This document shows, in pieces, positions 1-64,000 of a stretch of 64,000 bases of DNA. Positions within the stretch are counted from its first letter, which is position 1. Each line of letters opens with the position of its first letter. Source of the stretch: Acidobacteriaceae bacterium (GTDB lineage Bacteria > Acidobacteriota > Terriglobia > Terriglobales > Acidobacteriaceae); assembly GCA_903642235.1 (NCBI GenBank), contig CAHJWL010000002.1, positions 124,001-188,000 of the forward strand. The letters are read 5' to 3'. Under the pieces are notes generated by a model. The model saw nothing but the letters and a program-made list of their open reading frames with translations. It searched no databases and was not told the origin of the DNA. The position numbers and the translations under genes are program-made.

Positions 1-624
1 GCTCGCTATCCTCGTGAGGTCAGCACCCATCCCGAGTACAGGAACGCCCTGAATAAACTGCCCTGCCTTCCTTGGATCGTCATCAATGAATCCACAAACG
101 ATATAGCCGAGTAAAGGATTCTGCCGGATTTCAGATAACAAGGTGACACCAGCCTTGCCGGCTCCATAAATCGCGATCCTCTTGGGCACGGTGACAGGCC
201 GCAGAACAGATTTAGCCAGCAGGCGTGCTACAAGGCGCGCGGCAGCGGTCATCATGCTGCAAAGGAGGAGATCCAACACATAGATGGATCTTGGAAAGCC
301 CGCAGGTGCAAGGAAGACTATAAACAGTAGAGCCAGGATGGATCCTAGAATGTTCCCGATCGCCAACCGGACAATGTCAGGAACTGAAACGTAACGCCAG
401 CCACCCCGATCAAGTGCCAGCAGATGAAAGACGACGCCTTTCACAAGGACCCACACTGGAACAGAAAAGAGCAAGTAGACCAAATATCGTGAAGGCAGGT
501 TGAAGTCAAAGCGAAGCAGGAATGCCATCACTCCTGCCATTGCGAACAAAAGGCACTGGGAGACGCAGATTGTTCCACGCCGTAGTAAGTAGCTTTGCGT
601 TTTAGAGAGCTTTAGCCAAGGCAT
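1..624 (-). CDS. CapD/FlaA1-type NDP-sugar dehydratase/epimerase, N-terminal part (cut by window edge)
   Basis: The minus strand is open from an ATG at 622-624 to the window edge, giving 208 residues that begin MPWLKLSKTQ. Residues 1-130 form hydrophobic segments (about four membrane helices), as in WbpM/PglF/CapD proteins. They are followed by KRIAIYGAGKAGVTLL, a GxGxxG nucleotide-binding motif, and an FIDDDP turn typical of the CoA-binding-like domain. In these families the missing C-terminal part is a 4,6-dehydratase acting on UDP-GlcNAc at the inner membrane. The start overlaps the 3' end of the aminotransferase gene by 23 nt, suggesting translational coupling. Family assignment is firm; the exact sugar is unknown because the catalytic domain lies outside the window. 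Confidence 0.85.
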   Translation of the reverse strand, partial: MPWLKLSKTQSYLLRRGTICVSQCLLFAMAGVMAFLLRFDFNLPSRYLVYLLFSVPVWVLVKGVVFHLLALDRGGWRYVSVPDIVRLAIGNILGSILALLFIVFLAPAGFPRSIYVLDLLLCSMMTAAARLVARLLAKSVLRPVTVPKRIAIYGAGKAGVTLLSEIRQNPLLGYIVCGFIDDDPRKAGQFIQGVPVLGMGADLTRIAS

Positions 625-1816
625 ATTGTCTGTGCTCCAGGTGAGATTCTTGCCCCACTGTCGTCATTGTTAAGCTTGAGAGTTTGGGGACACCTGCCGC
701 TTCTCGAATAACGTTCGCAACGTAGGTGTGTGCTTCAGGGGTGAGACTGCTCGAGCTAGGCAGGCAGATTCCTTCGGCAAATAAGCTTTCGCCAACGGCG
801 CCCCCATACCGTGAGCAACCCTGAAACAACTTCTGCAGGTGCATTGGCTTCCAGACAGGCCGCGACTCTATGCCGGCACGGTCAAGAATGCGTATGAGCT
901 CATCCCGTGTGTGGCCAAAGATACGTTCATCAATAAGGAAGCAACTCAGCCAGTTTGTATGCAGGCCATGATCAGCCTGGGGCATGAAAGAGATTCCAGA
1001 GATATCGTGGAACGCCTCGCGGTATGCAAATGCCACAGCACGGCGCTGCTTAACTCGTAGAGGAAGAACCTCAAGCTGCCCGCGCCCTACACCCGCAAGG
1101 AGATTACTCATTCGGTAGTTGTAGCCCAGTTCCGCATGATCGTAAGCAACGCCTGGACAGCGCGCTTGTGTGGACCAGAAGCGGGCTTTATCGACCCAAT
1201 CCTTGTTGGCCGACACCAACATGCCGCCTCCCGTGGTCGTGATGATCTTGTTTCCATTGAACGAGAAGATACCGATGTCGCCCCAGGTTCCTGCAGAGCC
1301 CCCTCGATAAGTTCCGCCGAGCGCTTCCGCTGCATCCTCCAATAAAGGAATGTTGTATCTGCGGCAGATCTCCTGCAATGGCTGATGGTCCGCGCACTGT
1401 CCAAACAGATCAACCACAATGACTGCGCGTGGCAGACGATTCACAGAGGCGCGCTCGCGGAGGGCATCCGCAAGCAGGTCAGGATCCATGTTCCAGGTTT
1501 TACGATCCGAATCTATAAAGACAGGTTCAGCACCGAGATACCGGATGGGATTGGCCGTTGCGACAAAGGTTAGGTCTTGGCAGAAGACCTCGTCTCCCGG
1601 CTGAACACCGAACAGCCGTAAAGCTAAGTGGATCGCTGCAGTGCCACTACTTAGTGCCACAGCAGGCAAACCCACAAAGGCCTCAAACTCTGCTTCGAAG
1701 GCAGAGATATTTGGGCCGACGGTGGAAAGCCAATTCGACGCAAATGCTTCCTGCACATACCGGATTTCGGAACCAGCCATATGAGGAACCGAGAGCAGAA
1801 TGCGGTGTCTGGTCAT
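602..1816 (-). CDS. DegT/DnrJ/EryC1/StrS-family PLP sugar aminotransferase (PglE-like)
   Basis: About 404 residues, the usual length for the family. Visible landmarks are ALSSGTAAIHLAL near residue 55 (phosphate-binding region), DAAEALGG near 161 (the Asp that contacts the pyridine nitrogen) and SFNGNKIITTTGGGM, with Lys190 as the likely Schiff-base lysine. Such enzymes transfer an amino group to a 4-keto (or 3-keto) nucleotide sugar. Beside a CapD/PglF-type gene, the likely substrate is a UDP-4-keto-6-deoxy-HexNAc, as in bacillosamine synthesis; this is inferred from context. Its 3' end overlaps the CapD-like start. The start is uncertain: an in-frame GTG lies 15 nt upstream at 1831, and neither site has a clear ribosome-binding site. 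Confidence 0.9.
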   Translation of the reverse strand: MTRHRILLSVPHMAGSEIRYVQEAFASNWLSTVGPNISAFEAEFEAFVGLPAVALSSGTAAIHLALRLFGVQPGDEVFCQDLTFVATANPIRYLGAEPVFIDSDRKTWNMDPDLLADALRERASVNRLPRAVIVVDLFGQCADHQPLQEICRRYNIPLLEDAAEALGGTYRGGSAGTWGDIGIFSFNGNKIITTTGGGMLVSANKDWVDKARFWSTQARCPGVAYDHAELGYNYRMSNLLAGVGRGQLEVLPLRVKQRRAVAFAYREAFHDISGISFMPQADHGLHTNWLSCFLIDERIFGHTRDELIRILDRAGIESRPVWKPMHLQKLFQGCSRYGGAVGESLFAEGICLPSSSSLTPEAHTYVANVIREAAGVPKLSSLTMTTVGQESHLEHRQYALAKAL

Positions 1817-1953
1817 TGAGGGGTCGTCCACTTGGCGGTGAAGTGCGGGAGATTCATCTTTACTGCTGTTGTTTCAAGACCAGGTCGAAGCCCGATCCCT
1901 TGAACTTACGGCTTCTGATTACCGAGACCGGCTGTGTCGCCTGGTCACTCCGT

Positions 1954-3171
1954 TTATGCACTGATCAGGCGTTGCGAGCCCTTCGAGTTTCTTGCGCGCC
2001 GCAGTTCGAGTGCCTCTTCATACAAGGCCTCATGCATGTGGAGGATGCCTCTGAGATCGTAGGCTTTGCTCTGTATGCGTCCGTTCTGGCCCATGGCCAT
2101 TGCTGCAGCTCCGTCCTCAATTACGATTCTCATGGCATCTGCTAACTGATCGATGGCACCCACATCCACAAGCAAGCCAGCGTTCCGCTCAAGTAACTCC
2201 GCGGTTCCCCTGATGCGGGAGCCAATAACAGGAATCCCCATTGTCAGTGCTTCCATCACGCACCGAGGCAGCCCCTCCTGACTCGATGGAAGTACCAGAG
2301 CTCGAGCGGCCTTCATCAAAACGGGGACATCGTGGCGGATACCCAGGAAGTGGACGCGATCCCCGATCCCTAAGCCTGTGGCTAATCGCCTCATCGACTC
2401 CAGAAGTGGGCCACCTCCCGCACAGACCAGTCGAGCTTTCGGGTCAGCAAGCCTCTGAAATGCTCGGAGAGCATCCGCGTGGTGCTTGCGCTTCGTAAAT
2501 TCCGCAACCATGAGTAACACCGGCGTATTTACAGAAAGGTTCAGCTCTTCTCTTAGCCCTTGCACCTCGACTTCAGACACCGAGGAACTTGAGTAGCGCG
2601 ATCGATCAACACCAATTCCAGGCATGAATCGCAGGCGATCTGACTCGACAAGATGTTTCTGCTCTGCGGCTTTCAGATCCTCCCGGTTCATGACTACGAG
2701 AAAGTCTGTCCAGTTTGCAGCTCTTTGTTCCAGGAAACCAAAGAGCGTGTTGCGGACAATTCCTCCCACGGGATGAAAATGAAAGCCATGAGCTGTATAG
2801 ATGACTTGAAGGTTGTTCTTTTGACGAACGGGTTCAAGAGCAAAGCGGGTTACAAAAGCGGCTACAGGAGTGTGAACGTGAACGATATCGTAGTCCTCTT
2901 GGATCGCGATCCTTCGTAAGTCACGAGTCATCATCATGTTGCTCGCAAGTATAGGATTACGGCTCCACTGAGTATTCCAGACCCGATTGAAAACAGCCTG
3001 TGAGATTGCATCACTCGCCACACCATTGGCCATTGCATCCACGCGCCAGCCTTTCTCGCGAAAATGCTGTGCGATAGGAAGCAGAAATGCACGGAGTGTA
3101 GCAGCTATCGTAGTTACAAACAGCATGCGCGGTTGTAGACCCTCGCCTTTACTCTTTTCGTGTATATCCAT
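1954..3171 (-). CDS. GT4-family glycosyltransferase (PglA-like)
   Basis: A 405-residue GT-B glycosyltransferase. The N-terminal half has TTIAATLRAFLLPIAQHF and HVHTPVAAFV, typical of GT4 acceptor-domain loops. The C-terminal half has the donor-site signature EGLPRCVMEALTMG, with the E-x7-E pair. Similar proteins (PglA, WbpH-like) add a HexNAc to an undecaprenyl-diphosphate-linked sugar on the cytoplasmic face. The gene lies between the PglC-like transferase and the PglE-like aminotransferase, all on the minus strand, so it probably adds the second sugar. No membrane segment is obvious. Donor and acceptor sugars cannot be determined from sequence. Confidence 0.88.
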   Translation of the reverse strand: MDIHEKSKGEGLQPRMLFVTTIAATLRAFLLPIAQHFREKGWRVDAMANGVASDAISQAVFNRVWNTQWSRNPILASNMMMTRDLRRIAIQEDYDIVHVHTPVAAFVTRFALEPVRQKNNLQVIYTAHGFHFHPVGGIVRNTLFGFLEQRAANWTDFLVVMNREDLKAAEQKHLVESDRLRFMPGIGVDRSRYSSSSVSEVEVQGLREELNLSVNTPVLLMVAEFTKRKHHADALRAFQRLADPKARLVCAGGGPLLESMRRLATGLGIGDRVHFLGIRHDVPVLMKAARALVLPSSQEGLPRCVMEALTMGIPVIGSRIRGTAELLERNAGLLVDVGAIDQLADAMRIVIEDGAAAMAMGQNGRIQSKAYDLRGILHMHEALYEEALELRRARNSKGSQRLISA

Positions 3172-3276
3172 GTTCTACCCTGCAAAGTGCGAAGTCACAG
3201 CAAGATCCGCTAACCCGCTGTGTCTGATGAGTTATGAGGAGGAGGAGCAAATGTTCCCTTGAGCCTTACTTCTTTA

Positions 3277-3924
3277 TTAAATCTGCTCTCTTAAGTCAGG
3301 CTCTACCCTTTGAGACTGCTGTTGGGATCGACGCTGCTCGTGAAGAGGCGGGTATGACATGAGGTCTGTACCCTTACCCGTAAACACCAATTTGATTGTG
3401 GCAAGCAGGATATGCAGATCCACTCGCCACGATAGCCTGTCCACGTACCACACATCCATCTTCAGCCGCTCATCGAAGTTCAGGCTGTTTCGGCCATGAA
3501 TCTGTGCCCATCCTGTGAGACCTGGCTTAATCGAGTGCCGGCGCTGCTCCTCGCGTGTGTAGTACGGGAGGTATTCCTTGAGCAAAGGCCTGGGGCCCAC
3601 GATGCTAAGTTCGCCACGCACTATGTTCCAGAGCTGGGGCAGCTCGTCGAGACTTGTGCGCCTCAACCATGCTCCAAGTGGCACCATGCGTTGTCGTTCG
3701 TCAAGCAGCCTGCCTTGCCCGTCCCTAGAATCTGTCATCGTCCTAAACTTGAGGCATGTAAAGAGACGGCCATGAAGGCCCGGCCGATCCTGTCTGAATA
3801 AAATAGGTCGTCCCATAATCACTCGAATGAGAAGACAAATCACAGCGATTACAGGTAAAGACACAATCATTGCTGCTACTCCGAGGAAGCGGTCTACAGC
3901 ACTCTTTACCCAGTTTCGATACAT
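3277..3924 (-). CDS. Undecaprenyl-phosphate sugar phosphotransferase (PglC/WcaJ C-terminal type)
   Basis: A 215-residue monotopic phosphoglycosyltransferase of the short PglC size, without the long polytopic N-terminus of WbaP or WcaJ. It has an N-terminal hydrophobic re-entrant helix (about residues 8-35), a KFRTM motif, TSLDELPQLWN with the Asp-Glu catalytic dyad, LSIVGPRP, and GLTGWAQIHGRN. The enzyme moves a sugar-1-phosphate from a UDP sugar onto undecaprenyl phosphate, starting glycan assembly. It is first in the minus-strand set GT4-aminotransferase-CapD, which mirrors the Pgl pathway order of reactions. No oligosaccharyltransferase, flippase or polymerase is visible here, so protein glycosylation and exopolysaccharide both remain possible. 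Confidence 0.92.
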   Translation of the reverse strand: MYRNWVKSAVDRFLGVAAMIVSLPVIAVICLLIRVIMGRPILFRQDRPGLHGRLFTCLKFRTMTDSRDGQGRLLDERQRMVPLGAWLRRTSLDELPQLWNIVRGELSIVGPRPLLKEYLPYYTREEQRRHSIKPGLTGWAQIHGRNSLNFDERLKMDVWYVDRLSWRVDLHILLATIKLVFTGKGTDLMSYPPLHEQRRSQQQSQRVEPDLREQI

Positions 3925-4558
3925 AGCGCGCTCATCTTTGCGAAATCTTCGTAAAACGTCACCTGGTTAGAGGCGGATACCTACTGAGTGTTACAGGGAG
4001 GGAGTCATTCGCTGTGAGATGGTGCCCGAACACCTGAGGCGACGAGAGCGTGTAGGCAGGTCTCCAATTACGAACTGGACAAGAGGTGCATTCAAAGCGA
4101 TCTCTGAACGAGAGAGCTTTCCGACGTTCACTTGTCAAATCACAAAGGCAGCAATTGACAGAGCTTCGCCCTCCCAAACGCCGATGATATCTGGCGTAAG
4201 CCATTGTCTTGCAATTACTTATGTATAACTCCGACTTCAGGTAGATACTTACGCCTGCTGAATACCGTGAAGCCTTCCTTACCTTCAGCCGTTTGCCACA
4301 GTAGCCTGAAGGCGTCGTATCTCAGTTCCAGCAACCTAGCGCTCTTGCTACTTCAAGCGATGAGTCTGTGAAGCCGTACTGCTACCGAATTGAAGCTAGC
4401 TAACGTTCTCCAGTTCGTCTGTATGCTGGCTTACAGAAGTAGCTTGAGCTTCGTGTGGTATAGTTCGCTCCTCCCCATAATCATCTGTTCTGGTTGACGC
4501 TCCTAGCGAGAACCGCTGGTCGGCGTGCACTCTAGATAGTGGCGGAGGAACTTAGGTA
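3925..4558. other. Divergent intergenic region of about 630 bp
   Basis: No convincing gene is seen between the PglC-like gene (minus) and the Crp-like gene (plus). Short open frames on both strands lack ribosome-binding sites and family features. The stretch must hold promoters for both directions. One 7-bp inverted repeat, CCTTCAG at 4282-4288 with CTGAAGG at 4306-4312, could form a hairpin or an operator. Confidence 0.5.
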
Positions 4559-5344
4559 ATGAATACGTTGGGTATTGAAGGAATTACAGGTAACACGCTT
4601 CTAGATACGTTGTCCCTGATGCAACGGTCAAAGTTGTTTCCGATTGAAGTTTCCTTGTCGGTTGGCCAAGTTCTTTCTGAAGCTCAGGAACCAGTTCGCT
4701 GGGCCTACTTCCCGAAAACCTGTGTGGTGTCTTGCCTCTATACAACACGGGACGGCACCACAGCTGAGACAGCATTAATCGCTAACGACGGGATGCTTGG
4801 CGTAGCATTATTCCTCGCCGATGGGATGAGTTCGGTTCGTGCTGTTGTTCAAGTCGCCGGGACGGCTTGGCGTGTCTCCCCCCGTTCACTGCAGGCGCAG
4901 TTTGTCCAGGCCGACGCGTTGCAGCACGTGCTGTTGCGGTATACCTTTGCTCTGCTCACACAAGTGTCTCAGACGGCTATATGCAACCGCCTGCATCCAC
5001 TCGAGCAGCGGCTGTGCAGATGGCTACTTCTGTGTCATGACGGCGTGAATCATGATGAATTCCTTCTTACTCAGGAGCTTATCGCCAATATGTTAGGTGG
5101 GCGTCGCGAGAGTGTCACTGTTGCAGCCGGACACCTGCAGGACATGGGCGCGATTCGTTATTCTCGTGGACGCATTCGGATTCTGAACCGACAACTCTTG
5201 GAGCAACTTGCATGTGAATGCTACAAGGTTGTGAAAAGTCGTCGTGAAAACCTCATCCGCGGTCCGAAGCGCGTCAATTTACCGTACCAACCGACGCTAA
5301 GCGAGCAAGCATTCGCCTTAGTTGATCGAAATCGTCAGGTCTGA
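4559..5344 (+). CDS. Crp/Fnr-family transcriptional regulator
   Basis: A 261-residue protein with an N-terminal cyclic-nucleotide-binding-like beta roll (about 25-140) and a C-terminal winged helix-turn-helix (about 160-235). The recognition region is LTQELIANMLGGRRESVTVA followed by LQDMGAIRYSRGRIRI. The N-terminus lacks the cysteine cluster of FNR, so an oxygen-sensing Fe-S centre is unlikely; the ligand is unknown. A GGAGG lies 10 nt before the ATG. The last 71 nt overlap the 3' end of the convergent receiver gene. Its position between the Pgl-like genes and the UpxY-like antiterminator suggests control of surface-glycan genes, which is inference. Confidence 0.9.
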   Translation: MNTLGIEGITGNTLLDTLSLMQRSKLFPIEVSLSVGQVLSEAQEPVRWAYFPKTCVVSCLYTTRDGTTAETALIANDGMLGVALFLADGMSSVRAVVQVAGTAWRVSPRSLQAQFVQADALQHVLLRYTFALLTQVSQTAICNRLHPLEQRLCRWLLLCHDGVNHDEFLLTQELIANMLGGRRESVTVAAGHLQDMGAIRYSRGRIRILNRQLLEQLACECYKVVKSRRENLIRGPKRVNLPYQPTLSEQAFALVDRNRQV

Positions 5345-5669
5345 CGAGATAGGTTGTGTCGCACACTTTAACTTCTAGTCCTTCCGGAAGCGTTTCTGTG
5401 CATGAGACAACCATGGGAAGGTTACCTCCAAGTTCTGCAGCATCCCGGATACGATCGGCTACAGAAACGAGCTGATCAGTAGCTAGACCTAAGCAGATCA
5501 GGACCACGTCTGGAGTTTCGAGGCGTGCTCGCATGATTGCCGCCTGCTCATCCTCGGCCAGGACCACGGAGAAGCCGCTCTTAATCAAGAGCGACCTGAT
5601 CAGAGTGGCAGTTTCTCGCACATCCTCAAGCACGAGCACTAAACCACGGTGTTGGTGATTTACGGTCAT
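5274..5669 (-). CDS. Degenerate response-regulator receiver protein
   Basis: A stand-alone 131-residue receiver-like fold with no output domain. LVLVLEDVRETATLIRSLL matches beta1-alpha1, including an acidic Glu-Asp pair. Where the phospho-acceptor Asp should end beta3, the sequence reads VVLICLGL, with Cys in its place. The conserved Thr is Ser (MVVSCTE), and the conserved Lys before Pro is Arg (YLVRPDD). Such pseudo-receivers usually work by protein contact, not phosphorylation. The gene runs head-on into the Crp-like gene, their ends overlapping by 71 nt, so the two could affect each other through antisense transcripts. The function is unknown; confidence is in the fold, not the role. Confidence 0.78.
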   Translation of the reverse strand: MTVNHQHRGLVLVLEDVRETATLIRSLLIKSGFSVVLAEDEQAAIMRARLETPDVVLICLGLATDQLVSVADRIRDAAELGGNLPMVVSCTETLPEGLEVKVCDTTYLVRPDDFDQLRRMLARLASVGTVN

Positions 5670-5895
5670 GAGCTACTCACGAAGTTGCCACGAGGGGCCG
5701 CGATCATCCGTGCGTTCCATTACATTCGTGACACATTAAGCTTGATCGCAACCCTCGTCTTATGTCATACACCGCACAGATGGATCTCGTCTGCACTCAC
5801 TATTCTGTTGTCACTAGTGGGCAGGCAGAGAGTTAGTTGAAGAATCGGCTGCAGATTACCCGCTTGATCTGCGGGAAGCACCGGAGGGCAAGGGG

Positions 5896-6471
5896 ATGAA
5901 GGCTGACAACGTGGATATAGGGGAGCGCTGGTACATCGCATACACCCTTGCAAGGCATGAGAAATCGATTGCACACAGGTTGAGTCTCGAAAACATGCAT
6001 TGCTATGTCCCGCTCTATTCCGAAACACGTATGTGGCGACAGCGCAGAGTAGAAGTCTCACTTCCCCTCTTCCCTTGTTACGTCTTCGTTCGAATGCGCT
6101 TCGAAGCCCGACTACGCTTGCTTTCTGTGCCTGGGGTAGTCCGACTTCTGACGGCAAGTGGTTCAGCGATCATCTTTCCGGATGAAGAAATGGACGCCTT
6201 AAGATCTCTTCTCACAAAATGGAAGGCAACACCGTGTCCATTCCACAGTTCCGGCAGGAGAGTACGTTTAAAATCTGGGCCGTTTGCGGGTCTGGAAGGT
6301 ACCATTCTGCAACGTAATGGAAAGCGGAAGCTTATCGTAACTTTGGACCTTATTGCTAGTGCCATGCTGCTCGATGTTGATACAGAGGATACTGTGTTGT
6401 GTCACGAGGCCGCTTCTTCTTCCCAGGGAAGGCGGGGAGCTTTAGTCGCAGACCGCCTAGGCTTGGCTTGA
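5896..6471 (+). CDS. UpxY/RfaH-type NusG paralogue (transcription antiterminator)
   Basis: A 191-residue NusG-like protein. The NGN domain begins with RWYIAYTLARHEKSIAHRL and contains PLFPCYVFVRM, the standard NusG core. A KOW domain follows (RVRLKSGPFAGLEGTILQRN, about residues 118-140). Specialised paralogues of this type (RfaH, UpxY, LoaP) ride with RNA polymerase and suppress termination in long polysaccharide operons, usually acting on the operon they sit in. The start is supported by GGAGGG 7-8 nt before the ATG. The next gene starts 673 nt downstream, an unusually long leader that could carry a recruitment or pause site. Housekeeping NusG is unlikely, since it would sit beside secE and rplK. 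Confidence 0.9.
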   Translation: MKADNVDIGERWYIAYTLARHEKSIAHRLSLENMHCYVPLYSETRMWRQRRVEVSLPLFPCYVFVRMRFEARLRLLSVPGVVRLLTASGSAIIFPDEEMDALRSLLTKWKATPCPFHSSGRRVRLKSGPFAGLEGTILQRNGKRKLIVTLDLIASAMLLDVDTEDTVLCHEAASSSQGRRGALVADRLGLA

Positions 6472-7144
6472 GTGAAACAGCGCCATAACGAAGCGAAGTC
6501 GAAGCAGAGAGCTTTGAAGGATGCGGGCGACAGACCCGGCAGCAGATGTTCCGGCGGACCATGAGGGATAGCGTCCAGCCGTCAGGCAATCAGGCATGGC
6601 TTCCATGCGGGATGTGTTCTATTTAGCGTCGGATGCGAGACACCCCCAAAGCCCTTCGTCCAACTCCGAGCGGCTCCGGTGAGAGCTTTTACACTTGGCA
6701 GGTACAGGGTCCTTGTCTCTACGCAGTCCCGGTCTAAGCCCACGTCAGAACCGTCTTCATCGTCTTTCTCATGGAACAACCTGCTCACATCTGGGCAAGA
6801 ACTTCCAGGTACACAGACTTTTCCTGGAGTTTGACCTGGGCCTGCCCGCCCGAGACCAGTTTGTTTGAGCGAGATGCCTTTCCGTGTTCGATTTGGTACA
6901 CAACTTGCACGTCTCATAGTTGTTGGGGACCTTTGGGCACTTGGGCGCTGCTTTTACGCGGCGGCTACACTTCGCGTGCTGGTTGTCACCTCTTACGTAT
7001 CTCTGAGCTGTGATCTCTGGCTGCTCACTCACTCCAACTCTTCACGTACACCGGTCAACGGCGCTTTGCGATCGAGGGACTAAGAGTCTCGTTCTGCTCG
7101 AAGGTGCGTAGCAAAACGATTCGCGACGCTACTCAGGAGGAATT
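6472..7144 (+). other. Long untranslated stretch between antiterminator and beta-helix genes
   Basis: 673 bp with no open frame that looks like a protein. It contains a short hairpin (GCATGG/CCATGC near 6593-6607) and ends in a strong ribosome-binding site. No known riboswitch class and no exact copy of the enterobacterial ops element (GGCGGTAGC) was recognised. It may be a 5' leader on which the upstream NusG paralogue acts; this is inference. Confidence 0.45.
7135..7140 (+). promoter_or_regulatory. Ribosome-binding site selecting a GTG start
   Basis: AGGAGG lies 4 nt before the GTG at 7145. It is the best Shine-Dalgarno match near this gene and fixes the start of the beta-helix protein at a GTG rather than at the internal ATG 39 nt further on. 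Confidence 0.7.
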
Positions 7145-8704
7145 GTGCAGGTCACTCGAGGCCAGATTTTTCCACGCTTCTCAATGCTGTCGGGAGTGCT
7201 AATCACCTATGCGGTGCTAACCCTTTCAGTGCTATGCAATCTATCCAAAGCCCAGACCAGAGTTTCTGCTATCGCTCGGAACACGTTGGGAACCGCGGGT
7301 TTGCTCCCAATGTCTCTGGCTTCAGGTCAAGCTCGCAGCTCAACAGCTGAAGCCACTCTGAATCTCAACTACTACGTTGCCCCGAACGGAAGCGACTCGA
7401 ATCCTGGCAACTTGTCTGCGCCTTGGCTAAGCATTCAACATGCGATGGATAGCGCCACCCCAGGCTCGGTCGTTAGTGTACGAGCGGGAACGTACCATGA
7501 GAGGCTTTCCCTGAACGTTTCGGGGACGCCGACAAACTACATCACATTTCAGCCATATGGCTTTTACGTTCCACCCGGCGGCTGCGGTGGGTACACGGGC
7601 GTCGCCTGCGGTGGTGACCAGGTGATCCTGGATTACGGCTATTTAGGAACTGTAAGAGATGGAGTGCCGCTCGTGAAAGTAAGCGGGCATAGCTTTGCAA
7701 GAATTCAAGGTTTTACGTTTCAACATCTCACGTGTGATGGCGCTATGCAGCAGGGGATCCGTGTGGATTCAAACAGCTCTTACATCGAAGTGAAGCAAAA
7801 TCGGTTTTTGAGCAATAAGAATGTTTACCCGTTCTTTGATGGATCGGCCGCACTTCTCTTTTTTCGAATCTGGCGTTCCAGCCATGTCACAGTCACTGGT
7901 AATGAGTTCGGAGATATTAACACTGTGATGAGCGAAGTTGTAACAGTGAACGACGGAGCGACAGACACAGTTATTGAAGATAACTACGTCCACGATACGG
8001 ATGGAATCGCGATCTCTTCCTGGAGTGGAGCAAATAACTTCGCCTTCATTCACAATAAAGCCGAGTACATCGGTGTTCGTCGCGACGGCACAATCTGGTA
8101 CAACAATCCAGCCGTAGCATTCTATGATAACGGAGGGTTTTCCGGGCTAATTGAAAGAAATATGGTCTCTCACACGGGTGTTGGGTATGAAGCTTTAGCA
8201 GAGCCTGGACAGCCAGATACCCGAGACATTATTCTCCGCGACAACATCGCTGAACATTGTGTGAGCGCAGGAATCGTCATAGGCACCTGGTACAGCGCTA
8301 GCAGTGGATCCTCTATTTACAACATCAGTGTGTATAACAACACGTTTTTCAACAACACCGTTGGTGTGGAGATCCTTCCGATGACATCAGCTACAGTGAC
8401 TTGGGAGAATAATATCTTCGCCAACAACAGAGTCAATTACTACAACCCTTTGGGCTGGGACCCAGGAAGGACTGGTTACAACCTGTACTATGGCTCGAAC
8501 GTCGGGCCCGGAGTGAATAACGTGACCAGTGATCCTCTTTTCTCGGATGCAGAGGCGGGAGACTTCAGCCTTCAAGGGGCTTCTCCGGCGATAGGCGCGG
8601 GTGATCCCCAAACTCCGGGGAGCCTTATGGGATTGCTAGACTACGTCGGGAACCCGCGAACTCATACTGGTAGGATCGATGTCGGTGCCTATAGTGTGAA
8701 GTAA
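7145..8704 (+). CDS. Secreted right-handed parallel beta-helix protein (DUF1565-like)
   Basis: A 519-residue protein with an N-terminal signal peptide (hydrophobic stretch 14-33, likely cleavage after the Ser-Lys-Ala near 36). Residues 77-130 carry the start of a DUF1565/choice-of-anchor type helix: NYYVAPNGSDSNPGNLSAPW, then VVSVRAGTYHERL. The rest is an Asn-rich ladder of short beta rungs (for example IEDNYVHDTDGIAISSW and YNNTFFNNTVGVEI), the pattern of pectate-lyase-like and alginate-epimerase-like folds. Catalytic residues cannot be assigned. Its position after a UpxY-type antiterminator suggests it binds, cuts or epimerises an exported polysaccharide. No anchor is seen at the C-terminus, which ends IDVGAYSVK. 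Confidence 0.85.
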   Translation: MQVTRGQIFPRFSMLSGVLITYAVLTLSVLCNLSKAQTRVSAIARNTLGTAGLLPMSLASGQARSSTAEATLNLNYYVAPNGSDSNPGNLSAPWLSIQHAMDSATPGSVVSVRAGTYHERLSLNVSGTPTNYITFQPYGFYVPPGGCGGYTGVACGGDQVILDYGYLGTVRDGVPLVKVSGHSFARIQGFTFQHLTCDGAMQQGIRVDSNSSYIEVKQNRFLSNKNVYPFFDGSAALLFFRIWRSSHVTVTGNEFGDINTVMSEVVTVNDGATDTVIEDNYVHDTDGIAISSWSGANNFAFIHNKAEYIGVRRDGTIWYNNPAVAFYDNGGFSGLIERNMVSHTGVGYEALAEPGQPDTRDIILRDNIAEHCVSAGIVIGTWYSASSGSSIYNISVYNNTFFNNTVGVEILPMTSATVTWENNIFANNRVNYYNPLGWDPGRTGYNLYYGSNVGPGVNNVTSDPLFSDAEAGDFSLQGASPAIGAGDPQTPGSLMGLLDYVGNPRTHTGRIDVGAYSVK

Positions 8705-8814
8705 TTTCGAGGCAGCTGTCCCCCGAAGAAACATGTGCGTCGCTTCATAAGTCAGGGACTTACTCCGGCGTCTTACCCTTCAGAGATGTCTTCGCCGTTT
8801 GCGGATGGAGGAGA

Positions 8815-8888
8815 TGGTTGCCCCCCAGGGATTCGAACCCCGATTGAACGATTCAGAGTCGTCGGTCCTACCATTGAACGAGGGGGCA
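8815..8888 (-). tRNA. tRNA-Gln (anticodon CTG)
   Basis: On the minus strand, the acceptor arms TGCCCCC/GGGGGCA, D-arm GTTC/GGAC, anticodon stem GACGA/TCGTT with loop CTCTGAA, and T-arm CGGGG-TTCGAAT-CCCTG fold into a complete cloverleaf. The anticodon CTG reads glutamine CAG codons. The discriminator base is A, and the 3' CCA is encoded (8815-8817). Confidence 0.96.
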
Positions 8889-9003
8889 ACACAGGCAGTA
8901 CGAAGGGCCACGAGGTACAACGCGTCGCCACCTTTGTGAGTGTAACGGGTGGTCAGGGCTGGGTCAAACGTACAGACGTGCTCAGCGCTCGTAGAATAAA
9001 GGT

Positions 9004-9981
9004 ATGGCAACGACGGCGATCTCGACGACTGTGGAGCGTAGGTGGACGCGGTCCCGTGTGCTGGCGACACGGTATGCGTGGGGGATCGTTGGATATAACA
9101 TCCTGGTCATCCTGTGGGGTGCTTTGGTGCGGGCAACAGGCTCGGGCGCTGGCTGCGGCAATCACTGGCCGCTCTGTAATGGACAGGTGGTGCCATTAGC
9201 GCCGAGAGTCGACACGGTCATCGAGTTCACACACCGGTGCATGACTGGTGGGGCCGCATTTGCGGTAATTGGGCTTCTTCTGTGGGTCTTCCGGTCTACG
9301 CTGAAAGGGCAGGCGGCGCGTGGGATGGCGGTTGTCTCAGGACTTCTGCTCCTGAATGAAGCGTTTCTTGGGGCGTTGCTGGTGAAATTGGGGTACGTTA
9401 CGGGAAACCAGAGCCTGGGGCGCGTTGTCATGCTCAGTGTGCATCTGTCGAACACGCTTCTACTTCTGGGAGCCTTGACGTTGACCGCCCGGCTGCTCGG
9501 AACGGGACAGCGGTGGCGAGAGATGCGACAGGGCGCGCTTCGATTTCTATGGGCAGTGGCAGGTCTGGGAGCGACCCTGCTGGTGGCCGTTAGCGGCAGT
9601 CTGGCGGCACTCGGAGACACGCTCTATCCGTCTGTCAGTCTGCGCGCAGCGGTTGCGGCCGACTTCTCAAAGACTGCTCCGATGTTGCTGCGGGTACGCT
9701 GGGTGCATCCAGCCAGTGCAGTGGTTGCGGGGGCTTTTGTGTTGTGGCTGGTCGCAACTGCCTGGCGGCAGGGAGAGCATGCACTGGTGCGCGTGATCGC
9801 ATCCTTGCTGGCGATGCAGTTCGTGCTTGGCGCAGCGGATGTGCTGCTGCTGGCGCCAGTATGGCTGCAGTTGATTCATCTGTTCGGCGCAGATCTGTAT
9901 TGGGTAGCACTCGTCGCGGGAGCAGCCATGCTGGTCTTCCCAGAGAGATCTACTACCGGCTTTAGCAAACAGCAGGTGTAA
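9004..9981 (+). CDS. ctaA: Heme A synthase (CtaA/COX15 family)
   Basis: A 325-residue integral membrane protein with about eight predicted helices. Conserved histidines fall in the expected helices: EFTHRCMTG, SVHLSNTLLLLGAL, RWVHPASAV and LIHLFGADLYW. Near the N-terminus, GALVRATGSGAGCGNHWPLCNG is the family signature, with its paired cysteines. CtaA hydroxylates the C8 methyl of heme O to give heme A for cytochrome oxidase. No ctaB or oxidase subunit gene is nearby, so it stands alone here. The ATG at 9004 gives a short cytoplasmic N-terminus before the first helix, normal for the family. Confidence 0.95.
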   Translation: MATTAISTTVERRWTRSRVLATRYAWGIVGYNILVILWGALVRATGSGAGCGNHWPLCNGQVVPLAPRVDTVIEFTHRCMTGGAAFAVIGLLLWVFRSTLKGQAARGMAVVSGLLLLNEAFLGALLVKLGYVTGNQSLGRVVMLSVHLSNTLLLLGALTLTARLLGTGQRWREMRQGALRFLWAVAGLGATLLVAVSGSLAALGDTLYPSVSLRAAVAADFSKTAPMLLRVRWVHPASAVVAGAFVLWLVATAWRQGEHALVRVIASLLAMQFVLGAADVLLLAPVWLQLIHLFGADLYWVALVAGAAMLVFPERSTTGFSKQQV

Positions 9982-10080
9982 GCATCACACCTCGGTGTGG
10001 CTCTCGGCGGAGACGTGAACCGGACAGGCTCTCGTCCTCCGCCCTGTAAGCGAGCACCTTATCTGATTAGAGCGAAGCTG

Positions 10081-10317
10081 CTACTTGGTGCTGGGGTTGC
10101 CATCGACCTTGTGATAGACCTTCTTGGTCCCGTGCTTGGTCTTGCTGTAGCCCTTCTTTGTTCCCTTGCTGATTCCGTGACCGGTGGACTTAGCGGCGCT
10201 CTTCGTATCTGTTCCAGCGTTCTTCATATCCTGGCCGGCAGTCTGAGCGGTAGCCGAAGGCACGGTAAGGGACATTGCGGCGGCGACGGTGACGATCCCG
10301 AGTGTGCGTACAAGCAT
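10081..10317 (-). CDS. Small secreted Lys/Gly/Thr-rich cationic protein
   Basis: 78 residues from an ATG preceded by AGGAG 8 nt upstream. An open frame continues 63 nt further but has no comparable site. A clear signal peptide (MLVRTLGIVTVAAAMSL, cleavage after Ala-Thr-Ala near residue 25) is followed by a mature part of about 53 residues full of Lys, Gly, Ser and Thr. This includes a loosely repeated unit (SKGTKKGYSK, then KHGTKKVYHK). No known domain is recognised. Lys-rich periplasmic proteins such as enterobacterial Asr act in acid stress; that analogy is compositional only. It is a monocistronic gene, tail-to-tail with ctaA. Confidence 0.7.
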   Translation of the reverse strand: MLVRTLGIVTVAAAMSLTVPSATAQTAGQDMKNAGTDTKSAAKSTGHGISKGTKKGYSKTKHGTKKVYHKVDGNPSTK

Positions 10318-10678
10318 GAGGTATCTCCTGAGGTGGACCGATAGAGGAACGGCCACGACCCTCCTCAGAGTCGCTGACATCCGAAGCTGTTGTCAAAGTC
10401 ATGGCGAGCGGAATGACCCAGGAGCCGAAGCGTTGATAGAGCTGATATAGTCGAGCGGTTTGGATTTACAGTATCGGAGCTATAAAGGTCAGCACCTTCC
10501 GGACATACGTTTCATCTCGGCTGGTCATGCAACTCCGGCTCCGGCTCCAGAAGCTTCGCCTCAGATGTTGGGGCGGCGGCCTTGGGGTACTGGCTTTTGA
10601 GGTGAGCGGTGAGCATATCCTGGCGCATTAAAGCAGCAGAGCCGTCATCTAAGGCTAGAAAGTGATCATCTTCAACGC
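10318..10678. other. Divergent intergenic region before fucP
   Basis: About 360 bp between the small secreted protein (minus) and fucP (plus). It should hold both promoters. A minus-strand open frame ending at 10512 reads plausibly as protein (see findings) but has no ribosome-binding site, so it is not annotated as a gene. Confidence 0.4.
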
Positions 10679-12001
10679 ATGGCAATGACTTCCGCTACGA
10701 ATGCCGGCTTCAGCAACGCTCCGGGCAAAACCAACTACAGTGCCATGGCGACAGTGTCGACCCTGTTCTTCGTGTGGGGATTCTGCACCGTTCTGAATGA
10801 CACACTCATTCCGAGACTGCAGTTGATCTTCGGCTTGAACTATACACAGGCCTCCTTCGTGCAGCTTGCCTTCTTCGGCTCGTATTTTATCTTCGCGCAA
10901 CCGGCAGGCAAGCTGGTGGAGTGGATCGGCTATCAGCGGACGATGGTGGTCGGTTTGATCGCAATGGGTATCGGCGCCCTGCTGGTGATCCCGGCAGCCG
11001 GGGCAGCCTCATACCCTTTCTTCCTAGGTGCGGAGGTTGTTCTAGCAGCCGGCATCACCGTTCTGCAGGTAGCGGCCAACCCGTATGTGGCTATCTTGGG
11101 ACCACCCGAGACCTCTTCAAGCCGATTGAATCTGACTCAGGCCTTTAATACCCTTGGCGACACGGTGGCTCCCTACTTCGGCAGCATCCTGATACTAGGC
11201 GGCGCCACGGTTGCTGCGGCGCAGGTACCCTCAGGGGGCGCTGCACTGACGGCCTACCGCATTCATCAAGCGGCCAGCATCAAGCTTCCCTACCTTGTTA
11301 TCGCTGGGACGATGGTCCTGCTTGCCTTGGCGATTGCGTTCTATCGCTTTCCGCGCCTGGAGGTTACGCGCGACTTCCGTCCCGGAAGTCTCGGGGGGAA
11401 AGAGGACAGCGTCTGGAGTCACCCTCACCTTTACCTGGGAGCCGTTGCCATCTTCATCTACGTCGGCGCGGAGGTCAGCGTTGCAAGCTATCTGGTGAAG
11501 TACCTTGCGGAACCTGATATTGGCAATATGCCCTTACAGACTGGAGCCAAGCTTCTGTCGCTCTTCTGGTTCCTGACCATGCTTGGGCGATTCGCAGGAT
11601 CGGCTGCCATGCAGCGCATTGCCGCCAACAAGCTGCTGATGTACGCCGGCGTCGGGGCCGGGATCTTTGTGCTGGCTTCCCTGCTGACCAGTGGTATGGT
11701 CGCGGTGGCGACGATCATCTGTGTTGGTCTCTTCAATTCCATCATGTTCCCGACCATCTTCACCTTGGCTGTCGCCGAACTTGGACCGTTGACCGGCCGC
11801 GGTTCCGGTCTGCTGGTGCAAGGCATAGTAGGTGCAGCCCTGATTCCGGTTCTGATGGGTTTTCTGGCAGACCGGATTGGAATCCATCACTCTCTCTTTG
11901 TGCCGCTGCTCTGCTACCTGTTTGTCATCTATTACGGCTGGCGCGGGTACCGCATCGCTCCGAATGAGCCACAGGCTCACATCCAGGCCCTGGCAGATTA
12001 A
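10679..12001 (+). CDS. fucP: L-fucose:H+ symporter, FucP-family MFS transporter
   Basis: A 440-residue major facilitator protein with 12 predicted helices. The first helix carries FFVWGFCTVLNDTLIPRLQ, the FucP hallmark, with the Asp equivalent to the proton-relay Asp46 of the E. coli protein. Helix 4 carries GAEVVLAAGITVLQVAANPYV, with the equivalent of Glu135. It imports L-fucose or a related sugar with a proton. The neighbour 140 nt downstream is a fucose/arabinose-isomerase-family enzyme, which supports a catabolic pair, although no fuculokinase or aldolase gene lies nearby. The close relatives GluP/NagP move glucose, galactose or GlcNAc, so the substrate is probable rather than proven. 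Confidence 0.88.
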   Translation: MAMTSATNAGFSNAPGKTNYSAMATVSTLFFVWGFCTVLNDTLIPRLQLIFGLNYTQASFVQLAFFGSYFIFAQPAGKLVEWIGYQRTMVVGLIAMGIGALLVIPAAGAASYPFFLGAEVVLAAGITVLQVAANPYVAILGPPETSSSRLNLTQAFNTLGDTVAPYFGSILILGGATVAAAQVPSGGAALTAYRIHQAASIKLPYLVIAGTMVLLALAIAFYRFPRLEVTRDFRPGSLGGKEDSVWSHPHLYLGAVAIFIYVGAEVSVASYLVKYLAEPDIGNMPLQTGAKLLSLFWFLTMLGRFAGSAAMQRIAANKLLMYAGVGAGIFVLASLLTSGMVAVATIICVGLFNSIMFPTIFTLAVAELGPLTGRGSGLLVQGIVGAALIPVLMGFLADRIGIHHSLFVPLLCYLFVIYYGWRGYRIAPNEPQAHIQALAD

Positions 12002-12141
12002 GGTGCACGGTGATGCCGCCGGTTCCCATCCCCGGCGGCTCTCTTCTCTCTCTGGCGCGTTCATGAGAAGCGGCAGAGTCTGCAGAGAACGGCGCATGCC
12101 TGCTGAGCTTACGAATGCTCTTTTTGAAGGTCGCGTGAGGA

Positions 12142-13557
12142 ATGGCAATGGGTAGGCAAATGACGTTTGGTGTGATCGTTGGCAACCGTGGCTTCTTTCC
12201 GAGCCATCTGGCCACAAGCGGTCGATTAGAGATGATGGCAGCGCTCGAAGCCGCGGGCATAAGGGCCATCGTGTTATCCCCCGAGGAGACCGCGCATGGC
12301 GCGGTAGAGACGTACGACGACGCAAAGAAGTGTGCAGCGCTCTTCCAGAAGCACGCAAAAGAGATCGACGGCATCATCATCACGTTGCCGAACTTCGGCG
12401 AAGAGCGCGGGCTTGCCGACACACTGCGCCTGGCGGATCTGCGCGTGCCCGTCCTCATCCAGGCAACGCCAGACCAGGCCGGCAAGATGACGATTGCTTT
12501 CCGCCGCGACAGCTTCTGCGGCAAAATGTCGATCTGTAACAACTTGAAACAGTACCGGATTCCCTACTCGCTCACGCGCCTGCATACGGAGGCTCCTGAC
12601 TCTGATGAGTTCAAAGCGGACCTGGTCTGGTTTGCAAGTATCTGCCGGGTTGTCAAGGGCTTCGAGAACCTGCGGATCGGGGCGATCGGCGCCCGTCCTG
12701 CGGCCTTCAACACCGTTCGCTACTCAGAGAAGCTGCTGGAGATGTCCGGCATTACCGTAGACACACTCGATCTGAGCGAGGTCTTTGGCCAGATTGCAAA
12801 GCTGCCGGACACCGAAGAGCGTGTGCAGACGAAGCTGGCAACCATCAAGAGCTATCTGCCGCTCAACAACACTCCAGAAGCGGCTCTGCTGAAGATGTCA
12901 AAGCTGGGCGTCGTCATCGACGGATTTATGACCTCACACGAGCTGACGATCAGTTCCGTGCAGTGCTGGACATCCATGGAGGAGTACTTCGGAGTGGTTC
13001 CCTGCACCGTCATGAGCATGATGAGTGAGAATCTGATTCCGAGTGCGTGTGAGACGGACACCATGGGCACGCTGAGCATGTACGCGCTGGGTCTTGCCAG
13101 CGAGACGCCGAGCGCTCTGCTGGACTGGAACAACAACTATGGTGATAACCCGGATAAAGCCGTCTGCTTTCACTGCTCTAACCTGCCCAAGCACTTCTTC
13201 AAAGAGGTAAAGATGGACTTTCAGCAGATCATCGCTGGAACGGTGGGCAAGGAGAACACCTACGGAACGCTGGATGGCACTGTGAAGTCAGGTGCAATGA
13301 GCTTTGCACGCTTCTCGACTGATGACGCCAACGGACGGATCACCGGATATGTTGGCGAAGGTCGCTTTACGGATGATCCACTGCAGACGTTTGGCGGCGC
13401 GGGTGTTGTAGAGATTCCGAAGATGCAGGATCTGCTGCACTACATCTGCGAGAACGGCTTCGAGCATCATGTTGCAGCGAACTTCTCGACTGTTGCCAGT
13501 CCGGTAATGGAGGCCACGGAGAAGTATCTGCAATGGTCGATGTATCGCCACCAATGA
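12142..13557 (+). CDS. L-fucose/L-arabinose isomerase-family protein
   Basis: 471 residues of the fucose/arabinose isomerase fold, shorter than classical FucI (about 590). Likely Mn-binding residues are the Glu in PSACETDTMGTL and the Asp in SALLDWNNNYGD, with FHCSNLP carrying a His, in the order seen in the family. It would interconvert an aldose and a ketose in the cytoplasm. Placement directly after fucP and before a terminator suggests a two-gene unit for uptake and isomerisation of L-fucose or a similar 6-deoxy sugar. The exact sugar is inferred only. The frame allows ATG at 12142 or at 12148; neither has a strong ribosome-binding site. Confidence 0.85.
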   Translation: MAMGRQMTFGVIVGNRGFFPSHLATSGRLEMMAALEAAGIRAIVLSPEETAHGAVETYDDAKKCAALFQKHAKEIDGIIITLPNFGEERGLADTLRLADLRVPVLIQATPDQAGKMTIAFRRDSFCGKMSICNNLKQYRIPYSLTRLHTEAPDSDEFKADLVWFASICRVVKGFENLRIGAIGARPAAFNTVRYSEKLLEMSGITVDTLDLSEVFGQIAKLPDTEERVQTKLATIKSYLPLNNTPEAALLKMSKLGVVIDGFMTSHELTISSVQCWTSMEEYFGVVPCTVMSMMSENLIPSACETDTMGTLSMYALGLASETPSALLDWNNNYGDNPDKAVCFHCSNLPKHFFKEVKMDFQQIIAGTVGKENTYGTLDGTVKSGAMSFARFSTDDANGRITGYVGEGRFTDDPLQTFGGAGVVEIPKMQDLLHYICENGFEHHVAANFSTVASPVMEATEKYLQWSMYRHQ

Positions 13558-13584
13558 GGACAGACTCTTCGTTTTGAAACGGAA

Positions 13585-13611
13585 CGGCAGCCGCACGGCT
13601 GCCGCTTTTTT
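13585..13611 (+). terminator. Rho-independent terminator after the isomerase gene
   Basis: CGGCAGC (13585-13591) pairs with GCTGCCG (13598-13604) around a 6-nt loop, followed by a T-run at 13606-13611. It lies 28 nt after the isomerase stop codon and so closes the fucP-isomerase unit. Confidence 0.88.
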
Positions 13612-13698
13612 GTAGCGGCTCGCGCTCTAACAGTGAGACGGCCTCTCCCTGAGCAATATGCACAGTCGTAACATCAGTGACATAGTCTTACTGACGCT

Positions 13699-15900
13699 AT
13701 GACTGTCAACCAACCAACTGATGCACGTGAGCTGAATCCGGTGACCAAAACAAGCAAAAAGCGGAGCGCAAAGCGAAAAGCAAAAGCTGCTGCTCCGGTT
13801 GAAACTCCGGTCATGACGCGTTTTTTCAGCCGCGATGAGAGCTGGCTCCGCTTCAATGAGCGTGTGCTTGAGGAGGCCGTGGACGCGACGAATCCCCTCC
13901 TGGAACGGGTGAAGTTTCTGGCCATCACGGCGAGCAATCTCGATGAGTTTATTGAGATCCGCGTAGCCGGCATGATGCAGCGCATCGAGGACGGAGACAA
14001 TCAGGCGCAGGCCGCTGATGAAGGCGGGATGACGCTTGAAGTACGGCTCAACGCTCTCACCAAGCAGATTGATTCCTTCGTTCGTGCGCAGTACCGCTGC
14101 TGGAACAAACAACTTTTGCCGGCGCTTGCCGCCGAAAAGATAAGGGTGCTGCACTGGAAGGAGTTGGACGACGCGGCAAGAAAGGCCGCGCTGCAGTTTT
14201 ATACCAGCGAGGTGGATCCGCTGCTGACTCCGGTGACCATCGATCCCTCACACCCTTTCCCGCGCGTGTTGAACAAGGCTCTCTGCATTGCGTTGCTGCT
14301 GCGGCATAAGCGGAAGCCTACGGCCGGTATAAAGACGGTTCCCGTGCTCGGTGTTCTGACAGTACCCCGCTCACTCCCACGTCTGGTGAGCCTTCCTGGA
14401 AAGGACGGCACGAACGACTTTATCCTTCTGCATGAGTTGATCGAGTCACAGCTGGAGCGCATGTACAGGGGCTACCAGGTGCTCGAAAGTGCGGCATTCC
14501 GTGTAACGCGCAATAGCAACCTCTATATGCAGGAGGAGGAGTCACGCTCGGTTCTCGAGAGCGTACGCGCGGAGTTGCACAACCGGCGTAAAGGAGACGC
14601 TGTTCGCCTGGAGATTGAGTGCTCGGCGACACAGGAGATCACGCAGCGGCTCTTGACCAACTTCGAGATGGAAGCGTGGCAGGTTTTTCAAACGGACGGA
14701 CCTGTCAACCTCTCGCGTCTTATGAACCTCTACTCCGAGGCGAAGCGTCCAGACCTGAAGTATCCGATCTTTGCGGGTAAGGAGTACAAACTGGGCACGA
14801 AGTCGACGGACTTGTTCGACGAACTCCGTGTGCAGGACGTGCTCTTGCACCATCCTTTTGACAGCTACAAAACCGTCGAGGGGTTTGTCGGGTCAGGCGC
14901 TGTAGACCCCGCAGTCATCTCCATGAAGCAGACACTGTATCGAACCAGTGCGGACTCCTCGATGTTTCGTGCACTGATCGAAGCGGCGCAGAGCAAAGAT
15001 GTGACGGTCGTTGTGGAATTGATGGCTCGCTTTGATGAAGCGTCGAACATCCGTTGGGCGCGGGAGCTTGAAGATGCCGGAGTCGGCGTCTTCCATGGGA
15101 TCTTCGGCCTGAAGACGCACTGCAAGCTGGCTCTACTGGTGCGACGTGATGCGGACGGGATCATCCGGCGCTACGCTCACCTGGGTACGGGAAACTACAA
15201 TCCAGTCACGGCGCGGTTCTACACCGACATCAGCCTGCTGACGGCCAGGCCGGAGATTACCGCGGCTGTGCAGGCGGTGTTCAATTACCTGACGGCAGAG
15301 GCCGAAGGCGAGGCCTACAGGCCGTTGCTGGTCGCTCCCCTGACCCTTGCAGCCGATCTTGAGAAGCTAATCCGCCGTGAGACAGAGCATGCCAAAGCCG
15401 GCCGGCCCGCAAGCATTGTGGCGAAGATGAACGCTCTGCTCGATCGCGGGTGTGTAGAAGCTCTCTATGAAGCAAGTCAGGCGGGCGTTGAGATTGATCT
15501 GATCATTCGTGGCATGTGCTCGCTGCGGCCGGAAGTGCCGGGCCTGAGTGAGCGCATTCGTGTGCGCTCGATTGTTGGCAGGTTTCTGGAACACAGTCGC
15601 ATCTTCAGCTTCGCGAACGGAGGCGAGCCCGAGGTCTTCTGTGGAAGTGCGGACTGGATGCCGAGAAACCTCTATGAGCGCTGCGAAGTCGTCTTCCCGG
15701 TTCTGCAGCAGGACCTTAGTCAAAGACTGCGTGATGAGATCCTCGGAACCTATCTGAAGGATGACGTAAAAGCGCGCCTCCTCCAGGCAGACGGAAGCTA
15801 TCTACGCGCGGTACCGCAAGGCGCACCCTGCTCCGCGCAGGACGCCTTTATTGCCCTGAGCCAGGGTCAACGAAGTGCCGGCGAGGCTGAGCAGATTTAA
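13699..15900 (+). CDS. ppk1: Polyphosphate kinase 1
   Basis: 733 residues, normal for PPK1. After a Lys-rich leader (about residues 15-33), the N domain starts with FFSRDESWLRFNERVLEEA, followed by FLAITASNLDEFIEIRVAG. In the C domains, LKTHCKLALLVRR contains His474, equivalent to the phosphorylated His of E. coli PPK1. YAHLGTGNYNP follows, and FLEHSRIF contains His632, matching the second catalytic His. The enzyme reversibly polymerises the gamma phosphate of ATP into polyphosphate. No exopolyphosphatase (ppx) gene is adjacent. The basic N-terminal extension before the conserved domain is slightly unusual; a later start is unlikely because the next Met already begins the core. Confidence 0.96.
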   Translation: MTVNQPTDARELNPVTKTSKKRSAKRKAKAAAPVETPVMTRFFSRDESWLRFNERVLEEAVDATNPLLERVKFLAITASNLDEFIEIRVAGMMQRIEDGDNQAQAADEGGMTLEVRLNALTKQIDSFVRAQYRCWNKQLLPALAAEKIRVLHWKELDDAARKAALQFYTSEVDPLLTPVTIDPSHPFPRVLNKALCIALLLRHKRKPTAGIKTVPVLGVLTVPRSLPRLVSLPGKDGTNDFILLHELIESQLERMYRGYQVLESAAFRVTRNSNLYMQEEESRSVLESVRAELHNRRKGDAVRLEIECSATQEITQRLLTNFEMEAWQVFQTDGPVNLSRLMNLYSEAKRPDLKYPIFAGKEYKLGTKSTDLFDELRVQDVLLHHPFDSYKTVEGFVGSGAVDPAVISMKQTLYRTSADSSMFRALIEAAQSKDVTVVVELMARFDEASNIRWARELEDAGVGVFHGIFGLKTHCKLALLVRRDADGIIRRYAHLGTGNYNPVTARFYTDISLLTARPEITAAVQAVFNYLTAEAEGEAYRPLLVAPLTLAADLEKLIRRETEHAKAGRPASIVAKMNALLDRGCVEALYEASQAGVEIDLIIRGMCSLRPEVPGLSERIRVRSIVGRFLEHSRIFSFANGGEPEVFCGSADWMPRNLYERCEVVFPVLQQDLSQRLRDEILGTYLKDDVKARLLQADGSYLRAVPQGAPCSAQDAFIALSQGQRSAGEAEQI

Positions 15901-15950
15901 CCGAAAGGGCTCCGCTCCTGCGTGAACCCTCTCCAGGAAGAAATGTCAGG

Positions 15951-18848
15951 CTAGTTCGTTACGGTAAGGGTCAAGATGACCGTATGTACAAGCGCCTGAC
16001 CTGTGCTGTTGGTGCCACTTGCCGTCACGTTGACCAGATACGTTCCTGCTGCGGTTGGAGTGGTAACGGTTTGGGTAGTTGTCCCTCCATTGCTTGAAGC
16101 CGTTCCGGAGCCGCACCCTATCAGGCTGATAGCAGAGATGGAAAGGACTGCCGCGAAAAGGCCAGCGATTCTCTTGCGCCGCGGAAGTACGAGAATCAGG
16201 ACGGACGCGAGCGCAACCGTTCCAGCACCCGTTCCGAGCAGACCCGGATGTTCCAGACTTGCAGTTCCGGAGGCGGGCATGCGATACAGTCCGGTTGTGC
16301 CAAGCGCATTGCTCGTCGCCGTACTGAAAGCTGAGAAGCTGAGCGTGACTGTCCCAGCGGCGGTGGTCGAAACGGTGGCTGAGGGTGCGGAGAACTTGAA
16401 GCCTGCAGCAAGACTGGAGTCTGTGCTTGCCGAGAAGGTAACCGGGCCGCTGAATCCGGTGAACGACGTGACGCTCAGCACAACGGGTGCACTTGTGCTG
16501 CCGCTTCGCACGGTCATCGCCGGCAGACAAGGCGAGAGCGAGAAGTCAGGGATAGTGGTCGAGACGATATCGATGATTCTGGTGGGCGCTAATGGGTTTG
16601 GGAGCACGGTCTTTGCAAGATAACCTTTAGACGGCGCGAAAGTGGCGCTGCCCAGATAAACCGCGGCGACATTATGAGAGCCCGAGCTTAAGCCAGTTGT
16701 CGGTGCCGTAAAAGTCGCCGTGCCGTTGGTCAAAGTGACCGGTGCCCCTACAGGTGCTCCGTCTATCAGCATCTGAACGGATCCGGTCGGGACGACGCCG
16801 GTAGCCAGACCATTGAGGGCAACGGCTTCGGTCACTCCGACCGTTATGGTGATTGCGCCGCCACTGATGCCGCAACTCTGCGCACCTGTTGGAAGCGTCA
16901 CCGTTGTCACTGTGCCGGCTGAACCTGTAGTGCTGGCAACCCCTGCCGGAGTAGCAGTCTGCCAGGCATTAGCCAGATTATTCGCATCAACGCTTCCCCA
17001 ACCGGTCGCGAGATCGTACCCGGCCGCGGCGCTGAATCCTATGCTGTTCGCCGTCTGGCAGTCGGGGGCGCCGGCCGGGCATGGGCTATTGTTGTTCCCT
17101 GTCGTGATGTCGTGAAAAGCAGCGCTGCCCCCCAGACCATAGAGCACGGGATTGATGTTTCCGAGACCGGTTGTTGCTCCTATCTTCTGTTCCACAAGGG
17201 CAAGAATGCCAGCAAAAGAGGGGACGCCGGCGCTGGTTCCACCAACGACCGCAAGCGTCCCAGATGCGTCACGGAACCCGTCCGTACAAGAGGCCACGGT
17301 CGTGACACCGCTGATGACGGGAACACAGTAGAGGTATCCATCGTGGCCCGACGCGGCAGCGAGGGCAACATCCGGAACATCTCGCGAGAGGTCAGAGGGA
17401 ACGCCAGCGCCAACCTGCCAGACTGGCTTGGTGAAGTAAAGGCTCGCTCCGCCTCCACCCGCTGCAAGTCCTCCGAAATAGGCGTATTCATTCCAGACCG
17501 CCTCCGGAACGTAACCGAGTGCGGAGGAGACCACGTCAGAAGTGCCAGTCGCGCTCTGCCAGTAAGTGCTTGGCGAGACGGTGTCGGTGAACATCGTTCC
17601 ACCAACGGCAGTCACATACGGAGAGCTTGCCGGGAAGTCGACAGCCAGACCATCTGCAGCGCTGACGGACTCGTAATCGCAGTCGGTTGCCCCCGAGTCA
17701 CCACCGGGAGCAATGATCGTCTGACCCTGGACATTTGCCTGCTGAAACAAGGTGCTGAAGCTGGAGATAAATGCCGCATCCAGGGCCGGCTCACAGTTCC
17801 CGTAGCTGATCGAGAGAATCGGTGCGGTTCTTGCTGTTATGGCAAACAGGAGCGAGTTGAAGACTCCGTTTGAAGCGTGGGAGCTGTTGACATAGACAAT
17901 CCTGGCATTCGGTGCTGAGGCACCCGCCCATTCCACATCAAGCTGTGCCTCGGGAAGATCATCTGCTTGGCTACCCGGGTCTGCGGCGCTTGCAGAGACA
18001 ATGGTCGACACCTGCGCGGGCAGGCCACCTGCCGCCCTGAAAGCCGCGACTGCCGGAAGAGAGATGTCTGTCTGTCCCATGACGGCGATAGTTGCGCCAG
18101 TGCCGTTAATAGCGGCGGACAGGAGGGGCTGAGAGTTATAGATGGTGTGAAAGTCGCTCGGAGCAAGGAAGTGCGAGCCGCTTTGGCCCGAGGTGAAGGC
18201 AGGTGTTGCTTCCTTTGCCGCAACGAGATGGGAACGTGCATGGGAGACCGGTTTGAAGTCATTCAGACCAACGATGCCGGAGACAACATTTGCAATCGCT
18301 GCGGGAAGAACCGGATCGGTCATATTGGCAATGTGCTGCTCCCCGTGTGAGAGGAGCGAGTGCATGCTGACGCCAAACGCCTGCTGGATTTGCGCTACGG
18401 TGCCGCTAACTGTGACAAGTGAGCTACTGGGGGCGGTGTAGGTGATGGTCAACCCTTGTGAGCCGAGCCAGCTTTTCACCTTTGCAAGATCCGCGGCCGA
18501 AAGGCCGAACTGCTCCCCGAACTGCGCCGGCGTCAGCCAATGGCGGTACTGCGGTGAACCCGGCGTCTGCTGGGCCGCCATGAGCTGATCGAGTGCGGCC
18601 TGTTGCGCGAGGGTACGACTGAAGAAGAGGGTGACTCCCTCGATGCGCTGATCGGCCGGTGCCTGACCCAGATCCGTAGCGGCCTTGGTTCGACCGGCAA
18701 CACTGTGCGCGACGACTCCACGGGACCCACCATCGACAGCGGCAATGCGGTCTGGCTGATTCAGGGCAAAGCTAAGCCTTGGCGAAAGAAGCAGGACTGG
18801 TGAAAGAAGCAGGGCGACGACGGAGAGAGGGTTGGGGAAGCTCGGCAT
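15951..18848 (-). CDS. Secreted S53 (sedolisin/kumamolisin-type) protease with Ig-like domain and membrane tail
   Basis: 965 residues from an ATG preceded by AGGA that opens a good signal peptide (cleavage near residue 27). A longer frame begins at 18995 but lacks a signal. The Pro-kumamolisin activation domain spans about 70-200. The catalytic domain spans about 230-620, with Glu300 and Asp304 in LPEAQLDVEW, oxyanion Asp384 in PGGDSG and the nucleophile Ser539 in GGTSAGVPSF. The Ca-binding end is GYDLATGWGSVD. An Ig-like repeat, a second beta domain and a tail of two helices around PRRKR with a following IGCGSG complete it. S53 enzymes are acid endopeptidases that self-process. It is second in a two-gene unit after a decayed paralogue. 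Confidence 0.93.
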   Translation of the reverse strand: MPSFPNPLSVVALLLSPVLLLSPRLSFALNQPDRIAAVDGGSRGVVAHSVAGRTKAATDLGQAPADQRIEGVTLFFSRTLAQQAALDQLMAAQQTPGSPQYRHWLTPAQFGEQFGLSAADLAKVKSWLGSQGLTITYTAPSSSLVTVSGTVAQIQQAFGVSMHSLLSHGEQHIANMTDPVLPAAIANVVSGIVGLNDFKPVSHARSHLVAAKEATPAFTSGQSGSHFLAPSDFHTIYNSQPLLSAAINGTGATIAVMGQTDISLPAVAAFRAAGGLPAQVSTIVSASAADPGSQADDLPEAQLDVEWAGASAPNARIVYVNSSHASNGVFNSLLFAITARTAPILSISYGNCEPALDAAFISSFSTLFQQANVQGQTIIAPGGDSGATDCDYESVSAADGLAVDFPASSPYVTAVGGTMFTDTVSPSTYWQSATGTSDVVSSALGYVPEAVWNEYAYFGGLAAGGGGASLYFTKPVWQVGAGVPSDLSRDVPDVALAAASGHDGYLYCVPVISGVTTVASCTDGFRDASGTLAVVGGTSAGVPSFAGILALVEQKIGATTGLGNINPVLYGLGGSAAFHDITTGNNNSPCPAGAPDCQTANSIGFSAAAGYDLATGWGSVDANNLANAWQTATPAGVASTTGSAGTVTTVTLPTGAQSCGISGGAITITVGVTEAVALNGLATGVVPTGSVQMLIDGAPVGAPVTLTNGTATFTAPTTGLSSGSHNVAAVYLGSATFAPSKGYLAKTVLPNPLAPTRIIDIVSTTIPDFSLSPCLPAMTVRSGSTSAPVVLSVTSFTGFSGPVTFSASTDSSLAAGFKFSAPSATVSTTAAGTVTLSFSAFSTATSNALGTTGLYRMPASGTASLEHPGLLGTGAGTVALASVLILVLPRRKRIAGLFAAVLSISAISLIGCGSGTASSNGGTTTQTVTTPTAAGTYLVNVTASGTNSTGQALVHTVILTLTVTN

Positions 18849-19003
18849 AGACAGTCCTAGAATCTCAGGTCTCGCGCTTGGACGGAAGGTAAATACCAGC
18901 GCATCCTGCCTGACACGCAAAGCCGGAGAGATTCTCTGCGTGGTTAAACCAGGTGCTGCATTAAAGTTGCGCTCTCTGCCGAGCTTTCCAAACACCTCGT
19001 CTC

Positions 19004-22000
19004 CTATTGCACGGTCACCTGATATTGATAGGTGTGCCGAATGGTGTTGGTCCCGTCCGATCCGGCCGCGGTTATCACGAAGTTTTGCGTGCCGAGCGGA
19101 GTTCCTCCGGTAGCCGAGGAGCCGGACGATCCGGGATCAGTGCTCGCAGCGGAACTGGCGGCGTCTGTGACGCCAAGGCCGCAGCCGAGATTGGCGGTGA
19201 GGAGCCCGGCGGCGATGAACACCGTGAGCAGGCCAGGCAAGACGCGGCGACGAATTGGAAAGATCACCAGACCCAGTGCGGCAAGAGAGACACCGGTGGC
19301 CACCTTCCAGAGACCCACTCTGCGGACGGGTGTCTCTAAAGCTCTTGTTGCGCTCGCCGCTGTTGTCGTAATGGTTAGAACCGTCGCGCCGCCGCCCGAG
19401 ACAGCGGCAGGAGCAAAGCTGCAGGTAGACGCGCTCGATGCAGGCGGCGTGCAGCCAAGGCTTACAGTACCGGCAAAGCCTCCGCTCTCTCCTACAAAGA
19501 CCGTGACCTGCTGGCTCTTGCCCTGCGCCAGGGAAAGCGATGTCGGCGTCATGGTGACATTGAAGTCAGAGAGGGAGAGGACGAGCACAGCGCTGATGGC
19601 CGAGGCATAGTTGCCGTCGCCGCTGTATTGGGCGTAGATGTGGTGCGTCCCGGGCAGGAGACCCGTCGTGGTGAACAGGCCGATCGAGGCTGTCGGGCCG
19701 TTCGCCACAAGCGTTGCCGGGTTGCCGAGCTGCACGACCGCGCCGTTGAAGGTATCAAAGAACGTGATGGTACCGGTCGGACCAGTGCCGTAGGTGATGG
19801 TGGTCGTGGTCATGGCGGTGAAGATGATGTTGACACCCGCGAGCGAGTTGGAGCCGGAGACGGTAGAAGCAAGAGTTAGTGAATCAGGCAGTATCGTTGG
19901 GCTGACAGCCACGGCGCCCGAGGTACTGGTGTTCCAGTTGGAGTCCCCGGTGTAGATGGCGGTGATGGTATGGGTTCTACTTCCTGAAAGCGCCAGGCTG
20001 ATGGTTGCTTGATTGGTCGCAACAGGCGAGGTGGCCAGCAGCTTGCCGGAGTCGTAGAAGCTGACAGAGCCGTTGTAGACGTACGTGCCGGTTCCGTTGC
20101 CAGCATTGGCAACTGTCGCCGTAAGTGTAATCGGTTGTCCGGCTTGCGGTGCAGAGGGTGTGACGGAGATGGCAGTGTTGGTGTATCCCTTGACCGCCTT
20201 CAGCGGGAGACGGGGCGGCGTCTGGCACTGGTAGTTGGTTGTTCCCTGGCACATCACATCGAGCTCGTAGGTGCCTGGTGACGGAACGGACACAACGATG
20301 TTGGCGGTGGCTGTGTTTCCGCCGGGGTTCGGGCTAAGGACTGCCGTGTACAGGGCCCCCGTAATGCCTTCAATCTGGGCGGAGACCGGGCCGCTCGGTG
20401 CTGCGTTCGCGCCAGGGAGAGCCACGGTTGCCGTCACTGTGGCCGTGGCCCCGTACGGAACGTTGGTTGCGGGCGCAACGGACGCCGTCAACGTTGCGTT
20501 CACCGGACTGATTGTGACCGTCGCCTTGATGGTACTGGCTGAACCGGTGTAGCTTCCATCGCCCGAGTAGACGGCGGAGATGGCGTAGGTCCCCACGGGC
20601 AGGACATCGGGGATGAGCGTTGCATTGCCGTTTCCATCGATGGTTGAGCTGCCCAGAGTCCCCTGGGACGATGCTGAAAAGACCACCGTGCCTGTCGGGT
20701 TCATCGAGCCGTAGGAGTTGGGAACAACCTTCGCAGTGAGGGTGAAGCTGTCGCCATAGCGGACCGCGTAGCTCGAAGACTGCACGCCTGTGATGGTCGA
20801 GATAGAGGCTGTAGCGCGGGGAAAGACCTTGAGCAGAGTTGCCAAATCGATCTTGCCCAGGCCGGATGCAGGCTCCCAGCGTCCGGTGCCGGATGTAGGC
20901 GTCAGCCCATCGGCGACTGTGGTTGGCTGCGTGTAGAGGCCGGGTGTCTTGGCCAGAGCATACAGCGTTGCATTTACATTTCCGAGGCGCTGGCCTGTCT
21001 GCTGAACGAGTGTTCGCAGTGTGGTTGCGAGCGCCTCCGCCGAGTCCGCGGTGAGGTCGGGTTCATGGCGGAAAGCATCTGGCGGCAGCCCCGGCGCCGC
21101 CTGCCATGTGGGTCTGACCTCGGCTGCCGTGCTGGCGGCGGAGGTGATGGCGGCCGGTGCAAGCCTTACTGCGGTGACCTCGCCCAGGGCGGCGGGAAAG
21201 CTCGGCCGCTCGCTCAACACCGACGAGTCCCCCGCCTGAGTTAAGGAGCAGGCGCTCGGGGCTACGATGGTCATGCCCTGCGCGTTCGCCTGGCGGAGGA
21301 GAGCGCGGTACGCAGCGATCTCCGCGGACGAGAGGTCGTTCAGACACGCCGCAGACGAGAGGGTTACGACGGCGCTTGTGTTTGCGTCTACCAACTCGGT
21401 CAGCTGAGTAAGCGGATCGGTTGCAGGAGGAGCGGCCGTCGACGGCGAACGGCCCAGGTCGCCCTGTGCCGCGCTCGAGCCGATTGCCTGCGGGATGAGA
21501 GCCGCGAGCGAGGCGTTCCCTCCTGTACTCAGCGTACTTCGAGAGCTTGCCGGCGGCGGCAGATCATCGAGCCCGGAGATGCTCTCAACCTGAGCGGCAA
21601 GGGCGGCCGGGGTCGTTGGTTCCGCCACATTCGCGAAATAAATGTTGCCCGCGGCTGCCACCCTGTGCAGAGGAACGCCAAAGGCACTCTGTACCTGACT
21701 GGCAGCACCGGCAATAGTGATTGAGGTCCGCGCGGCAGAGACGGAGCGGATGCTGAAACCTTGCGAGGCGAGCCATGAGGACATCTCACCCAGGGTCTGT
21801 GCGGTCATGCCAAACTTATCGGCGTACTCAGCCGGGGTGAGCCAGTGATGGTAACTCGGGTTGATGCTGTCGATCTGCGCGGAGAGCAGCTGATCGAGGG
21901 CCGCTGTTTGCTGCGGTGACTGCCTTATGTACAGCGTGAAAACCAGCGGCTGCGATCCTGGAAGTTCACCGACATCTTCGAGCTGCGTCGCCTGGAGGGC

Positions 22001-22171
22001 CTGTCGAGCCCGCGTGGAGATCGCAGACCGTTGCGCCATCGCGCAGGAAGAAGAAAGCAGCAAGAGCATGGCCATCGCTACGCAGAAGAGCGCAGGCATC
22101 GTCCGGAGAAGGGCCTGCCGGCGACGGGGGCGAGGGATTGAGCTTGCAATAAGCGGCGGTAGCTTCAGCAT
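19004..22171 (-). CDS. Decayed S53-like secreted protein (pseudo-protease) with Ig-like repeats
   Basis: About 1055 residues. The signal peptide has a basic n-region (RPRRRQ) and a hydrophobic core ending in Ala-Met-Ala. The Pro-kumamolisin activation domain is intact (about 75-203, including HHWLTPAEYADKFG). The following protease-like part is only about 200 residues instead of about 390. The stretch with the Glu-Asp pair is missing, the oxyanion loop reads APSACSL and the nucleophile loop reads LTADSAEALATT, so all catalytic residues are gone. Four Ig-like repeats, one more beta domain and a tail of two helices around IRRR followed by LGCG end the protein. The start is uncertain: in-frame GTG at 22294 or ATG at 22171. 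It lies upstream of the active S53 gene. Confidence 0.85.
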   Translation of the reverse strand: MLKLPPLIASSIPRPRRRQALLRTMPALFCVAMAMLLLLSSSCAMAQRSAISTRARQALQATQLEDVGELPGSQPLVFTLYIRQSPQQTAALDQLLSAQIDSINPSYHHWLTPAEYADKFGMTAQTLGEMSSWLASQGFSIRSVSAARTSITIAGAASQVQSAFGVPLHRVAAAGNIYFANVAEPTTPAALAAQVESISGLDDLPPPASSRSTLSTGGNASLAALIPQAIGSSAAQGDLGRSPSTAAPPATDPLTQLTELVDANTSAVVTLSSAACLNDLSSAEIAAYRALLRQANAQGMTIVAPSACSLTQAGDSSVLSERPSFPAALGEVTAVRLAPAAITSAASTAAEVRPTWQAAPGLPPDAFRHEPDLTADSAEALATTLRTLVQQTGQRLGNVNATLYALAKTPGLYTQPTTVADGLTPTSGTGRWEPASGLGKIDLATLLKVFPRATASISTITGVQSSSYAVRYGDSFTLTAKVVPNSYGSMNPTGTVVFSASSQGTLGSSTIDGNGNATLIPDVLPVGTYAISAVYSGDGSYTGSASTIKATVTISPVNATLTASVAPATNVPYGATATVTATVALPGANAAPSGPVSAQIEGITGALYTAVLSPNPGGNTATANIVVSVPSPGTYELDVMCQGTTNYQCQTPPRLPLKAVKGYTNTAISVTPSAPQAGQPITLTATVANAGNGTGTYVYNGSVSFYDSGKLLATSPVATNQATISLALSGSRTHTITAIYTGDSNWNTSTSGAVAVSPTILPDSLTLASTVSGSNSLAGVNIIFTAMTTTTITYGTGPTGTITFFDTFNGAVVQLGNPATLVANGPTASIGLFTTTGLLPGTHHIYAQYSGDGNYASAISAVLVLSLSDFNVTMTPTSLSLAQGKSQQVTVFVGESGGFAGTVSLGCTPPASSASTCSFAPAAVSGGGATVLTITTTAASATRALETPVRRVGLWKVATGVSLAALGLVIFPIRRRVLPGLLTVFIAAGLLTANLGCGLGVTDAASSAASTDPGSSGSSATGGTPLGTQNFVITAAGSDGTNTIRHTYQYQVTVQ

Positions 22172-22330
22172 GGTCGAGCCGATGTTTACAGGAGCTTGCA
22201 ACGGTCGCAAGAGCAGATCTGTAGCCAACAGAGGGAGTGACCCTGCAAGGTTTGGGGGATTGACGATCTGCTCAGTTGTATGGAGGACGTCCACGCCGCA
22301 CGCCCGTGCAGCTGCTTCGTTTCGTACACC

Positions 22331-23044
22331 ATGCTAGGTTTGGGTATGGCTGGATATCTCGATCAGGCGCTGGAAAAGATCAGGGAGTTTGAAGGATCCG
22401 TTCCCTGGATGTACCTGGACACCGTTGGCAAGGTTACGGTGGGCGTCGGCCTGATGCTTGGAAATGAGATCGCAGCTCTCAGCCTGCCCTTTGTCGTGGG
22501 GGATCAACCAGCCGGGCTCGATCAGATCGGTCGGGAATTCGCCCGTGTACGCGCCATGAAGTCGGGGCGGGCGGCAAAGTTCTACGTGAGCAAGCTGGGG
22601 CTGTATCTGCCGGATGACGCCATTGATGCAAAGCTGCGAGACACGATCCGGGGTTTTGAGAGCTATTTGCGGTTGCATATCAGCGGGTATGAGGCCCTTC
22701 CAGACACGGCAAAGCTTGCGCTTCTGGACATGGTCTACAACCTTGGCCCCGGCCGGCTGTTTGCGGAGTATCCGCATTTGATTGCTGCGGTCGAGCGCGG
22801 GGATTGGAGGGCGGCGGCGGCCTCAAGTCTGCGGAGGGGTCCTTCCTCGGAGAGAAACGCCTGGGTCAAACAGCAGTTCCTGGCGGCAGCTTCCGTGGTG
22901 CAGCTCAAAGCCGAGGGACGTGAGGCGTTCAGCGGTCTTCTGCTCGGTTTGATGACAGGAATCGCGGCCGCCGCTGCCGTCACCATTCTTTCCGGCGTAC
23001 TGGATACTCTGGCTGCCGGCATTCGTAGCCGTCAAAGTGCGTGA
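22331..23044 (+). CDS. T4-lysozyme-like (GH24) muramidase with C-terminal membrane anchor
   Basis: About 237 residues. REFEGSVPWMYLDTVGKVTVG reproduces the phage T4 lysozyme catalytic spacing: Glu21, then Asp 9 residues on (30), then Thr 6 further (36). The C-lobe includes LALLDMVYNLGPGRL, typical of GH24, and ends with a hydrophobic helix (about residues 205-228) and a short basic tail (IRSRQSA). No signal peptide is seen, so the enzyme part may face the cytoplasm unless the C-terminal helix inserts it post-translationally. There are no phage neighbours. Start is ATG 22331 or ATG 22346; neither has a clear ribosome-binding site. It is divergent from the S53 pair. Confidence 0.85.
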   Translation: MLGLGMAGYLDQALEKIREFEGSVPWMYLDTVGKVTVGVGLMLGNEIAALSLPFVVGDQPAGLDQIGREFARVRAMKSGRAAKFYVSKLGLYLPDDAIDAKLRDTIRGFESYLRLHISGYEALPDTAKLALLDMVYNLGPGRLFAEYPHLIAAVERGDWRAAAASSLRRGPSSERNAWVKQQFLAAASVVQLKAEGREAFSGLLLGLMTGIAAAAAVTILSGVLDTLAAGIRSRQSA

Positions 23045-23118
23045 CGTGCACGGCAGCGAGCAGTCATGCGTCACAACGGACGCGTGTTGACGTCTTATAG
23101 TCTGTCCATATCGGAACT

Positions 23119-24687
23119 GTGAGGTTGAGCTTGTATCTGGAACGTTTCATCGGACGATGGCTTGCAATCGGCATCCTGGCTGCGGGATCCTTTGCCGCGG
23201 CACAGGATCTGGCCAGCTTTGAGCGGCGAACTACGGTCAAGGTGCTGCCGAACGGGTTGACGCTTGTGCTCTGTGAACGGCCAGAGGCACCGGTATTCAG
23301 CTTCTACACCCTGGTAAATGCTGGGAGCGCTAACGATCCAAACGGCGCGAGCGGCCTGGCGCACATGTTTGAGCATATGGCCTTCAAGGGAACGGACCAG
23401 GTCGGCACGACCGACTACGCGGCGGAGAAGGTTGCGCTCGAGAAAGTGGAGACGGCCTGGGCGGCCTACGATGTCGAGTTCCGCAAGCGTGTAGGGCAAG
23501 ATCCAACCCGGCTGGCTGAACTGAAGAAGAGTTTCGATGAGGCTGTGGCAAAGGCTCAGAGCTTCGTCGTACCAAATCAGTTCTCGCAGATCGCGGAGCA
23601 GAATGGGGCCACCGGCATTAATGCTTCCACCGGCGAAGATTCAACGCAGTATTTCTGGAGCATGCCCTCGAATCGCCTGGAACTCTGGGCCTACCTCGAG
23701 AGCGGACGCATCGGCCATCCGGTCGAACGGGAGTTTTACAAAGAGCGGGATGTGGTGCAGGAGGAGCGCCGGATGCGATCCGATTCTTCCCCGACCGGCC
23801 GCATGGTGGAACAGTTCCTCGCCGCGGCGTATGTCGCGCACCCGTACCGTGTGCCTGCAGTTGGCTGGGAGAGTGAGATCAGCCAGGTGAATGCGACAGA
23901 AGCAGAGGCCTTCCATAAGAAATACTATGTGCCCGCGAATATCGTTGTGGCCGTTGTCGGTGATTTCAAGACGGCGAGTACGCTGCCCGTACTCGAGCGA
24001 TACTTCGGAGCGATCCCGTCCGGACCGAAACCCGAGGAGATGACCACGGTTGAGCCAAGGCAATTTTCCGAGAAGACGGTCGTTATCCGCGAGGCGACAC
24101 AGCCCTTCTACATCGAGGGCTATCATCGGCCGGATTACCGAGATCCTGATGATGCCGTCTATGACGCCATCGCAGACCTCTTCTCAAATGGGCGTACCGC
24201 GCGGCTGTATCGCAGCTTGGTAAGGGACCAGAAGATCTCCGCCGAAGCTGAAGGAATCCCAAACTTTCCCGGAGACAAATTTCCATCGATGTTCGCTGTC
24301 TACGCAGTTCCTCTTCCGGGACACACACCGGAGCAGATGCGGGTGGCGATTCACAAGGAGTTTGACCTGTTGAAGTCGCAGGAGATCTCAGATGCTGAGT
24401 TGGCCCGGTATAAGACGCGAGCAAAGGCCGACCTGCTACGAGGATTGGGAAACAATGAGGGTCTGGCACAGCAACTTGCGGAATATCAGACAAGATTTGG
24501 GGATTGGCGCGAGCTCTTTCGCCAGTTGAATAAGGTGGACGCAGTGACCAAGGCGGACGTGAAGCGAGTGGCGAATAAAATCTTTGTCGAGGGCAATCGG
24601 ACGAGCGCACGTATCGAGTACGTTGCACCGTCGTCGAAGCCCGGTACAGCGGCGCCCGTTGCCGGTCAGACAGGAGGCGGCTTGTGA
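23119..24687 (+). CDS. M16-family zinc metalloprotease, catalytic partner
   Basis: 522 residues with a signal peptide (cleavage near FAAAQ, about residue 28). The inverted zinc motif HMFEH is at 82-86, and the third ligand Glu lies downstream in DVVQEERRMR. Between them is an insertion of about 60 residues that is charged and probably helical. The C-terminal half is a second M16-like domain (YHRPDYRDPDDAVYDAIADL onward). It would act outside the inner membrane as a peptidase of small peptides or peptide toxins. The start is a GTG. It overlaps the next gene by 4 nt (GTGA), and the two almost certainly form a heterodimer, as known for paired M16B peptidases. Confidence 0.92.
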   Translation: MRLSLYLERFIGRWLAIGILAAGSFAAAQDLASFERRTTVKVLPNGLTLVLCERPEAPVFSFYTLVNAGSANDPNGASGLAHMFEHMAFKGTDQVGTTDYAAEKVALEKVETAWAAYDVEFRKRVGQDPTRLAELKKSFDEAVAKAQSFVVPNQFSQIAEQNGATGINASTGEDSTQYFWSMPSNRLELWAYLESGRIGHPVEREFYKERDVVQEERRMRSDSSPTGRMVEQFLAAAYVAHPYRVPAVGWESEISQVNATEAEAFHKKYYVPANIVVAVVGDFKTASTLPVLERYFGAIPSGPKPEEMTTVEPRQFSEKTVVIREATQPFYIEGYHRPDYRDPDDAVYDAIADLFSNGRTARLYRSLVRDQKISAEAEGIPNFPGDKFPSMFAVYAVPLPGHTPEQMRVAIHKEFDLLKSQEISDAELARYKTRAKADLLRGLGNNEGLAQQLAEYQTRFGDWRELFRQLNKVDAVTKADVKRVANKIFVEGNRTSARIEYVAPSSKPGTAAPVAGQTGGGL

Positions 24688-26189
24688 TCCATCTCCGCCG
24701 CAGTTCTCTGCTTTCTGCCCCACTTTCGTTCGCACTTTCCCTGCTGCCGCTGGCTGTGCTGCCGCTGACATCACGATCTGCTCTTGCACAGGCCACGCCT
24801 CCGACTGCAGCCCATCCCTGGAGCACGATCCCGATTCCTGCACTGCCCGCCTTCAATCCACGGCAGCCGAAGCGTATTGAACTGCAGAACGGCCTCGTGA
24901 TTTTTCTGCAGGAGGATCACGAACTGCCGTTCATCGATGGATCCATCCTCATTCGCGGCGGCCGGCGCGATGAACCGTCCGCAAAAACCGGTCTGGTGAG
25001 TCTTTACGGGCAGGCTTGGCGCACCAGCGGTACGGCCGCATTGGATGGCGACACGCTGGACGACCAGATGGAGAACAAAGCGGCAAAGATCGAGACAGGT
25101 GGCGGGCTGGCGTCCACGACTCTCTCCTGGTCCAGCCTGAAGGGTGACTTCGACACTGTCTTTCCGCTCGCGACGGATCTTCTGCTGCACCCCGTCTTCA
25201 AGGAAGACAAACTTGATCTTGCCAAACAGCAGATCGCTACCGGTATCTCGCGCCGGAATGACAGTGCGGAGGCGATCGCAGGACGTGAGGTCAGCCAGTT
25301 GGCCTATGGCAAGAATAGTCCCTATGGACGGCAGACCGAATACGCGAGTGTAGATGCGGTGACACTTGCCGATCTGCAGAGCTGGCATGAAAAGACAGTC
25401 GTCCCGAATGGCATGATCGTCTCGCTCTCCGGCGACTTTGACAGCGGGCAGATGGAGGCGAAGCTCAGAACAGCCTTTAGCGGCCTCAAGCGTGGTTCGC
25501 TGCCGGCTCCCGTGGAAAACAAGTTCACCGGACCGAAGCCCGGCATCTTCTTCGTTGAGAAAAACGATGTCAATCAGTCCAGCGTGAACGTCTTCGGGCT
25601 CGGAACTGAACGAAACAATCCTGATCTCTACGCTCTTGCCGTAATGAATGAAATCTTTTCGGGCGGCTTCGGATCGCGGGTAGTTCAGGAGGTTCGGACC
25701 AAGCTCGGTCTCGCCTATTCGGTCGGCGGCAGTTACGGGGCGGCCTATGATCATCCGGGGCTGTTCGTAGTAGGCGTCGGAACGAAGAGCGAGAGCACCG
25801 TGCCGGCAACAAAGGCCGTTCTCGACGAGATTGGCAAGTTAAAGACGCAGCCCCCGAGTGCGGACGAGCTGAAGAGTGCAAAGGATCAGGTCTTGAACTC
25901 TTTCATCTTCAACTACGACTCACCAGACAAGATCTTGAATGAGCAGGTCACGCTAGCCTTCTATGGGTATCCTCTCGATTTCCTGGAGAAATATCGTGTC
26001 GGGGTGGAGAAGGTCTCTGCTGCGGATGTCACCCGTGTTGCCGGCAAGTACATCGACGTGTCGAAGCTCGCCATCATTGTGGTCGGCAACGAGCAGCAGA
26101 TTAAGCCGCAGTTGAGCGGACTCGGCACTGTGACTCCTGTGGATGTCACGATTCCGCCGCCCCCCGGCGGTCCGGCGCAGGCACAGTAA
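24684..26189 (+). CDS. M16-family partner subunit lacking the zinc motif
   Basis: 501 residues with a signal peptide (hydrophobic 10-33, cleavage after Ala-Leu-Ala). The M16 fold is clear: RIELQNGLVIFLQEDHELPF, and later EVRTKLGLAYSVGGSYGAAYD with the Arg and Tyr that bind substrate in M16 C-domains. Where HxxEH should stand the sequence reads VSLYGQAW, so zinc is not bound and the subunit is catalytically inactive by itself. Paired M16B enzymes share work this way: one chain supplies zinc, the other the Arg/Tyr pair. The start GTG overlaps the stop of the upstream gene, giving tight coupling. Confidence 0.92.
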   Translation: MIHLRRSSLLSAPLSFALSLLPLAVLPLTSRSALAQATPPTAAHPWSTIPIPALPAFNPRQPKRIELQNGLVIFLQEDHELPFIDGSILIRGGRRDEPSAKTGLVSLYGQAWRTSGTAALDGDTLDDQMENKAAKIETGGGLASTTLSWSSLKGDFDTVFPLATDLLLHPVFKEDKLDLAKQQIATGISRRNDSAEAIAGREVSQLAYGKNSPYGRQTEYASVDAVTLADLQSWHEKTVVPNGMIVSLSGDFDSGQMEAKLRTAFSGLKRGSLPAPVENKFTGPKPGIFFVEKNDVNQSSVNVFGLGTERNNPDLYALAVMNEIFSGGFGSRVVQEVRTKLGLAYSVGGSYGAAYDHPGLFVVGVGTKSESTVPATKAVLDEIGKLKTQPPSADELKSAKDQVLNSFIFNYDSPDKILNEQVTLAFYGYPLDFLEKYRVGVEKVSAADVTRVAGKYIDVSKLAIIVVGNEQQIKPQLSGLGTVTPVDVTIPPPPGGPAQAQ

Positions 26190-26201
26190 CCAAGCTTGAA
26201 C

Positions 26202-26229
26202 CACACCGCTTCTGTGGGAGTGCGGTGTG
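26202..26229. repeat. Inverted repeat downstream of the M16 pair
   Basis: CACACCGC (26202-26209) and GCGGTGTG (26222-26229) form a perfect 8-bp stem with a 12-nt loop. No T-run follows, so it is a weak terminator candidate or an operator before glmU, which starts 28 nt later. Confidence 0.45.
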
Positions 26230-26257
26230 TGGCGCCGTGTGAAAGGATGCGAGATCT

Positions 26258-27688
26258 ATGGACACAGGCATGGACACGAGCGGCCTTGCGATAGCCATCA
26301 TGGCTGCCGGCAAGGGCACGCGGCTTAAAAGCAAAAGACCAAAGGTCTTGCATGAGATTGGCGGACAAGCACTCCTGTTGCATGTGATTGCTGCCGCCAA
26401 GGCAATCATTCCTGCTGATCGCATCCTCTGTATCATCGGTCACGAGGCTGAGAGGGTCCGGTCTGCAGTGGAAGCTACTGGCGTGCGCTTCGTTCTGCAG
26501 GCTGAGCAGCGTGGCACAGGACATGCGTTGCAGCAGGTAAAAGCGTATCTGAGCGATCAAGCCGCCGCATCGCTCCCTGATAATCTGCTGGTCCTTTCCG
26601 GTGACGTTCCACTCATTCGGCCGGAGACACTTGCTGCCGTATGCGAGACTCACCTGCGCGAGCATGCCTCGATGACGATTTTGACGGCAGTTCCGGCAGA
26701 TCCGACGGGCTATGGTCGTGTTTTGAGGGTTGCCGAACGCTCGGCCGAGGTGACGGCAATTGTGGAGCAGAAGGCTCTGACGGCAGAACAGATGTCAGCG
26801 CCCGAGATCAACTCCGGTATCTACTGCTTCCGGACAACTTCTCTCTTCAGCAAGCTGGATCAGCTCTCCAACGACAACGCGCATGGTGAGTTGTATCTGA
26901 CCGATGTTGCGGCGATGCTGGTCGCCAGCGGCGAGCGCGTCGTAGCAGTCAAAGCGGACAGTGTGGACGAGGTGCTTGGCGCAAACACGATCGCTGAGAT
27001 GATGCACCTGGATGCTGCCATGCGTTTTGAAAAAGCGAAGCGGCTGATGGCGCAGGGAGTCACGATTCTTCGGCCAGATACATGCGTGATCGACGCGGCC
27101 GTCGAGGTTGGTTCGGACACAGTTCTCGAGCCCTTCGTGCAACTGCTGGGCGCAACGCGTATCGGCTCGGACTGTCGTATCCGCTCTTTCTCCGTTGTGC
27201 AGAACTCCACTCTTGGCGATGGGGTTCTGCTGCGAAACGGCTGCATCCTCGACGGTGCTCAGGTTGCCGCTGGCGCGCTCATCGGACCGTATGCGCATCT
27301 ACGGCCGGAGAGCGAGATCGGCGAAGGAGCGCATGTTGGAAACTTCTGCGAGACCAAGAAAGTCCGGCTTGGTAAAGGATCAAAGGCCAATCACCTGAGC
27401 TACCTCGGCGATGCCGAGATCGGTGGAGGTGTCAACATAGGCGCTGGGGCGATCACCTGTAACTACGACGGGGCGCACAAGCACCTGACAACGATCGGAG
27501 ATGGTGCCTTCATCGGCTCGGACTCGACACTGGTCGCGCCGGTAACGGTCGGCGCCGGAGCCTATGTGGCTGCCGGCAGCTGCATCACTGAGACCGTCCC
27601 TGCAGAGTCTCTTGCGCTCGGACGCAGCCGACAGATAACAAAGCCGGGGTGGGTAGCGGCACGACAGGCTGCAGGAAAAACGAAATAA
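26258..27688 (+). CDS. glmU: Bifunctional GlmU: GlcN-1-P acetyltransferase and GlcNAc-1-P uridylyltransferase
   Basis: 476 residues, typical for GlmU. The N-terminal uridylyltransferase carries IMAAGKGTRLKSKRPKVLHE (the GxGTRMxSxxPKxLH signature) and later VLSGDVPLIRPE and EINSGIYCF. From about residue 265 the left-handed beta helix of hexapeptide repeats begins and runs to GAGAYVAAGSCIT, with NFCETKKVRLGKGSKANHLSYLGDAEIG as the acetyl-CoA and active-site region. It makes UDP-GlcNAc for peptidoglycan and for the Pgl-like surface sugars in this window. The start could be ATG 26258 or 26270. Confidence 0.97.
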   Translation: MDTGMDTSGLAIAIMAAGKGTRLKSKRPKVLHEIGGQALLLHVIAAAKAIIPADRILCIIGHEAERVRSAVEATGVRFVLQAEQRGTGHALQQVKAYLSDQAAASLPDNLLVLSGDVPLIRPETLAAVCETHLREHASMTILTAVPADPTGYGRVLRVAERSAEVTAIVEQKALTAEQMSAPEINSGIYCFRTTSLFSKLDQLSNDNAHGELYLTDVAAMLVASGERVVAVKADSVDEVLGANTIAEMMHLDAAMRFEKAKRLMAQGVTILRPDTCVIDAAVEVGSDTVLEPFVQLLGATRIGSDCRIRSFSVVQNSTLGDGVLLRNGCILDGAQVAAGALIGPYAHLRPESEIGEGAHVGNFCETKKVRLGKGSKANHLSYLGDAEIGGGVNIGAGAITCNYDGAHKHLTTIGDGAFIGSDSTLVAPVTVGAGAYVAAGSCITETVPAESLALGRSRQITKPGWVAARQAAGKTK

Positions 27689-27723
27689 GGCACTGGCCAG
27701 CTACTTGGCTCTTCTTGCGACGT

Positions 27724-29235
27724 TCAATCTGCAAGCAACACTGGCTGCTGTGACTGCCAGAAGCTGAGCCGTAGAGCCGGTACATAGATGGAGGCCAGCT
27801 GAACACATGTGGTCGCCACCAGGATGCCGTAGAGAATCTCGTTCGCGAGAAACATCTTCGGTCCTGGAGCCGCAAGGGCTGTGGTGTAGAGATAGAAAAA
27901 GCCCATCACATAGCCAAGCCCCGGAAGCACAGGCAAGAGAGTGAAGAACGGAATGAGCCAGATGATGTACCAGGCATAGTGTGGGCTGAAAAGCAGCATG
28001 AGCGCTCCCGCCAGAGCAAAAGCTGGGGGCAGGAAAGCGGCTGCCTGATGTGCGTGTAGCTGCTCCTTGAGTGGGGTGGCAATAGAGGCTTTCTGACCGA
28101 TTGCCGGTGAGGCGCTCTGCCAGGCCCACCAAGAGATGCCGGCAAAGGTCGCTGCGGAAAAAGCGAGAAAAACCGCTGTCGGAACCTGGTGAAGGCCGGG
28201 GACGTGGTGCACCAGATCCAGCAGAAAATAGCGCGCGCCGGAGGTCATCCCCTCTTCTTCCACATAGCCGCCAAGAAAGCCGAAGACAAGCCGTCCAACG
28301 GAAGAGTAAGTCGCATACCCCGCCGCAAAGAGCAGCGCCATGACGGCCGGCATCGTCCACTCGACGCCGTGCTTTACTGTTGAAGTTTTGCGGTCGAAGG
28401 GATGTCGCATGTACAGCGCTGGAAAGAGAACCAGTGGGTACAGCTTGGTCAGAACGGCAAGTGCAAGGAAGATCCCCGTCATCGTCGGCCGGCGCTGGTA
28501 GCGAGCGACCAGCGCCAAGCCAATCAGCGCCATGGCAAGCGAGTCGAGATGCCCGGAGCCCGCAATTTCCCAGATCAAAATCGGCGCCCATGCATACAGG
28601 ATCACCTGCTCTCGCGGCCTGCCCAAGGCTCGCAGCAACCAGAGCAGCGACCACACGGTAATGCCCTCGCAGAGGACAAGAGCCGTCTTCATCATCACCA
28701 GGGTTGCCGAAATGAAGGTCACCAGCCAGAAGAACATCTGAGCAAACGGCGGATAGATGGTGTGAGCGTAGGTGGCTCGGTTGATGGCTGGAAAGATGTT
28801 GCCCTCTGACGCTCCGCGAAGCGCCATCATTGCCGGATCCGCTGGAACGTACCGATATGGATTGATGCCGGCGTGTTGAGCGATACCGTCCCATACATAG
28901 CGATAGACATCGGAGGAGAGAAACGCGTCCCCGAAGAGCGGCGTTAAACGACAGAGAATAGCAACGCCAAGGATGATCGGCAGCGTGGATCGATTCGCAG
29001 GCTGCGTCAACACAAGGAAACTTGCCAGAACATAACACCACACCGACCAGCCCGACGTGCCCGAGAAACCGATGATGTAGTCGTCATATTCAACGACGAG
29101 ATGACGCGACAGCAGGAACAGAAGCAGCCCCAGCAGGAGCAGGGCGACGTTGGTTTGCCAGGCTCGCGCCTGCCACCATGTAGCAGCCGGCTGTGACGCT
29201 GTGGGCAGAGACATCGTGTCTCGCAAAGCTCTCAT
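27724..29235 (-). CDS. Polytopic membrane glycosyltransferase (GT87/mannosyltransferase-like)
   Basis: A 503-residue protein with about 11-12 predicted helices. The first periplasmic-loop signature is DVYRYVWDGIAQHAGINPYRY, followed by YPPFAQ and AGSGHLDSLAMALIGLAL. These are the acidic-loop and His-Leu-Asp motifs of polyprenyl-phosphate-dependent GT-C enzymes such as the DUF2029/GT87 mannosyltransferases. It would take a sugar from a lipid-phosphate donor and act on the outer face of the inner membrane. Its start overlaps the DUF2064 gene stop by 4 nt, the last step of a three-gene operon. Acceptor and donor are unknown. Confidence 0.85.
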   Translation of the reverse strand: MRALRDTMSLPTASQPAATWWQARAWQTNVALLLLGLLLFLLSRHLVVEYDDYIIGFSGTSGWSVWCYVLASFLVLTQPANRSTLPIILGVAILCRLTPLFGDAFLSSDVYRYVWDGIAQHAGINPYRYVPADPAMMALRGASEGNIFPAINRATYAHTIYPPFAQMFFWLVTFISATLVMMKTALVLCEGITVWSLLWLLRALGRPREQVILYAWAPILIWEIAGSGHLDSLAMALIGLALVARYQRRPTMTGIFLALAVLTKLYPLVLFPALYMRHPFDRKTSTVKHGVEWTMPAVMALLFAAGYATYSSVGRLVFGFLGGYVEEEGMTSGARYFLLDLVHHVPGLHQVPTAVFLAFSAATFAGISWWAWQSASPAIGQKASIATPLKEQLHAHQAAAFLPPAFALAGALMLLFSPHYAWYIIWLIPFFTLLPVLPGLGYVMGFFYLYTTALAAPGPKMFLANEILYGILVATTCVQLASIYVPALRLSFWQSQQPVLLAD

Positions 29236-30083
29236 CGAGCGATGAAATCCCGGTGATTCTTTGCGAAAGCGTAGGCAGGCTCAAGAGCCTTAAGAAAGTC
29301 GCGTGTAGCCGGTGCCGCGTACCCCCGCATGGTAGCGAATGGCGGTTGTGTTCCGTTCAGAAGTTCCGCTTGTAGTAGAGTGAGCGTCTCCTGATCGTCA
29401 ACGTCATACCAGACCGGCAGATCGACGACCTCCAGCAAAGCCTCGCAACAGCGCTGACGCGTCTCCCGCGCGACGGTAGGGGTCGACCAGGAGATGTTCT
29501 GAAAGGGAGATTCGTGAGCCGCCTTCAGTCCGATCAGGTAGTAGCCGCCGTCGTATGACGGGCCGAGTACAACGCGGTCTCCGGGAAGGGCCAGGGCTTC
29601 TACAGCCTGCGCATACGCCTCCGCCGGAACCGTTGGTGAGTCGGAGTCAATCAAGCAAACGCTCTGATAGCCGCACGCGAGGATATCCTGTGCGGCTGCA
29701 AGCAGACGCTCGCCAAAGACGCCTCCGCGCTGCGGAATCAGGGTGAACGGCTCGGGAAAGACTTCGTCAAACGCTGCTTCTTCTCCCACCGGTGTGTAGC
29801 AGACGAGCCATGAAGCTTTCGGGACGCTACCGAGGCTAGCCGCGGTGTCGCGCAGAAAGCAGGTATTCAAGGCAGCTGTCTGAGCAAGGGTGAGAGGAGG
29901 AGACAAACGCGTCTTTACCTTGCCCTCGCGGGGAGCCTTCGCCATTATGGCCAAAGCACACTGGCCGCCCAAGCGCGGGTCATTAACTCTAGGATCAAGA
30001 ATTTTGTAGGACATGTCCTTCAAAAGAGCGTAGCAGAGACGACTATTACCGAACTGCAGCACGAAAGCAGAGCCCCGTGCCAA
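29232..30083 (-). CDS. DUF2064 / TIGR04282-type GT-A glycosyltransferase-like protein
   Basis: Up to 283 residues of a GT-A nucleotidyl/glycosyltransferase fold: ALAIMAKAPREGKVKTRLSP, the IDSDSPTVP acidic motif (DxD-like) and GPSYDGGYYLIGLK, the family signature. Some members are named arsenosugar biosynthesis glycosyltransferases, but no arsenic gene is seen here and the local context is a methyltransferase plus a polytopic glycosyltransferase. The frame reaches a TTG at 30083, just after the methyltransferase stop; an internal ATG at 30014 would give 260 residues and keeps the whole domain. A polyprenyl-phosphate sugar synthesis role feeding the next gene is a reasonable guess. Confidence 0.82.
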   Translation of the reverse strand: MARGSAFVLQFGNSRLCYALLKDMSYKILDPRVNDPRLGGQCALAIMAKAPREGKVKTRLSPPLTLAQTAALNTCFLRDTAASLGSVPKASWLVCYTPVGEEAAFDEVFPEPFTLIPQRGGVFGERLLAAAQDILACGYQSVCLIDSDSPTVPAEAYAQAVEALALPGDRVVLGPSYDGGYYLIGLKAAHESPFQNISWSTPTVARETRQRCCEALLEVVDLPVWYDVDDQETLTLLQAELLNGTQPPFATMRGYAAPATRDFLKALEPAYAFAKNHRDFIAR

Positions 30084-30086
30084 GTC

Positions 30087-30890
30087 TCAGGCGTGCTGGA
30101 GATTGCCGTCGCGAAAAGCAGGGTTCTTCCCGACTGTACCTGGAGCATCTGCAGCAAGCGCCGCCGCCGCGTCAACCCCGACCGGGACAGGTTGCGCATG
30201 GCCCCGGACACAGACTGCGTATTGATACCAACCGTCCGCGTCCAGTGTGGAAAGCGACCAGGGTTGCGTTCGCACGAGAGCTTCAAAGGCTTCCTTGCTC
30301 ATCACGTCAGCCTGTTGCGGTTCACGATATTTTCCCGCCGGAGAGGTAGTGAGCCTTGCCAAGAGCCACATGAGGGCGAGCGGCAGGCGGGTCCTGAAGC
30401 CCGAAGTTGGCTCCGCGATAAAACAGCGGCCGGCGGGCTTCAGCACCCGAAAGATCTCCCGGACGATGCCTTCTTTATCCGGCACAATCAGAAAGAGCCG
30501 TGACACAACAATGCAGTCAATAGAGGCAGACGGGTATGGAAGCGAGTGCGCATCCGCATGCTGGAAGCTGCAGTTTGAGAGTTGGCGCGCTGCCGCCCGG
30601 CCCTCGGCACGACGGATGAGCGTCTCTGACAGGTCAACGCCCGTGGTTCGAAGAGCAGGATACTCAGCAGACAATCGACAGGCATAAAAGCCAGGCCCAC
30701 AGCCGAGCTCCAGAAGACGTGTACCGCTCGGCGGCGGCTCCTCCGGGAAGAGGCTCTGGATGATCTCGTGTGTATGGTCGCGGAAGAGGTACTCCCGGCA
30801 CAGTGCATAGAACCAGGCGACACGCTCGAAGAGGCTGTCAGGCCGGATTTGCGGGCTACAGGATGCCGTGTCCGCGTTACTCTGATTCAT
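30087..30890 (-). CDS. Class I SAM-dependent methyltransferase
   Basis: 267 residues. Motif I is LLELGCGPGFYACRL, followed by TGVDLSETLIRRAE, the acidic ribose-binding strand end, and then HADAHSLPYPSASIDCIVVS and IFRVLKPAGRCFIAEP, all standard for UbiE/Methyltransf_11 enzymes. It opens the operon methyltransferase, DUF2064 and membrane glycosyltransferase, with only 3 nt to the next start. The substrate is unknown. About 30 residues at the C-terminus (Ala/Val-rich, then FRDGNLQHA) have no assigned role. Confidence 0.88.
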   Translation of the reverse strand: MNQSNADTASCSPQIRPDSLFERVAWFYALCREYLFRDHTHEIIQSLFPEEPPPSGTRLLELGCGPGFYACRLSAEYPALRTTGVDLSETLIRRAEGRAAARQLSNCSFQHADAHSLPYPSASIDCIVVSRLFLIVPDKEGIVREIFRVLKPAGRCFIAEPTSGFRTRLPLALMWLLARLTTSPAGKYREPQQADVMSKEAFEALVRTQPWSLSTLDADGWYQYAVCVRGHAQPVPVGVDAAAALAADAPGTVGKNPAFRDGNLQHA

Positions 30891-30992
30891 TGCTTATAGC
30901 CCTGATCTGCCGATTGGAAGCCAGACGATCGTGGAACGCGTCTGAGCTGATTGTATCCTCTTGCATCAACTTCATGGAGAGACAAGAACTCT

Positions 30993-32021
30993 CTACGTGG
31001 TCCAGTCAAGAACAACTTTGCCGGAATCTCCTGAACGCATTGCAGCAAAGCCGTCCTCGAACTCCCGCCACGGCAAGCGATGCGTAATGACATTGGTGAT
31101 GTCTAAACCACTTTCAAGCATCACGCTCATCTTGTACCAGGTCTCATACATCTCTCGACCATAGATGCCGCGGAGCGTTAGCTGGTTGAAGATGATCTGG
31201 TTCCAGTCGACAGCAATCGGTTCCGCGGGTATGCCGAGCATCGCGATCTTTCCGCCGTGACTCATGGTCGCCAGCATGTCGCGAAACGCGTGAGCATTTC
31301 CGGACATCTCGAGGCCCACGTCAAAGCCTTCGGTCATATGTAAATCGGTCATCAGAGACGGAAGAGGTGTGGCTCTGGGATTGATCGCCCGGGTGACACC
31401 GACCTTTTCGGCAAGAGCAAGCCGGTAGGGGTTCGGGTCTGAGATCACGACGTGACGTGCGCCCGCATGACGCGCAACGGCGGCGGCCATGATGCCGATC
31501 GGGCCGGCCCCGGTGACCAGCACATCTTCGCCCAGAACGGGAAAGGCCAGAGCGGTGTGAACAGCATTGCCTAGAGGATCAAAGATGGCTGCGATCTCGA
31601 GTGGAATGCCAGGCGAGTGGCGCCAGACGTTTGTCATGGGAAGCACGATGTACTGCGCGAAGCAGCCGTTCCGCTGCACCCCGGTACCGAGCGTATGCGC
31701 GCAGAGATGACGGCGACCTGCCAGGCAGTTGCGGCAGCGTCCGCAGACGACATGCCCCTCGCCCGATACCAGATCTCCTGCTCGAAAATCGGCAACGTTT
31801 GACCCTACTTCTACGACTTCACCGACGAACTCGTGACCAATGGTAAGCCCAAGTGGAATGGTCTTTTGTGCCCACGCATCCCACTCGTAGATGTGAAGAT
31901 CGGTTCCACAGATACCCGTCATCAGCACACGAATCTTCACATCGTTGATGCCGGGCTGAGGCTCCGGAACGTCCTCCAGCCACAAGCCACGAGTGCTCTC
32001 CCGCTTCACAAACGCTTTCAC
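30993..32021 (-). CDS. tdh: L-threonine 3-dehydrogenase (zinc medium-chain dehydrogenase)
   Basis: 342 residues, the exact length class of Tdh. Catalytic zinc ligands are the Cys in [16 protein letters not shown] and the His-Glu of [10 protein letters not shown]. The structural zinc uses four Cys in [15 protein letters not shown]. The Rossmann motif is [15 protein letters not shown], and [13 protein letters not shown] matches Tdh C-termini closely. It oxidises L-threonine with NAD to 2-amino-3-ketobutyrate. The usual partner kbl is not adjacent. It is transcribed away from the glycan cluster and is probably unrelated to it. Confidence 0.92.
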
Positions 32022-32377
32022 TACGAGCTCCTTCCGTCAGGCGTAGTACCACGCCTTCCTCCGGTATTCTATCCGCCTGGTAGTCACGCTGGAGTGCTGG
32101 ACTAGCAAGCATGATCGCGACGTCCCCTCCGAAGTCTGACCTTCAAAGCGTCTCCACTGCCGCGGGGGGCAAGCCCAGCACAATCCCGCTCTGACCAGAT
32201 CTTTGGGTGCTTGCGAAGGCACCTCAATGATCTTTGAAGCAACCTGAGGATCAACATTCCTCTCCAATGCGACAGTTGTACATAGAATGTTTTCAGACAG
32301 ACGCACAGATGCTTCCCGGCCGGTTGAGAACTTGACCGAGCTCTGCAGATGTGTTCGGTCTTGGCTTTGTTTTGCTT
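32022..32377. other. Divergent intergenic region between tdh and the glycan cluster
   Basis: About 355 bp that must carry the tdh promoter (minus) and the promoter of the plus-strand glycan operon. Open frames of 60-90 codons exist on both strands, but none has family features or a good ribosome-binding site. A direct promoter call is not possible by eye. Confidence 0.4.
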
Positions 32378-32386
32378 GGGAGAGGG
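32378..32386 (+). promoter_or_regulatory. Ribosome-binding site fixing the start of the hydrolase-like gene
   Basis: GGGAGAGGG ends 5 nt before the ATG at 32392. The open frame extends 105 nt further upstream but without such a site, so the protein begins MVEAVVLWNEP, right at the first catalytic strand. This matters for the permuted-barrel observation. Confidence 0.65.
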
Positions 32387-32391
32387 TGTTT

Positions 32392-33339
32392 ATGGTCGAA
32401 GCTGTCGTGCTTTGGAACGAGCCGAATAACCTTTCGCACTGGAATTTTCATCTGGATCCCGGCTGGGAACGCTTCGCAGATATGGTCAAGCAGGCAGCAA
32501 CGGCGATCCGGCGGCAGAATCCGCAGCTAACGATTGTTCTTGGCGGCGTATCTTCCTGCGATCCGGATTTTCTTCGTCTCATGGCGAGCTATGGTGTGAT
32601 GACTGTCGTAGATGCCGTCGGTGTGCATGGTTTTCCGCTCGACTGGAATCACTGGCAGGTATCAGACTGGCCTGCAAAGATCATGGAAGCTCGCGAAATC
32701 AGCGGCCGTCCGGTTTGGGTTACGGAGGTCGGCGTCTCCTCCTTCGGCGCGGAAGAGGTCCAGACCTTCGGATTCGAGCGCACTCTTAGCCTCCTTCAAG
32801 GGCAGGTGGAACGCATTCACTGGTACAGCCTTTTTGATCTTCCGCCCAGTTGGCCTGCGGAGACACGCCATAAGGAAGCGGAGGGCTCGTCCTATTACCG
32901 CCACTACTATCTCGGCCTCGTCCGCGATGATGGAACGGAGAAGCCGGCAGCGAAGATCTTCCCGACAGATGGCAGCGTCGGCTTCTGCCAGTGGTTTCAC
33001 TTCGAGGATCCGCGACTGAATGATGCGGTGACGTGGATGAAGGCGCACGGCGTCCAGCATATTCGCACCGGACTGAGTTGGGCGGATTCGTTCCGCCCTG
33101 GTGCAATGGAATGGTTCGATCGGCAAATGTCAGCGCTGGAACCGTTTAAGGTGGCACTTACACTATGTTTCACCCCCAATCATCTAGGTCTGGAAGAACA
33201 CCATACCAGCCCTCCGAGGGACAACTCTGAGTTCGTGCGGTTTGCCGAGTGGGCTATAAAGCGGTATGCTCCGGCATCGGCATATCAGATCAAGAGTCAA
33301 GAACTACGGGCCGCGCCCGAGGAGGTCGTCGCTCGATGA
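32392..33339 (+). CDS. Beta-xylosidase/cellulase-like TIM-barrel protein with permuted halves
   Basis: 315 residues resembling clan-A glycoside hydrolases. VLWNEPNNLSHWNF (Glu10) looks like the beta4 acid/base motif, and RPVWVTEVGVSSFG (Glu112) like the beta7 nucleophile; HWYSLFDLP continues toward beta8. After a linker (about 180-197) the chain continues with QWFHFEDPRL, IRTGLSWADSFRPGA and ALTLCFTPNH, which in ordinary relatives would precede the NEP motif. The order is thus beta4-8, then beta1-3. There is no signal peptide, so it acts in the cytoplasm, perhaps on a glycan precursor or as a non-hydrolytic enzyme. The stop overlaps the next start by 4 nt. It is first gene of the plus-strand cluster. 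Confidence 0.75.
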   Translation: MVEAVVLWNEPNNLSHWNFHLDPGWERFADMVKQAATAIRRQNPQLTIVLGGVSSCDPDFLRLMASYGVMTVVDAVGVHGFPLDWNHWQVSDWPAKIMEAREISGRPVWVTEVGVSSFGAEEVQTFGFERTLSLLQGQVERIHWYSLFDLPPSWPAETRHKEAEGSSYYRHYYLGLVRDDGTEKPAAKIFPTDGSVGFCQWFHFEDPRLNDAVTWMKAHGVQHIRTGLSWADSFRPGAMEWFDRQMSALEPFKVALTLCFTPNHLGLEEHHTSPPRDNSEFVRFAEWAIKRYAPASAYQIKSQELRAAPEEVVAR

Positions 33340-34475
33340 CGCAACCTGGAATCAGGTCCAAGCAGGTGTTGATCACCGGCGGTGCCGGCTTTGTTGGCTC
33401 GCACCTGGCAGATGGCCTTCTTCGCGCCGGACACAAGGTGCGTGTCATCGACGACCTTACACCGCAGGTACACAAAGCTGGAGCGCCGGACTATCTCTCT
33501 CCCGAAGTCGAGCTTGTAGTTGGAGATGTGCGTGACCCCAACCGCATGCGAGCAGTGCTGCGCGACGTTGATGTGGTTTATCACTTCGCTGCAACGGTTG
33601 GTGTTGGGCAATCGATGTACGAGATCAGTCGCTACATGAGCGTGAATACGCAAGGGACAGCGGAGCTCCTGCAAGCGATGCTGGACGCAAAGATCGCGCC
33701 TGAAAAGCTGATCGTCGCCTCATCGATGTCGATCTACGGTGAGGGCCGCTATCAGTGCTCGAAGTGTTCAAGGGAGGCAACTCCTCCGGTACGACCGGTA
33801 AGTCAACTTAGAGTTGGCCAATGGGAACTGCATTGCTCATTTTGCCAGGGCGTTCTAAGACCATTGCCCACAAATGAAAATAAACCTTCCGAGATCAATT
33901 CCATCTACGCACTTTCCAAGCGCGACCAGGAAGAGCTTTGCCTAATCTACGGGCGAACCTACGGCATACCCGTGACCGCACTACGGTTCTTCAACATCTA
34001 CGGCACGCGCCAGGCGCTCTCCAATCCGTATACCGGTGTAGCGGCGATCTTTGCTGCGCGGCTTATTAATGACCAGGCACCCTTGGTCTTCGAAGATGGC
34101 GAGCAGATGCGGGATTTCGTAAGCGTCCATGACATCGTGCGCGCCAACCTCCTCGCGATGGAACGCCCGGAGAGTAATGGCCACGTTATTAATATTGGCT
34201 GCGGCACACCGATACCTATTCGCCGTGTGGCGGAGCTCCTCGCGCGCGCGCTCGGGAAAGACATCGGTGCAGTCATTACACACAAATACAGAGCTGGAGA
34301 CATTCGTCATTGCTATGCCGACCTGACGCAGGCCCGAACGCTGCTGGGGTACGAGCCGCAAGTGACGCATGAGGATGGCTTTCGGGAACTGGCCGCATGG
34401 CTGCAGGGTCAAGAGGCAGACGACAAAGCGGACACTATGCTGCGAGAACTGAATACATACGGATTGACGGCGTAG
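33336..34475 (+). CDS. Extended SDR nucleotide-sugar epimerase with inserted zinc ribbon
   Basis: 379 residues. The NAD motif is TGGAGFVGSHL (residues 14-24), with SSMSIYG (Ser near 130) and YALSKRDQEE (Tyr191, Lys195) for catalysis. Between Ser and Tyr lies an insert of about 40 residues with two Cys pairs, Cys141/Cys144 and Cys167/Cys170, spaced like a zinc ribbon. From memory, dTDP-L-rhamnose 4-epimerase-like proteins carry a similar insert, so a 4-epimerase is one possibility. RFFNIYGTRQ and FEDGEQMRDFVSV are ordinary for the family. The start ATG overlaps the previous stop (ATGA). Confidence 0.87.
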   Translation: MTQPGIRSKQVLITGGAGFVGSHLADGLLRAGHKVRVIDDLTPQVHKAGAPDYLSPEVELVVGDVRDPNRMRAVLRDVDVVYHFAATVGVGQSMYEISRYMSVNTQGTAELLQAMLDAKIAPEKLIVASSMSIYGEGRYQCSKCSREATPPVRPVSQLRVGQWELHCSFCQGVLRPLPTNENKPSEINSIYALSKRDQEELCLIYGRTYGIPVTALRFFNIYGTRQALSNPYTGVAAIFAARLINDQAPLVFEDGEQMRDFVSVHDIVRANLLAMERPESNGHVINIGCGTPIPIRRVAELLARALGKDIGAVITHKYRAGDIRHCYADLTQARTLLGYEPQVTHEDGFRELAAWLQGQEADDKADTMLRELNTYGLTA

Positions 34476-34517
34476 TCAATAAGCTACGATGAACAAGGCG
34501 CAACGGAGGCCCACTCA

Positions 34518-35618
34518 GTGACTGAAACGCCGCACGAAAACCGCACCGTTCTTGTAACCGGCGGTGCAGGCTTTATCGGTTCAAACCTAGTGGAACGGCT
34601 GATGCAACGCTCTGGAACCAGGGTTCGTGTTTTTGATAATCTTTCTCGCCCCGGAGTCTCCCACAACGTTCGCTGGCTGCGATCCCTGGATTCAGCTATG
34701 GAGTTGGAGGTGATTGATGGCGATATTCGTGACGCGGCTGCTCTAGCTTCAGCAGCACACGATGTTACGGAGATCTACCATCTGGCTGCTCAGGTGGCGG
34801 TGACGACCTCGGTAGACCACCCCAGATCAGATTTTGAGGTGAATGCCCTGGGCACATTCAACGTGCTTGAAGCTGCGCGACGATCAGGGCGGCGCCCTTT
34901 CTTGCTGTTCACGTCCACGAATAAGGTCTACGGCGGTTTGCACTCTGTTCCAGTTACAGTTGAGGGCGCTCACTACCGTGCCACCGACAAAACTTTTCGT
35001 GGTGTAAGCGAGCAGGAGATGCTTGATTTCCACTCTCCATACGGCTGCTCAAAAGGAGCAGCCGATCAGTATGTCCGCGACTACGCACGGATCTTTCACC
35101 TGCCAACTGTTGTTTTCCGGATGTCGTGTATCGCTGGCCCGCGCCAGTTCGGCAATGAAGACCAGGGCTGGGTAGCTCATTTCCTCTACAGTATTCTCGA
35201 AGGGCGGCCGATCACGATTTATGGCAACGGGTATCAGGTGCGTGACGTGCTTCACGTCTCTGACCTCGTCGACGCTATGCAAGCAGCCCGACTCCATCAG
35301 AAGCAGACGTGCGGTGAAATCTATAATTTGGGCGGGGGGCCGGACAGGAGCGTCTCTGTTCGCGAAATGCTCACGAAGATGGAAGACATCACAGGGCGGC
35401 GAGCTAACCTTCGTTCTAGTGAGATTCGTCCCGGAGATCAGCCACTTTACGTCTCAAACACTGACAAGATGACGCGCGACACCGGATGGGTGCCGTCAAC
35501 GAGTTTGCACAGCGTTATCGAGTCACTTCGGGAGTTCTGGCATGCGAATCGGGAGATACTTCGAACACAACGGTTACCAGTCCTAGCTGAAGATTTAGTC
35601 TCGGAGGAGGTAGCGTGA
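34518..35618 (+). CDS. Extended SDR, CDP-paratose 2-epimerase-like
   Basis: 366 residues. TGGAGFIGSNLVERL binds NAD, and TSTNKVYGGL is the variant Ser-Thr-Asn motif found in CDP-paratose/tyvelose 2-epimerase relatives. SPYGCSKGAADQYV gives the Tyr-x3-Lys pair, and FRMSCIAGPRQFGNEDQGWVAHF is also typical of that subgroup. The enzyme would epimerise or modify a nucleotide sugar in the cytoplasm. No CDP-sugar synthesis gene is nearby, so the CDP-paratose name should not be taken literally. The start is a GTG 42 nt after the previous gene; its own end overlaps the radical SAM start by 4 nt. Confidence 0.87.
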   Translation: MTETPHENRTVLVTGGAGFIGSNLVERLMQRSGTRVRVFDNLSRPGVSHNVRWLRSLDSAMELEVIDGDIRDAAALASAAHDVTEIYHLAAQVAVTTSVDHPRSDFEVNALGTFNVLEAARRSGRRPFLLFTSTNKVYGGLHSVPVTVEGAHYRATDKTFRGVSEQEMLDFHSPYGCSKGAADQYVRDYARIFHLPTVVFRMSCIAGPRQFGNEDQGWVAHFLYSILEGRPITIYGNGYQVRDVLHVSDLVDAMQAARLHQKQTCGEIYNLGGGPDRSVSVREMLTKMEDITGRRANLRSSEIRPGDQPLYVSNTDKMTRDTGWVPSTSLHSVIESLREFWHANREILRTQRLPVLAEDLVSEEVA

Positions 35619-36925
35619 GATTCGCTTTGGTGAATCCCAAATGGACTTTTGAGGGCTCGACTTATTTTGGCTGTGCAGAGCCTCACTTCCCTCTGGAACT
35701 TCTGTCCGCGCGAGAAATGCTGCGATCAGCAGGTCAGGATGTCTTACTGATCGATGCATGGATGGATGGTCTTTCTGTAGATGATGTGCGTGCTCGTCTT
35801 GAGGTGTTCGACGAGGACTTCCTTGTCATGCCGACCGCCCCCTCGTATCTTTTCTGGCGGTGTCCGCAACCAGAACTTCGTGTGCCGAGACACTGGATTG
35901 ATCAGCTTGGTCGCCGCTCCGAAAAGGTAATTATCGGTCCCCATGGATCCGTCACACCTCGTACGACCCTCCAGAAGACCGGCGGCACGATCGTACTTCG
36001 AGGGGAACCTGATCAAACGATTCCGTTGCTTGCGACTATGCCGAAGGAGATGATCGCGGGATGCAGTTGGACGGATGAAAACGGAGTGTTTCATAGCTCG
36101 CCAGGTCTTGGCGTTACCGACATGAAGGCTTTGGGCCCTTTGGACTACTCTGACTATCCGGTCGAGAAGCACGTTCACTTGCATCACATCTTTCAAGGCA
36201 ACGGCGCTGATCATCTGAGTCGCGGTGCTGAGATAGAGTTTGCGCGTGGCTGTCCGTATGCCTGTACTTTCTGCAACAAAACACTGTTTCGAAACAAATA
36301 CCGTGAGCGAGATTTGACCAACGTCTTGGCAGAGATTGATGCGCTCATCTCTCGAGGCGTGGATTACATCTACTTCATAGATGAAATATTTGGTGTCGGA
36401 CGGCAGGTTCGCGCTCTTCTAGAAGCGATAGCCACGCGACCCGTTTCGATCGGCTTCCAGACTCGCATTGATCTATGGGACGAGAGTTCACTTGAACTAC
36501 TTGAAAGAGCCCGTTGCGTCTCTTTTGAATGCGGGATCGAGTCAATCACCGACATCGGACGAGACGCAATGAACAAGAACTGTCGCGTGACTACTGACCG
36601 GATTACTGAGCTCTTGGCGTACGCTCGTAAGCGCATTCCCTGGGTGCAGGCCAACTTGATCAAGACAGCTGCGGATAATCCCCTTGATGTTTCTCGCTGG
36701 CAGGATTACTTAAAGTCGAAGGGCGTTTGGGTCAGCGAGCCGGTTCCGATGTTCCCGTTTCCAGGAAGCCCAGAGTACGTAAGTACGTTCGGTGAGCAGC
36801 CGGACGAGCGTGCCTGGGAACGTGCTCACTCCTTTTACCTCAACCTGTTTTCGGACAAGGGTTTCAGTGATCTGCAGGCTCCAACACCTGCCACGCTTGG
36901 AGAACTAGAATGCGTGTGCTCCTAA
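35615..36925 (+). CDS. B12-binding-domain radical SAM protein
   Basis: 436 residues. The N-terminal 150 residues form a B12-binding-like Rossmann fold (FPLELLSAREMLRSAGQDV, then VIIGPHGSVTPR) without the DxHxxG lower-ligand motif, so any cobalamin would be base-off. FARGCPYACTFCNKT holds the Cys213-x3-Cys217-x2-Cys220 cluster for the 4Fe-4S/SAM site. A TIM-barrel core follows (YIYFIDEIFG, then SFECGIES). Such enzymes methylate unactivated carbons or rearrange carbon skeletons. It resembles, from memory, the TIGR04295 family, which travels with glycosyltransferases and a TIGR04290-type methyltransferase. Both ends overlap neighbouring genes (4 and 16 nt), so it belongs to the operon. The substrate is unknown. 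Confidence 0.9.
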   Translation: MRFALVNPKWTFEGSTYFGCAEPHFPLELLSAREMLRSAGQDVLLIDAWMDGLSVDDVRARLEVFDEDFLVMPTAPSYLFWRCPQPELRVPRHWIDQLGRRSEKVIIGPHGSVTPRTTLQKTGGTIVLRGEPDQTIPLLATMPKEMIAGCSWTDENGVFHSSPGLGVTDMKALGPLDYSDYPVEKHVHLHHIFQGNGADHLSRGAEIEFARGCPYACTFCNKTLFRNKYRERDLTNVLAEIDALISRGVDYIYFIDEIFGVGRQVRALLEAIATRPVSIGFQTRIDLWDESSLELLERARCVSFECGIESITDIGRDAMNKNCRVTTDRITELLAYARKRIPWVQANLIKTAADNPLDVSRWQDYLKSKGVWVSEPVPMFPFPGSPEYVSTFGEQPDERAWERAHSFYLNLFSDKGFSDLQAPTPATLGELECVCS

Positions 36926-38034
36926 CCACTGACACTCTAGGTGGTGTCTGGACCTACACCAAAGAATTGACCGAGGGCCTGCTTCAACAAGGATGCTCCG
37001 TAGCTTTGGTAAGTTTCGGAAGGCTGCCGTCAGAGAGTCAGTCGGCTTGGTGTTCACGACTCGAGGAGGCGGCACAAGGACGCTTCCTCTATGTCGCCTC
37101 GGAGATTCCGCTCGAGTGGATGGTCGACAACGACATGATTGTCGAGAAGGGTGAGGAGCTCCTCCATTCCCTTGTCAGAACTTTTGAGCCGGATCTCTTT
37201 CACTCGAATCAGTTCTGCTTTGGACAGCTGTCACTCGGCATACCAAAACTGCTCGTTGCCCATAGCGATGTTCTGAGCTGGGCTGATGTTTGTGTTCCCG
37301 AGGGACTTGCATCGAGCCCATGGTTGTCACGCTACGTCGACTTGGTACAGAGCGGACTCAACGGAGCAGATTGGGTAGTCGCTCCCACGTCCTGCATGAT
37401 GTTCGCGCTTAAGAAGAACTTTTCTGTCTCTTCACCCTCAACGATAGTCGCAAATGGCCGCACCGTAGCAGCGCCCGAAGGCTCATTCGAGCGAGTTCTT
37501 CAAGCAGTTACCGCAGGGCGATTCTGGGATCGATCAAAGAATGTGACTGCTGTCACGCAAATCCGTGATTTCCCACTTATGGTCGCAGGCGAGAGTGAAG
37601 ACGTACCTACCGCCCTTCTGCACCCTTCCAATGTCCACTATTTGGGTTTTCTACCGGAGCCCGAACTCCATAATCTATTTCGCCGAAGTAGTCTTTACAT
37701 TGCTGCTTCAATCTACGAACCATTCGGACTCGCTCCACTTGAAGCTGCGCTCTGCGGCTGCGCAATCATCGCAAACGACATACCCTCCTTCCGAGAAGTC
37801 TGGGGATCGGCAGCCGTCTACTTTAAAACGTCAAGAGAGTTGCAGACCCTGCTTCTGACAATTGCGAATGATAGGGGGTACCTGGCCAACCTGCAAGTAC
37901 AAGCTTTAGATCGTGCGCGTCACTATAGCTCGGCGGCAATGACCGCCAGCTATCTCAGTCTTTATACAAAGCTGCTTTCAAACCAGAGCGAATGCTACGA
38001 TCATGTTTTGTCCCTTTCAACCTATGTCCAATAA
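36910..38034 (+). CDS. GT4-family glycosyltransferase
   Basis: 374 residues with the GT-B fold. TTDTLGGVWTYTKELTEGLL is the N-terminal glycine-rich loop; VAHSDVLSWAD and ADWVVAPTSCMM follow; the donor-binding E-x7-E is in SIYEPFGLAPLEAALCG. It should add a sugar from a nucleotide donor in the cytoplasm. It overlaps the radical SAM gene by 16 nt and the next glycosyltransferase by up to 32 nt, so translation is likely coupled. Sugar specificity is not readable. Confidence 0.9.
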   Translation: MRVLLTTDTLGGVWTYTKELTEGLLQQGCSVALVSFGRLPSESQSAWCSRLEEAAQGRFLYVASEIPLEWMVDNDMIVEKGEELLHSLVRTFEPDLFHSNQFCFGQLSLGIPKLLVAHSDVLSWADVCVPEGLASSPWLSRYVDLVQSGLNGADWVVAPTSCMMFALKKNFSVSSPSTIVANGRTVAAPEGSFERVLQAVTAGRFWDRSKNVTAVTQIRDFPLMVAGESEDVPTALLHPSNVHYLGFLPEPELHNLFRRSSLYIAASIYEPFGLAPLEAALCGCAIIANDIPSFREVWGSAAVYFKTSRELQTLLLTIANDRGYLANLQVQALDRARHYSSAAMTASYLSLYTKLLSNQSECYDHVLSLSTYVQ

Positions 38035-39133
38035 CCTTGCAATCGCCTATTTCACACACTCGGTGCGATCAGACTGGAACAATGGAAATGCTCATTTTGT
38101 AAGAGGGCTGCTGCGCGCTATGGTAAGGCTGGGTCACGCCGTTTGCATTTATGAACCTGAGCAAGCATGGTCCATTAACAACCTGCAAGAAGAAGAAGCT
38201 GGTGCAGCATCTCTGGATCAGTTCGACGATACTTACCCAGACCTTACAGTTCGGACCTACAACAAAGAATCAGATCTTGATTACTGGCGCGCTGCTCTCG
38301 CCGGCTCTGATGTAGTGATTCTGCACGAGTGGACGACTCCGGAACTTGCGAGTACGCTCCTGACGCTCAAACACCAGCTTGGATTTGCGTTGCTATTTCA
38401 CGACACGCACCACAGGAGCCTTTCCGCTCCGGCACAGTTGGAGAGTCTTGGCATTCGACACTTCGACGGCATCATCGTCTTCGGTAGTGTGCTACGTGGA
38501 ATTTACAAGGATAAGTTCTCGATGACGCGCCTCTGGGTGCTTCACGAAGCTGCTGATACTACCGTCTTTACGCCTACCCCAAATGCCCCGAAGCAGAATG
38601 ACGTAGTTTGGATTGGCAATTGGGGTGATGACGAGAGATCTGCCGAGATCAAAGAGTTCTTATTGACGCCAGTCATCGCCCAGCCATCACTTCGCGTTGA
38701 AGTGTATGGTGTGCGCTACCCGCATGGGGGTATTGAGGCTTTAGAGCAGGCTGGAGTGAGTTACGGGGGCTACCTTCCTAATTTGCAAGCTCCTCAGATC
38801 TACGCGGGCTCCAAACTTACAGTGCACATCCCTCGTCGATACTATGCGACAACTATGCTGGGCATCCCAACTATCCGAGTGTTTGAAGCACTTGCCTGCG
38901 GTCTGCCTTTGATCTCAGCGCCGTGGCAGGACTCCGAGAACCTCTTCCGTCCTGGAGACCTTACCTTTGTCGAAACAGGCACGAAGATGAGAGAAGCAAT
39001 GGAAGCTTTTCTCCGGGATCCGGCAAGAGGAGAAGCACAGGCTCAGCGGGGGTTAGAGACCATCCGATCTCACCATACCTGTGAGCATCGCGCTCATGAG
39101 CTGACCGCGATCTGCCGTGAGGTTCTGGCATGA
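38003..39133 (+). CDS. Glycosyltransferase, CgeB-like GT-B type
   Basis: 376 residues. FTHSVRSDWNNGNAHFVRGLL opens the N domain; FHDTHHRSLSAP and WIGNWGDDERSAEI follow. The C domain has IPTIRVFEALACGLPLIS and ends in HHTCEHRAHEL, the signature tail of CgeB-like spore-maturation-type glycosyltransferases. The start is ATG 38003 or the ATG at 38024 (MSNNLAIAYF); no strong ribosome-binding site separates them. It shares its tail motif with the next two genes and with the gene at 44668, so the four look like one paralogous group of differing closeness. Confidence 0.85.
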   Translation: MFCPFQPMSNNLAIAYFTHSVRSDWNNGNAHFVRGLLRAMVRLGHAVCIYEPEQAWSINNLQEEEAGAASLDQFDDTYPDLTVRTYNKESDLDYWRAALAGSDVVILHEWTTPELASTLLTLKHQLGFALLFHDTHHRSLSAPAQLESLGIRHFDGIIVFGSVLRGIYKDKFSMTRLWVLHEAADTTVFTPTPNAPKQNDVVWIGNWGDDERSAEIKEFLLTPVIAQPSLRVEVYGVRYPHGGIEALEQAGVSYGGYLPNLQAPQIYAGSKLTVHIPRRYYATTMLGIPTIRVFEALACGLPLISAPWQDSENLFRPGDLTFVETGTKMREAMEAFLRDPARGEAQAQRGLETIRSHHTCEHRAHELTAICREVLA

Positions 39134-40224
39134 AGATTTTTGCTTTCGGCTCGAGTATCGTTTCGTCATACTGGAATGGAGCTGCTACCTACTATCGGGG
39201 ATGTTACAAATACCTTCATCGTCTTGGACACACAATAACCTTTGCAGAAGCTGATGCATATGGAAGGCAGCAACACAGAGACTCAGATGTTTTCGACTAC
39301 ATTAACTCCGTAGTCTACCGGCCTGGTCTCGATCTAGACGCCATGCTCTCCCTAGCCTCTACCGCAGACGTGGTTGTAAAGCATTCCGGAATTGGAGTTG
39401 ATGACGAGGTTCTGGAAGCGAGGATAAATGAGCTGCACGATCGCTGCGCTATAACTTTCTGGGACGTTGATGCACCCGCTACTCTCGCGAGGATGCAGGA
39501 GAATCTTCAGGATGCCTTCAGAACCTCGATGCCGCGGTACGATGCCGTGCTCACCTATGGAGGAGGTCCTATATGCGAGAGTGGATATCGTGCTTTCGGC
39601 GCTCAAGCTTACTTCAGTATGTACAACGGTCTCGACCCTGAGACGCACTTCCCTGTACTGAAAGATCCCTCACTCGCTTGTGATGTTGCCTTTCTGGGAA
39701 ATCGCCTGCCGGACCGAGAAGCGCGAGTTGATGAGTTGTTTGTAAGGGCTGCAGCTCTCGCGCCGGAGATGCGCTTTCTCATCGGTGGAGAAGGTTGGGG
39801 GGACAAGCAATTCCCTTCTAACGTTCGTTGGATTGGCCACGTTCCGACGAGAGACCACAATCGGATAAATTGCTCAGCAGAGCTTGTTCTTAATATCAAT
39901 CGCGCTTCTATGGCCAACACCGGGTTCTCTCCACCCACTCGCGTCTTCGAGGTTGCCGGAGCAGGAGCGTGCCTGCTCTGCGATGACTGGCCGGGCATCG
40001 ACGACTGCTTTCAGCCAGATAGTGAGCTTTTGATCGTGAAGAGCGCAGAAGACGTAAGGACGGCTTTTTACACAACGACCTCAGAAAGCCGCCAGCAAAT
40101 AGGAGCAGCCTTTCGATCGCGAGCTCTGAGAGATCATACGTACGCGCAGCGCGCATTACAGGCACACGATGCGTTTACGTTCTGTCTGAACAGGCGGAAG
40201 CTGGCAACGAGTGCCTTGCGGTGA
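39130..40224 (+). CDS. Glycosyltransferase, CgeB-like GT-B type
   Basis: 364 residues beginning MKIFAFGSSIVSSYWNGAAT. SMYNGLDPETHFP and VAFLGNRLPDREARVDELF are the domain-linking region, and RWIGHVPTRDHNRINCSAELVLNI precedes PPTRVFEVAGAGACLLCDDW, the likely donor site. The end DHTYAQRALQAHD matches CgeB-like tails. It starts within the stop of the preceding gene (ATGA) and ends within the start of the next (GTGA). The acceptor is unknown. Confidence 0.86.
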   Translation: MKIFAFGSSIVSSYWNGAATYYRGCYKYLHRLGHTITFAEADAYGRQQHRDSDVFDYINSVVYRPGLDLDAMLSLASTADVVVKHSGIGVDDEVLEARINELHDRCAITFWDVDAPATLARMQENLQDAFRTSMPRYDAVLTYGGGPICESGYRAFGAQAYFSMYNGLDPETHFPVLKDPSLACDVAFLGNRLPDREARVDELFVRAAALAPEMRFLIGGEGWGDKQFPSNVRWIGHVPTRDHNRINCSAELVLNINRASMANTGFSPPTRVFEVAGAGACLLCDDWPGIDDCFQPDSELLIVKSAEDVRTAFYTTTSESRQQIGAAFRSRALRDHTYAQRALQAHDAFTFCLNRRKLATSALR

Positions 40225-41291
40225 AGATAGCTATCTATGGTCTTACAATCACCTCCTCATGGGGGAACGGTCATGCAACGACCTTCAGGTCGTTGTGTAA
40301 GGCACTGTTTCAGAGAGGGCATGAGATCGACTTTATTGAACAGGATGTCGAATGGTACCGCGATAATCGCGACATGCCGGACCCTCCCTTTTGTAAGGTG
40401 CATTTGTTTACGGACTGGGCTTTAGAGTCAGGTAGTCTTCTGGCCAAAAGCTCAGATGCGGATGTGATCGTTATCGGCTCCTACTTTTCCTCCGCTCTCG
40501 ATCTCTCGCGTAAGCTCTTTGAGCGATCAGAGCAGCCTGTGTTCTTCTACGACATCGACACACCAATAACAATGGCTCATTTGCGTGCTAGTAGTTCGAC
40601 GGCGTATCTAAGTGCCGCTCTCATCCCCCACTATGCTGCTTACCTTAGCTTTACAGGTGGTCCCATACTGATGGAACTTGAAGAGGTGTTTGGAGCGAAG
40701 AAGGCCAGTGCGTTTTACTGCTCGGTAGATCCGGAAGTGTATAGGCGAATGAGTTCGGTGAGTCGATTCTCTGCGGACCTGAGTTACCTCGGGACTTACG
40801 CGCAAGACCGGCAATCAGGCTTGAATATTTTCATGGGCGGGCCTGCACTCTCGCAACCGAACATGACCTTTTTAGTTGCTGGGCCGCAGTATCCCGAGAC
40901 GCTGTCCTGGCCAGACAATGTTCGTCGGATTACACATGTCTCGCCGTGTGATCACCCGCGTTTTTACTCGTCTTCACGATTTACTTTGAACCTCACGCGG
41001 AGAGAAATGATCGCGGCTGGTTGGTCCCCTTCTGTCCGGCTCTTTGAGGCAGCGGCTTGTAGTACTGCAATCATCTCGGACCAGTGGCCCGGGCTCAGTG
41101 ACTTCTTAACACCTGGTCAAGAGATTCTTCTACCAACTAACACAGACGAGACCCTCTACATACTTCGCCACCTAAGTGACAGCGATCGAGAACAGATTGG
41201 CCAGCGCGCTCAGCAGAGAGTGCTCGATGAGCACACCTGTAATCATCGAGCACTGGAATTTGAACAGCTGTTGTCAGATCACAGCAAGTAA
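40221..41291 (+). CDS. Glycosyltransferase, CgeB-like GT-B type (paralogue A)
   Basis: 356 residues, GTG start. It opens with IAIYGLTITSSWGNGHATTF and has FYDIDTPITMAHLRA, YLSFTGGPILMELE and YLGTYAQDRQSGLNIF. The C-terminal donor region is PSVRLFEAAACSTAIISDQW. The minus-strand gene at 44668-45744 is a close relative along its whole length (SSWGNGHAT, FTGG, YLGTYAADRQ, GRLFEAAACEAVILSDWW). It ends the plus-strand operon and faces the HAD gene tail-to-tail across 42 bp. Confidence 0.87.
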   Translation: MKIAIYGLTITSSWGNGHATTFRSLCKALFQRGHEIDFIEQDVEWYRDNRDMPDPPFCKVHLFTDWALESGSLLAKSSDADVIVIGSYFSSALDLSRKLFERSEQPVFFYDIDTPITMAHLRASSSTAYLSAALIPHYAAYLSFTGGPILMELEEVFGAKKASAFYCSVDPEVYRRMSSVSRFSADLSYLGTYAQDRQSGLNIFMGGPALSQPNMTFLVAGPQYPETLSWPDNVRRITHVSPCDHPRFYSSSRFTLNLTRREMIAAGWSPSVRLFEAAACSTAIISDQWPGLSDFLTPGQEILLPTNTDETLYILRHLSDSDREQIGQRAQQRVLDEHTCNHRALEFEQLLSDHSK

Positions 41292-41333
41292 ATCTGCACT
41301 TTCAGATGGCGGTTTATTTCTCTAATAGCCGGG

Positions 41334-42038
41334 CTACTTTCGGATAGGAAGATCCAGAAAGGTGGAGCAAACCATATCCGGATGCTCCTTTCTTAACTCC
41401 TCTATGCTGTACACACCGGTCGCGACTGCGAAGATGTCAATGCCGTTGAACCGAGCTGCGCGAATGTCCGCCGGTGTATCGCCGATTATACAAATTCTGC
41501 CGCCGTCTCCAATTTGTGCTCGGACCGACGTCACTGCACGCCGAAATACATCCTGCCTGAATTCATCCTGGTCACTGTAGCTGCCGCATGTGAAAAATTG
41601 GCCGAGACCTGCGGCTTCCAGCTTACTTCTGCCAATTGCTTCCAGGTTTCCAGTGGCGACTCCCAAGATAGCTCCTCGTTCAGCAAGGTGGCTAAGAAGG
41701 TTAGCCACGCCCGGAAGAGCTCGCACACGGAGCTCGTCTTTATGAGCTCGAACGAAATCTCTCATTACTTCACAGCCTTGAACCAGCAGCGGCCGCCATT
41801 GCTCTTCCGGGATGCCGTTCAGCAACAAAGCATCGCGAAGGATGCCTCTGTCAGTATTTCCGTGTGCTACGACGCCATCTAGATTTAACACTTGCCCCGA
41901 TAACATCTTTAGAGCGTCGCAAAATGCGAAGTAGTGTACAGCGTCCTCACTCACGACGAGAGTTCCGTCTATATCGAAGAGGTAGGCGTCATATTGATCC
42001 CACGCTTCGGTCAAAGGTGATGAGCAGTATGGTCTCAT
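41334..42038 (-). CDS. HAD-superfamily phosphatase (phosphoglycolate-phosphatase-like)
   Basis: 234 residues. Motif I is YLFDIDGTLVVSE (nucleophile Asp and general acid Asp), motif II is in LGVATGNLEA (Thr), the motif III Lys lies near GRSKLEAAG, and motif IV is IIGDTPADIRAA. A helical cap is present between 20 and 90. It would remove phosphate from a small metabolite, here perhaps a sugar phosphate made by the cluster. It is last in the minus-strand run and starts 3 nt after the preceding stop. Confidence 0.88.
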   Translation of the reverse strand: MRPYCSSPLTEAWDQYDAYLFDIDGTLVVSEDAVHYFAFCDALKMLSGQVLNLDGVVAHGNTDRGILRDALLLNGIPEEQWRPLLVQGCEVMRDFVRAHKDELRVRALPGVANLLSHLAERGAILGVATGNLEAIGRSKLEAAGLGQFFTCGSYSDQDEFRQDVFRRAVTSVRAQIGDGGRICIIGDTPADIRAARFNGIDIFAVATGVYSIEELRKEHPDMVCSTFLDLPIRK

Positions 42039-42041
42039 TAC

Positions 42042-43097
42042 TTAGCCTAGAAGCTCACCTAATGCATGATCAACACTTAAGAGAACATTCGCCCAATCAC
42101 CCGGACTACTTTGCCTGAAGATACGCATCGACGGGTACCAGGGCGATGTCGTACGCAGGTCCATCCATCTCCAGTCACCTACAAAAGGTATCATCATCCA
42201 CACAGGGACGCCTGCTGCACCAGCTAGATGCGCCGCCAGTGTATCTGTTGTTATAACAAGGTCGAGATTGCAGATAAGTGCTGCAAGACTATGGATGCCA
42301 GTCCCGATTTTAGTGGCATCGAGGAGTTGGTCAGGCATGTCTGTTTGGCTCTTCTCATAGGGACTTGTCTGCTCCACCAAGTTCCAAAACTCCGCTGAAT
42401 GTCGAAGAAGTGGGCGGAGGAATTTGAACGGAAGTGCCCGATGCTGATTCCAAGCACCTGCAGTCCAGACCAATCCGATCCTTTGCAGCCTGCCTTGGCC
42501 CATGATTGCTGAAGCTCTCTGGACGGCTTCAGACTTGAAGCGTAAATACGAGCTTAGGATTGGCAGATCACTTATCTGAGTACGAAATAGATAAGGTAAT
42601 TCCATCACTTCGATTTGCATATTCCACGGAGGTTCTTTTCTCGGCAAGCCTTCTTGCCATGTGATCAGTTCAAAATGATCGTTTGCACTGATCTCCAAGT
42701 CAGCAATCAACTTCATCAGCCTGGGAGGAACCTCAAGCACAACCCTCTTGGCTTTTCCACAGAGTAGAGGAAGATATTGGATCATCTGAATAGTATCCCC
42801 ATACCCATGTAAGCAGCGCACCATGACCGTTCTTTCGGTCGGATCTGTCCCATCCCAGAACCGGTGAACATCATTTCGTTCTCGTCTTCGGATCGCATCT
42901 GATTCCAGCCAAGCTGACTCCATGTCTCCGCGTAGCATAGAAATCTGCCATCGACCGCTCGAGCACTCGTCAGGATCCGCCCCTCCCTGCTGTGCTTCGT
43001 TGTAAGCCGCTTCCGCAGCTTCTAAGCTGCGCTCTGCCAAGAATGCCCGGGCAAGCAACAGGCCCTGTCCGGCATCAATGTTGCCGCTCCTACTCAT
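42042..43097 (-). CDS. TPR-linked GT9/heptosyltransferase-like protein
   Basis: 351 residues. The N-terminal 75 residues look like one or two TPR-type helical hairpins (LLLARAFLAERSLEAAEAAY). The rest resembles the GT-B domain of ADP-heptose-type transferases: MVRCLHGYGDTIQMIQYLPLL (the Gly-x-Gly loop), RIGLVWTAGAWNQ, and VITTDTLAAHLAGAAGVPVWMMIP at the donor site. The last region WRWMDLRTTSPWYPSMRIFRQ is common in TPR-fused versions. It overlaps the upstream methyltransferase stop by 8 nt. A sugar-adding role is likely; which sugar is unknown. Confidence 0.8.
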   Translation of the reverse strand: MSRSGNIDAGQGLLLARAFLAERSLEAAEAAYNEAQQGGADPDECSSGRWQISMLRGDMESAWLESDAIRRRERNDVHRFWDGTDPTERTVMVRCLHGYGDTIQMIQYLPLLCGKAKRVVLEVPPRLMKLIADLEISANDHFELITWQEGLPRKEPPWNMQIEVMELPYLFRTQISDLPILSSYLRFKSEAVQRASAIMGQGRLQRIGLVWTAGAWNQHRALPFKFLRPLLRHSAEFWNLVEQTSPYEKSQTDMPDQLLDATKIGTGIHSLAALICNLDLVITTDTLAAHLAGAAGVPVWMMIPFVGDWRWMDLRTTSPWYPSMRIFRQSSPGDWANVLLSVDHALGELLG

Positions 43098-43881
43098 TCG
43101 ACCTCAAAACGAGATTCGAGGATGGATAGACGCTATGCGGCCCATCCGGCGGCACGGCAATCGCCTTGCGACGGCAGAGATAGACTTCGTCCTCAGGGCG
43201 GCCCTCGATCTCAAAACCTGCAGAGCGCAGCATGGCTTCCATGCCAGGTCTGTTTGGGATCCACCAATTCGTTTCATCGTGAGAATAACTACGCTCAATA
43301 AAGTACATGGCTGGGAACGACGCCGTGTTGAAAACTTCCACTTCTTTAAAATCGTAGTCTTCGGCAACAAGGTCGACCAACCGCGACCCTCGCTGCATAC
43401 TTTGAAAGAGCAAGAGATCCTTGGCCACATGCTCGTGAATCAGATCGAGAGCTAGAAGGGGGTGACGTAAATGGTAGAAAACACCCATAAAGATCACCAG
43501 ATCGAAGCGCTCCTTTAGTGCAGCTATGTCCCAGATCGTCATACGGAGGAATTCGATACTCAGATTACATACGCTGGAGGCAAACCTTGCCTGTTCCAGG
43601 TATCGATCATCGGAATCGATTCCAACGACTCTGTCAGCTCCCCTGCGTTTCATCTCCATTGAGTAAAAGCCGGCATTACAACCTATGTCGAGCACAGACA
43701 AGCCCCTCATGTCGCGGGGCAAGCTCTCGCGGAAAGAATCGTACTTCACTTGAGGGTAATCACCCAAGAAGTGATCCTTTGCTGTCCGAACTCCTTGTAA
43801 ATCCAAATTGTGGAACCAAGGACCCAGCGCTGCGACACGAGCCTTTATAAATTCCGTATTGTCCCGGGAAGGTTGGTGCAT
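43090..43881 (-). CDS. CmoB-like SAM methyltransferase (TIGR04290-like)
   Basis: 263 residues. GPWFHNLDLQGVRTA opens it as in CmoB-type enzymes, motif I is SVLDIGCNAGFYSMEMKRRG, and FDLVIFMGVFYHLRHPLLAL follows; later DETNWWIPNRPGMEAML is characteristic. From memory, this matches the TIGR04290 family, which was noted beside B12-radical SAM proteins of the TIGR04295 type; that pairing is reproduced here 7 kb away in the same cluster. The tRNA-modification role of CmoB is unlikely to carry over given the glycan neighbours. The target could be a sugar or lipid carrier. Confidence 0.86.
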   Translation of the reverse strand: MHQPSRDNTEFIKARVAALGPWFHNLDLQGVRTAKDHFLGDYPQVKYDSFRESLPRDMRGLSVLDIGCNAGFYSMEMKRRGADRVVGIDSDDRYLEQARFASSVCNLSIEFLRMTIWDIAALKERFDLVIFMGVFYHLRHPLLALDLIHEHVAKDLLLFQSMQRGSRLVDLVAEDYDFKEVEVFNTASFPAMYFIERSYSHDETNWWIPNRPGMEAMLRSAGFEIEGRPEDEVYLCRRKAIAVPPDGPHSVYPSSNLVLRSNE

Positions 43882-43910
43882 AATCGTTCTTGTATCTCCA
43901 TCTCTTTAGC

Positions 43911-44642
43911 TTACCGAACTGCATCTTGCTCGAGCAGCCGAATGGCTGAGCGATACCCATTGAGAGTCCCCACATCCACATAGGACTGACCGGCCCGGAT
44001 CCCTCGAGCCCTTCCTCCGGCTGTAAGCCAGAGATTGACCAGGTTTCCGAGGTACTCTTCTCTACACTCCTCACGAGACCATAAGTTTCTCAATTCGTGA
44101 AACACCTGTGCAGACATCCGAACTCCCCCCCAGACCCAGGATGTTGAAGGCAGTACCTGCTTAACTTCGATCTCCTTTACTAAACCCTCCGATGATGTGA
44201 CCACCGCATCGAAGAGCTCTGGATGGTCGACAGGGAAAAGCAGGAAGGAAAGAGGCCCATCAGGGAGCGCCGCAAAGCCGTCACTCGGAAACCAAATTGT
44301 ATCGGGAAGGCCGATCAAGATGGAATCTCCTTCTGCAATGAGTGGTGAAGCTCTGAAAATAGCATCACAAAGCCCTGCAGGATCTGGCTGCACGACATAC
44401 ACCAAGTCAGCGCCCCAGAGGCGCGATCCGAAGTACTCTAAAATGTCCGTCTTACCTGGAGAGATGACAAAACATAGTTTGTCCGCACCGGCTGCAATCA
44501 TGCGCTCAATCAGATACTCACAGACAGCCCGTGGACGTTCGATACCCTGCTCAAGGCGACTACCCACTGGCAGTAACTCTTTTGAGAAGGCCAGCGGCTG
44601 AATTCGGCTTCCATGCCCCGCGGCTGGAATGATGCCCCACAT
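43911..44642 (-). CDS. Sugar-1-phosphate nucleotidyltransferase
   Basis: 243 residues, RmlA/GalU-like GT-A fold. IIPAAGHGSRIQPLAFSKELLPV is the nucleotide-binding loop with its Lys, and ILIGLPDTIWFP holds the metal-binding Asp. The C-terminal SYVDVGTLNGYRSAIRLL is the common end of the catalytic domain. It would charge a sugar-1-phosphate with an NTP, giving the cluster its own donor sugar. The glycosyltransferase upstream ends 25 nt before its start, and the methyltransferase begins 29 nt after its stop. Confidence 0.88.
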   Translation of the reverse strand: MWGIIPAAGHGSRIQPLAFSKELLPVGSRLEQGIERPRAVCEYLIERMIAAGADKLCFVISPGKTDILEYFGSRLWGADLVYVVQPDPAGLCDAIFRASPLIAEGDSILIGLPDTIWFPSDGFAALPDGPLSFLLFPVDHPELFDAVVTSSEGLVKEIEVKQVLPSTSWVWGGVRMSAQVFHELRNLWSREECREEYLGNLVNLWLTAGGRARGIRAGQSYVDVGTLNGYRSAIRLLEQDAVR

Positions 44643-44667
44643 AAATGCTCCTTCCTACCTCAGTGGC

Positions 44668-45744
44668 TCAGACGCTAGTGCCGCAAAACTGCGAGCAGGT
44701 AGCTTCTAGTTCGATTGCTCTTGCCTCTCCAGTGTGATCTCGAAGGACGCGTTGCCTCGCTGCTTTGGCAACGTTGAGCAGCTCCTGCTTATCGTGTCCG
44801 AGTATTCTTAGAACATCCTTTGAAGACTCCACGATAAAGATCTCTCTATCAGGAGTAAAGAAGGTATCCAGGCCCTCCCACCAGTCGGAAAGAATGACCG
44901 CCTCGCATGCCGCTGCTTCGAAGAGACGCCCGGAAGGGCAATATCCGTAGTCTGTCATAGCACCTCTGGTAATATTCAGTGTCGCATCGCAGGACGAAAA
45001 GAATGCCGCATGATCCTGAGGTGGCAGATGTTCTAAAAACATAACGTTTGCTGGCCACTCGCACGAGGGATAAAGCGATCCGGCGAGGAGGAATCTTGCA
45101 TTTGGCTGTGCCATGGCTGATAGGAGAAAGAGATCATCCAGCTTTTGCTGCCGATCTGCAGCATAGGTTCCTAGATACGAGAGAGTCGCTGTCAGGTCTG
45201 GCCTTGGAGATGCTGGCCTGTGCAGTTCAGGGTCTACCGATCCATATAACGTCGCAACCGCACGAGCTCCCAGCTTCGTTTGAAGCTCCGTGATGGCACG
45301 GCCGCCGGTGAAACTGAGGACCAGGTCAAAGCGAGACAAGCCATCCAGCGGAAGATAGTCGACGGTTTTATTCCTCGCCAGACCATCGAGGGTTACAGGG
45401 GTGTCAAGATCGTAAAAGCATTTGATACGAGCGGAAGATTCAAGAAGCAACTCCGCCGCCACTCTTCCATCTGGACAATAACTGGTATAGATAGCTAGGT
45501 CAGCCACAGCTAGCTCTGAAAGAGCTTGATCTCGAACAGCAGCAAAATCTGCGTAGAACTGCAGATTGCCCCCAAGACCCAGTTCGAAAAGATCTCGGCT
45601 ATTTACATAATAGGGAAGATTCTTCTCGTAGAAAGTTACGGTATGCCCGCGTTGCAGAAGGGCTTTGATAAGGGACCGCCAGAGTGTGGCATGACCGTTT
45701 CCCCAAGACGAAGATACGGCAAGCCCAAATATAACAATCTTCAT
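44668..45744 (-). CDS. Glycosyltransferase, CgeB-like GT-B type (paralogue B)
   Basis: 358 residues, first gene of the minus-strand run. It starts KIVIFGLAVSSSWGNGHATL and matches the plus-strand gene at 40221 through FYDLDTPVTLDGLARN, SFTGGRAITELQ, YLGTYAADRQQKL and RLFEAAACEAVILSD. Its tail RVLRDHTGEARAIELE is CgeB-like. The two paralogues lie in opposite orientation at the outer start of one run and the inner end of the other. Two related enzymes probably add similar sugars to different positions; this is inference. Confidence 0.87.
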   Translation of the reverse strand: MKIVIFGLAVSSSWGNGHATLWRSLIKALLQRGHTVTFYEKNLPYYVNSRDLFELGLGGNLQFYADFAAVRDQALSELAVADLAIYTSYCPDGRVAAELLLESSARIKCFYDLDTPVTLDGLARNKTVDYLPLDGLSRFDLVLSFTGGRAITELQTKLGARAVATLYGSVDPELHRPASPRPDLTATLSYLGTYAADRQQKLDDLFLLSAMAQPNARFLLAGSLYPSCEWPANVMFLEHLPPQDHAAFFSSCDATLNITRGAMTDYGYCPSGRLFEAAACEAVILSDWWEGLDTFFTPDREIFIVESSKDVLRILGHDKQELLNVAKAARQRVLRDHTGEARAIELEATCSQFCGTSV

Positions 45745-45997
45745 GAAGACACCGTGACTCCTGTCTAATCTGGCTTCCTCTGGGATGAAGGACTAAACCA
45801 TTTGGATGCACTCGCGAGGAATCGAGTGCCTGTATGAATACCTGCGTGCGGTGTGGCCCATCCGGAACACTGCCTCGCGGGCCTGGAGACGTGGAGATGC
45901 CACGGACGGTCCCGTCGCAACTACTGCCGTGGCGATTGCCACGCCGCATCTGTGACTTATATACTCGCCAGCCTAAGATCTTCTAGCTGAAGGAAGT

Positions 45998-47854
45998 ATG
46001 TACAACACAGACGACAGCCGCCGCACTTTTCTCAAGAGTCTTTGTCGGACGGCCTTGGTTCTTTCGCTCGAAGACGTTCTGGCACTATCTGCTCCTGCGC
46101 AGGTGCCCTCCACTGCCTCCCGTACAACGTATGCAGCAGCCGCAAAAGCAGCGCCAAAGACCCCCTCGGTCGTGTCGGGTACTCCGCTAGGCTTCAGCTT
46201 TGTCGACGTCGCGAAGTCTACGGGACTCCACGCAAAAACAACCTATGGTGCAGAACACAAGAACCGCTACCTGCTTGAAACTACCGGCTGCGGTGTAGCC
46301 TTCTACGATTTCGATCAGGATGACTGGCTCGACATCTTCCTGGTGAATGGGACCCGCATCGAGGGCTTCCCTTTAGGAGAGGAACCAATCTCCCGTCTCT
46401 TTAAGAATAATCGGGACGGAACCTTCACCGATATCACCGCGAAGAGTGGAATCACGCGCTCAGGATGGGGACAAGGCTGCTGCGTCGGCGACTTCGACAA
46501 TGACGGCTTTGATGATCTTTTCGTCACCTACTATGGCCAAAACAGCCTCTACAAGAATCATGGAGATGGAACCTTCACCGACATCACCGCCAAGGCTGGC
46601 CTTCTGCAAAAGACTCGACGCTGGAACTCTGGTTGTGCTTTTCTTGACGCTACCCGGAACGGGCATCTCGATCTCTTTGTCTGTAACTATATCGACTTCG
46701 ACATTAAAACAGCGCCGCTCCCGGAAGCCGCGGGATGTGCCTATAAGGGCATTCAGGTAGCCTGTGGACCGCCCGGCCTCAACGGTGGGAGTAATCTGCT
46801 TTATCGCAACAATGGGGATGGTACGTTTACTGACGTGTCCGAGAAAGCAGGGATCCGGAACACCGTCGGTACGTATGCGCTGTCAGTAGTTGTCGCGGAT
46901 CTGGATAACGATGGCTGGCCGGACATCTATGTTGCAAATGACTCGACTGCGGCCACGTATTACTTGAACCAAAAAGATGGCACCTTCAAGGATGTAGCGA
47001 TCGAAGCGGGCATCGCCTACTCGCCGGACGGAAAACCACAGGCAGGTATGGGAGTAGCAGTTGGTGACTTCAATCGCGATGGCCTTCTCGACATCGTCAA
47101 GACAAACTTTGCTGGAGACACCGACTCGCTCTACCAGAACTTAGGGGACGGTACCTTCGAAGACCACACGTATCTCTCCGGTCTTGGAGTCAACACACGG
47201 TATCTGGGATGGGGCGTAGCTTTCATGGATCTAGACAACGATGGCTGGCTTGACATTTTCATCTCGAATGGCCATGTCTACCCTGAGGTGGATGGATCCC
47301 ACATCGACGCACCCTATGCAGAGCACAAGTATGTCTACCGAAATCTTCGCAATGGCCAGTTTGAAGAAGTAACCGACATAGCGGGACCAGGAATGGCTGC
47401 GCCCGTGCCTGCACGTGGCTGCGCGTTTGGTGACTACGACAACGATGGTGATCTGGACATCGTCGTCAATTGCGTCAACACCACACCGCAACTGTTGCGC
47501 TGTGACACTTCCCTTCCTCGAAAGTTTATAAAGGTCCGAGCCGTTGGAACGAAGAGCAATCGCACTGGCATCGGTGCGCGTGTCATTGTCACGGCGAAGA
47601 CCGATCCTCAAGCTAAAATGCCTCTACGTCAGATCGACGAAGTCCGCAGTGGCGGTAGCTACTTCTCGCAAAATGATCTGCGGTTACACTTCGGCCTTGA
47701 TCGAGCGGAGATCGTTGCGAGTGTAGAGATCCTGTGGCCGTCCGGCAGACAGGATGTCTGGAAGGATCTGCCCACGAACCGCTTGTATGTCTTGGAGGAA
47801 GGCGGCAAGCAGCTCAAGACAGTCACTATGGGCAAGCCAGTCAGTACTCCTTAA
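45998..47854 (+). CDS. CRTAC1-type protein: FG-GAP/VCBS propeller with ASPIC/UnbV domain, Tat-exported
   Basis: 618 residues. The N-terminus DSRRTFLKSLCRTALVLSL is a textbook twin-arginine signal. At least six Ca-binding FG-GAP-like repeats follow, for example GDFDNDGFDDLFV, ADLDNDGWPDIYVAND, MDLDNDGWLDIFISNG and GDYDNDGDLDIVV, forming a beta propeller over about 65-500. The C-terminal ASPIC/UnbV domain runs from KSNRTGIGARV to VEILWPSGRQDVW. Such proteins are extracytoplasmic, probably binding partners or carbohydrate; no enzyme activity is established. A TPR protein lies convergent downstream, a frequent neighbour for this family. Confidence 0.92.
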   Translation: MYNTDDSRRTFLKSLCRTALVLSLEDVLALSAPAQVPSTASRTTYAAAAKAAPKTPSVVSGTPLGFSFVDVAKSTGLHAKTTYGAEHKNRYLLETTGCGVAFYDFDQDDWLDIFLVNGTRIEGFPLGEEPISRLFKNNRDGTFTDITAKSGITRSGWGQGCCVGDFDNDGFDDLFVTYYGQNSLYKNHGDGTFTDITAKAGLLQKTRRWNSGCAFLDATRNGHLDLFVCNYIDFDIKTAPLPEAAGCAYKGIQVACGPPGLNGGSNLLYRNNGDGTFTDVSEKAGIRNTVGTYALSVVVADLDNDGWPDIYVANDSTAATYYLNQKDGTFKDVAIEAGIAYSPDGKPQAGMGVAVGDFNRDGLLDIVKTNFAGDTDSLYQNLGDGTFEDHTYLSGLGVNTRYLGWGVAFMDLDNDGWLDIFISNGHVYPEVDGSHIDAPYAEHKYVYRNLRNGQFEEVTDIAGPGMAAPVPARGCAFGDYDNDGDLDIVVNCVNTTPQLLRCDTSLPRKFIKVRAVGTKSNRTGIGARVIVTAKTDPQAKMPLRQIDEVRSGGSYFSQNDLRLHFGLDRAEIVASVEILWPSGRQDVWKDLPTNRLYVLEEGGKQLKTVTMGKPVSTP

Positions 47855-47971
47855 TTGGACTTGTCCTTACCCGTAACGCTAAGCACAGCCGCTATCACGT
47901 GGCGGTTTTGCGAGGAAGATGTGCTCGCCTTCCAGGAAAATGGACGGATTGCATTCCCCCGAGGCTGCCCG

Positions 47972-49057
47972 CTATCGGAGCGTCTGTATTTGCGGTCCGG
48001 TATCGATATGAAGCCTCTGCGCCAACTCCGTTTCACGACGTGCGTCCTGACTCCGCCCCATGATGTGGTATGCCTGTGCAAGAAGAGTGTGAGTCATGAA
48101 GTTTGCAGGATCCATTGTCTCAGCGCGCTCAAGATATCCTGCAGCACTCGCCGCATCCTGGCGTCGCAGCAGAACCTTTCCGAGCAGAATATACGGACCC
48201 GTCGACGTAGGCTCGAGGAGAACCGCCCGGTCGAGCATCTGTTGCGCCCTGAGATAGTCCCCTAGTCGCGCGTACGTATCGCCAAGGCGATCGTAGGTCT
48301 CTCCGTCCAACGGATTTCGCGCTCGCTCACTCTCGAGCTCCGCGGCTGCTTCTTCCAGATGCTCTCCGGCAAGCGCAACCTCGCCCAGCAGGCGATGTGC
48401 CAGCGGAAGGCTCGGATCAAGCTCCAAAGCCTTTCGGGCCTCCTGCTGGGCGATCTGTACAAACTCCCGCCGCAGAAGCATGCGCGCTGCGAGAAGATGA
48501 GCAGCCGCGCTGTCTCCTGAAAGACCATACTGCTCCGCAAAGGCGTGCCGGGCATCATCATAGCGGCGACTTTCGATATAGCACAGGGCAAGAACGTAAG
48601 CCGGGTCTGTTCGCGTCTCTTCAGTCCACGTATGCGCCCGCTCTAGAAAAGGAATGGCCTCACCGGGACGGCCCTGGCGAAAGAGAGTCAGGCCGCGAAA
48701 TTGAATCGCTTCGAGATCGCTCGCATTCTCTGCGACGGCCTTTGCCAGCTCTGCATCTGCTTCACGAAATCGTCCAAGGGCATAGAAACTCTCCCCCAAC
48801 AACCTGCTTCGGCCTGGTTGCTGGGGGAGAGTCTCCGCCAGCTTCAACGCGTTCTCTGCATGACCAGTGTTAAGGCTGCGCTGTACGTCGCCAAGCGCCG
48901 TCGCGCCGTTCGATCCGGCACTGGCGACGGTCTCGTCCGCAGGCTTTTCTTGAGCATCTGCCTGGATTTGACCAATGGCAAGAAGACCTGCCAGCAACAG
49001 GCAATGCAGAGAAGCACAACGCTGTTTTCTGTGATGCAGAGATGCGGACACACTCAT
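47972..49057 (-). CDS. Exported TPR-repeat protein
   Basis: 361 residues. A signal peptide (LHCLLLAGLLAIGQIQADAQ, cleavage near residue 36) is followed by about eight tetratricopeptide-type repeats, for example FYALGRFREADAELAKAVAE, AIQFRGLTLFRQGRPGEAI and TYARLGDYLRAQQMLDRAVL. These scaffold protein-protein contacts, here outside the inner membrane. It is convergent with the CRTAC1-type gene (117 bp apart). Co-occurrence with CRTAC1 genes in this phylum suggests, but does not prove, a shared role. The start is an ATG without a strong ribosome-binding site. Confidence 0.85.
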   Translation of the reverse strand: MSVSASLHHRKQRCASLHCLLLAGLLAIGQIQADAQEKPADETVASAGSNGATALGDVQRSLNTGHAENALKLAETLPQQPGRSRLLGESFYALGRFREADAELAKAVAENASDLEAIQFRGLTLFRQGRPGEAIPFLERAHTWTEETRTDPAYVLALCYIESRRYDDARHAFAEQYGLSGDSAAAHLLAARMLLRREFVQIAQQEARKALELDPSLPLAHRLLGEVALAGEHLEEAAAELESERARNPLDGETYDRLGDTYARLGDYLRAQQMLDRAVLLEPTSTGPYILLGKVLLRRQDAASAAGYLERAETMDPANFMTHTLLAQAYHIMGRSQDARRETELAQRLHIDTGPQIQTLR

Positions 49058-49305
49058 ACAGTAGTGTCGGAAACAAAAGCAGGCAATGGCCGCTCTGTAC
49101 TGCTATAGACGAACATTCCGCGCCGCCGCAGCGCTGAAGCCGCAGGCACAATGCTGAATGACTGTGAACAGAAGGAGAAATCTTTAGGAGCCTCGCTTCC
49201 GATGAACTTAGACCTACATCACCCCAAGTACGACGTTCGGAGCACTCTACACACCTGTCCGAGAGTCACTGAGCGATTTGCTGGCAGCAGTTCACAAGGA
49301 AGACA

Positions 49306-49380
<75 letters not shown>

Positions 49381-49685
49381 ATGATGATGTCACGCCCGGG
49401 AGACGAGCCACATACCCTTTATAGCAAAAGCGACCTGATGGGTCAAAACAGCACCCCCAGATCGTTGCGGAATAGGGCCGCCCTTAAACAGAACATGCCA
49501 CTTCGAAGCAGTACACCCAACAGGAGATCTCCAAACGTTTGCACGTTCCGATCTGCTACGTAGCCTTTACCGTGAACTGATGCTCGCCCGTAGAGATGAC
49601 GAGCCAGTCGGCAAGCAACATGCATGAAGCCGAAGAGCTACGCGAACACGGCTACACTCTTTGCACAAGCGGCGCGGCCATCTGT
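49381..49685. other. Region downstream of the CAP-domain gene and upstream of tRNA-Asn
   Basis: 305 bp with short open frames only. No integrase, att-like repeat of the tRNA 3' end or other mobile-element trace was found next to the tRNA. It should contain the tRNA promoter on the minus strand. Confidence 0.4.
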
Positions 49686-50480
49686 CTATGGATACAGCAG
49701 AACCGCGATGCTATAGGAAGTAAACGCCCCGGAATCGGAGTGCGGACACGCTCCGACTACGGCCTGGTGGTACTTGCCGGTACTCAATCGATCCTTGAGC
49801 TGCGCTGGGAGCTGATCCAGGCGAGAGGCTGTGTAACGCATGATGTACCAAGGCTGTCGTAGACCGGCATACCCACTCGACATCGTGCAGGTTAGGCGTG
49901 CATTCGCCAGGCTTTGGCCGTCCGAATTGCCGATCGCGAGTCCGCTTGTATTGAGCAGATTGACAACAGTTAACTCCTGATCGTCCAGAGACAAAGAGTC
50001 CACGGTCGATGCAAAATCCTCAACAGCAAAGACCTCCTGATTGCGCGTGACTACGGCAATTCCGACCACGTTCACCGCGGGATCAAGCAGATTTGCCCTA
50101 TGACCACTTGAGTGCATCCAGAGATCATGGATGATCGTGGGGTCCTGCGCCTCGGCCACGTTCTCTGTAATAAGTGAAAAGTGGACTCCAGCACTCGCGC
50201 CGCGCTGCGACAGATCCGGCTCACCGGGGAACCCATGCGAGATATCAGCATGCTCAGCCATTTGGAAGGCATGAAAGAGCGCTGCCTGCGACAGCATCGT
50301 GTCGCGTTTCAGAGCATGCAGGTTGTGAGCGATACGGTCTTGATTTGCCTCGCTCAGGAGCAACTGCTCCGCCACGTTCGGGCCATTTACAAACCCTCTC
50401 GTGACTGCGTGCGCAAAGCTGGAAGCGAAGAAAAGCAGAGCGAGCATAGCCCGCAAAGGGAAAGCAATGTGTCCGACCAT
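49686..50480 (-). CDS. Secreted CAP/SCP-domain protein
   Basis: 264 residues from an ATG preceded by AGAGGA. The frame continues 153 nt upstream but lacks a signal peptide there. The signal peptide ALLFFASSFAHA ends near residue 25. The CAP domain has EQLLLSEANQDRIAHNLHAL, MAEHADISHGFPG (first conserved His), TENVAEAQDPTIIHDLWMHSSGHRANLL (Glu and second His) and NVVGIAVV. A C-terminal part of about 90 residues has no recognised fold. Bacterial CAP proteins are extracellular and their activity is largely unknown. It lies downstream of the gmd-fcl operon on the same strand after a 291-bp gap. Confidence 0.9.
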   Translation of the reverse strand: MVGHIAFPLRAMLALLFFASSFAHAVTRGFVNGPNVAEQLLLSEANQDRIAHNLHALKRDTMLSQAALFHAFQMAEHADISHGFPGEPDLSQRGASAGVHFSLITENVAEAQDPTIIHDLWMHSSGHRANLLDPAVNVVGIAVVTRNQEVFAVEDFASTVDSLSLDDQELTVVNLLNTSGLAIGNSDGQSLANARLTCTMSSGYAGLRQPWYIMRYTASRLDQLPAQLKDRLSTGKYHQAVVGACPHSDSGAFTSYSIAVLLYP

Positions 50481-50771
50481 CAGGTATTCCTCTGAAAGAG
50501 CTGATCGCGGCTCTGAAGAGACCTGCGATAGAGCTGATTCTAGAAAGGAGGAATGCCGTCGGTTAATCCCACGTTCGTGGGCGCTGCCTAAAGCAGTCGG
50601 GTTATGGCGTCGGTCTTGGTCGGACATCGACATCTCCTCCGAAGCATGCAGATACCTCCGTCTGCGTAACGAGGCGCAGATCGGGAGAGAGTATCCAAGG
50701 CAACGAAAAGAGTGTCAGCAAACTACAGACTTAACTGAGAGAAAGAGGCAGCAGACTTACAAGGTGTAAGG

Positions 50772-51731
50772 TCAGGATAGCTGAGCGCGGACCGCGCTCC
50801 ATGTGCGTCCTATTCCATGTTCCAAACTGGTAACGTGCTTCCAACCCAAGGTATGCAGTCGGGTCACGTCCATCAGCTTGCGTGGCGTTCCATCAGGCTT
50901 AGTTGCGTCGAAGACGAGCTTGCCGGAAAACCCCAGTACGCGAGCAATCATTTCCGCAAGCTCCCGGATGCTTACATCTTCGCCTGTTCCGATATTGATC
51001 AGCGGTGGCGCGTCCTCCAGGAGCAGAGTGCCGTAGCGCGCTTCGTCCAGATTCATCAGAAACACGCATGCCTGCGCCAGATCGTCGGAGTACAGCAACT
51101 CCCGCCGCGGTGTTCCTGTGCCCCAGACTGTGACAGAGTCCGCGCCCGTCCGGATCGCCTCTGCTGTCTTACGCAGAAGAGCCGGCAGCACATGGGAGTT
51201 ATTGAGATCGAAGTTGTCATTCGGGCCGTACAGATTGGTTGGCATCGCTGCAAGATACTTCGTGCCGTACTGACGGTTATAGCTCCAGCACATTTCGATA
51301 CCTGCGATCTTCGCAAGGGCGTAGGGCCTATTGGTCGCCTCGAGAGGTCCCGTCAGCAAGGAGCTCTCCGGCATGGGTTGTGGCGCCAGCTTCGGATAGA
51401 TACAGGATGACCCGAGAAAGAGAAGCCGATCCACACCGCTCTGATAACTCGCATCGATGACATTGTTCTGAAGAGTGAGATTGTCGCGGATGAAATCAGC
51501 CGGGTATGTATTATTTGCCAGAATGCCACCCACCTTCGCTGCCGCGAGAAACACGAACTGCGGCTTCTCCTCGGCAAAAAAGGTACGAACCGCCCCTGCG
51601 TCAAGAAGATCAAGGTCGCTCCGCGATCGCGTGATCACCGTGCTGTAGCCAAGCTGCGTCAACTCGCGATGAATCGCGGAACCGACCAGACCTCGATGGC
51701 CCGCGATGAAAATGCGGGCATCCTTCGGCAT
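50772..51731 (-). CDS. fcl: GDP-L-fucose synthase
   Basis: About 319 residues from the ATG at 51731 ([20 protein letters not shown]), preceded by GGAG; an earlier in-frame ATG at 51746 lies closer to the gmd stop. SDR landmarks are [29 protein letters not shown] and [12 protein letters not shown] (Tyr-x3-Lys), and the C-terminal [16 protein letters not shown] is typical. It turns GDP-4-keto-6-deoxymannose into GDP-L-fucose by 3,5-epimerisation and 4-reduction. It directly follows gmd, completing the pathway from GDP-mannose. Confidence 0.95.
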
Positions 51732-51750
51732 GTACCTCGGCTCCATCAGC

Positions 51751-52836
51751 CTAGCTCTCCCGCACACTATATGCGGCGAAACCATGCTGGCGAACCAGCG
51801 CGTCGCGCTGCGCGGAGACGAGATCAGCCTGCACCATCTCCTTCACCAAATCATCAAAGCTGGTCCGAGGCGTCCAGCCTAACTCGCGTTGCGCCTTGCT
51901 CGGATCTCCCAGCAGCGTCTCGACTTCTGTGGGTCGAAAATAGCGTGGATCGATCGCGACGATCACCTTGCCGGTCCCATCGACCGCTTTTTCTTCCACA
52001 CCACTTCCCTGCCACGTCAGGTCAAGCTCCAGAAGCGCCGCGCAACGATTAATGAACTCGCGCACGCTGTACTGCTGTCCGGTGGCAATCACAAAGTCCT
52101 GCGGCTTCTCCTGCTGCAGCATCAACCACTGCATTTCGATGTAATCGCGCGCATGGCCCCAATCGCGCTTGGCGTCGATGTTGCCCATAAAGAGGTTGTC
52201 CTGCAGACCGACCTTGATCCGTGCCAGGCCGCGTGTGATCTTCCGCGTCACAAAGGTTTCGCCTCGCAATGGGCTCTCGTGGTTGAACAGGATGCCGTTG
52301 CACGCGTACATGCCGTATGCCTCACGGTAGTTGACTACGATCCAGTAGCCATACAGCTTCGCGACTGCGTACGGCGAGCGCGGATAGAAGGGCGTTGTCT
52401 CCCTCTGCGGAATCTCCTGTACCAGGCCGTAGAGCTCGGATGTCGACGCCTGATAGAACTTCGTCTTCTTCTCGAGGCCCAGAATCCGGATCGCCTCCAG
52501 CAGACGCAGCACGCCTAGAGCATCGGAGTTCGCCGTATACTCCGGCTCCTCAAACGAAACCTGCACGTGCGACTGCGCGGCCAGGTTGTAAATTTCATCC
52601 GGCTGCACCTTCTGAACGATGTGGATGAGTGACGACGAATCCGTCATGTCCCCATAATGCAGGATGAAGTTACGGTGCTCGATGTGAGGATCTTCGTAGA
52701 TGTGATCAATGCGCGCTGTGTTGAAGAGGGACGTGCGTCGCTTGATGCCATGAACCTCGTACCCTTTCGCCAGTAAAAATTCGGCGAGATAAGCACCGTC
52801 TTGGCCGGTAACGCCTGTAATCAATGCTCGTTTCAT
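51751..52836 (-). CDS. gmd: GDP-mannose 4,6-dehydratase
   Basis: 361 residues from the ATG at 52836, with GAGG 6 nt upstream. [20 protein letters not shown] binds [24 protein letters not shown] has the catalytic Thr/Ser-Glu, and [16 protein letters not shown] gives Tyr-x3-Lys. [20 protein letters not shown] is diagnostic for Gmd. It makes GDP-4-keto-6-deoxy-D-mannose in the cytoplasm. The preceding WcaI-like glycosyltransferase ends 38 nt upstream, so wcaI-gmd-fcl is probably one operon for making and using GDP-fucose. Confidence 0.96.
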
Positions 52837-52874
52837 GGACATCCTCAACTCATTCTGGTTAATCTTACTCGAGC

Positions 52875-54185
52875 CTATCGGCTTCTCTTTTCATTCGCAT
52901 GACCCATCTGTTGTAGCTGCTGTTCAAAGCGTGTCAGGACCTCCTCTTTGCTCAGCCACCGTACAGCATACTGCCGGGCATTCTGTCCCTGTACGCGTCG
53001 AAGCTCAGGCGATTCGATCAGGCGCTTCGCCGCCGCATGCAGAGCATCCGCATCTCCGGGAGAGACGGTCAAGCCAAGTGCGCCTTCCTCCCCCATCCCT
53101 GAGATGACCTCCGCGAGCATGGTTCCGCGATCTGCCGTTGCCAGCACAGGCCGGCCGCTCGAGAGCATTCCCGTCAACTTTGACGGCATGACCAGGTCGG
53201 CCGCCCCTGCTCGCTGGAGAAGCAGATGAACATCGGCTGCATTGAGCAACGCATTCAGCCGCTCCATCGGTTGCAGCGCCAGGAGCGTCACATTGCGAAG
53301 TCCGGCTACCAGAGTCTCCAGCTGTGGCCGAAACGCACCATCGCCGCAGAAGACGAAATGCACTGACGGGTCTGAGGCGAACGACGCCGCCAGCGGAGCC
53401 AAAGACTCCAGTCCCTGCTTGTTTCCCATGTTCCCGGAGTAGAGCAGAATGGTCTTCCCCGCAAGCCCAAGCTCCTGGCGAAACGCATTCTGTTCTCCGT
53501 CACCTTCCGGTTGAATCGCTGCAACATCCACCCAGTTCGGAAAGAGAACAGCTTGCTCCGGAGAGACGCCCTTCTGCTGCGCACGCGCGACCATCATAGG
53601 GGAGATCGACGAGACGCGATCAAACGCGCGAGTGAAATATCGCTCGAGTGCGAGCGCCACGGCGTGTACCGCTCCCTTAGCCGGCAGCAATCCCAGATCA
53701 AAGGCAGCATCCACCTCGTAGTCCTGCACATGCAGCCACGTGCCCGCTCCTGCTGCGCGACCGACCAGCAGTGCCAGTGGCGCGCCAAAGAATGTTGGCT
53801 CCACCGTCCACACAACCTCCGGTCGCCAGAAGATCTCCCGCAACATCCTTGGAACACTCCCCAGCATGAAAGAGAACAGGTGCAGCATGCGCTTGACTCC
53901 GGAGGGTTTTGCCGGAACATAGAGAGGTGTGCGGTAGACCGTGAGCCCGGATCCTGGATGCTCTGTTCGAAACGCCTGTCCCCGGTAGTCCGCGCGGATA
54001 CACCAGGCTGGGTAGTAGGGCGGCGCCGCAACCACATGGACTTGGTGCCCGCGATCCGCCAGCCAGGCAGCCATCTCACCCGTATATTTCCCGATGCCGG
54101 TAAGCTCCGGCGAAAAGTTGAGCCCGTAAAGAAGAATGCGCAGAGGGGTATCCCGCAGATCGGAGTAGCAAACCACGCTCATCAT
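52875..54185 (-). CDS. wcaI: WcaI-like GT4 glycosyltransferase
   Basis: 436 residues. [22 protein letters not shown] and [12 protein letters not shown] are the WcaI hallmark at the N-terminus. [19 protein letters not shown], a long hydrophobic region (about 130-150) and the donor loop [21 protein letters not shown] follow. In colanic acid synthesis WcaI adds a sugar (likely fucose), and the two GDP-fucose genes next to it fit the same idea. It may be membrane-associated. It is divergent from the permease gene at 54197, only 11 bp away by the earliest starts. Confidence 0.87.
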
Positions 54186-54196
54186 AGCGGGTCAGC

Positions 54197-55129
54197 TTGC
54201 GAAGAGATCTCCTCGTGTCGCATGCTTGGCCAGTGCCTAACCACATCGACCCCGGACGCCGCACCGCACTTGCTTTGAAAGGCAGGGTGCCCGTGTTGGT
54301 GTGGGTACGCCGCAATCCTCTGCTCCCGGTCGGTCTTCTCCTGCTCTGCCTCTTTATGGCCTCGGCCGTTCTGGCGCCATGGCTCGCTCCCCATGATCCG
54401 GCTGCGCTCAATCTAGGTAGCCGCCTTCGCTCTCCCTCGGCGGCCGCACTGTTCGGCACAGATGAACTCGGCCGCGACATCCTGTCCCGCATCCTCTATG
54501 GCGCACGGATCTCGCTCTCAGTCGGTTTCGCCGTTGTGGGCCTGTCTCTCGTTCTCGGCGTAATGGCTGGCGCCCTGTCCGGCTACTATGGCGGCCTCAC
54601 GGACATGTTGCTCAACGTCTACGTCGCCAACGCCTTCCTGGCGCTGCCCGGCATCCTGCTTGCCATCGCCTTTGTTGCCTTCATGGGTCCAGGCCTGTTG
54701 AACGTAGTTCTTGCGCTTTCACTCTCCGGCTGGGTCAACTATGCGCGGCTGGTTCGAGCGCAGGTAATGGCCGTGAAGCAGAGAGAGTTCGTGGAAGCCG
54801 CACGCTCCCTGGGAGCCTCCGATGCGAGGGTGCTGCTGCGTCACATCCTTCCGAACACTTTATCGCCCTTGCTGGTTCAGGCATCCATCGGCATGGCAGG
54901 AGCGGTTCTCTCGGAAGCGACCTTGAGCTTTCTCGGCCTCGGCGTTCCACCGCCGGCACCAAGTTGGGGCGCCATGCTGAACGACGCGCGATCGCATCTC
55001 TTCGACGCGCCTCATCTCGTCTTCTTCCCCGCGATCGCTGTCATGCTGCTTGTCCTCGCCTTCAACTTCCTCGGAGATGCCCTGCGCGACCGCTTCGACC
55101 CCCGCCTGCAGCACAGGAGCATACACTGA
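54197..55129 (+). CDS. ABC transporter permease, DppC/OppC family
   Basis: Up to 310 residues with about six helices. The N-terminal tail is followed by LFGTDELGRDILSRILYGAR, the signature of DppC-like proteins. The EAA loop, EFVEAARSLGASDARVLLRHILPN, contacts the ATPase. LSFLGLGVPPPAPSWGAM is also typical. It should form a heterodimer with a DppB-type subunit. That partner is not adjacent but lies 2 kb away on the other strand, and no ATPase or binding protein gene is present. The open frame begins at a TTG (54197); GTG at 54215 or a GTG near 54290 are possible starts. Confidence 0.88.
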   Translation: MRRDLLVSHAWPVPNHIDPGRRTALALKGRVPVLVWVRRNPLLPVGLLLLCLFMASAVLAPWLAPHDPAALNLGSRLRSPSAAALFGTDELGRDILSRILYGARISLSVGFAVVGLSLVLGVMAGALSGYYGGLTDMLLNVYVANAFLALPGILLAIAFVAFMGPGLLNVVLALSLSGWVNYARLVRAQVMAVKQREFVEAARSLGASDARVLLRHILPNTLSPLLVQASIGMAGAVLSEATLSFLGLGVPPPAPSWGAMLNDARSHLFDAPHLVFFPAIAVMLLVLAFNFLGDALRDRFDPRLQHRSIH

Positions 55130-55581
55130 TGCAGATCGGCATCCTCTCTGACACTCACGGGCTGCTTCGGCCCGAGGTCCTTGCCGCCCTCGCCGACTCC
55201 ACCGCCATCCTGCATGCCGGCGACGTCGGGGATGGACCCATTCTCGAAGCTCTGGCACAGATCGCGCCCGTTACAGCGATCCGAGGCAACATCGACCGTC
55301 GTGGCGCTGCCGCTCTCCTTCCACCGACTGAAGCGGTTGATCTGCAAGGCCATCTGTTCTATCTCGTCCATGCGCTTGCTGACCTGGATCTGAACCCTGC
55401 TGCAGCTCAAGTAAGCGCCGTCATCAGTGGTCACTCGCATAAACCCTCGATGCTTTGGAAAGACAGCGTCCTCTATCTCAATCCCGGCAGTGCCGGTCCG
55501 CGCCGGTTTAAACTGCCGATCAGCGTTGCGGTAGTTAACATCACGGCAGAAGGCCTGGAGCCTCGTCTGATCGAGCTCTAG
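55129..55581 (+). CDS. YfcE/MJ0936-type metallophosphoesterase
   Basis: 150 residues. Metal-binding motifs appear in order: GILSDTHGLL (DxH), HAGDVGD (GDxxD-like), AIRGNID (GNxD) and ISGHSHKPSM (GHxH). NPGSAGPRRF is the family's C-terminal signature. These are small cytoplasmic phosphodiesterases with Mn or Ni. The ATG overlaps the permease stop by 1 nt (TGATG), with AGGAG 10 nt upstream. Its stop TAG shares the palindrome CTAG with the convergent secreted protein gene. Confidence 0.93.
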   Translation: MQIGILSDTHGLLRPEVLAALADSTAILHAGDVGDGPILEALAQIAPVTAIRGNIDRRGAAALLPPTEAVDLQGHLFYLVHALADLDLNPAAAQVSAVISGHSHKPSMLWKDSVLYLNPGSAGPRRFKLPISVAVVNITAEGLEPRLIEL

Positions 55582-56255
55582 TTCTCTCCGTTTCCACGCC
55601 GGCTCAACGACGGCTCTCCCGGTGCCTGGCTATGATCGAAGCGCACCGAACGCAGAACACCCTCTATCCGACCGCGTACTGCGTTCAGCTCCGCTGGAGT
55701 CATATCGCGTGCGCCTGATACCTCCCCGCCACAGAACGTGTTGATCACGAGATCGAATCGCAGGCAGTTGTTTCCACGCAGCGCAGTGTAAACATCATCG
55801 CGGCTCTCAATGCAGCTGCCGCCATGTTCGGTGTACCCCCGCTTGAACGTCGTTCCGTCCAGGGTTAGCGGCGGCGACGCATGAGAGGCCGGAGCAGCAG
55901 CCTGATTGGAGCAAGAGAGAGCCGTCGACCGCGGTGTAACGCTTACATAGAAGAATGCCCCTGAAAAGGTCGAGTACGGAAACGGATTGAAGTCGAGCGC
56001 TGCCGCCGCATGGAAACGCGTCTCCGCCAGCGCAGACCGCGCATCGAGCGCAAACGTGCTGAACTCCCCATCGTGCCGGCTGAAGTTCCACCCAGCCGGC
56101 AGATCGAACGTGAGCTGATCACGCGCATCGCGCAGCGTTCGTGCAGGAGGATTGACCGGCTCCGGAACCGGCTTGGGGGCGAGTCTCGAAAGCGGATTAG
56201 GCGTCTGCGCAAATCCAGGTGCTGCGAGCAAGGCAAATAGCAGGACGGCTCTCAT
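55578..56255 (-). CDS. Secreted protein of unknown function
   Basis: 225 residues with a clear signal peptide (LLFALLAAPGFAQ, cleavage after residue 16) and a Pro-rich linker (PKPVPEPVNPPA). The mature region includes FDLPAGWNFSRHDGEFSTFAL, a pattern seen in lipoprotein-like beta-sheet domains, and four cysteines that could pair as disulfides. No catalytic motif is recognised. It is tail-to-tail with the phosphoesterase gene. Confidence 0.75.
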   Translation of the reverse strand: MRAVLLFALLAAPGFAQTPNPLSRLAPKPVPEPVNPPARTLRDARDQLTFDLPAGWNFSRHDGEFSTFALDARSALAETRFHAAAALDFNPFPYSTFSGAFFYVSVTPRSTALSCSNQAAAPASHASPPLTLDGTTFKRGYTEHGGSCIESRDDVYTALRGNNCLRFDLVINTFCGGEVSGARDMTPAELNAVRGRIEGVLRSVRFDHSQAPGEPSLSRRGNGEN

Positions 56256-56347
56256 ACGCCTCCTAGGCTATGGGGCGGGCACTCGGTTTGGCAAAGCCGT
56301 CCAGAGTGACATGCGGTGACATACTCGCACGGTGCGGAGGCGGCCAT

Positions 56348-57301
56348 CTACGCGCGCCGGAGTCTCGGGTCGACAAGCGTGTACGCCACGTCCGTCAGGA
56401 GGTTTGCCACGATATAGGTCAAACCGATCGTCAGCAGACACCCCTGCACCAGGGGATAGTCCCGGTTCGAGATCGCCGACAGTGTCAGCCGCCCGATTCC
56501 TGGCCAGCTAAAGATCGTCTCGGTCACAATCGCCCCGGCCAGCAGGCTGCCGAACTGCAGGCCAAGCACGGTTAACACTGGAACCATCGCGTTTGGCAGG
56601 GCATGGCGGTACAGGATGCGTGTCTCCGTCAATCCCTTTGCACGAGCCGTGCGCACATACTCCTGTGTAAGCTCCTCAAGCATGGCGGAGCGCACCATCC
56701 GCGTCAGAATAGCCGCCAGCGAGAGCCCCAGCGTGATCGCCGGCAAAATTAGATGAGAGACAAACTCGCCGGGCGATCCCCCGCTCGCACCCGCGCCCGA
56801 GACCGGAAGCCACCCCAGCCGTATCGAAAACAGCAGAATAAGAATCGGGCCCAACGCAAAATTGGGAAATGAAAGCCCGACCAGCGAGAGTACGCTGATT
56901 ACCCGATCCGCCGCTTGCCCTCTTCGCGTAGCCGAAAACACTCCGGCGGGCACAGAAAGGCACGTTCCCAGCAGCAGAGCCGCCGCCGTAAGGGCCAGGG
57001 TGTACGGGTAGCGCTGTGCCACGAGGTGTACGACAGAGTCATGCAGTCGCAGGGACTCACCCAGATCGGCATGAACAACGCCGCGCCAGTAGTGCAGATA
57101 CTGCTGTGGGAGCGGCGCATCCAGACCGTACACATGCCGCAGCGCGGCAGTATCGGTCGCAGTCGCACCCTCACCCAGCATCTGGGCGATGGGATCTCCC
57201 GGTACAAGGTGAATCAGAAAGAACACGACGGAGACCACGACCCAGAGCACCGGCGCAGTCAGCAGTGTTCTTCGGCAGGCATGGAGCAGGGGTCGATACA
57301 C
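56348..57301 (-). CDS. ABC transporter permease, DppB/OppB family
   Basis: 317 residues with six helices. FFLIHLVPGDPIAQMLGEGA near the N-terminus is the DppB signature, followed by EYVRTARAKGLTETRILYRHALPNAM (EAA loop) and a standard ending, LLTDVAYTLVDPRLRR. It would pair with a DppC-type subunit. The DppC-like gene in this window is in the opposite orientation with two genes between, an unusual split. Peptide, nickel or sugar substrates are all possible. Confidence 0.9.
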   Translation of the reverse strand: MYRPLLHACRRTLLTAPVLWVVVSVVFFLIHLVPGDPIAQMLGEGATATDTAALRHVYGLDAPLPQQYLHYWRGVVHADLGESLRLHDSVVHLVAQRYPYTLALTAAALLLGTCLSVPAGVFSATRRGQAADRVISVLSLVGLSFPNFALGPILILLFSIRLGWLPVSGAGASGGSPGEFVSHLILPAITLGLSLAAILTRMVRSAMLEELTQEYVRTARAKGLTETRILYRHALPNAMVPVLTVLGLQFGSLLAGAIVTETIFSWPGIGRLTLSAISNRDYPLVQGCLLTIGLTYIVANLLTDVAYTLVDPRLRRA

Positions 57302-57348
57302 GTCTTCACGAAACTAACAGGAGACTCTTCGGCGCAGGCATCTGCTCT

Positions 57349-58695
57349 CTAGAGACCGGTAATGCGAACCCGTGCTATTCGTCGTTCCTGCATCTCCGAA
57401 ACGACAAACACGCGGCCCTCATGCGTGATCTGGTCCCCCACAACAGGCAGTCGCCCAAGCTGTGTCAGAAGGAAACCCGCCAGCGTCTCGACGCCCGCCT
57501 CGCGCGGAAAGTTCCATCGCAGCTGTGTCGTAAGATCACGCAGTGGCGTTGTGCCGTCCATCTCCATCACGTCCGCAACGGGCGGCAGCATCCGCGGCAC
57601 AACATCAAACTCATCCTCAAGCTCGCCGACGATCTGCTCAAGAGCATCCTCGGCCGTGACCAGCCCGACAGTCGATCCAAACTCATCGACCACGATCGCG
57701 ATCTGCCGGCGATCCTGCTGAAACTCCTGCAGCAGTTCCACCGCCAGCTTCGTCTCGGGAACGACAGTCGCCGGACGCATAATCTGCCGCACCGTTAACG
57801 TCGAGGACCCGCCTCTGAGAACCCCTGAAGCAGCCCGGAAGTGCATCAGGCGTGAGACATCCTTCGAATACAGGATTCCGACGATCCGGTCCTGCTCGGC
57901 CGCTCCGGCCTTTGGTGCTGGGTCAAAGACCGGCACGCGGGAGTGCTGCTCTTCGATCAGCCGCGCACTGGCAGCCTCGATTGGCAGGTCAGCGTTGAGC
58001 AGGAACATCTTCGCACGCGGCGTCATGATCTCCCGTACCGTCACATGGTTCAGCTCAATGGCGCGATGAATGATCTCTTCCTGAAAGACCGGCAGCAGTC
58101 CCAGCCGGCGCGTCGCCGTGGCCACAAGCTTCAGCTCTTCCGGAGAGTGTCCCGCGCCCTCACCCCGCAGCGGCGCGCGAAAAAGCCGTAACACCAGGGT
58201 TGCGGAGGCGTTCATCAGCCGAACGGCAGGTCGCGTGAGCCGGATGAATGCATCCATCGGCGGCGCCACCGCGAGTGCAATCCTCTCTGCTCGCTGCAGC
58301 GCCAGCGACTTCGGAACCAGCTCGCCCAGCAGAACCTCAAAATACGTGATGATTGCAAATGCGATCGAGATGGCGACTGGATGAAGCACAGTAACGGGAA
58401 ATGCCACATGACCCACCCGCGCAGCCTGCAGCAGCATCTCCGTGATGACTGGCTCACCCAACCATCCCAAGGCAAGCGCCGCCAGCGTCACTCCGAACTG
58501 TACCGCCGGCAGAAACTCATCGATCGATCGCTTGAGGTGCAGCACCGCTCTGGCGCCGGATCGTCCCTGCGCCAGCAACTGCTCAACCCGCGTCTCCCGT
58601 ACGCTGACCAGAGCGAACTCGGCAGCGACAAAAAAAGCATTGGCCAGGATAAAGACCGCGACCATGATGACGCGGAATAACATCCATTCCAGCAT
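57349..58695 (-). CDS. CNNM/CorC-family transporter-associated protein (hemolysin family)
   Basis: 448 residues from an ATG with GGAAG just upstream; a longer frame starts at 58731 with a Cys-rich stub and is unlikely. DUF21 membrane domain (FFVAAEFALVSVRETRVEQL at the start, about 1-190), paired CBS domains (about 200-325, including VTVREIMTPRAKMF and VDEFGSTVGLVTAEDALEQI) and a CorC_HlyC domain at the end. Family members export or regulate Mg or Co. A short hairpin lies between its start and the upstream trxA stop. Confidence 0.92.
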   Translation of the reverse strand: MLEWMLFRVIMVAVFILANAFFVAAEFALVSVRETRVEQLLAQGRSGARAVLHLKRSIDEFLPAVQFGVTLAALALGWLGEPVITEMLLQAARVGHVAFPVTVLHPVAISIAFAIITYFEVLLGELVPKSLALQRAERIALAVAPPMDAFIRLTRPAVRLMNASATLVLRLFRAPLRGEGAGHSPEELKLVATATRRLGLLPVFQEEIIHRAIELNHVTVREIMTPRAKMFLLNADLPIEAASARLIEEQHSRVPVFDPAPKAGAAEQDRIVGILYSKDVSRLMHFRAASGVLRGGSSTLTVRQIMRPATVVPETKLAVELLQEFQQDRRQIAIVVDEFGSTVGLVTAEDALEQIVGELEDEFDVVPRMLPPVADVMEMDGTTPLRDLTTQLRWNFPREAGVETLAGFLLTQLGRLPVVGDQITHEGRVFVVSEMQERRIARVRITGL

Positions 58696-58742
58696 TGACT
58701 TCCGAGTGTAGCAACAGCAGTCCGGTTGCAAGAGAAAGAGGC

Positions 58743-58759
58743 CGAAGCAAAGCGCTTCG
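58743..58759 (-). terminator. Probable terminator after trxA
   Basis: On the minus strand, CGAAGC and GCTTCG pair around a 5-nt loop, followed by a pyrimidine-rich run (GCCTCTTTCTCTT). It lies 29 nt past the trxA stop and before the CorC-family gene start. The stem is only 6 bp, so strength is doubtful. Confidence 0.5.
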
Positions 58760-58787
58760 ACCCCTCTCTACCAGTATGAATAAAGCT

Positions 58788-59120
58788 TCAGCCAAGAACC
58801 TTGGCTATCGTCTTTTCGATCGTATCCTTTGGGACAAAGCCAACAATCTGTTCCGCCACCTTGCCGTCCTTGAATAGGAGCAGAGCTGGGATCCCGCGAA
58901 TTCCATAACGGGCTGGTGTCTGATTGTTAGCATCCACGTCCATCTTCATGACTTTGAGCTTACCCTGATACTCGGTAGCTACTTCGTCGACAACGGGTGC
59001 AAGTGCCCGGCACGGGCCGCACCATGCCGCCCAGAAATCGACGAGGACCGGCTGCTCGGATTGAAGAACTTCCTTCTCGAAGGCTGCATCACTGATTGCG
59101 CTGACAAACTGACCGGCCAT
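58788..59120 (-). CDS. trxA: Thioredoxin
   Basis: 110 residues. VLVDFWAAWCGPCRAL carries the redox pair Cys34 and Cys37, and GIRGIPALLLFKDGKV the conserved cis-Pro. It has the length and all landmarks of the main cytoplasmic thioredoxin, with no signal peptide. A single transcription unit flanked by terminator-like hairpins is likely. Confidence 0.97.
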   Translation of the reverse strand: MAGQFVSAISDAAFEKEVLQSEQPVLVDFWAAWCGPCRALAPVVDEVATEYQGKLKVMKMDVDANNQTPARYGIRGIPALLLFKDGKVAEQIVGFVPKDTIEKTIAKVLG

Positions 59121-59271
59121 TGCCTAACTTCCCTTCTCGACATCAAGACTCACCGCGAGACCCGCGGAACATAGTGCTTCAGTTCTAGATGCGTTCCACC
59201 CGGGATGGATGCAACATCGGCAGGCGCCTGTAGAGCCTGTTCTGAGCGAAAGCGCCCAAATCGCAGAAGAA

Positions 59272-59307
59272 AACGCCCGGACCTCGCTTGCGAGGTCAAC
59301 GGGCGTT
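59272..59307 (-). terminator. Strong hairpin terminator after thrB
   Basis: On the minus strand, AACGCCCG pairs with CGGGCGTT and, inside a TT mismatch bulge, GACCTCGC with GCGAGGTC. This gives a 16-bp stem with a 2-nt nominal tip (in practice a tetraloop), followed by TTTTCTTCT. It lies about 90 nt past the thrB stop, closing the thrC-thrB operon. Confidence 0.82.
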
Positions 59308-59395
59308 GTAGCAGCCCTCCCCAGAACTGTCTACAAACCGGAGACTAGAGAAGAAGTGAGTGCGGGTAAAGCAATCTTAGGTAACTTTCGTTCAA

Positions 59396-60391
59396 TTACC
59401 GCTTCGAGGAAATCCTGGCGCCTCCGGCAATGCTGAGCTCTAAAACCTCCGTGACCTCTTGCCCGGCAGCCGCCCAGACCAGATCCGCCGAAAAGGATTT
59501 TTGGACGATCAACAGGACAGACGGACCCGCTCCTGACAGCGTCACGCTGTAAACGCCGTCTCGCCCCGAGAGCGGCAGCAAGGACCGAAGCAAAGGACAC
59601 ACCGCCGTGCGGTACGGCTGGTGAAGGCGATCGTCAGTAGCCGTCCACAACAAATCCGGTCGATCCAGCGCAAACGCAGTCACCAGCAGGGCAGTCGACT
59701 GTACAGCATGGATAGCGTCAGCGCGACTGTAGCTGTCGGGCAGAAGTTGACGCGCCTTTGCAGTCGAAAGACTCGCATGAGGCAGCGCCAACAGAAGCCG
59801 CCATTCGAGCTCTGCGCCGAAGCTGAGAGCAGCGGTTGACAAGCCCTCAGAAGCTTTGGGAACTGCCGGTCCTGTCTTTGAAGCAGTCAATCCCCCCAGG
59901 AAACATGCGGCCACATTGTCCGGATGACCTTCCCTGTGAGCAGCCTCGTTCAGAATCTGCTCCATCGTCCACCCCAGCTGCCCGAAGTGATTCGCCAGCA
60001 GAACCCCCGCACACAATGCAGCCGCCGAGGACCCGCATCCCATACCCAGCGGAATCTCGTTGTGAAGTCTGAGGGAAAGCGGTCGAACCGGCCGCTGATG
60101 CCGTTCCAGGATCTCGCGGTACGTGGTGAGGATCAGGTTATCGTCCAGCGTACTCGTAAGGTGCGCCTCCCGGCCGGACGCATCAATCGAAAAGATCTCT
60201 GCCGCACTGGCTTCAATCGTGAGAAACAGCGAGAGCGCAAGTCCCAGCGAGTCAAAGCCCGGCCCGAGATTCGCCGACGTCGCCGGGAGCGTAAGTCGCA
60301 GCCGGTCAGGATCGGCCTCGCTTTGCTCCTGACTAAGCCGGTCCAGAGTAGCTCGTCCCTCGACTGCACGCGGTTCCGGTGCATCCGTCAT
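59396..60391 (-). CDS. thrB: Homoserine kinase
   Basis: 331 residues. LPATSANLGPGFDSLGLAL is the ThrB N-terminal signature, IPLGMGCGSSAAALCAG the GHMP phosphate-binding loop, and VYSVTLSGAGPSVLLI the third GHMP motif. It phosphorylates L-homoserine. Its start overlaps the thrC stop by 4 nt. The first 30 residues are charged and precede the conserved core, a modest extension over the usual length. Confidence 0.95.
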   Translation of the reverse strand: MTDAPEPRAVEGRATLDRLSQEQSEADPDRLRLTLPATSANLGPGFDSLGLALSLFLTIEASAAEIFSIDASGREAHLTSTLDDNLILTTYREILERHQRPVRPLSLRLHNEIPLGMGCGSSAAALCAGVLLANHFGQLGWTMEQILNEAAHREGHPDNVAACFLGGLTASKTGPAVPKASEGLSTAALSFGAELEWRLLLALPHASLSTAKARQLLPDSYSRADAIHAVQSTALLVTAFALDRPDLLWTATDDRLHQPYRTAVCPLLRSLLPLSGRDGVYSVTLSGAGPSVLLIVQKSFSADLVWAAAGQEVTEVLELSIAGGARISSKR

Positions 60392-61812
60392 GCAGGGACA
60401 GCCGCCCCGCTTTCCACCATGCGTGCGACCGTGTGAAGAACCGTGTCGCCGTCTACATCAAGCACCATCGGCTCTCTGCGGAGCTCGTGGTGTCGCGCAC
60501 TCTCCCGCAGGCTGGCCTCGCCCATCTCCTGTTCGGTTAGCAGAGCCCCGCGATGATAATCAATCGTGTACTGCGGATCCTTAAGGGTGTGCCCGGTCAG
60601 AATCAACACCACACGCTCTTCAGGCGTGATCTTCCCTTGTGCCACAAGCTTTTTCAAGCCAGCAAGCGTGACTGCGGAGGCCGGCTCGCACCCAATGCCT
60701 TCAGCGCCGATCTCCGCCTTCGCCAGGGCAATCTCCTGCTCGGAGACGGCCTCCGTCCATCCGCCCGTGCTCTGAATAGTACGGACTGCTTTATGGAAGC
60801 TTGCAGGATTGCCGATCCGTATAGCGGTTGCACGCGTATCCGCCGTCATCGGCAGCAGCTCGCGGCCCCCGTTCACCTGCATGCTCTGCACCAAAGGACT
60901 TGCCCCCGCAGCTTGGATCACCGAGATCTTCGGCATACGCCCGATCAGGCCAAGATGATGCAGTTCTTCGAAACCCTTTCCCAGGGCAGCATTGTTCGCG
61001 AGATTTCCTCCCGGAACGAGAATGTGCTCAGGTACCTGCCAGTCCATCTGCTCCAGCATCTCAAAGGCAGGTGTCTTCTGACCCTCCAGACGATAGGGGT
61101 TAACGGAGTTGAGCAGATAAATCGGCAGGCGCTGGATCAGCTCGTTCAGAACACGCACACAGCCATCGAAGTCGGTCTTCAGCTGCAGGGTCACTGCCCC
61201 ATAGTCTATGGATTGCGAAAGCTTTCCCCAGGCGATCTTGCCCTCCGGGATCAGCACGATCGAGCGCAGCCCGGCCCGGGCCGCATACGCCGACATCGCC
61301 GCCGAGGTGTTCCCGGTCGAGGCGCAGGCCACCCACTCGAACCCGCGTTCAGCAGCCACTGACAGTGCCGCTGTCATTCCTGTGTCTTTGAAGGAGCCGG
61401 TCGGATTGATGCCCTGGTGTTTCGCCAGCAGCCAGTTGATTCCCAACGCCGCGGCGGATCGTGGAAGCTCATAGAGCGGCGTGTTGCCCTCCCGGAGCGT
61501 AACAGGATGCTCGGTATCCTTCAGAATCGGCAGCAGATCACGAAAGCGCCAGACACCCGACTGATCAGCCGCAAGCGTCGATGTGCGCCGCTCCTGCCAG
61601 AGCCAACGCAAAGCACTCGCGTTTGGCAAACGGGCTTCCGCTGCCGCCTCAGCCGGAGATGACTCCGGCTGTCCGGCCTCCGCCTTCGACCAGGGATACA
61701 CCACCTCAAAGAGACCCCGGCACGTCGTGCAGCGAAAGTCCGCAGGCGCACTGTCGCCCACACTTTCTGAACCGCACTGCGTGCATCGAAGAGCATGGGA
61801 TGCTACGTTCAT
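60388..61812 (-). CDS. thrC: Threonine synthase
   Basis: 474 residues from the ATG at 61812; the open frame runs 138 nt further but has no family features there. A zinc ribbon opens the protein (CTQCG, then CTTCRG, residues 9-33). NPTGSFKDTGMTAALS holds the PLP lysine, and CASTGNTSAAMSAYAARAG is the phosphate region. It converts O-phospho-homoserine to L-threonine. With thrB it completes threonine synthesis. Its start overlaps the divergent ModA-like reading frame region, so the two promoters share very little space. Confidence 0.94.
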   Translation of the reverse strand: MNVASHALRCTQCGSESVGDSAPADFRCTTCRGLFEVVYPWSKAEAGQPESSPAEAAAEARLPNASALRWLWQERRTSTLAADQSGVWRFRDLLPILKDTEHPVTLREGNTPLYELPRSAAALGINWLLAKHQGINPTGSFKDTGMTAALSVAAERGFEWVACASTGNTSAAMSAYAARAGLRSIVLIPEGKIAWGKLSQSIDYGAVTLQLKTDFDGCVRVLNELIQRLPIYLLNSVNPYRLEGQKTPAFEMLEQMDWQVPEHILVPGGNLANNAALGKGFEELHHLGLIGRMPKISVIQAAGASPLVQSMQVNGGRELLPMTADTRATAIRIGNPASFHKAVRTIQSTGGWTEAVSEQEIALAKAEIGAEGIGCEPASAVTLAGLKKLVAQGKITPEERVVLILTGHTLKDPQYTIDYHRGALLTEQEMGEASLRESARHHELRREPMVLDVDGDTVLHTVARMVESGAAVPA

Positions 61813-61853
61813 GGATGATGACAGGGTATCGCACCTGCGCTCGAAGACAAATG

Positions 61854-62642
61854 CGGCCAGCCCGCCGGCTGATCCGCACTGCAATGTTTGCGGCGGTAGC
61901 CATCGCCTCATCAAGCGCAACCGCCACAGTAGAGGCGCAGACCTCTTCAAAGATTCTGCGAGTGACCGTCACGTCCGATCTGGGTCCCATCATGCCGGTG
62001 ATAGCGCAGACGTATGAACGGCAGACCGGCGTAAAGCTGGCGGTCACCGCCGGAACCGCAAGTGATCAGGTAGCGCGGCTCGAGCGCGGTGAAAAATCCG
62101 ATCTGTTTCTTGGCGCCGACTTCACCTTTCCCGAAAAGCTGGTGGCGGACGGTCTGGCCGATGCGAAAGCCCCTGTTCCGTACGCCAAAGGAACGCTCGT
62201 CCTCTTTGCACGCAAAGACTCTCCACTGCAGCCGCTGAACCTTGAACGGCTCAGCGATCCTCGGCTGCAGAAGCTCGGTGTCGCTGACACTCTGCACACC
62301 CCGTTCGGCCGCTCCGCCGCGGCTGCTCTCGCCAGGCTCAAGCTGATGCCGTCTCTCGAGCCGAAGCTGGCCGTTGTGGAGGATATTCCGCAGGTTGCGG
62401 AGCTGGTCGAATCCGGCGGCGTTCAACTCGGTCTTATCTCGCTCACGCTGGCAATGTCCGCGCACTACCGTCAGGTCGGATCGTATGTTCTGGTACCCGC
62501 ATCCCAGTATCCCGAGATGAAGGAGTACGCCGTCGTGCTTGGGAGTGGAGACCGCGCCGCCGCCCATCGCTTCCTGGACTGGCTCCTGTCCTCGGACGTT
62601 CAGACGAAGCTGCCGAACATCGGCCTGGATCCTGTCCGCTAG
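61854..62642 (+). CDS. ModA-like periplasmic oxyanion-binding protein (orphan)
   Basis: About 262 residues from the ATG at 61854, which opens a signal peptide (RPARRLIRTAMFAAVAIASS, cleavage after Val-Glu-Ala). Earlier ATGs at 61800 and 61815 are in frame. The fold is that of ModA: TGVKLAVTAGTASDQVARLE, SDLFLGADFTFPEKLVADGL, and KGTLVLFARKDSPLQ. It should bind molybdate, tungstate or a related oxyanion outside the inner membrane. No modB or modC gene lies nearby, so its permease must be elsewhere. The stop codon shares CTAG with murB. Confidence 0.85.
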   Translation, partial: RPARRLIRTAMFAAVAIASSSATATVEAQTSSKILRVTVTSDLGPIMPVIAQTYERQTGVKLAVTAGTASDQVARLERGEKSDLFLGADFTFPEKLVADGLADAKAPVPYAKGTLVLFARKDSPLQPLNLERLSDPRLQKLGVADTLHTPFGRSAAAALARLKLMPSLEPKLAVVEDIPQVAELVESGGVQLGLISLTLAMSAHYRQVGSYVLVPASQYPEMKEYAVVLGSGDRAAAHRFLDWLLSSDVQTKLPNIGLDPVR

Positions 62643-63724
62643 AACGGATCCCTGGTCTCCGGACCGAGCTCTACCGGCTCCTGTTCGAGCCGGATTGAGA
62701 ACCGGGCGTACACCTCCTCCCGTATGCGATCGCGCAAACGAGCAACATCAGAGAAGTGAGCGCCGCCCCGGTTTACAAGCGCCAGAGAGTGCCGGGAGGA
62801 GATCCCGACAGCGCCGTCCGAGAAGCCCTTGGGAAAGCCGGCCATCTGCACCAGCCAGGCGGCCGCAAGCTTCACATGCGGGGCTGACCTGTCCTCGAGC
62901 GCCGCTGGCCAGTGCGGCACGCTCGCGGGTGCGACAGCGGCCTCCTCGGCAATCTCACCCAGACGGCTGGCCGGAACGAAAGGATTCTTGAAGAACGACC
63001 CGGCAGAGCGGCTGTCAGGATCGCTCGCCGAGAACAGCATCCCCTTCGCTCGACGGATCTCCCGGACCACGTGGTACACCTCAAGCGGGAGAGGTGTGCT
63101 GTCCAAAAAGCGGCTCTTCAACTCCGGATAGCGAAGCGCCGCCGAAGCGCCTGCCTTGAGATCGAAGCTGACCTGCGTCACCAGATAGCGGCCGGAGGGC
63201 TGGGTATTGAAGCATGAAGTCCGGTAGGCAAAACAGCACTGCTCATTTGTGAGTACAAGAAAAGCTCGCACCACACGGTCATAGACGCGCACACTCCCGA
63301 TCGTCTGTGAGACCTCCTGGCCGTACGCCCCCACGTTCTGCACCGGAGTTCCCCCCGTAAGTCCCGGAATACCGGCCAGACACTCGACCCCTGTCAGCCC
63401 GTGTTCGCACGCTGACAGCACGAAGTCGTCCCAGCTCACACCTGCAGGAACGTCGTAGCGAATGCCATCGCCTGCCCCGCTCATCTGCATCTCGCCCCCG
63501 ATCGCCAGATGAAGGACCAGCCCGTGAAAGCCTTCATCCCGGATGACAAGGTTTGATCCGCCCCCAAGCGCGAAGAGCGGCAGTGAATGCTTCGTGGCAA
63601 AGGCTACGGCTTCTTCGAGCTCGTTCTCAGAGGCAACGCGGGCGAAGAAGCGTGCCGACCCACCCACGCCGAGTGTGGTAAACGGCGCCAACGCAACCTG
63701 TTCCTGCACCTGGAGAGTGGCCAC
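62639..63724 (-). CDS. murB: UDP-N-acetylenolpyruvoylglucosamine reductase
   Basis: 361 residues from a GTG at 63724, which begins VATLQVQEQVALAPFTTLGVGG in the way MurB proteins usually start. The frame extends upstream to a TTG at 63793, but that extension would run across a perfect inverted repeat. FAD-binding parts are GGGSNLVIRDEG and CLAGIPGLTGGTPVQNVGAY; RSAGSFFKNP holds the catalytic Ser and Lys region. It is a type I enzyme that reduces UDP-GlcNAc-enolpyruvate in peptidoglycan synthesis. Confidence 0.94.
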   Translation of the reverse strand: MATLQVQEQVALAPFTTLGVGGSARFFARVASENELEEAVAFATKHSLPLFALGGGSNLVIRDEGFHGLVLHLAIGGEMQMSGAGDGIRYDVPAGVSWDDFVLSACEHGLTGVECLAGIPGLTGGTPVQNVGAYGQEVSQTIGSVRVYDRVVRAFLVLTNEQCCFAYRTSCFNTQPSGRYLVTQVSFDLKAGASAALRYPELKSRFLDSTPLPLEVYHVVREIRRAKGMLFSASDPDSRSAGSFFKNPFVPASRLGEIAEEAAVAPASVPHWPAALEDRSAPHVKLAAAWLVQMAGFPKGFSDGAVGISSRHSLALVNRGGAHFSDVARLRDRIREEVYARFSIRLEQEPVELGPETRDPF

Positions 63725-63775
63725 AGGTCTCAGAGTACCCCAGACGATGTGCCTCTGCCCCCACGCGATCAGCTC

Positions 63776-63806
63776 GTAGTGCCTCAATTTCAAACTGAGG
63801 CACTAC
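63776..63806. repeat. Perfect 11-bp inverted repeat between murB and the bacilliredoxin gene
   Basis: GTAGTGCCTCA (63776-63786) and TGAGGCACTAC (63796-63806) are exact reverse complements with a 9-nt spacer. Half-site centres are 20 bp apart, about two helical turns, as expected for a dimeric repressor. No T-run follows on either strand, arguing against a terminator. It lies in the divergent promoter gap. Confidence 0.75.
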
Positions 63807-63899
63807 CGATCATCAGCACGCAGACGCACTCGTCTCAGGGTCAGATAGACCGTTACAATAAGAAGAGGCTCCGATGTGGCGGCCCTTGGGGGAAGCAAA

Positions 63900-64000
63900 A
63901 TGTATCCAGAGATTATGGTGATTCCGATGCGCGAGGAACTAACCCGCGCTGGTCTGAAAGAAACCCGTACCGCGGCAGAGGTCGACGCGGCCGTCAGCGA
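63900..64000 (+). CDS. Bacilliredoxin (BrxA/BrxB, YphP/YqiW family), N-terminal part
   Basis: 33 residues are visible before the window ends. They begin MYPEIMVIPMREELTRAG and continue LKETRTAAEVDAAVS, the start of BrxA/BrxB proteins, which have about 140 residues. These reduce bacillithiol mixed disulfides or act as isomerases through a CGC-type motif that lies outside the window. GGGGGAAG stands 4 nt before the ATG. An inverted repeat 94 bp upstream may regulate it. Confidence 0.85.
   Translation, partial: MYPEIMVIPMREELTRAGLKETRTAAEVDAAVS

Follow-up and report, generated by a model that had tools for sequence, protein, structure and literature searches.

Two convergent gene runs in an Acidobacteriaceae genome point to a possible soluble oligosaccharide pathway

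INTRODUCTION

Do two convergent runs of glycan-type genes in an Acidobacteriaceae genome belong to one pathway, and what might it make? The window analyzed here is a stretch of 64,000 nt from Acidobacteriaceae bacterium (GCA_903642235.1, contig CAHJWL010000002.1, positions 124,001–188,000, forward strand). The locus occupies window positions 32392–45744, and a first-pass annotation had proposed that its thirteen genes form one undescribed glycan pathway. Our main reading, to which we give a probability of roughly 45%, is that they encode a single cytosolic pathway to a soluble O-methylated oligosaccharide, a product and chemistry that we infer. The gene set is common to acidobacteria, nitrogen-fixing rhizobia, and others, and such a pathway would fill a gap in the picture of soil-bacterial physiology; literature searches turned up no product of the cassette.

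RESULTS

Gene organization of the locus

The list of open reading frames reproduced the annotated layout of eight plus-strand and five minus-strand genes, with its overlaps and gaps (Table 1). The start of g1 at 32392 is M36 of a longer open reading frame, and aligned homologs begin at the same residue. The start of g2 was set by sequence reading alone, and the 4-nt overlap of g1 and g2 follows from taking it as 33336. Later plus-strand overlaps are 4, 16, 32, 4, and 4 nt, with a single gap of 42 nt, and the minus-strand spacings from g9 to g13 are 3, −8, 29, and 25 nt. Family scans upheld the annotated GH-A-like protein, two SDRs, radical SAM protein, five glycosyltransferases, methyltransferase, nucleotidyltransferase, and HAD phosphatase; the exception is g10, which matched nothing in NCBIfam or Pfam at E ≤ 0.01. 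The paralogs g8 and g13 share 41% identity.

Table 1. Genes of the locus in window coordinates
Gene	Position	Strand	Assignment	Remark
g1	32392..33339	+	Circularly permuted clan GH-A glycosidase-like protein (predicted)	ORF opens 32287
g2 (SDR1)	33336..34475	+	NDP-sugar epimerase/dehydratase family	ORF opens 33249
g3 (SDR2)	34518..35618	+	Extended SDR; nearest solved structure CDP-tyvelose 2-epimerase	
g4	35615..36925	+	TIGR04295 radical SAM protein, B12-binding-type N-terminal domain	
g5	36910..38034	+	GT4-type glycosyltransferase	Family scan
g6	38003..39133	+	PF13524 glycosyltransferase	Family scan
g7	39130..40224	+	PF13524 glycosyltransferase	Family scan
g8	40221..41291	+	PF13524 glycosyltransferase	Family scan
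g9	41334..42038	-	HAD-family phosphatase	Family scan; accessory
g10	42042..43097	-	TPR/GT9-like	Motif reading only; accessory
g11	43090..43881	-	TIGR04290 SAM-dependent methyltransferase	Family scan
g12	43911..44642	-	Sugar-1-phosphate nucleotidyltransferase family (RmlA-like)	
g13	44668..45744	-	PF13524 glycosyltransferase, paralog of g8	

Recurrence of the gene set

One collection scan with the g4 protein as the query gave 58 loci, whose titles cover Acidobacteria, Alphaproteobacteria, Deltaproteobacteria, and Nitrospirae. By tblastn, the glycosyltransferases g5, g6, and g7 were each present at 39 of these loci and g8 at 37, together with g1 (34), g2 (39), g3 (47), g11 (37), g12 (19), g13 (21), g9 (16), and g10 (17); the window's flanking genes g14 and g15 were found at none of the 58. 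Gene content and gene order are repeated across many genomes, more than chance would give, with order and strand of g1–g8 identical at 21/58 loci. The exact convergent two-operon layout, seen at 9/58, is local. Among open reading frame families from outside the window set, the commonest reached only 7 of 77 clustered loci.

The co-occurrence of TIGR04295 and TIGR04290 in other bacteria, which the annotation had mentioned, was found in two genome sets. Among 41 relatives, 16 carried the radical SAM protein over its cut-off, 18 the methyltransferase, and 15 both, and within 27 good genomes the radical SAM protein, the methyltransferase, and g7 marked the identical 10. Across 347 genomes of the phylum, TIGR04295 exceeded its cut-off in 6 and TIGR04290 in 7, with 6 common to both. 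Five phylum genomes with sub-cut-off TIGR04290 scores (161–254 bits) had no TIGR04295 at E ≤ 1e-60, and the one of these five examined (G224) had no cassette.

Protein distances also tracked those of g4 (Spearman coefficients): 0.786 for g1, 0.824 for g2, 0.913 for g3, 0.854 for g5, 0.846 for g6, 0.849 for g7, 0.824 for g8, 0.818 for g10, 0.745 for g12, and 0.631 for g13, each exceeding the largest of 200 permutations. Tracking was weak for g9 (0.505; permutation maximum, 0.424) and g11 (0.385; permutation maximum, 0.338), both barely above their maxima.

In some acidobacteria, the core is dispersed over two or three loci, yet retained. Family f2 has methyltransferase–radical SAM loci, with SDR2 sandwiched between the two in 7/9 and not seen in 2/9, and separate loci that read GH-(SDR1)-GT4-3GT in 8/8 of the uncut cases. 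Six other genomes keep SDR2–radical SAM, methyltransferase-GH-(SDR1)-GT4-3GT, and g13-g12 in separate places. SDR1 went unrecognized in 2/8 f2 loci and 4/6 of the other scattered loci, SDR2 was not seen near the methyltransferase–radical SAM pair of locus L087, and g12 was not found beside the three f2 g13-like genes examined. Each of the 14 genomes with a glycosyltransferase-free radical SAM locus contained g7 (14/14). By these comparisons, the recurring, co-retained core is g1, g4–g8, and g11, usually with g2 and g3. Homologs that rarely sit together elsewhere would have spoken against a single pathway; this outcome was looked for in the gene neighborhoods and did not occur, as the genes recur together and genomes that disperse the core over several loci still hold it jointly.

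The radical SAM protein and its replacement

The g4 protein matched TIGR04295 at 579.1 bits over model positions 1–422 (curated cut-off, 400) and PF04055 at 53.5 bits. CxxxCxxC is the cluster motif of the radical SAM superfamily, and in g4 its cysteines C213, C217, and C220 are invariant in 42 alignment rows. Over nearly its full length, the predicted fold matched OxsB (Z 27.1), TsrM (26.6), AprD4 (26.4), and MgmA (26.1), and the best PDB sequence match was AprD4 (4e-8), a radical SAM 1,2-diol dehydratase solved with paromamine. A tentative possibility, and the strongest competitor to our reading, is that g4 is a cobalamin-dependent C-methyltransferase placing a branched C-methyl sugar in the oligosaccharide, with a different sugar made there by lineages that carry oxidoreductases in its stead. 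The naming of TIGR04295 as a B12-binding radical SAM family, the invariant cysteine motif, and the fold match to the B12 radical SAM enzymes OxsB, TsrM, and MgmA all favor it. However, the g4 model suits AprD4 and the B12 methylases (TsrM and MgmA) equally well, AprD4 is the closest solved sequence, and of the two B12 markers sought in the window genome (99.87% complete), CobS and the B12 methionine synthase activation domain, neither was matched.

The gene neighborhoods bear on the same point, since an in-place swap with two oxidoreductases makes more sense for a redox-neutral step than for C-methylation. In acidobacterium G319, which has no TIGR04295 over cut-off, the gene order is g2-g3-ZnDH-Gfo/Idh-g5-g6-g7-g8, and a zinc dehydrogenase (ZnDH) and a Gfo/Idh oxidoreductase occupy the g4 slot. 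ZnDH was present in 13/14 mapped cassettes without the radical SAM gene versus 0/68 loci with it; at the Roseomonas marmotae locus, neither the radical SAM gene nor the oxidoreductase module lies nearby. Rhizobium etli and Sinorhizobium meliloti have the oxidoreductase form, and Bradyrhizobium and Azospirillum the radical SAM form. The radical SAM gene is thus replaceable in the cassette by the ZnDH and Gfo/Idh pair and is non-essential to the system, because other lineages have the pair instead. In the g7 tree, each trait changes four times, with two well-supported independent pairs, and the tree test of the swap is not significant because independent changes are too few. The g7 matches of G319 (L086 and L142) failed the filter and are missing from the first g7 tree; in the second, G319 is represented by a 542-aa open frame, the longest of a 2.2 kb stretch and longer than the gene. 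With the oxidoreductase pair at the same step, g4 most likely alters a carbon of a sugar or cyclitol without net redox change, and this may be an epimerization or isomerization, not a C-methylation. The swap itself may be alternative tailoring, not an identical reaction.

Other enzymes of the pathway

Clan GH-A enzymes are (beta/alpha)8 barrels whose catalytic pair of glutamates follows strands 4 and 7. The g1 sequence matched PF11790 weakly (23.7 bits; cut-off, 21), PslG at E 0.0093, and GH10 over ~160 columns. Its model has eight strands in a rotated order, and the two putative catalytic glutamates, E45 and E147 (long-ORF numbering), are conserved in ≥97% of 37 rows and invariant in the 27 rows of a second alignment. 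This makes g1 a clan GH-A barrel in circularly permuted form and a predicted glycosidase. The nearest solved relatives of g3 are CDP-tyvelose 2-epimerase 1orr (E 2.8e-74) and 9rl0 (7e-73). The g11 protein matched TIGR04290 at 362.3 bits over model positions 2–226 (curated cut-off, 300) and weakly resembles EvdMO1 (5t38, 2.7e-9) and CmoB (4p7c, 6.8e-13), the latter alignment being confined to residues 51–154; carboxymethyl transfer of the CmoB type was weighed as an activity that g11 may have.

Promoter motifs

GGAAC-N15..18-[CGT]GTT is the consensus of EcfG, the general stress regulator. Searched within 250 nt upstream at alphaproteobacterial loci only, this motif preceded SDR1 at 8/14 loci, versus 0.024 expected per 250 nt, and was missing at 6/14. 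Separately, a candidate conserved promoter, GCAACC-N13..17-GTA, lies before g1 at 5/34 acidobacterial loci (33 loci and the window), versus 0.004 expected per 350 nt, and does not occur upstream of g1 in the window. Scans for sigma-70 promoters and terminators gave no excess over shuffles. A published EcfG-controlled glycosyltransferase operon of Sphingomonas melonis was considered, and the available portion of that paper (PMC6599016) established no tie to the cassette. The available portions of PMC3892343, PMC4167512, PMC3188799, and PMC3511301 likewise yielded nothing on the cassette genes.

Product and acceptor

None of g1–g13 has a clear membrane segment, the top 19-residue mean being 1.63 (g10), and family scans of these genes (g10 matchless) confirmed the earlier observation that the cluster lacks a flippase, polymerase, or initiator. 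That the genes instead decorate a surface polysaccharide or glycolipid, with those functions encoded elsewhere in the genome, we consider unlikely. PF13524 and GT4 enzymes occur in surface glycan loci too, and a polysaccharide pyruvyl transferase is part of the cassette in some Alphaproteobacteria. Against this, the five identified outside families recurring in the 77 clustered loci (small-ORF family f13 apart) include no flippase, polymerase, or initiator, and 17 annotated plasmid stretches have no export or lipid-carrier gene inside the run of cassette genes. Taken with g1–g13, the identified recurring neighbors thus hold no initiator, flippase, polymerase, or exporter by which a Wzx/Wzy or ABC-exported locus would be recognized.

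For the acceptor of a soluble product, inositol-3-phosphate synthase and a histidine phosphatase accompany 12/20 alphaproteobacterial loci. The synthase was rejected as a cassette marker among acidobacteria: it is present in 39/41 relatives, cassette or not, and shows no association. The acidobacterial pointer to inositol fails because the gene is near-universal and because no cassette homolog lies in the 20 kb that surround the copy in the window genome. Bradyrhizose was also considered as the product, an idea arising from a Bradyrhizobium that carries the cassette; the available portions of the literature gave no link to these genes, and the idea was dropped.

DISCUSSION

In the soluble oligosaccharide pathway that we favor, g12, SDR1, and SDR2 would supply NDP-sugars, SDR2 via a 2-epimerase-type reaction. 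The radical SAM protein would work beside SDR2 at the step handled elsewhere by ZnDH and Gfo/Idh, most likely an epimerization or isomerization. The GT4 enzyme g5 and the PF13524 glycosyltransferases would build the chain, g11 would O-methylate it, g9 would remove a phosphate, and the permuted g1 would trim, transfer, or recycle the oligosaccharide. A small polyol would be the most likely acceptor, myo-inositol leading the candidates, and in several alphaproteobacteria, the general stress response probably switches the pathway on. A far more specific version makes TIGR04295 a sugar or cyclitol radical SAM epimerase/isomerase, B12-type in fold and perhaps free of cobalamin, swappable with ZnDH and an inositol-dehydrogenase-like partner, in a cross-phylum stress pathway to a soluble inositol oligosaccharide that includes a natural circularly permuted GH-A enzyme; as a whole, we hold it to be rather doubtful.

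That two unrelated operons face each other here by accident is very improbable and largely refuted: they lie on two strands with no shared promoter, and g9 and g10 are in just 16/58 and 17/58 loci, but one or more of the genes g11–g13 share the strand of g4–g8 in 11/58, and the core co-occurs even if scattered.

Beyond the first-pass annotation, the analysis adds the replaceability of the radical SAM gene, the permuted GH-A form predicted for g1, and the EcfG-like motif and inositol-phosphate synthase at alphaproteobacterial loci. The annotation's word "undescribed" stands in that literature searches found no paper mentioning TIGR04295 or TIGR04290, and falls short in that NCBIfam already models both as hypothetical equivalogs (B12_rSAM_oligo and meth_Rta_06860), by protein name only. 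TIGR04290 cassettes in which an oxidoreductase pair replaces TIGR04295 are described here. This natural swap lets simple cross-complementation test the reaction of the radical SAM family.

Among known systems, g4 shares over approximately residues 1–420 the two-domain fold of AprD4 (6fd2), TsrM, OxsB, MgmA, and CysS, though its identity to AprD4 and the cobalamin radical SAM enzymes is 14–20%. The homology of g3 to CDP-tyvelose 2-epimerase predicts a 2-epimerase-type activity. The methyltransferase g11 has a weak sequence likeness to CmoB and to EvdMO1 of everninomicin biosynthesis, but these belong to different clusters. Finally, g1 has partial sequence and fold likeness to PslG and GH10 of clan GH-A, with both putative catalytic glutamates conserved. 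Unlike the usual GH-A enzymes, it begins at the WNEPN strand, and the usual first three strands sit C-terminal; a permuted g1 that retains both glutamates, set against counterparts in this pathway without the permutation, would be a natural experiment in protein topology.

Gene content and layout of the cassette

The coordinates, overlaps, and gaps that the first-pass annotation assigned to the thirteen genes (g1–g8, plus strand; g9–g13, minus strand) were the same in our ORF listing. By profile scans, the radical SAM protein g4 matched TIGR04295 (579 bits against a cut-off of 400) and the methyltransferase g11 matched TIGR04290 (362 against 300). The scans also recovered two extended SDRs (g2, SDR1; g3, SDR2), a GT4, four PF13524 glycosyltransferases, a HAD phosphatase, and a nucleotidyltransferase, with a weak GH-A-like match for g1. 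The annotated gene content stands for these families; the GT9-like label of g10 is a motif reading, and family scans of this protein matched nothing at E ≤ 0.01. The genome holding the window is 3.79 Mb and 99.87% complete. Just upstream of the cassette, an ArsM-like methyltransferase scoring under cut-offs forms a possible arsenosugar pair with its TIGR04282 neighbor.

Coordinates of individual features in the window and in compared loci
Feature	Sequence	Positions	Strand	Remark
TIGR04282 arsenosugar-type glycosyltransferase next to ArsM-like methyltransferase	window	29232-30890	-	163.8 bits, cut-off 134
g10, TPR/GT9-like protein	window	42042-43097	-	
FG-GAP/ASPIC-UnbV protein adjoining cassette	window	45998-47854	+	not conserved with cassette
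Polysaccharide pyruvyl transferase and F420-hydrogenase-beta-like protein	L137	2474-4949		
Same pair	L140	2621-5078		
Same pair	L145	3336-5770		

Recurrence of the cassette

A single search with the radical SAM protein as query yielded 58 loci, many of them cut by contig ends and two (L052 and L057) sharing one MAG name; fifteen window proteins were mapped on these loci. The first-pass annotation had taken the two gene runs to act together, and their genes do recur jointly in distant genomes: g1–g8 were found in 34, 39, 47, 58, 39, 39, 39, and 37 loci, respectively, and g9–g13 in 16, 17, 37, 19, and 21, with the flanking genes g14 and g15 each in 0/58. The order and strand of g1–g8 were kept in 21/58 loci, and the exact convergent arrangement with g9–g13 in 9/58. 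Among the 29 loci with full flanks, 20 held the glycosyltransferase cassette, 5 methyltransferase-SDR2-radical SAM, and 4 SDR2-radical SAM. In ORF clustering, the most widespread outside family reached 7 of 77 loci; those in at least 4 comprised five identified families (UDP-glucose dehydrogenase, PLD, zinc alcohol dehydrogenase, glutaminase, and UDP-glucuronate decarboxylase) and a group of small ORFs (f13).

Most of the closest loci carry acidobacterial record titles; across the 58, titles name Acidobacteria, Deltaproteobacteria/Syntrophales, Nitrospirae, a Paracoccaceae, one Rhodanobacteraceae, and one Verrucomicrobia. The Rhodanobacteraceae title looks wrong, the record (L003, L090) matching a contig of the window's own genus (G006:C30). 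Plasmids of Azospirillum, Bradyrhizobium, Tistrella, and Geminicoccaceae also carry the cassette. Bradyrhizobium sp. 195 has two copies (L075, L077) on two plasmids typed as conjugative, a phosphopentomutase gene accompanying both.

Retention of the genes without linkage

Among 41 relatives, counted as raw genomes irrespective of kinship, the radical SAM protein was over cut-off in 16, the methyltransferase in 18, and both in 15. The mismatches were G037, where the methyltransferase is cut at a contig start, and three genomes with the methyltransferase only (G004, G032, and G036; 63%, 89%, and 73% complete). Glycosyltransferase g7 was found at E ≤ 1e-20 in 21/41, G004 scoring at paralog level, and all three proteins marked the same 10 of 27 good genomes (≥90% complete, ≤5% contaminated). 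Across 347 genomes of the phylum, again as raw counts, TIGR04295 passed its cut-off in 6 and TIGR04290 in 7, the two sharing 6; in G231 they lie on separate contigs. Pairwise distances of most cassette proteins follow those of g4 (Spearman 0.63-0.91), g9 and g11 weakly.

One acidobacterial family (f2), together with its named counterparts, has a scattered cassette: the methyltransferase and radical SAM genes share one locus, with SDR2 between them in 7/9 loci and not seen next to the pair in L087. A second locus reads GH-(SDR1)-GT4-3GT in 8/8 uncut loci, SDR1 being recognized in 6/8; in a ninth (L103) the contig ends within the locus. Two of the nine genomes with this locus, G032 and G034 (89% and 82% complete), had no radical SAM protein over cut-off. 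In six genomes of a further acidobacterial group, SDR2-radical SAM is present in 6/6, and in four of them the next ORF belongs to a single family (one member identified as UDP-glucose dehydrogenase); a second locus holds MT-GH-GT4-3GT in 6/6, with SDR1 in 2/6, and a third holds g13-g12 in 6/6. Three f2 loci have a g13-like gene, and no g12 was seen in them. In all 14 genomes queried whose radical SAM locus had no glycosyltransferases, g7 was found elsewhere, in 8 of the 14 at the same places as in the f2 genomes above. By gene content, the scattered sets are largely complete, and we consider this retention of unlinked genes the strongest evidence for one pathway.

Replacement of the radical SAM gene

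Comparison of cassettes shows that the radical SAM gene is replaceable. In G319, which belongs to a different acidobacterial family, TIGR04290 is present and TIGR04295 stays under cut-off (highest score 73.7 bits); its cassette (L142) runs g2-g3-ZnDH-Gfo/Idh-g5-g6-g7-g8, a zinc dehydrogenase and a Gfo/Idh oxidoreductase occupying the g4 slot. Plasmid cassettes of Rhizobium, Agrobacterium, Allorhizobium, Sinorhizobium/Ensifer, Paracoccus, Sphingobium, and Roseomonas likewise lack it; these loci were fetched by SDR2/GH similarity from plasmids only, have uneven flank lengths, and include several close relatives. Of 84 sources mapped, 68 had the radical SAM gene, with ZnDH in 0/68 and Gfo/Idh in 1/68 (L035, a partial match). 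Two of the other 16 were fragments and were set aside: L084, in whose genome a different contig carries the gene, and L086, overlapping L142. Of the remaining 14, 13 carried ZnDH and 12 carried Gfo/Idh, the exceptions being L138 for both and L134 for Gfo/Idh. In model scans, Gfo/Idh is nearest to inositol 2-dehydrogenase, far under cut-off (97.6 of 355 bits), and ZnDH has weak matches, the top one reaching 87 of 513 bits. Each trait changed at least four times on the g7 tree; the two starred independent pairs, with no change in the unexpected direction, are too few to give significance. Because the radical SAM gene is swapped for an oxidoreductase pair, a redox-neutral radical step is favored, not proven, over C-methylation.

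Alphaproteobacterial context and product

The 20 alphaproteobacterial loci mapped carry inositol-3-phosphate synthase (12/20), histidine phosphatase (12/20), and UDP-glucuronate decarboxylase (17/20). The eight without the synthase are the eight with an unpermuted GH (L072, L076, L133-L136, L143, and L148). Some alphaproteobacterial cassettes also hold a polysaccharide pyruvyl transferase and an F420-hydrogenase-beta-like protein. Scanning with an EcfG consensus, we found an EcfG-like motif ≤250 nt before SDR1 in 8/14 loci, several of them close relatives; the expectation from these sequences is 0.024 per 250 nt. Both Bradyrhizobium copies also have the motif ahead of their inositol-phosphate synthase gene, and the upstream scan found none in Azospirillum, Tistrella, or Roseomonas marmotae. 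Similar motifs appear in a table of PMC6599016. In acidobacteria, GCAACC-N13..17-GTA, a possible ECF-type promoter, lies upstream of g1 in L002, L004, L006, L014, and L037 (5/34, counting the window with 33 other loci; expectation 0.004 per 350 nt).

The reading of the cassette product that fits best is a soluble, O-methylated oligosaccharide of cytosolic origin. Inositol is our best guess for the acceptor, a guess weakened because inositol-phosphate synthase is near-universal in relatives.

Predicted folds of g1 and the radical SAM protein

The GH domain and SDR2 form one fused annotated gene in Tistrella, Geminicoccaceae, Rhizobium, Agrobacterium, and Paracoccus cassettes. Against five fused proteins, g1 aligned in two blocks of swapped order (97-103 and 45-54 bits); rotated, it aligned as a single block of ~300 residues (128-145 bits for all five; L076, E 1.9e-45, 32% identity). 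Its first strand is the WNEPN strand. A mis-called start was ruled out as the cause of this strand order, since residues upstream of M36 are unconserved. The predicted model has eight strands (pLDDT 81, pTM 0.80); whole-barrel matches were generic (best Z 13.8), and GH10 matches span ~160 columns. Two glutamates recur in 97% or more of 37 aligned rows, and in 27/27 rows of an alignment of g1 homologs (A2). We predict that g1 is a circularly permuted glycosidase-like protein. Natural permutation is known in GH70; our literature search found no paper linking circularly permuted, glycoside hydrolase, and clan GH-A.

For the radical SAM protein, we sought two B12 markers in the window genome, and neither CobS nor a methionine synthase activation domain was matched. 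Its predicted model (pLDDT 91.9) gave tied matches to OxsB (Z 27.1), TsrM (26.6), AprD4 (26.4), and MgmA (26.1), and AprD4 is also its best PDB match by sequence.
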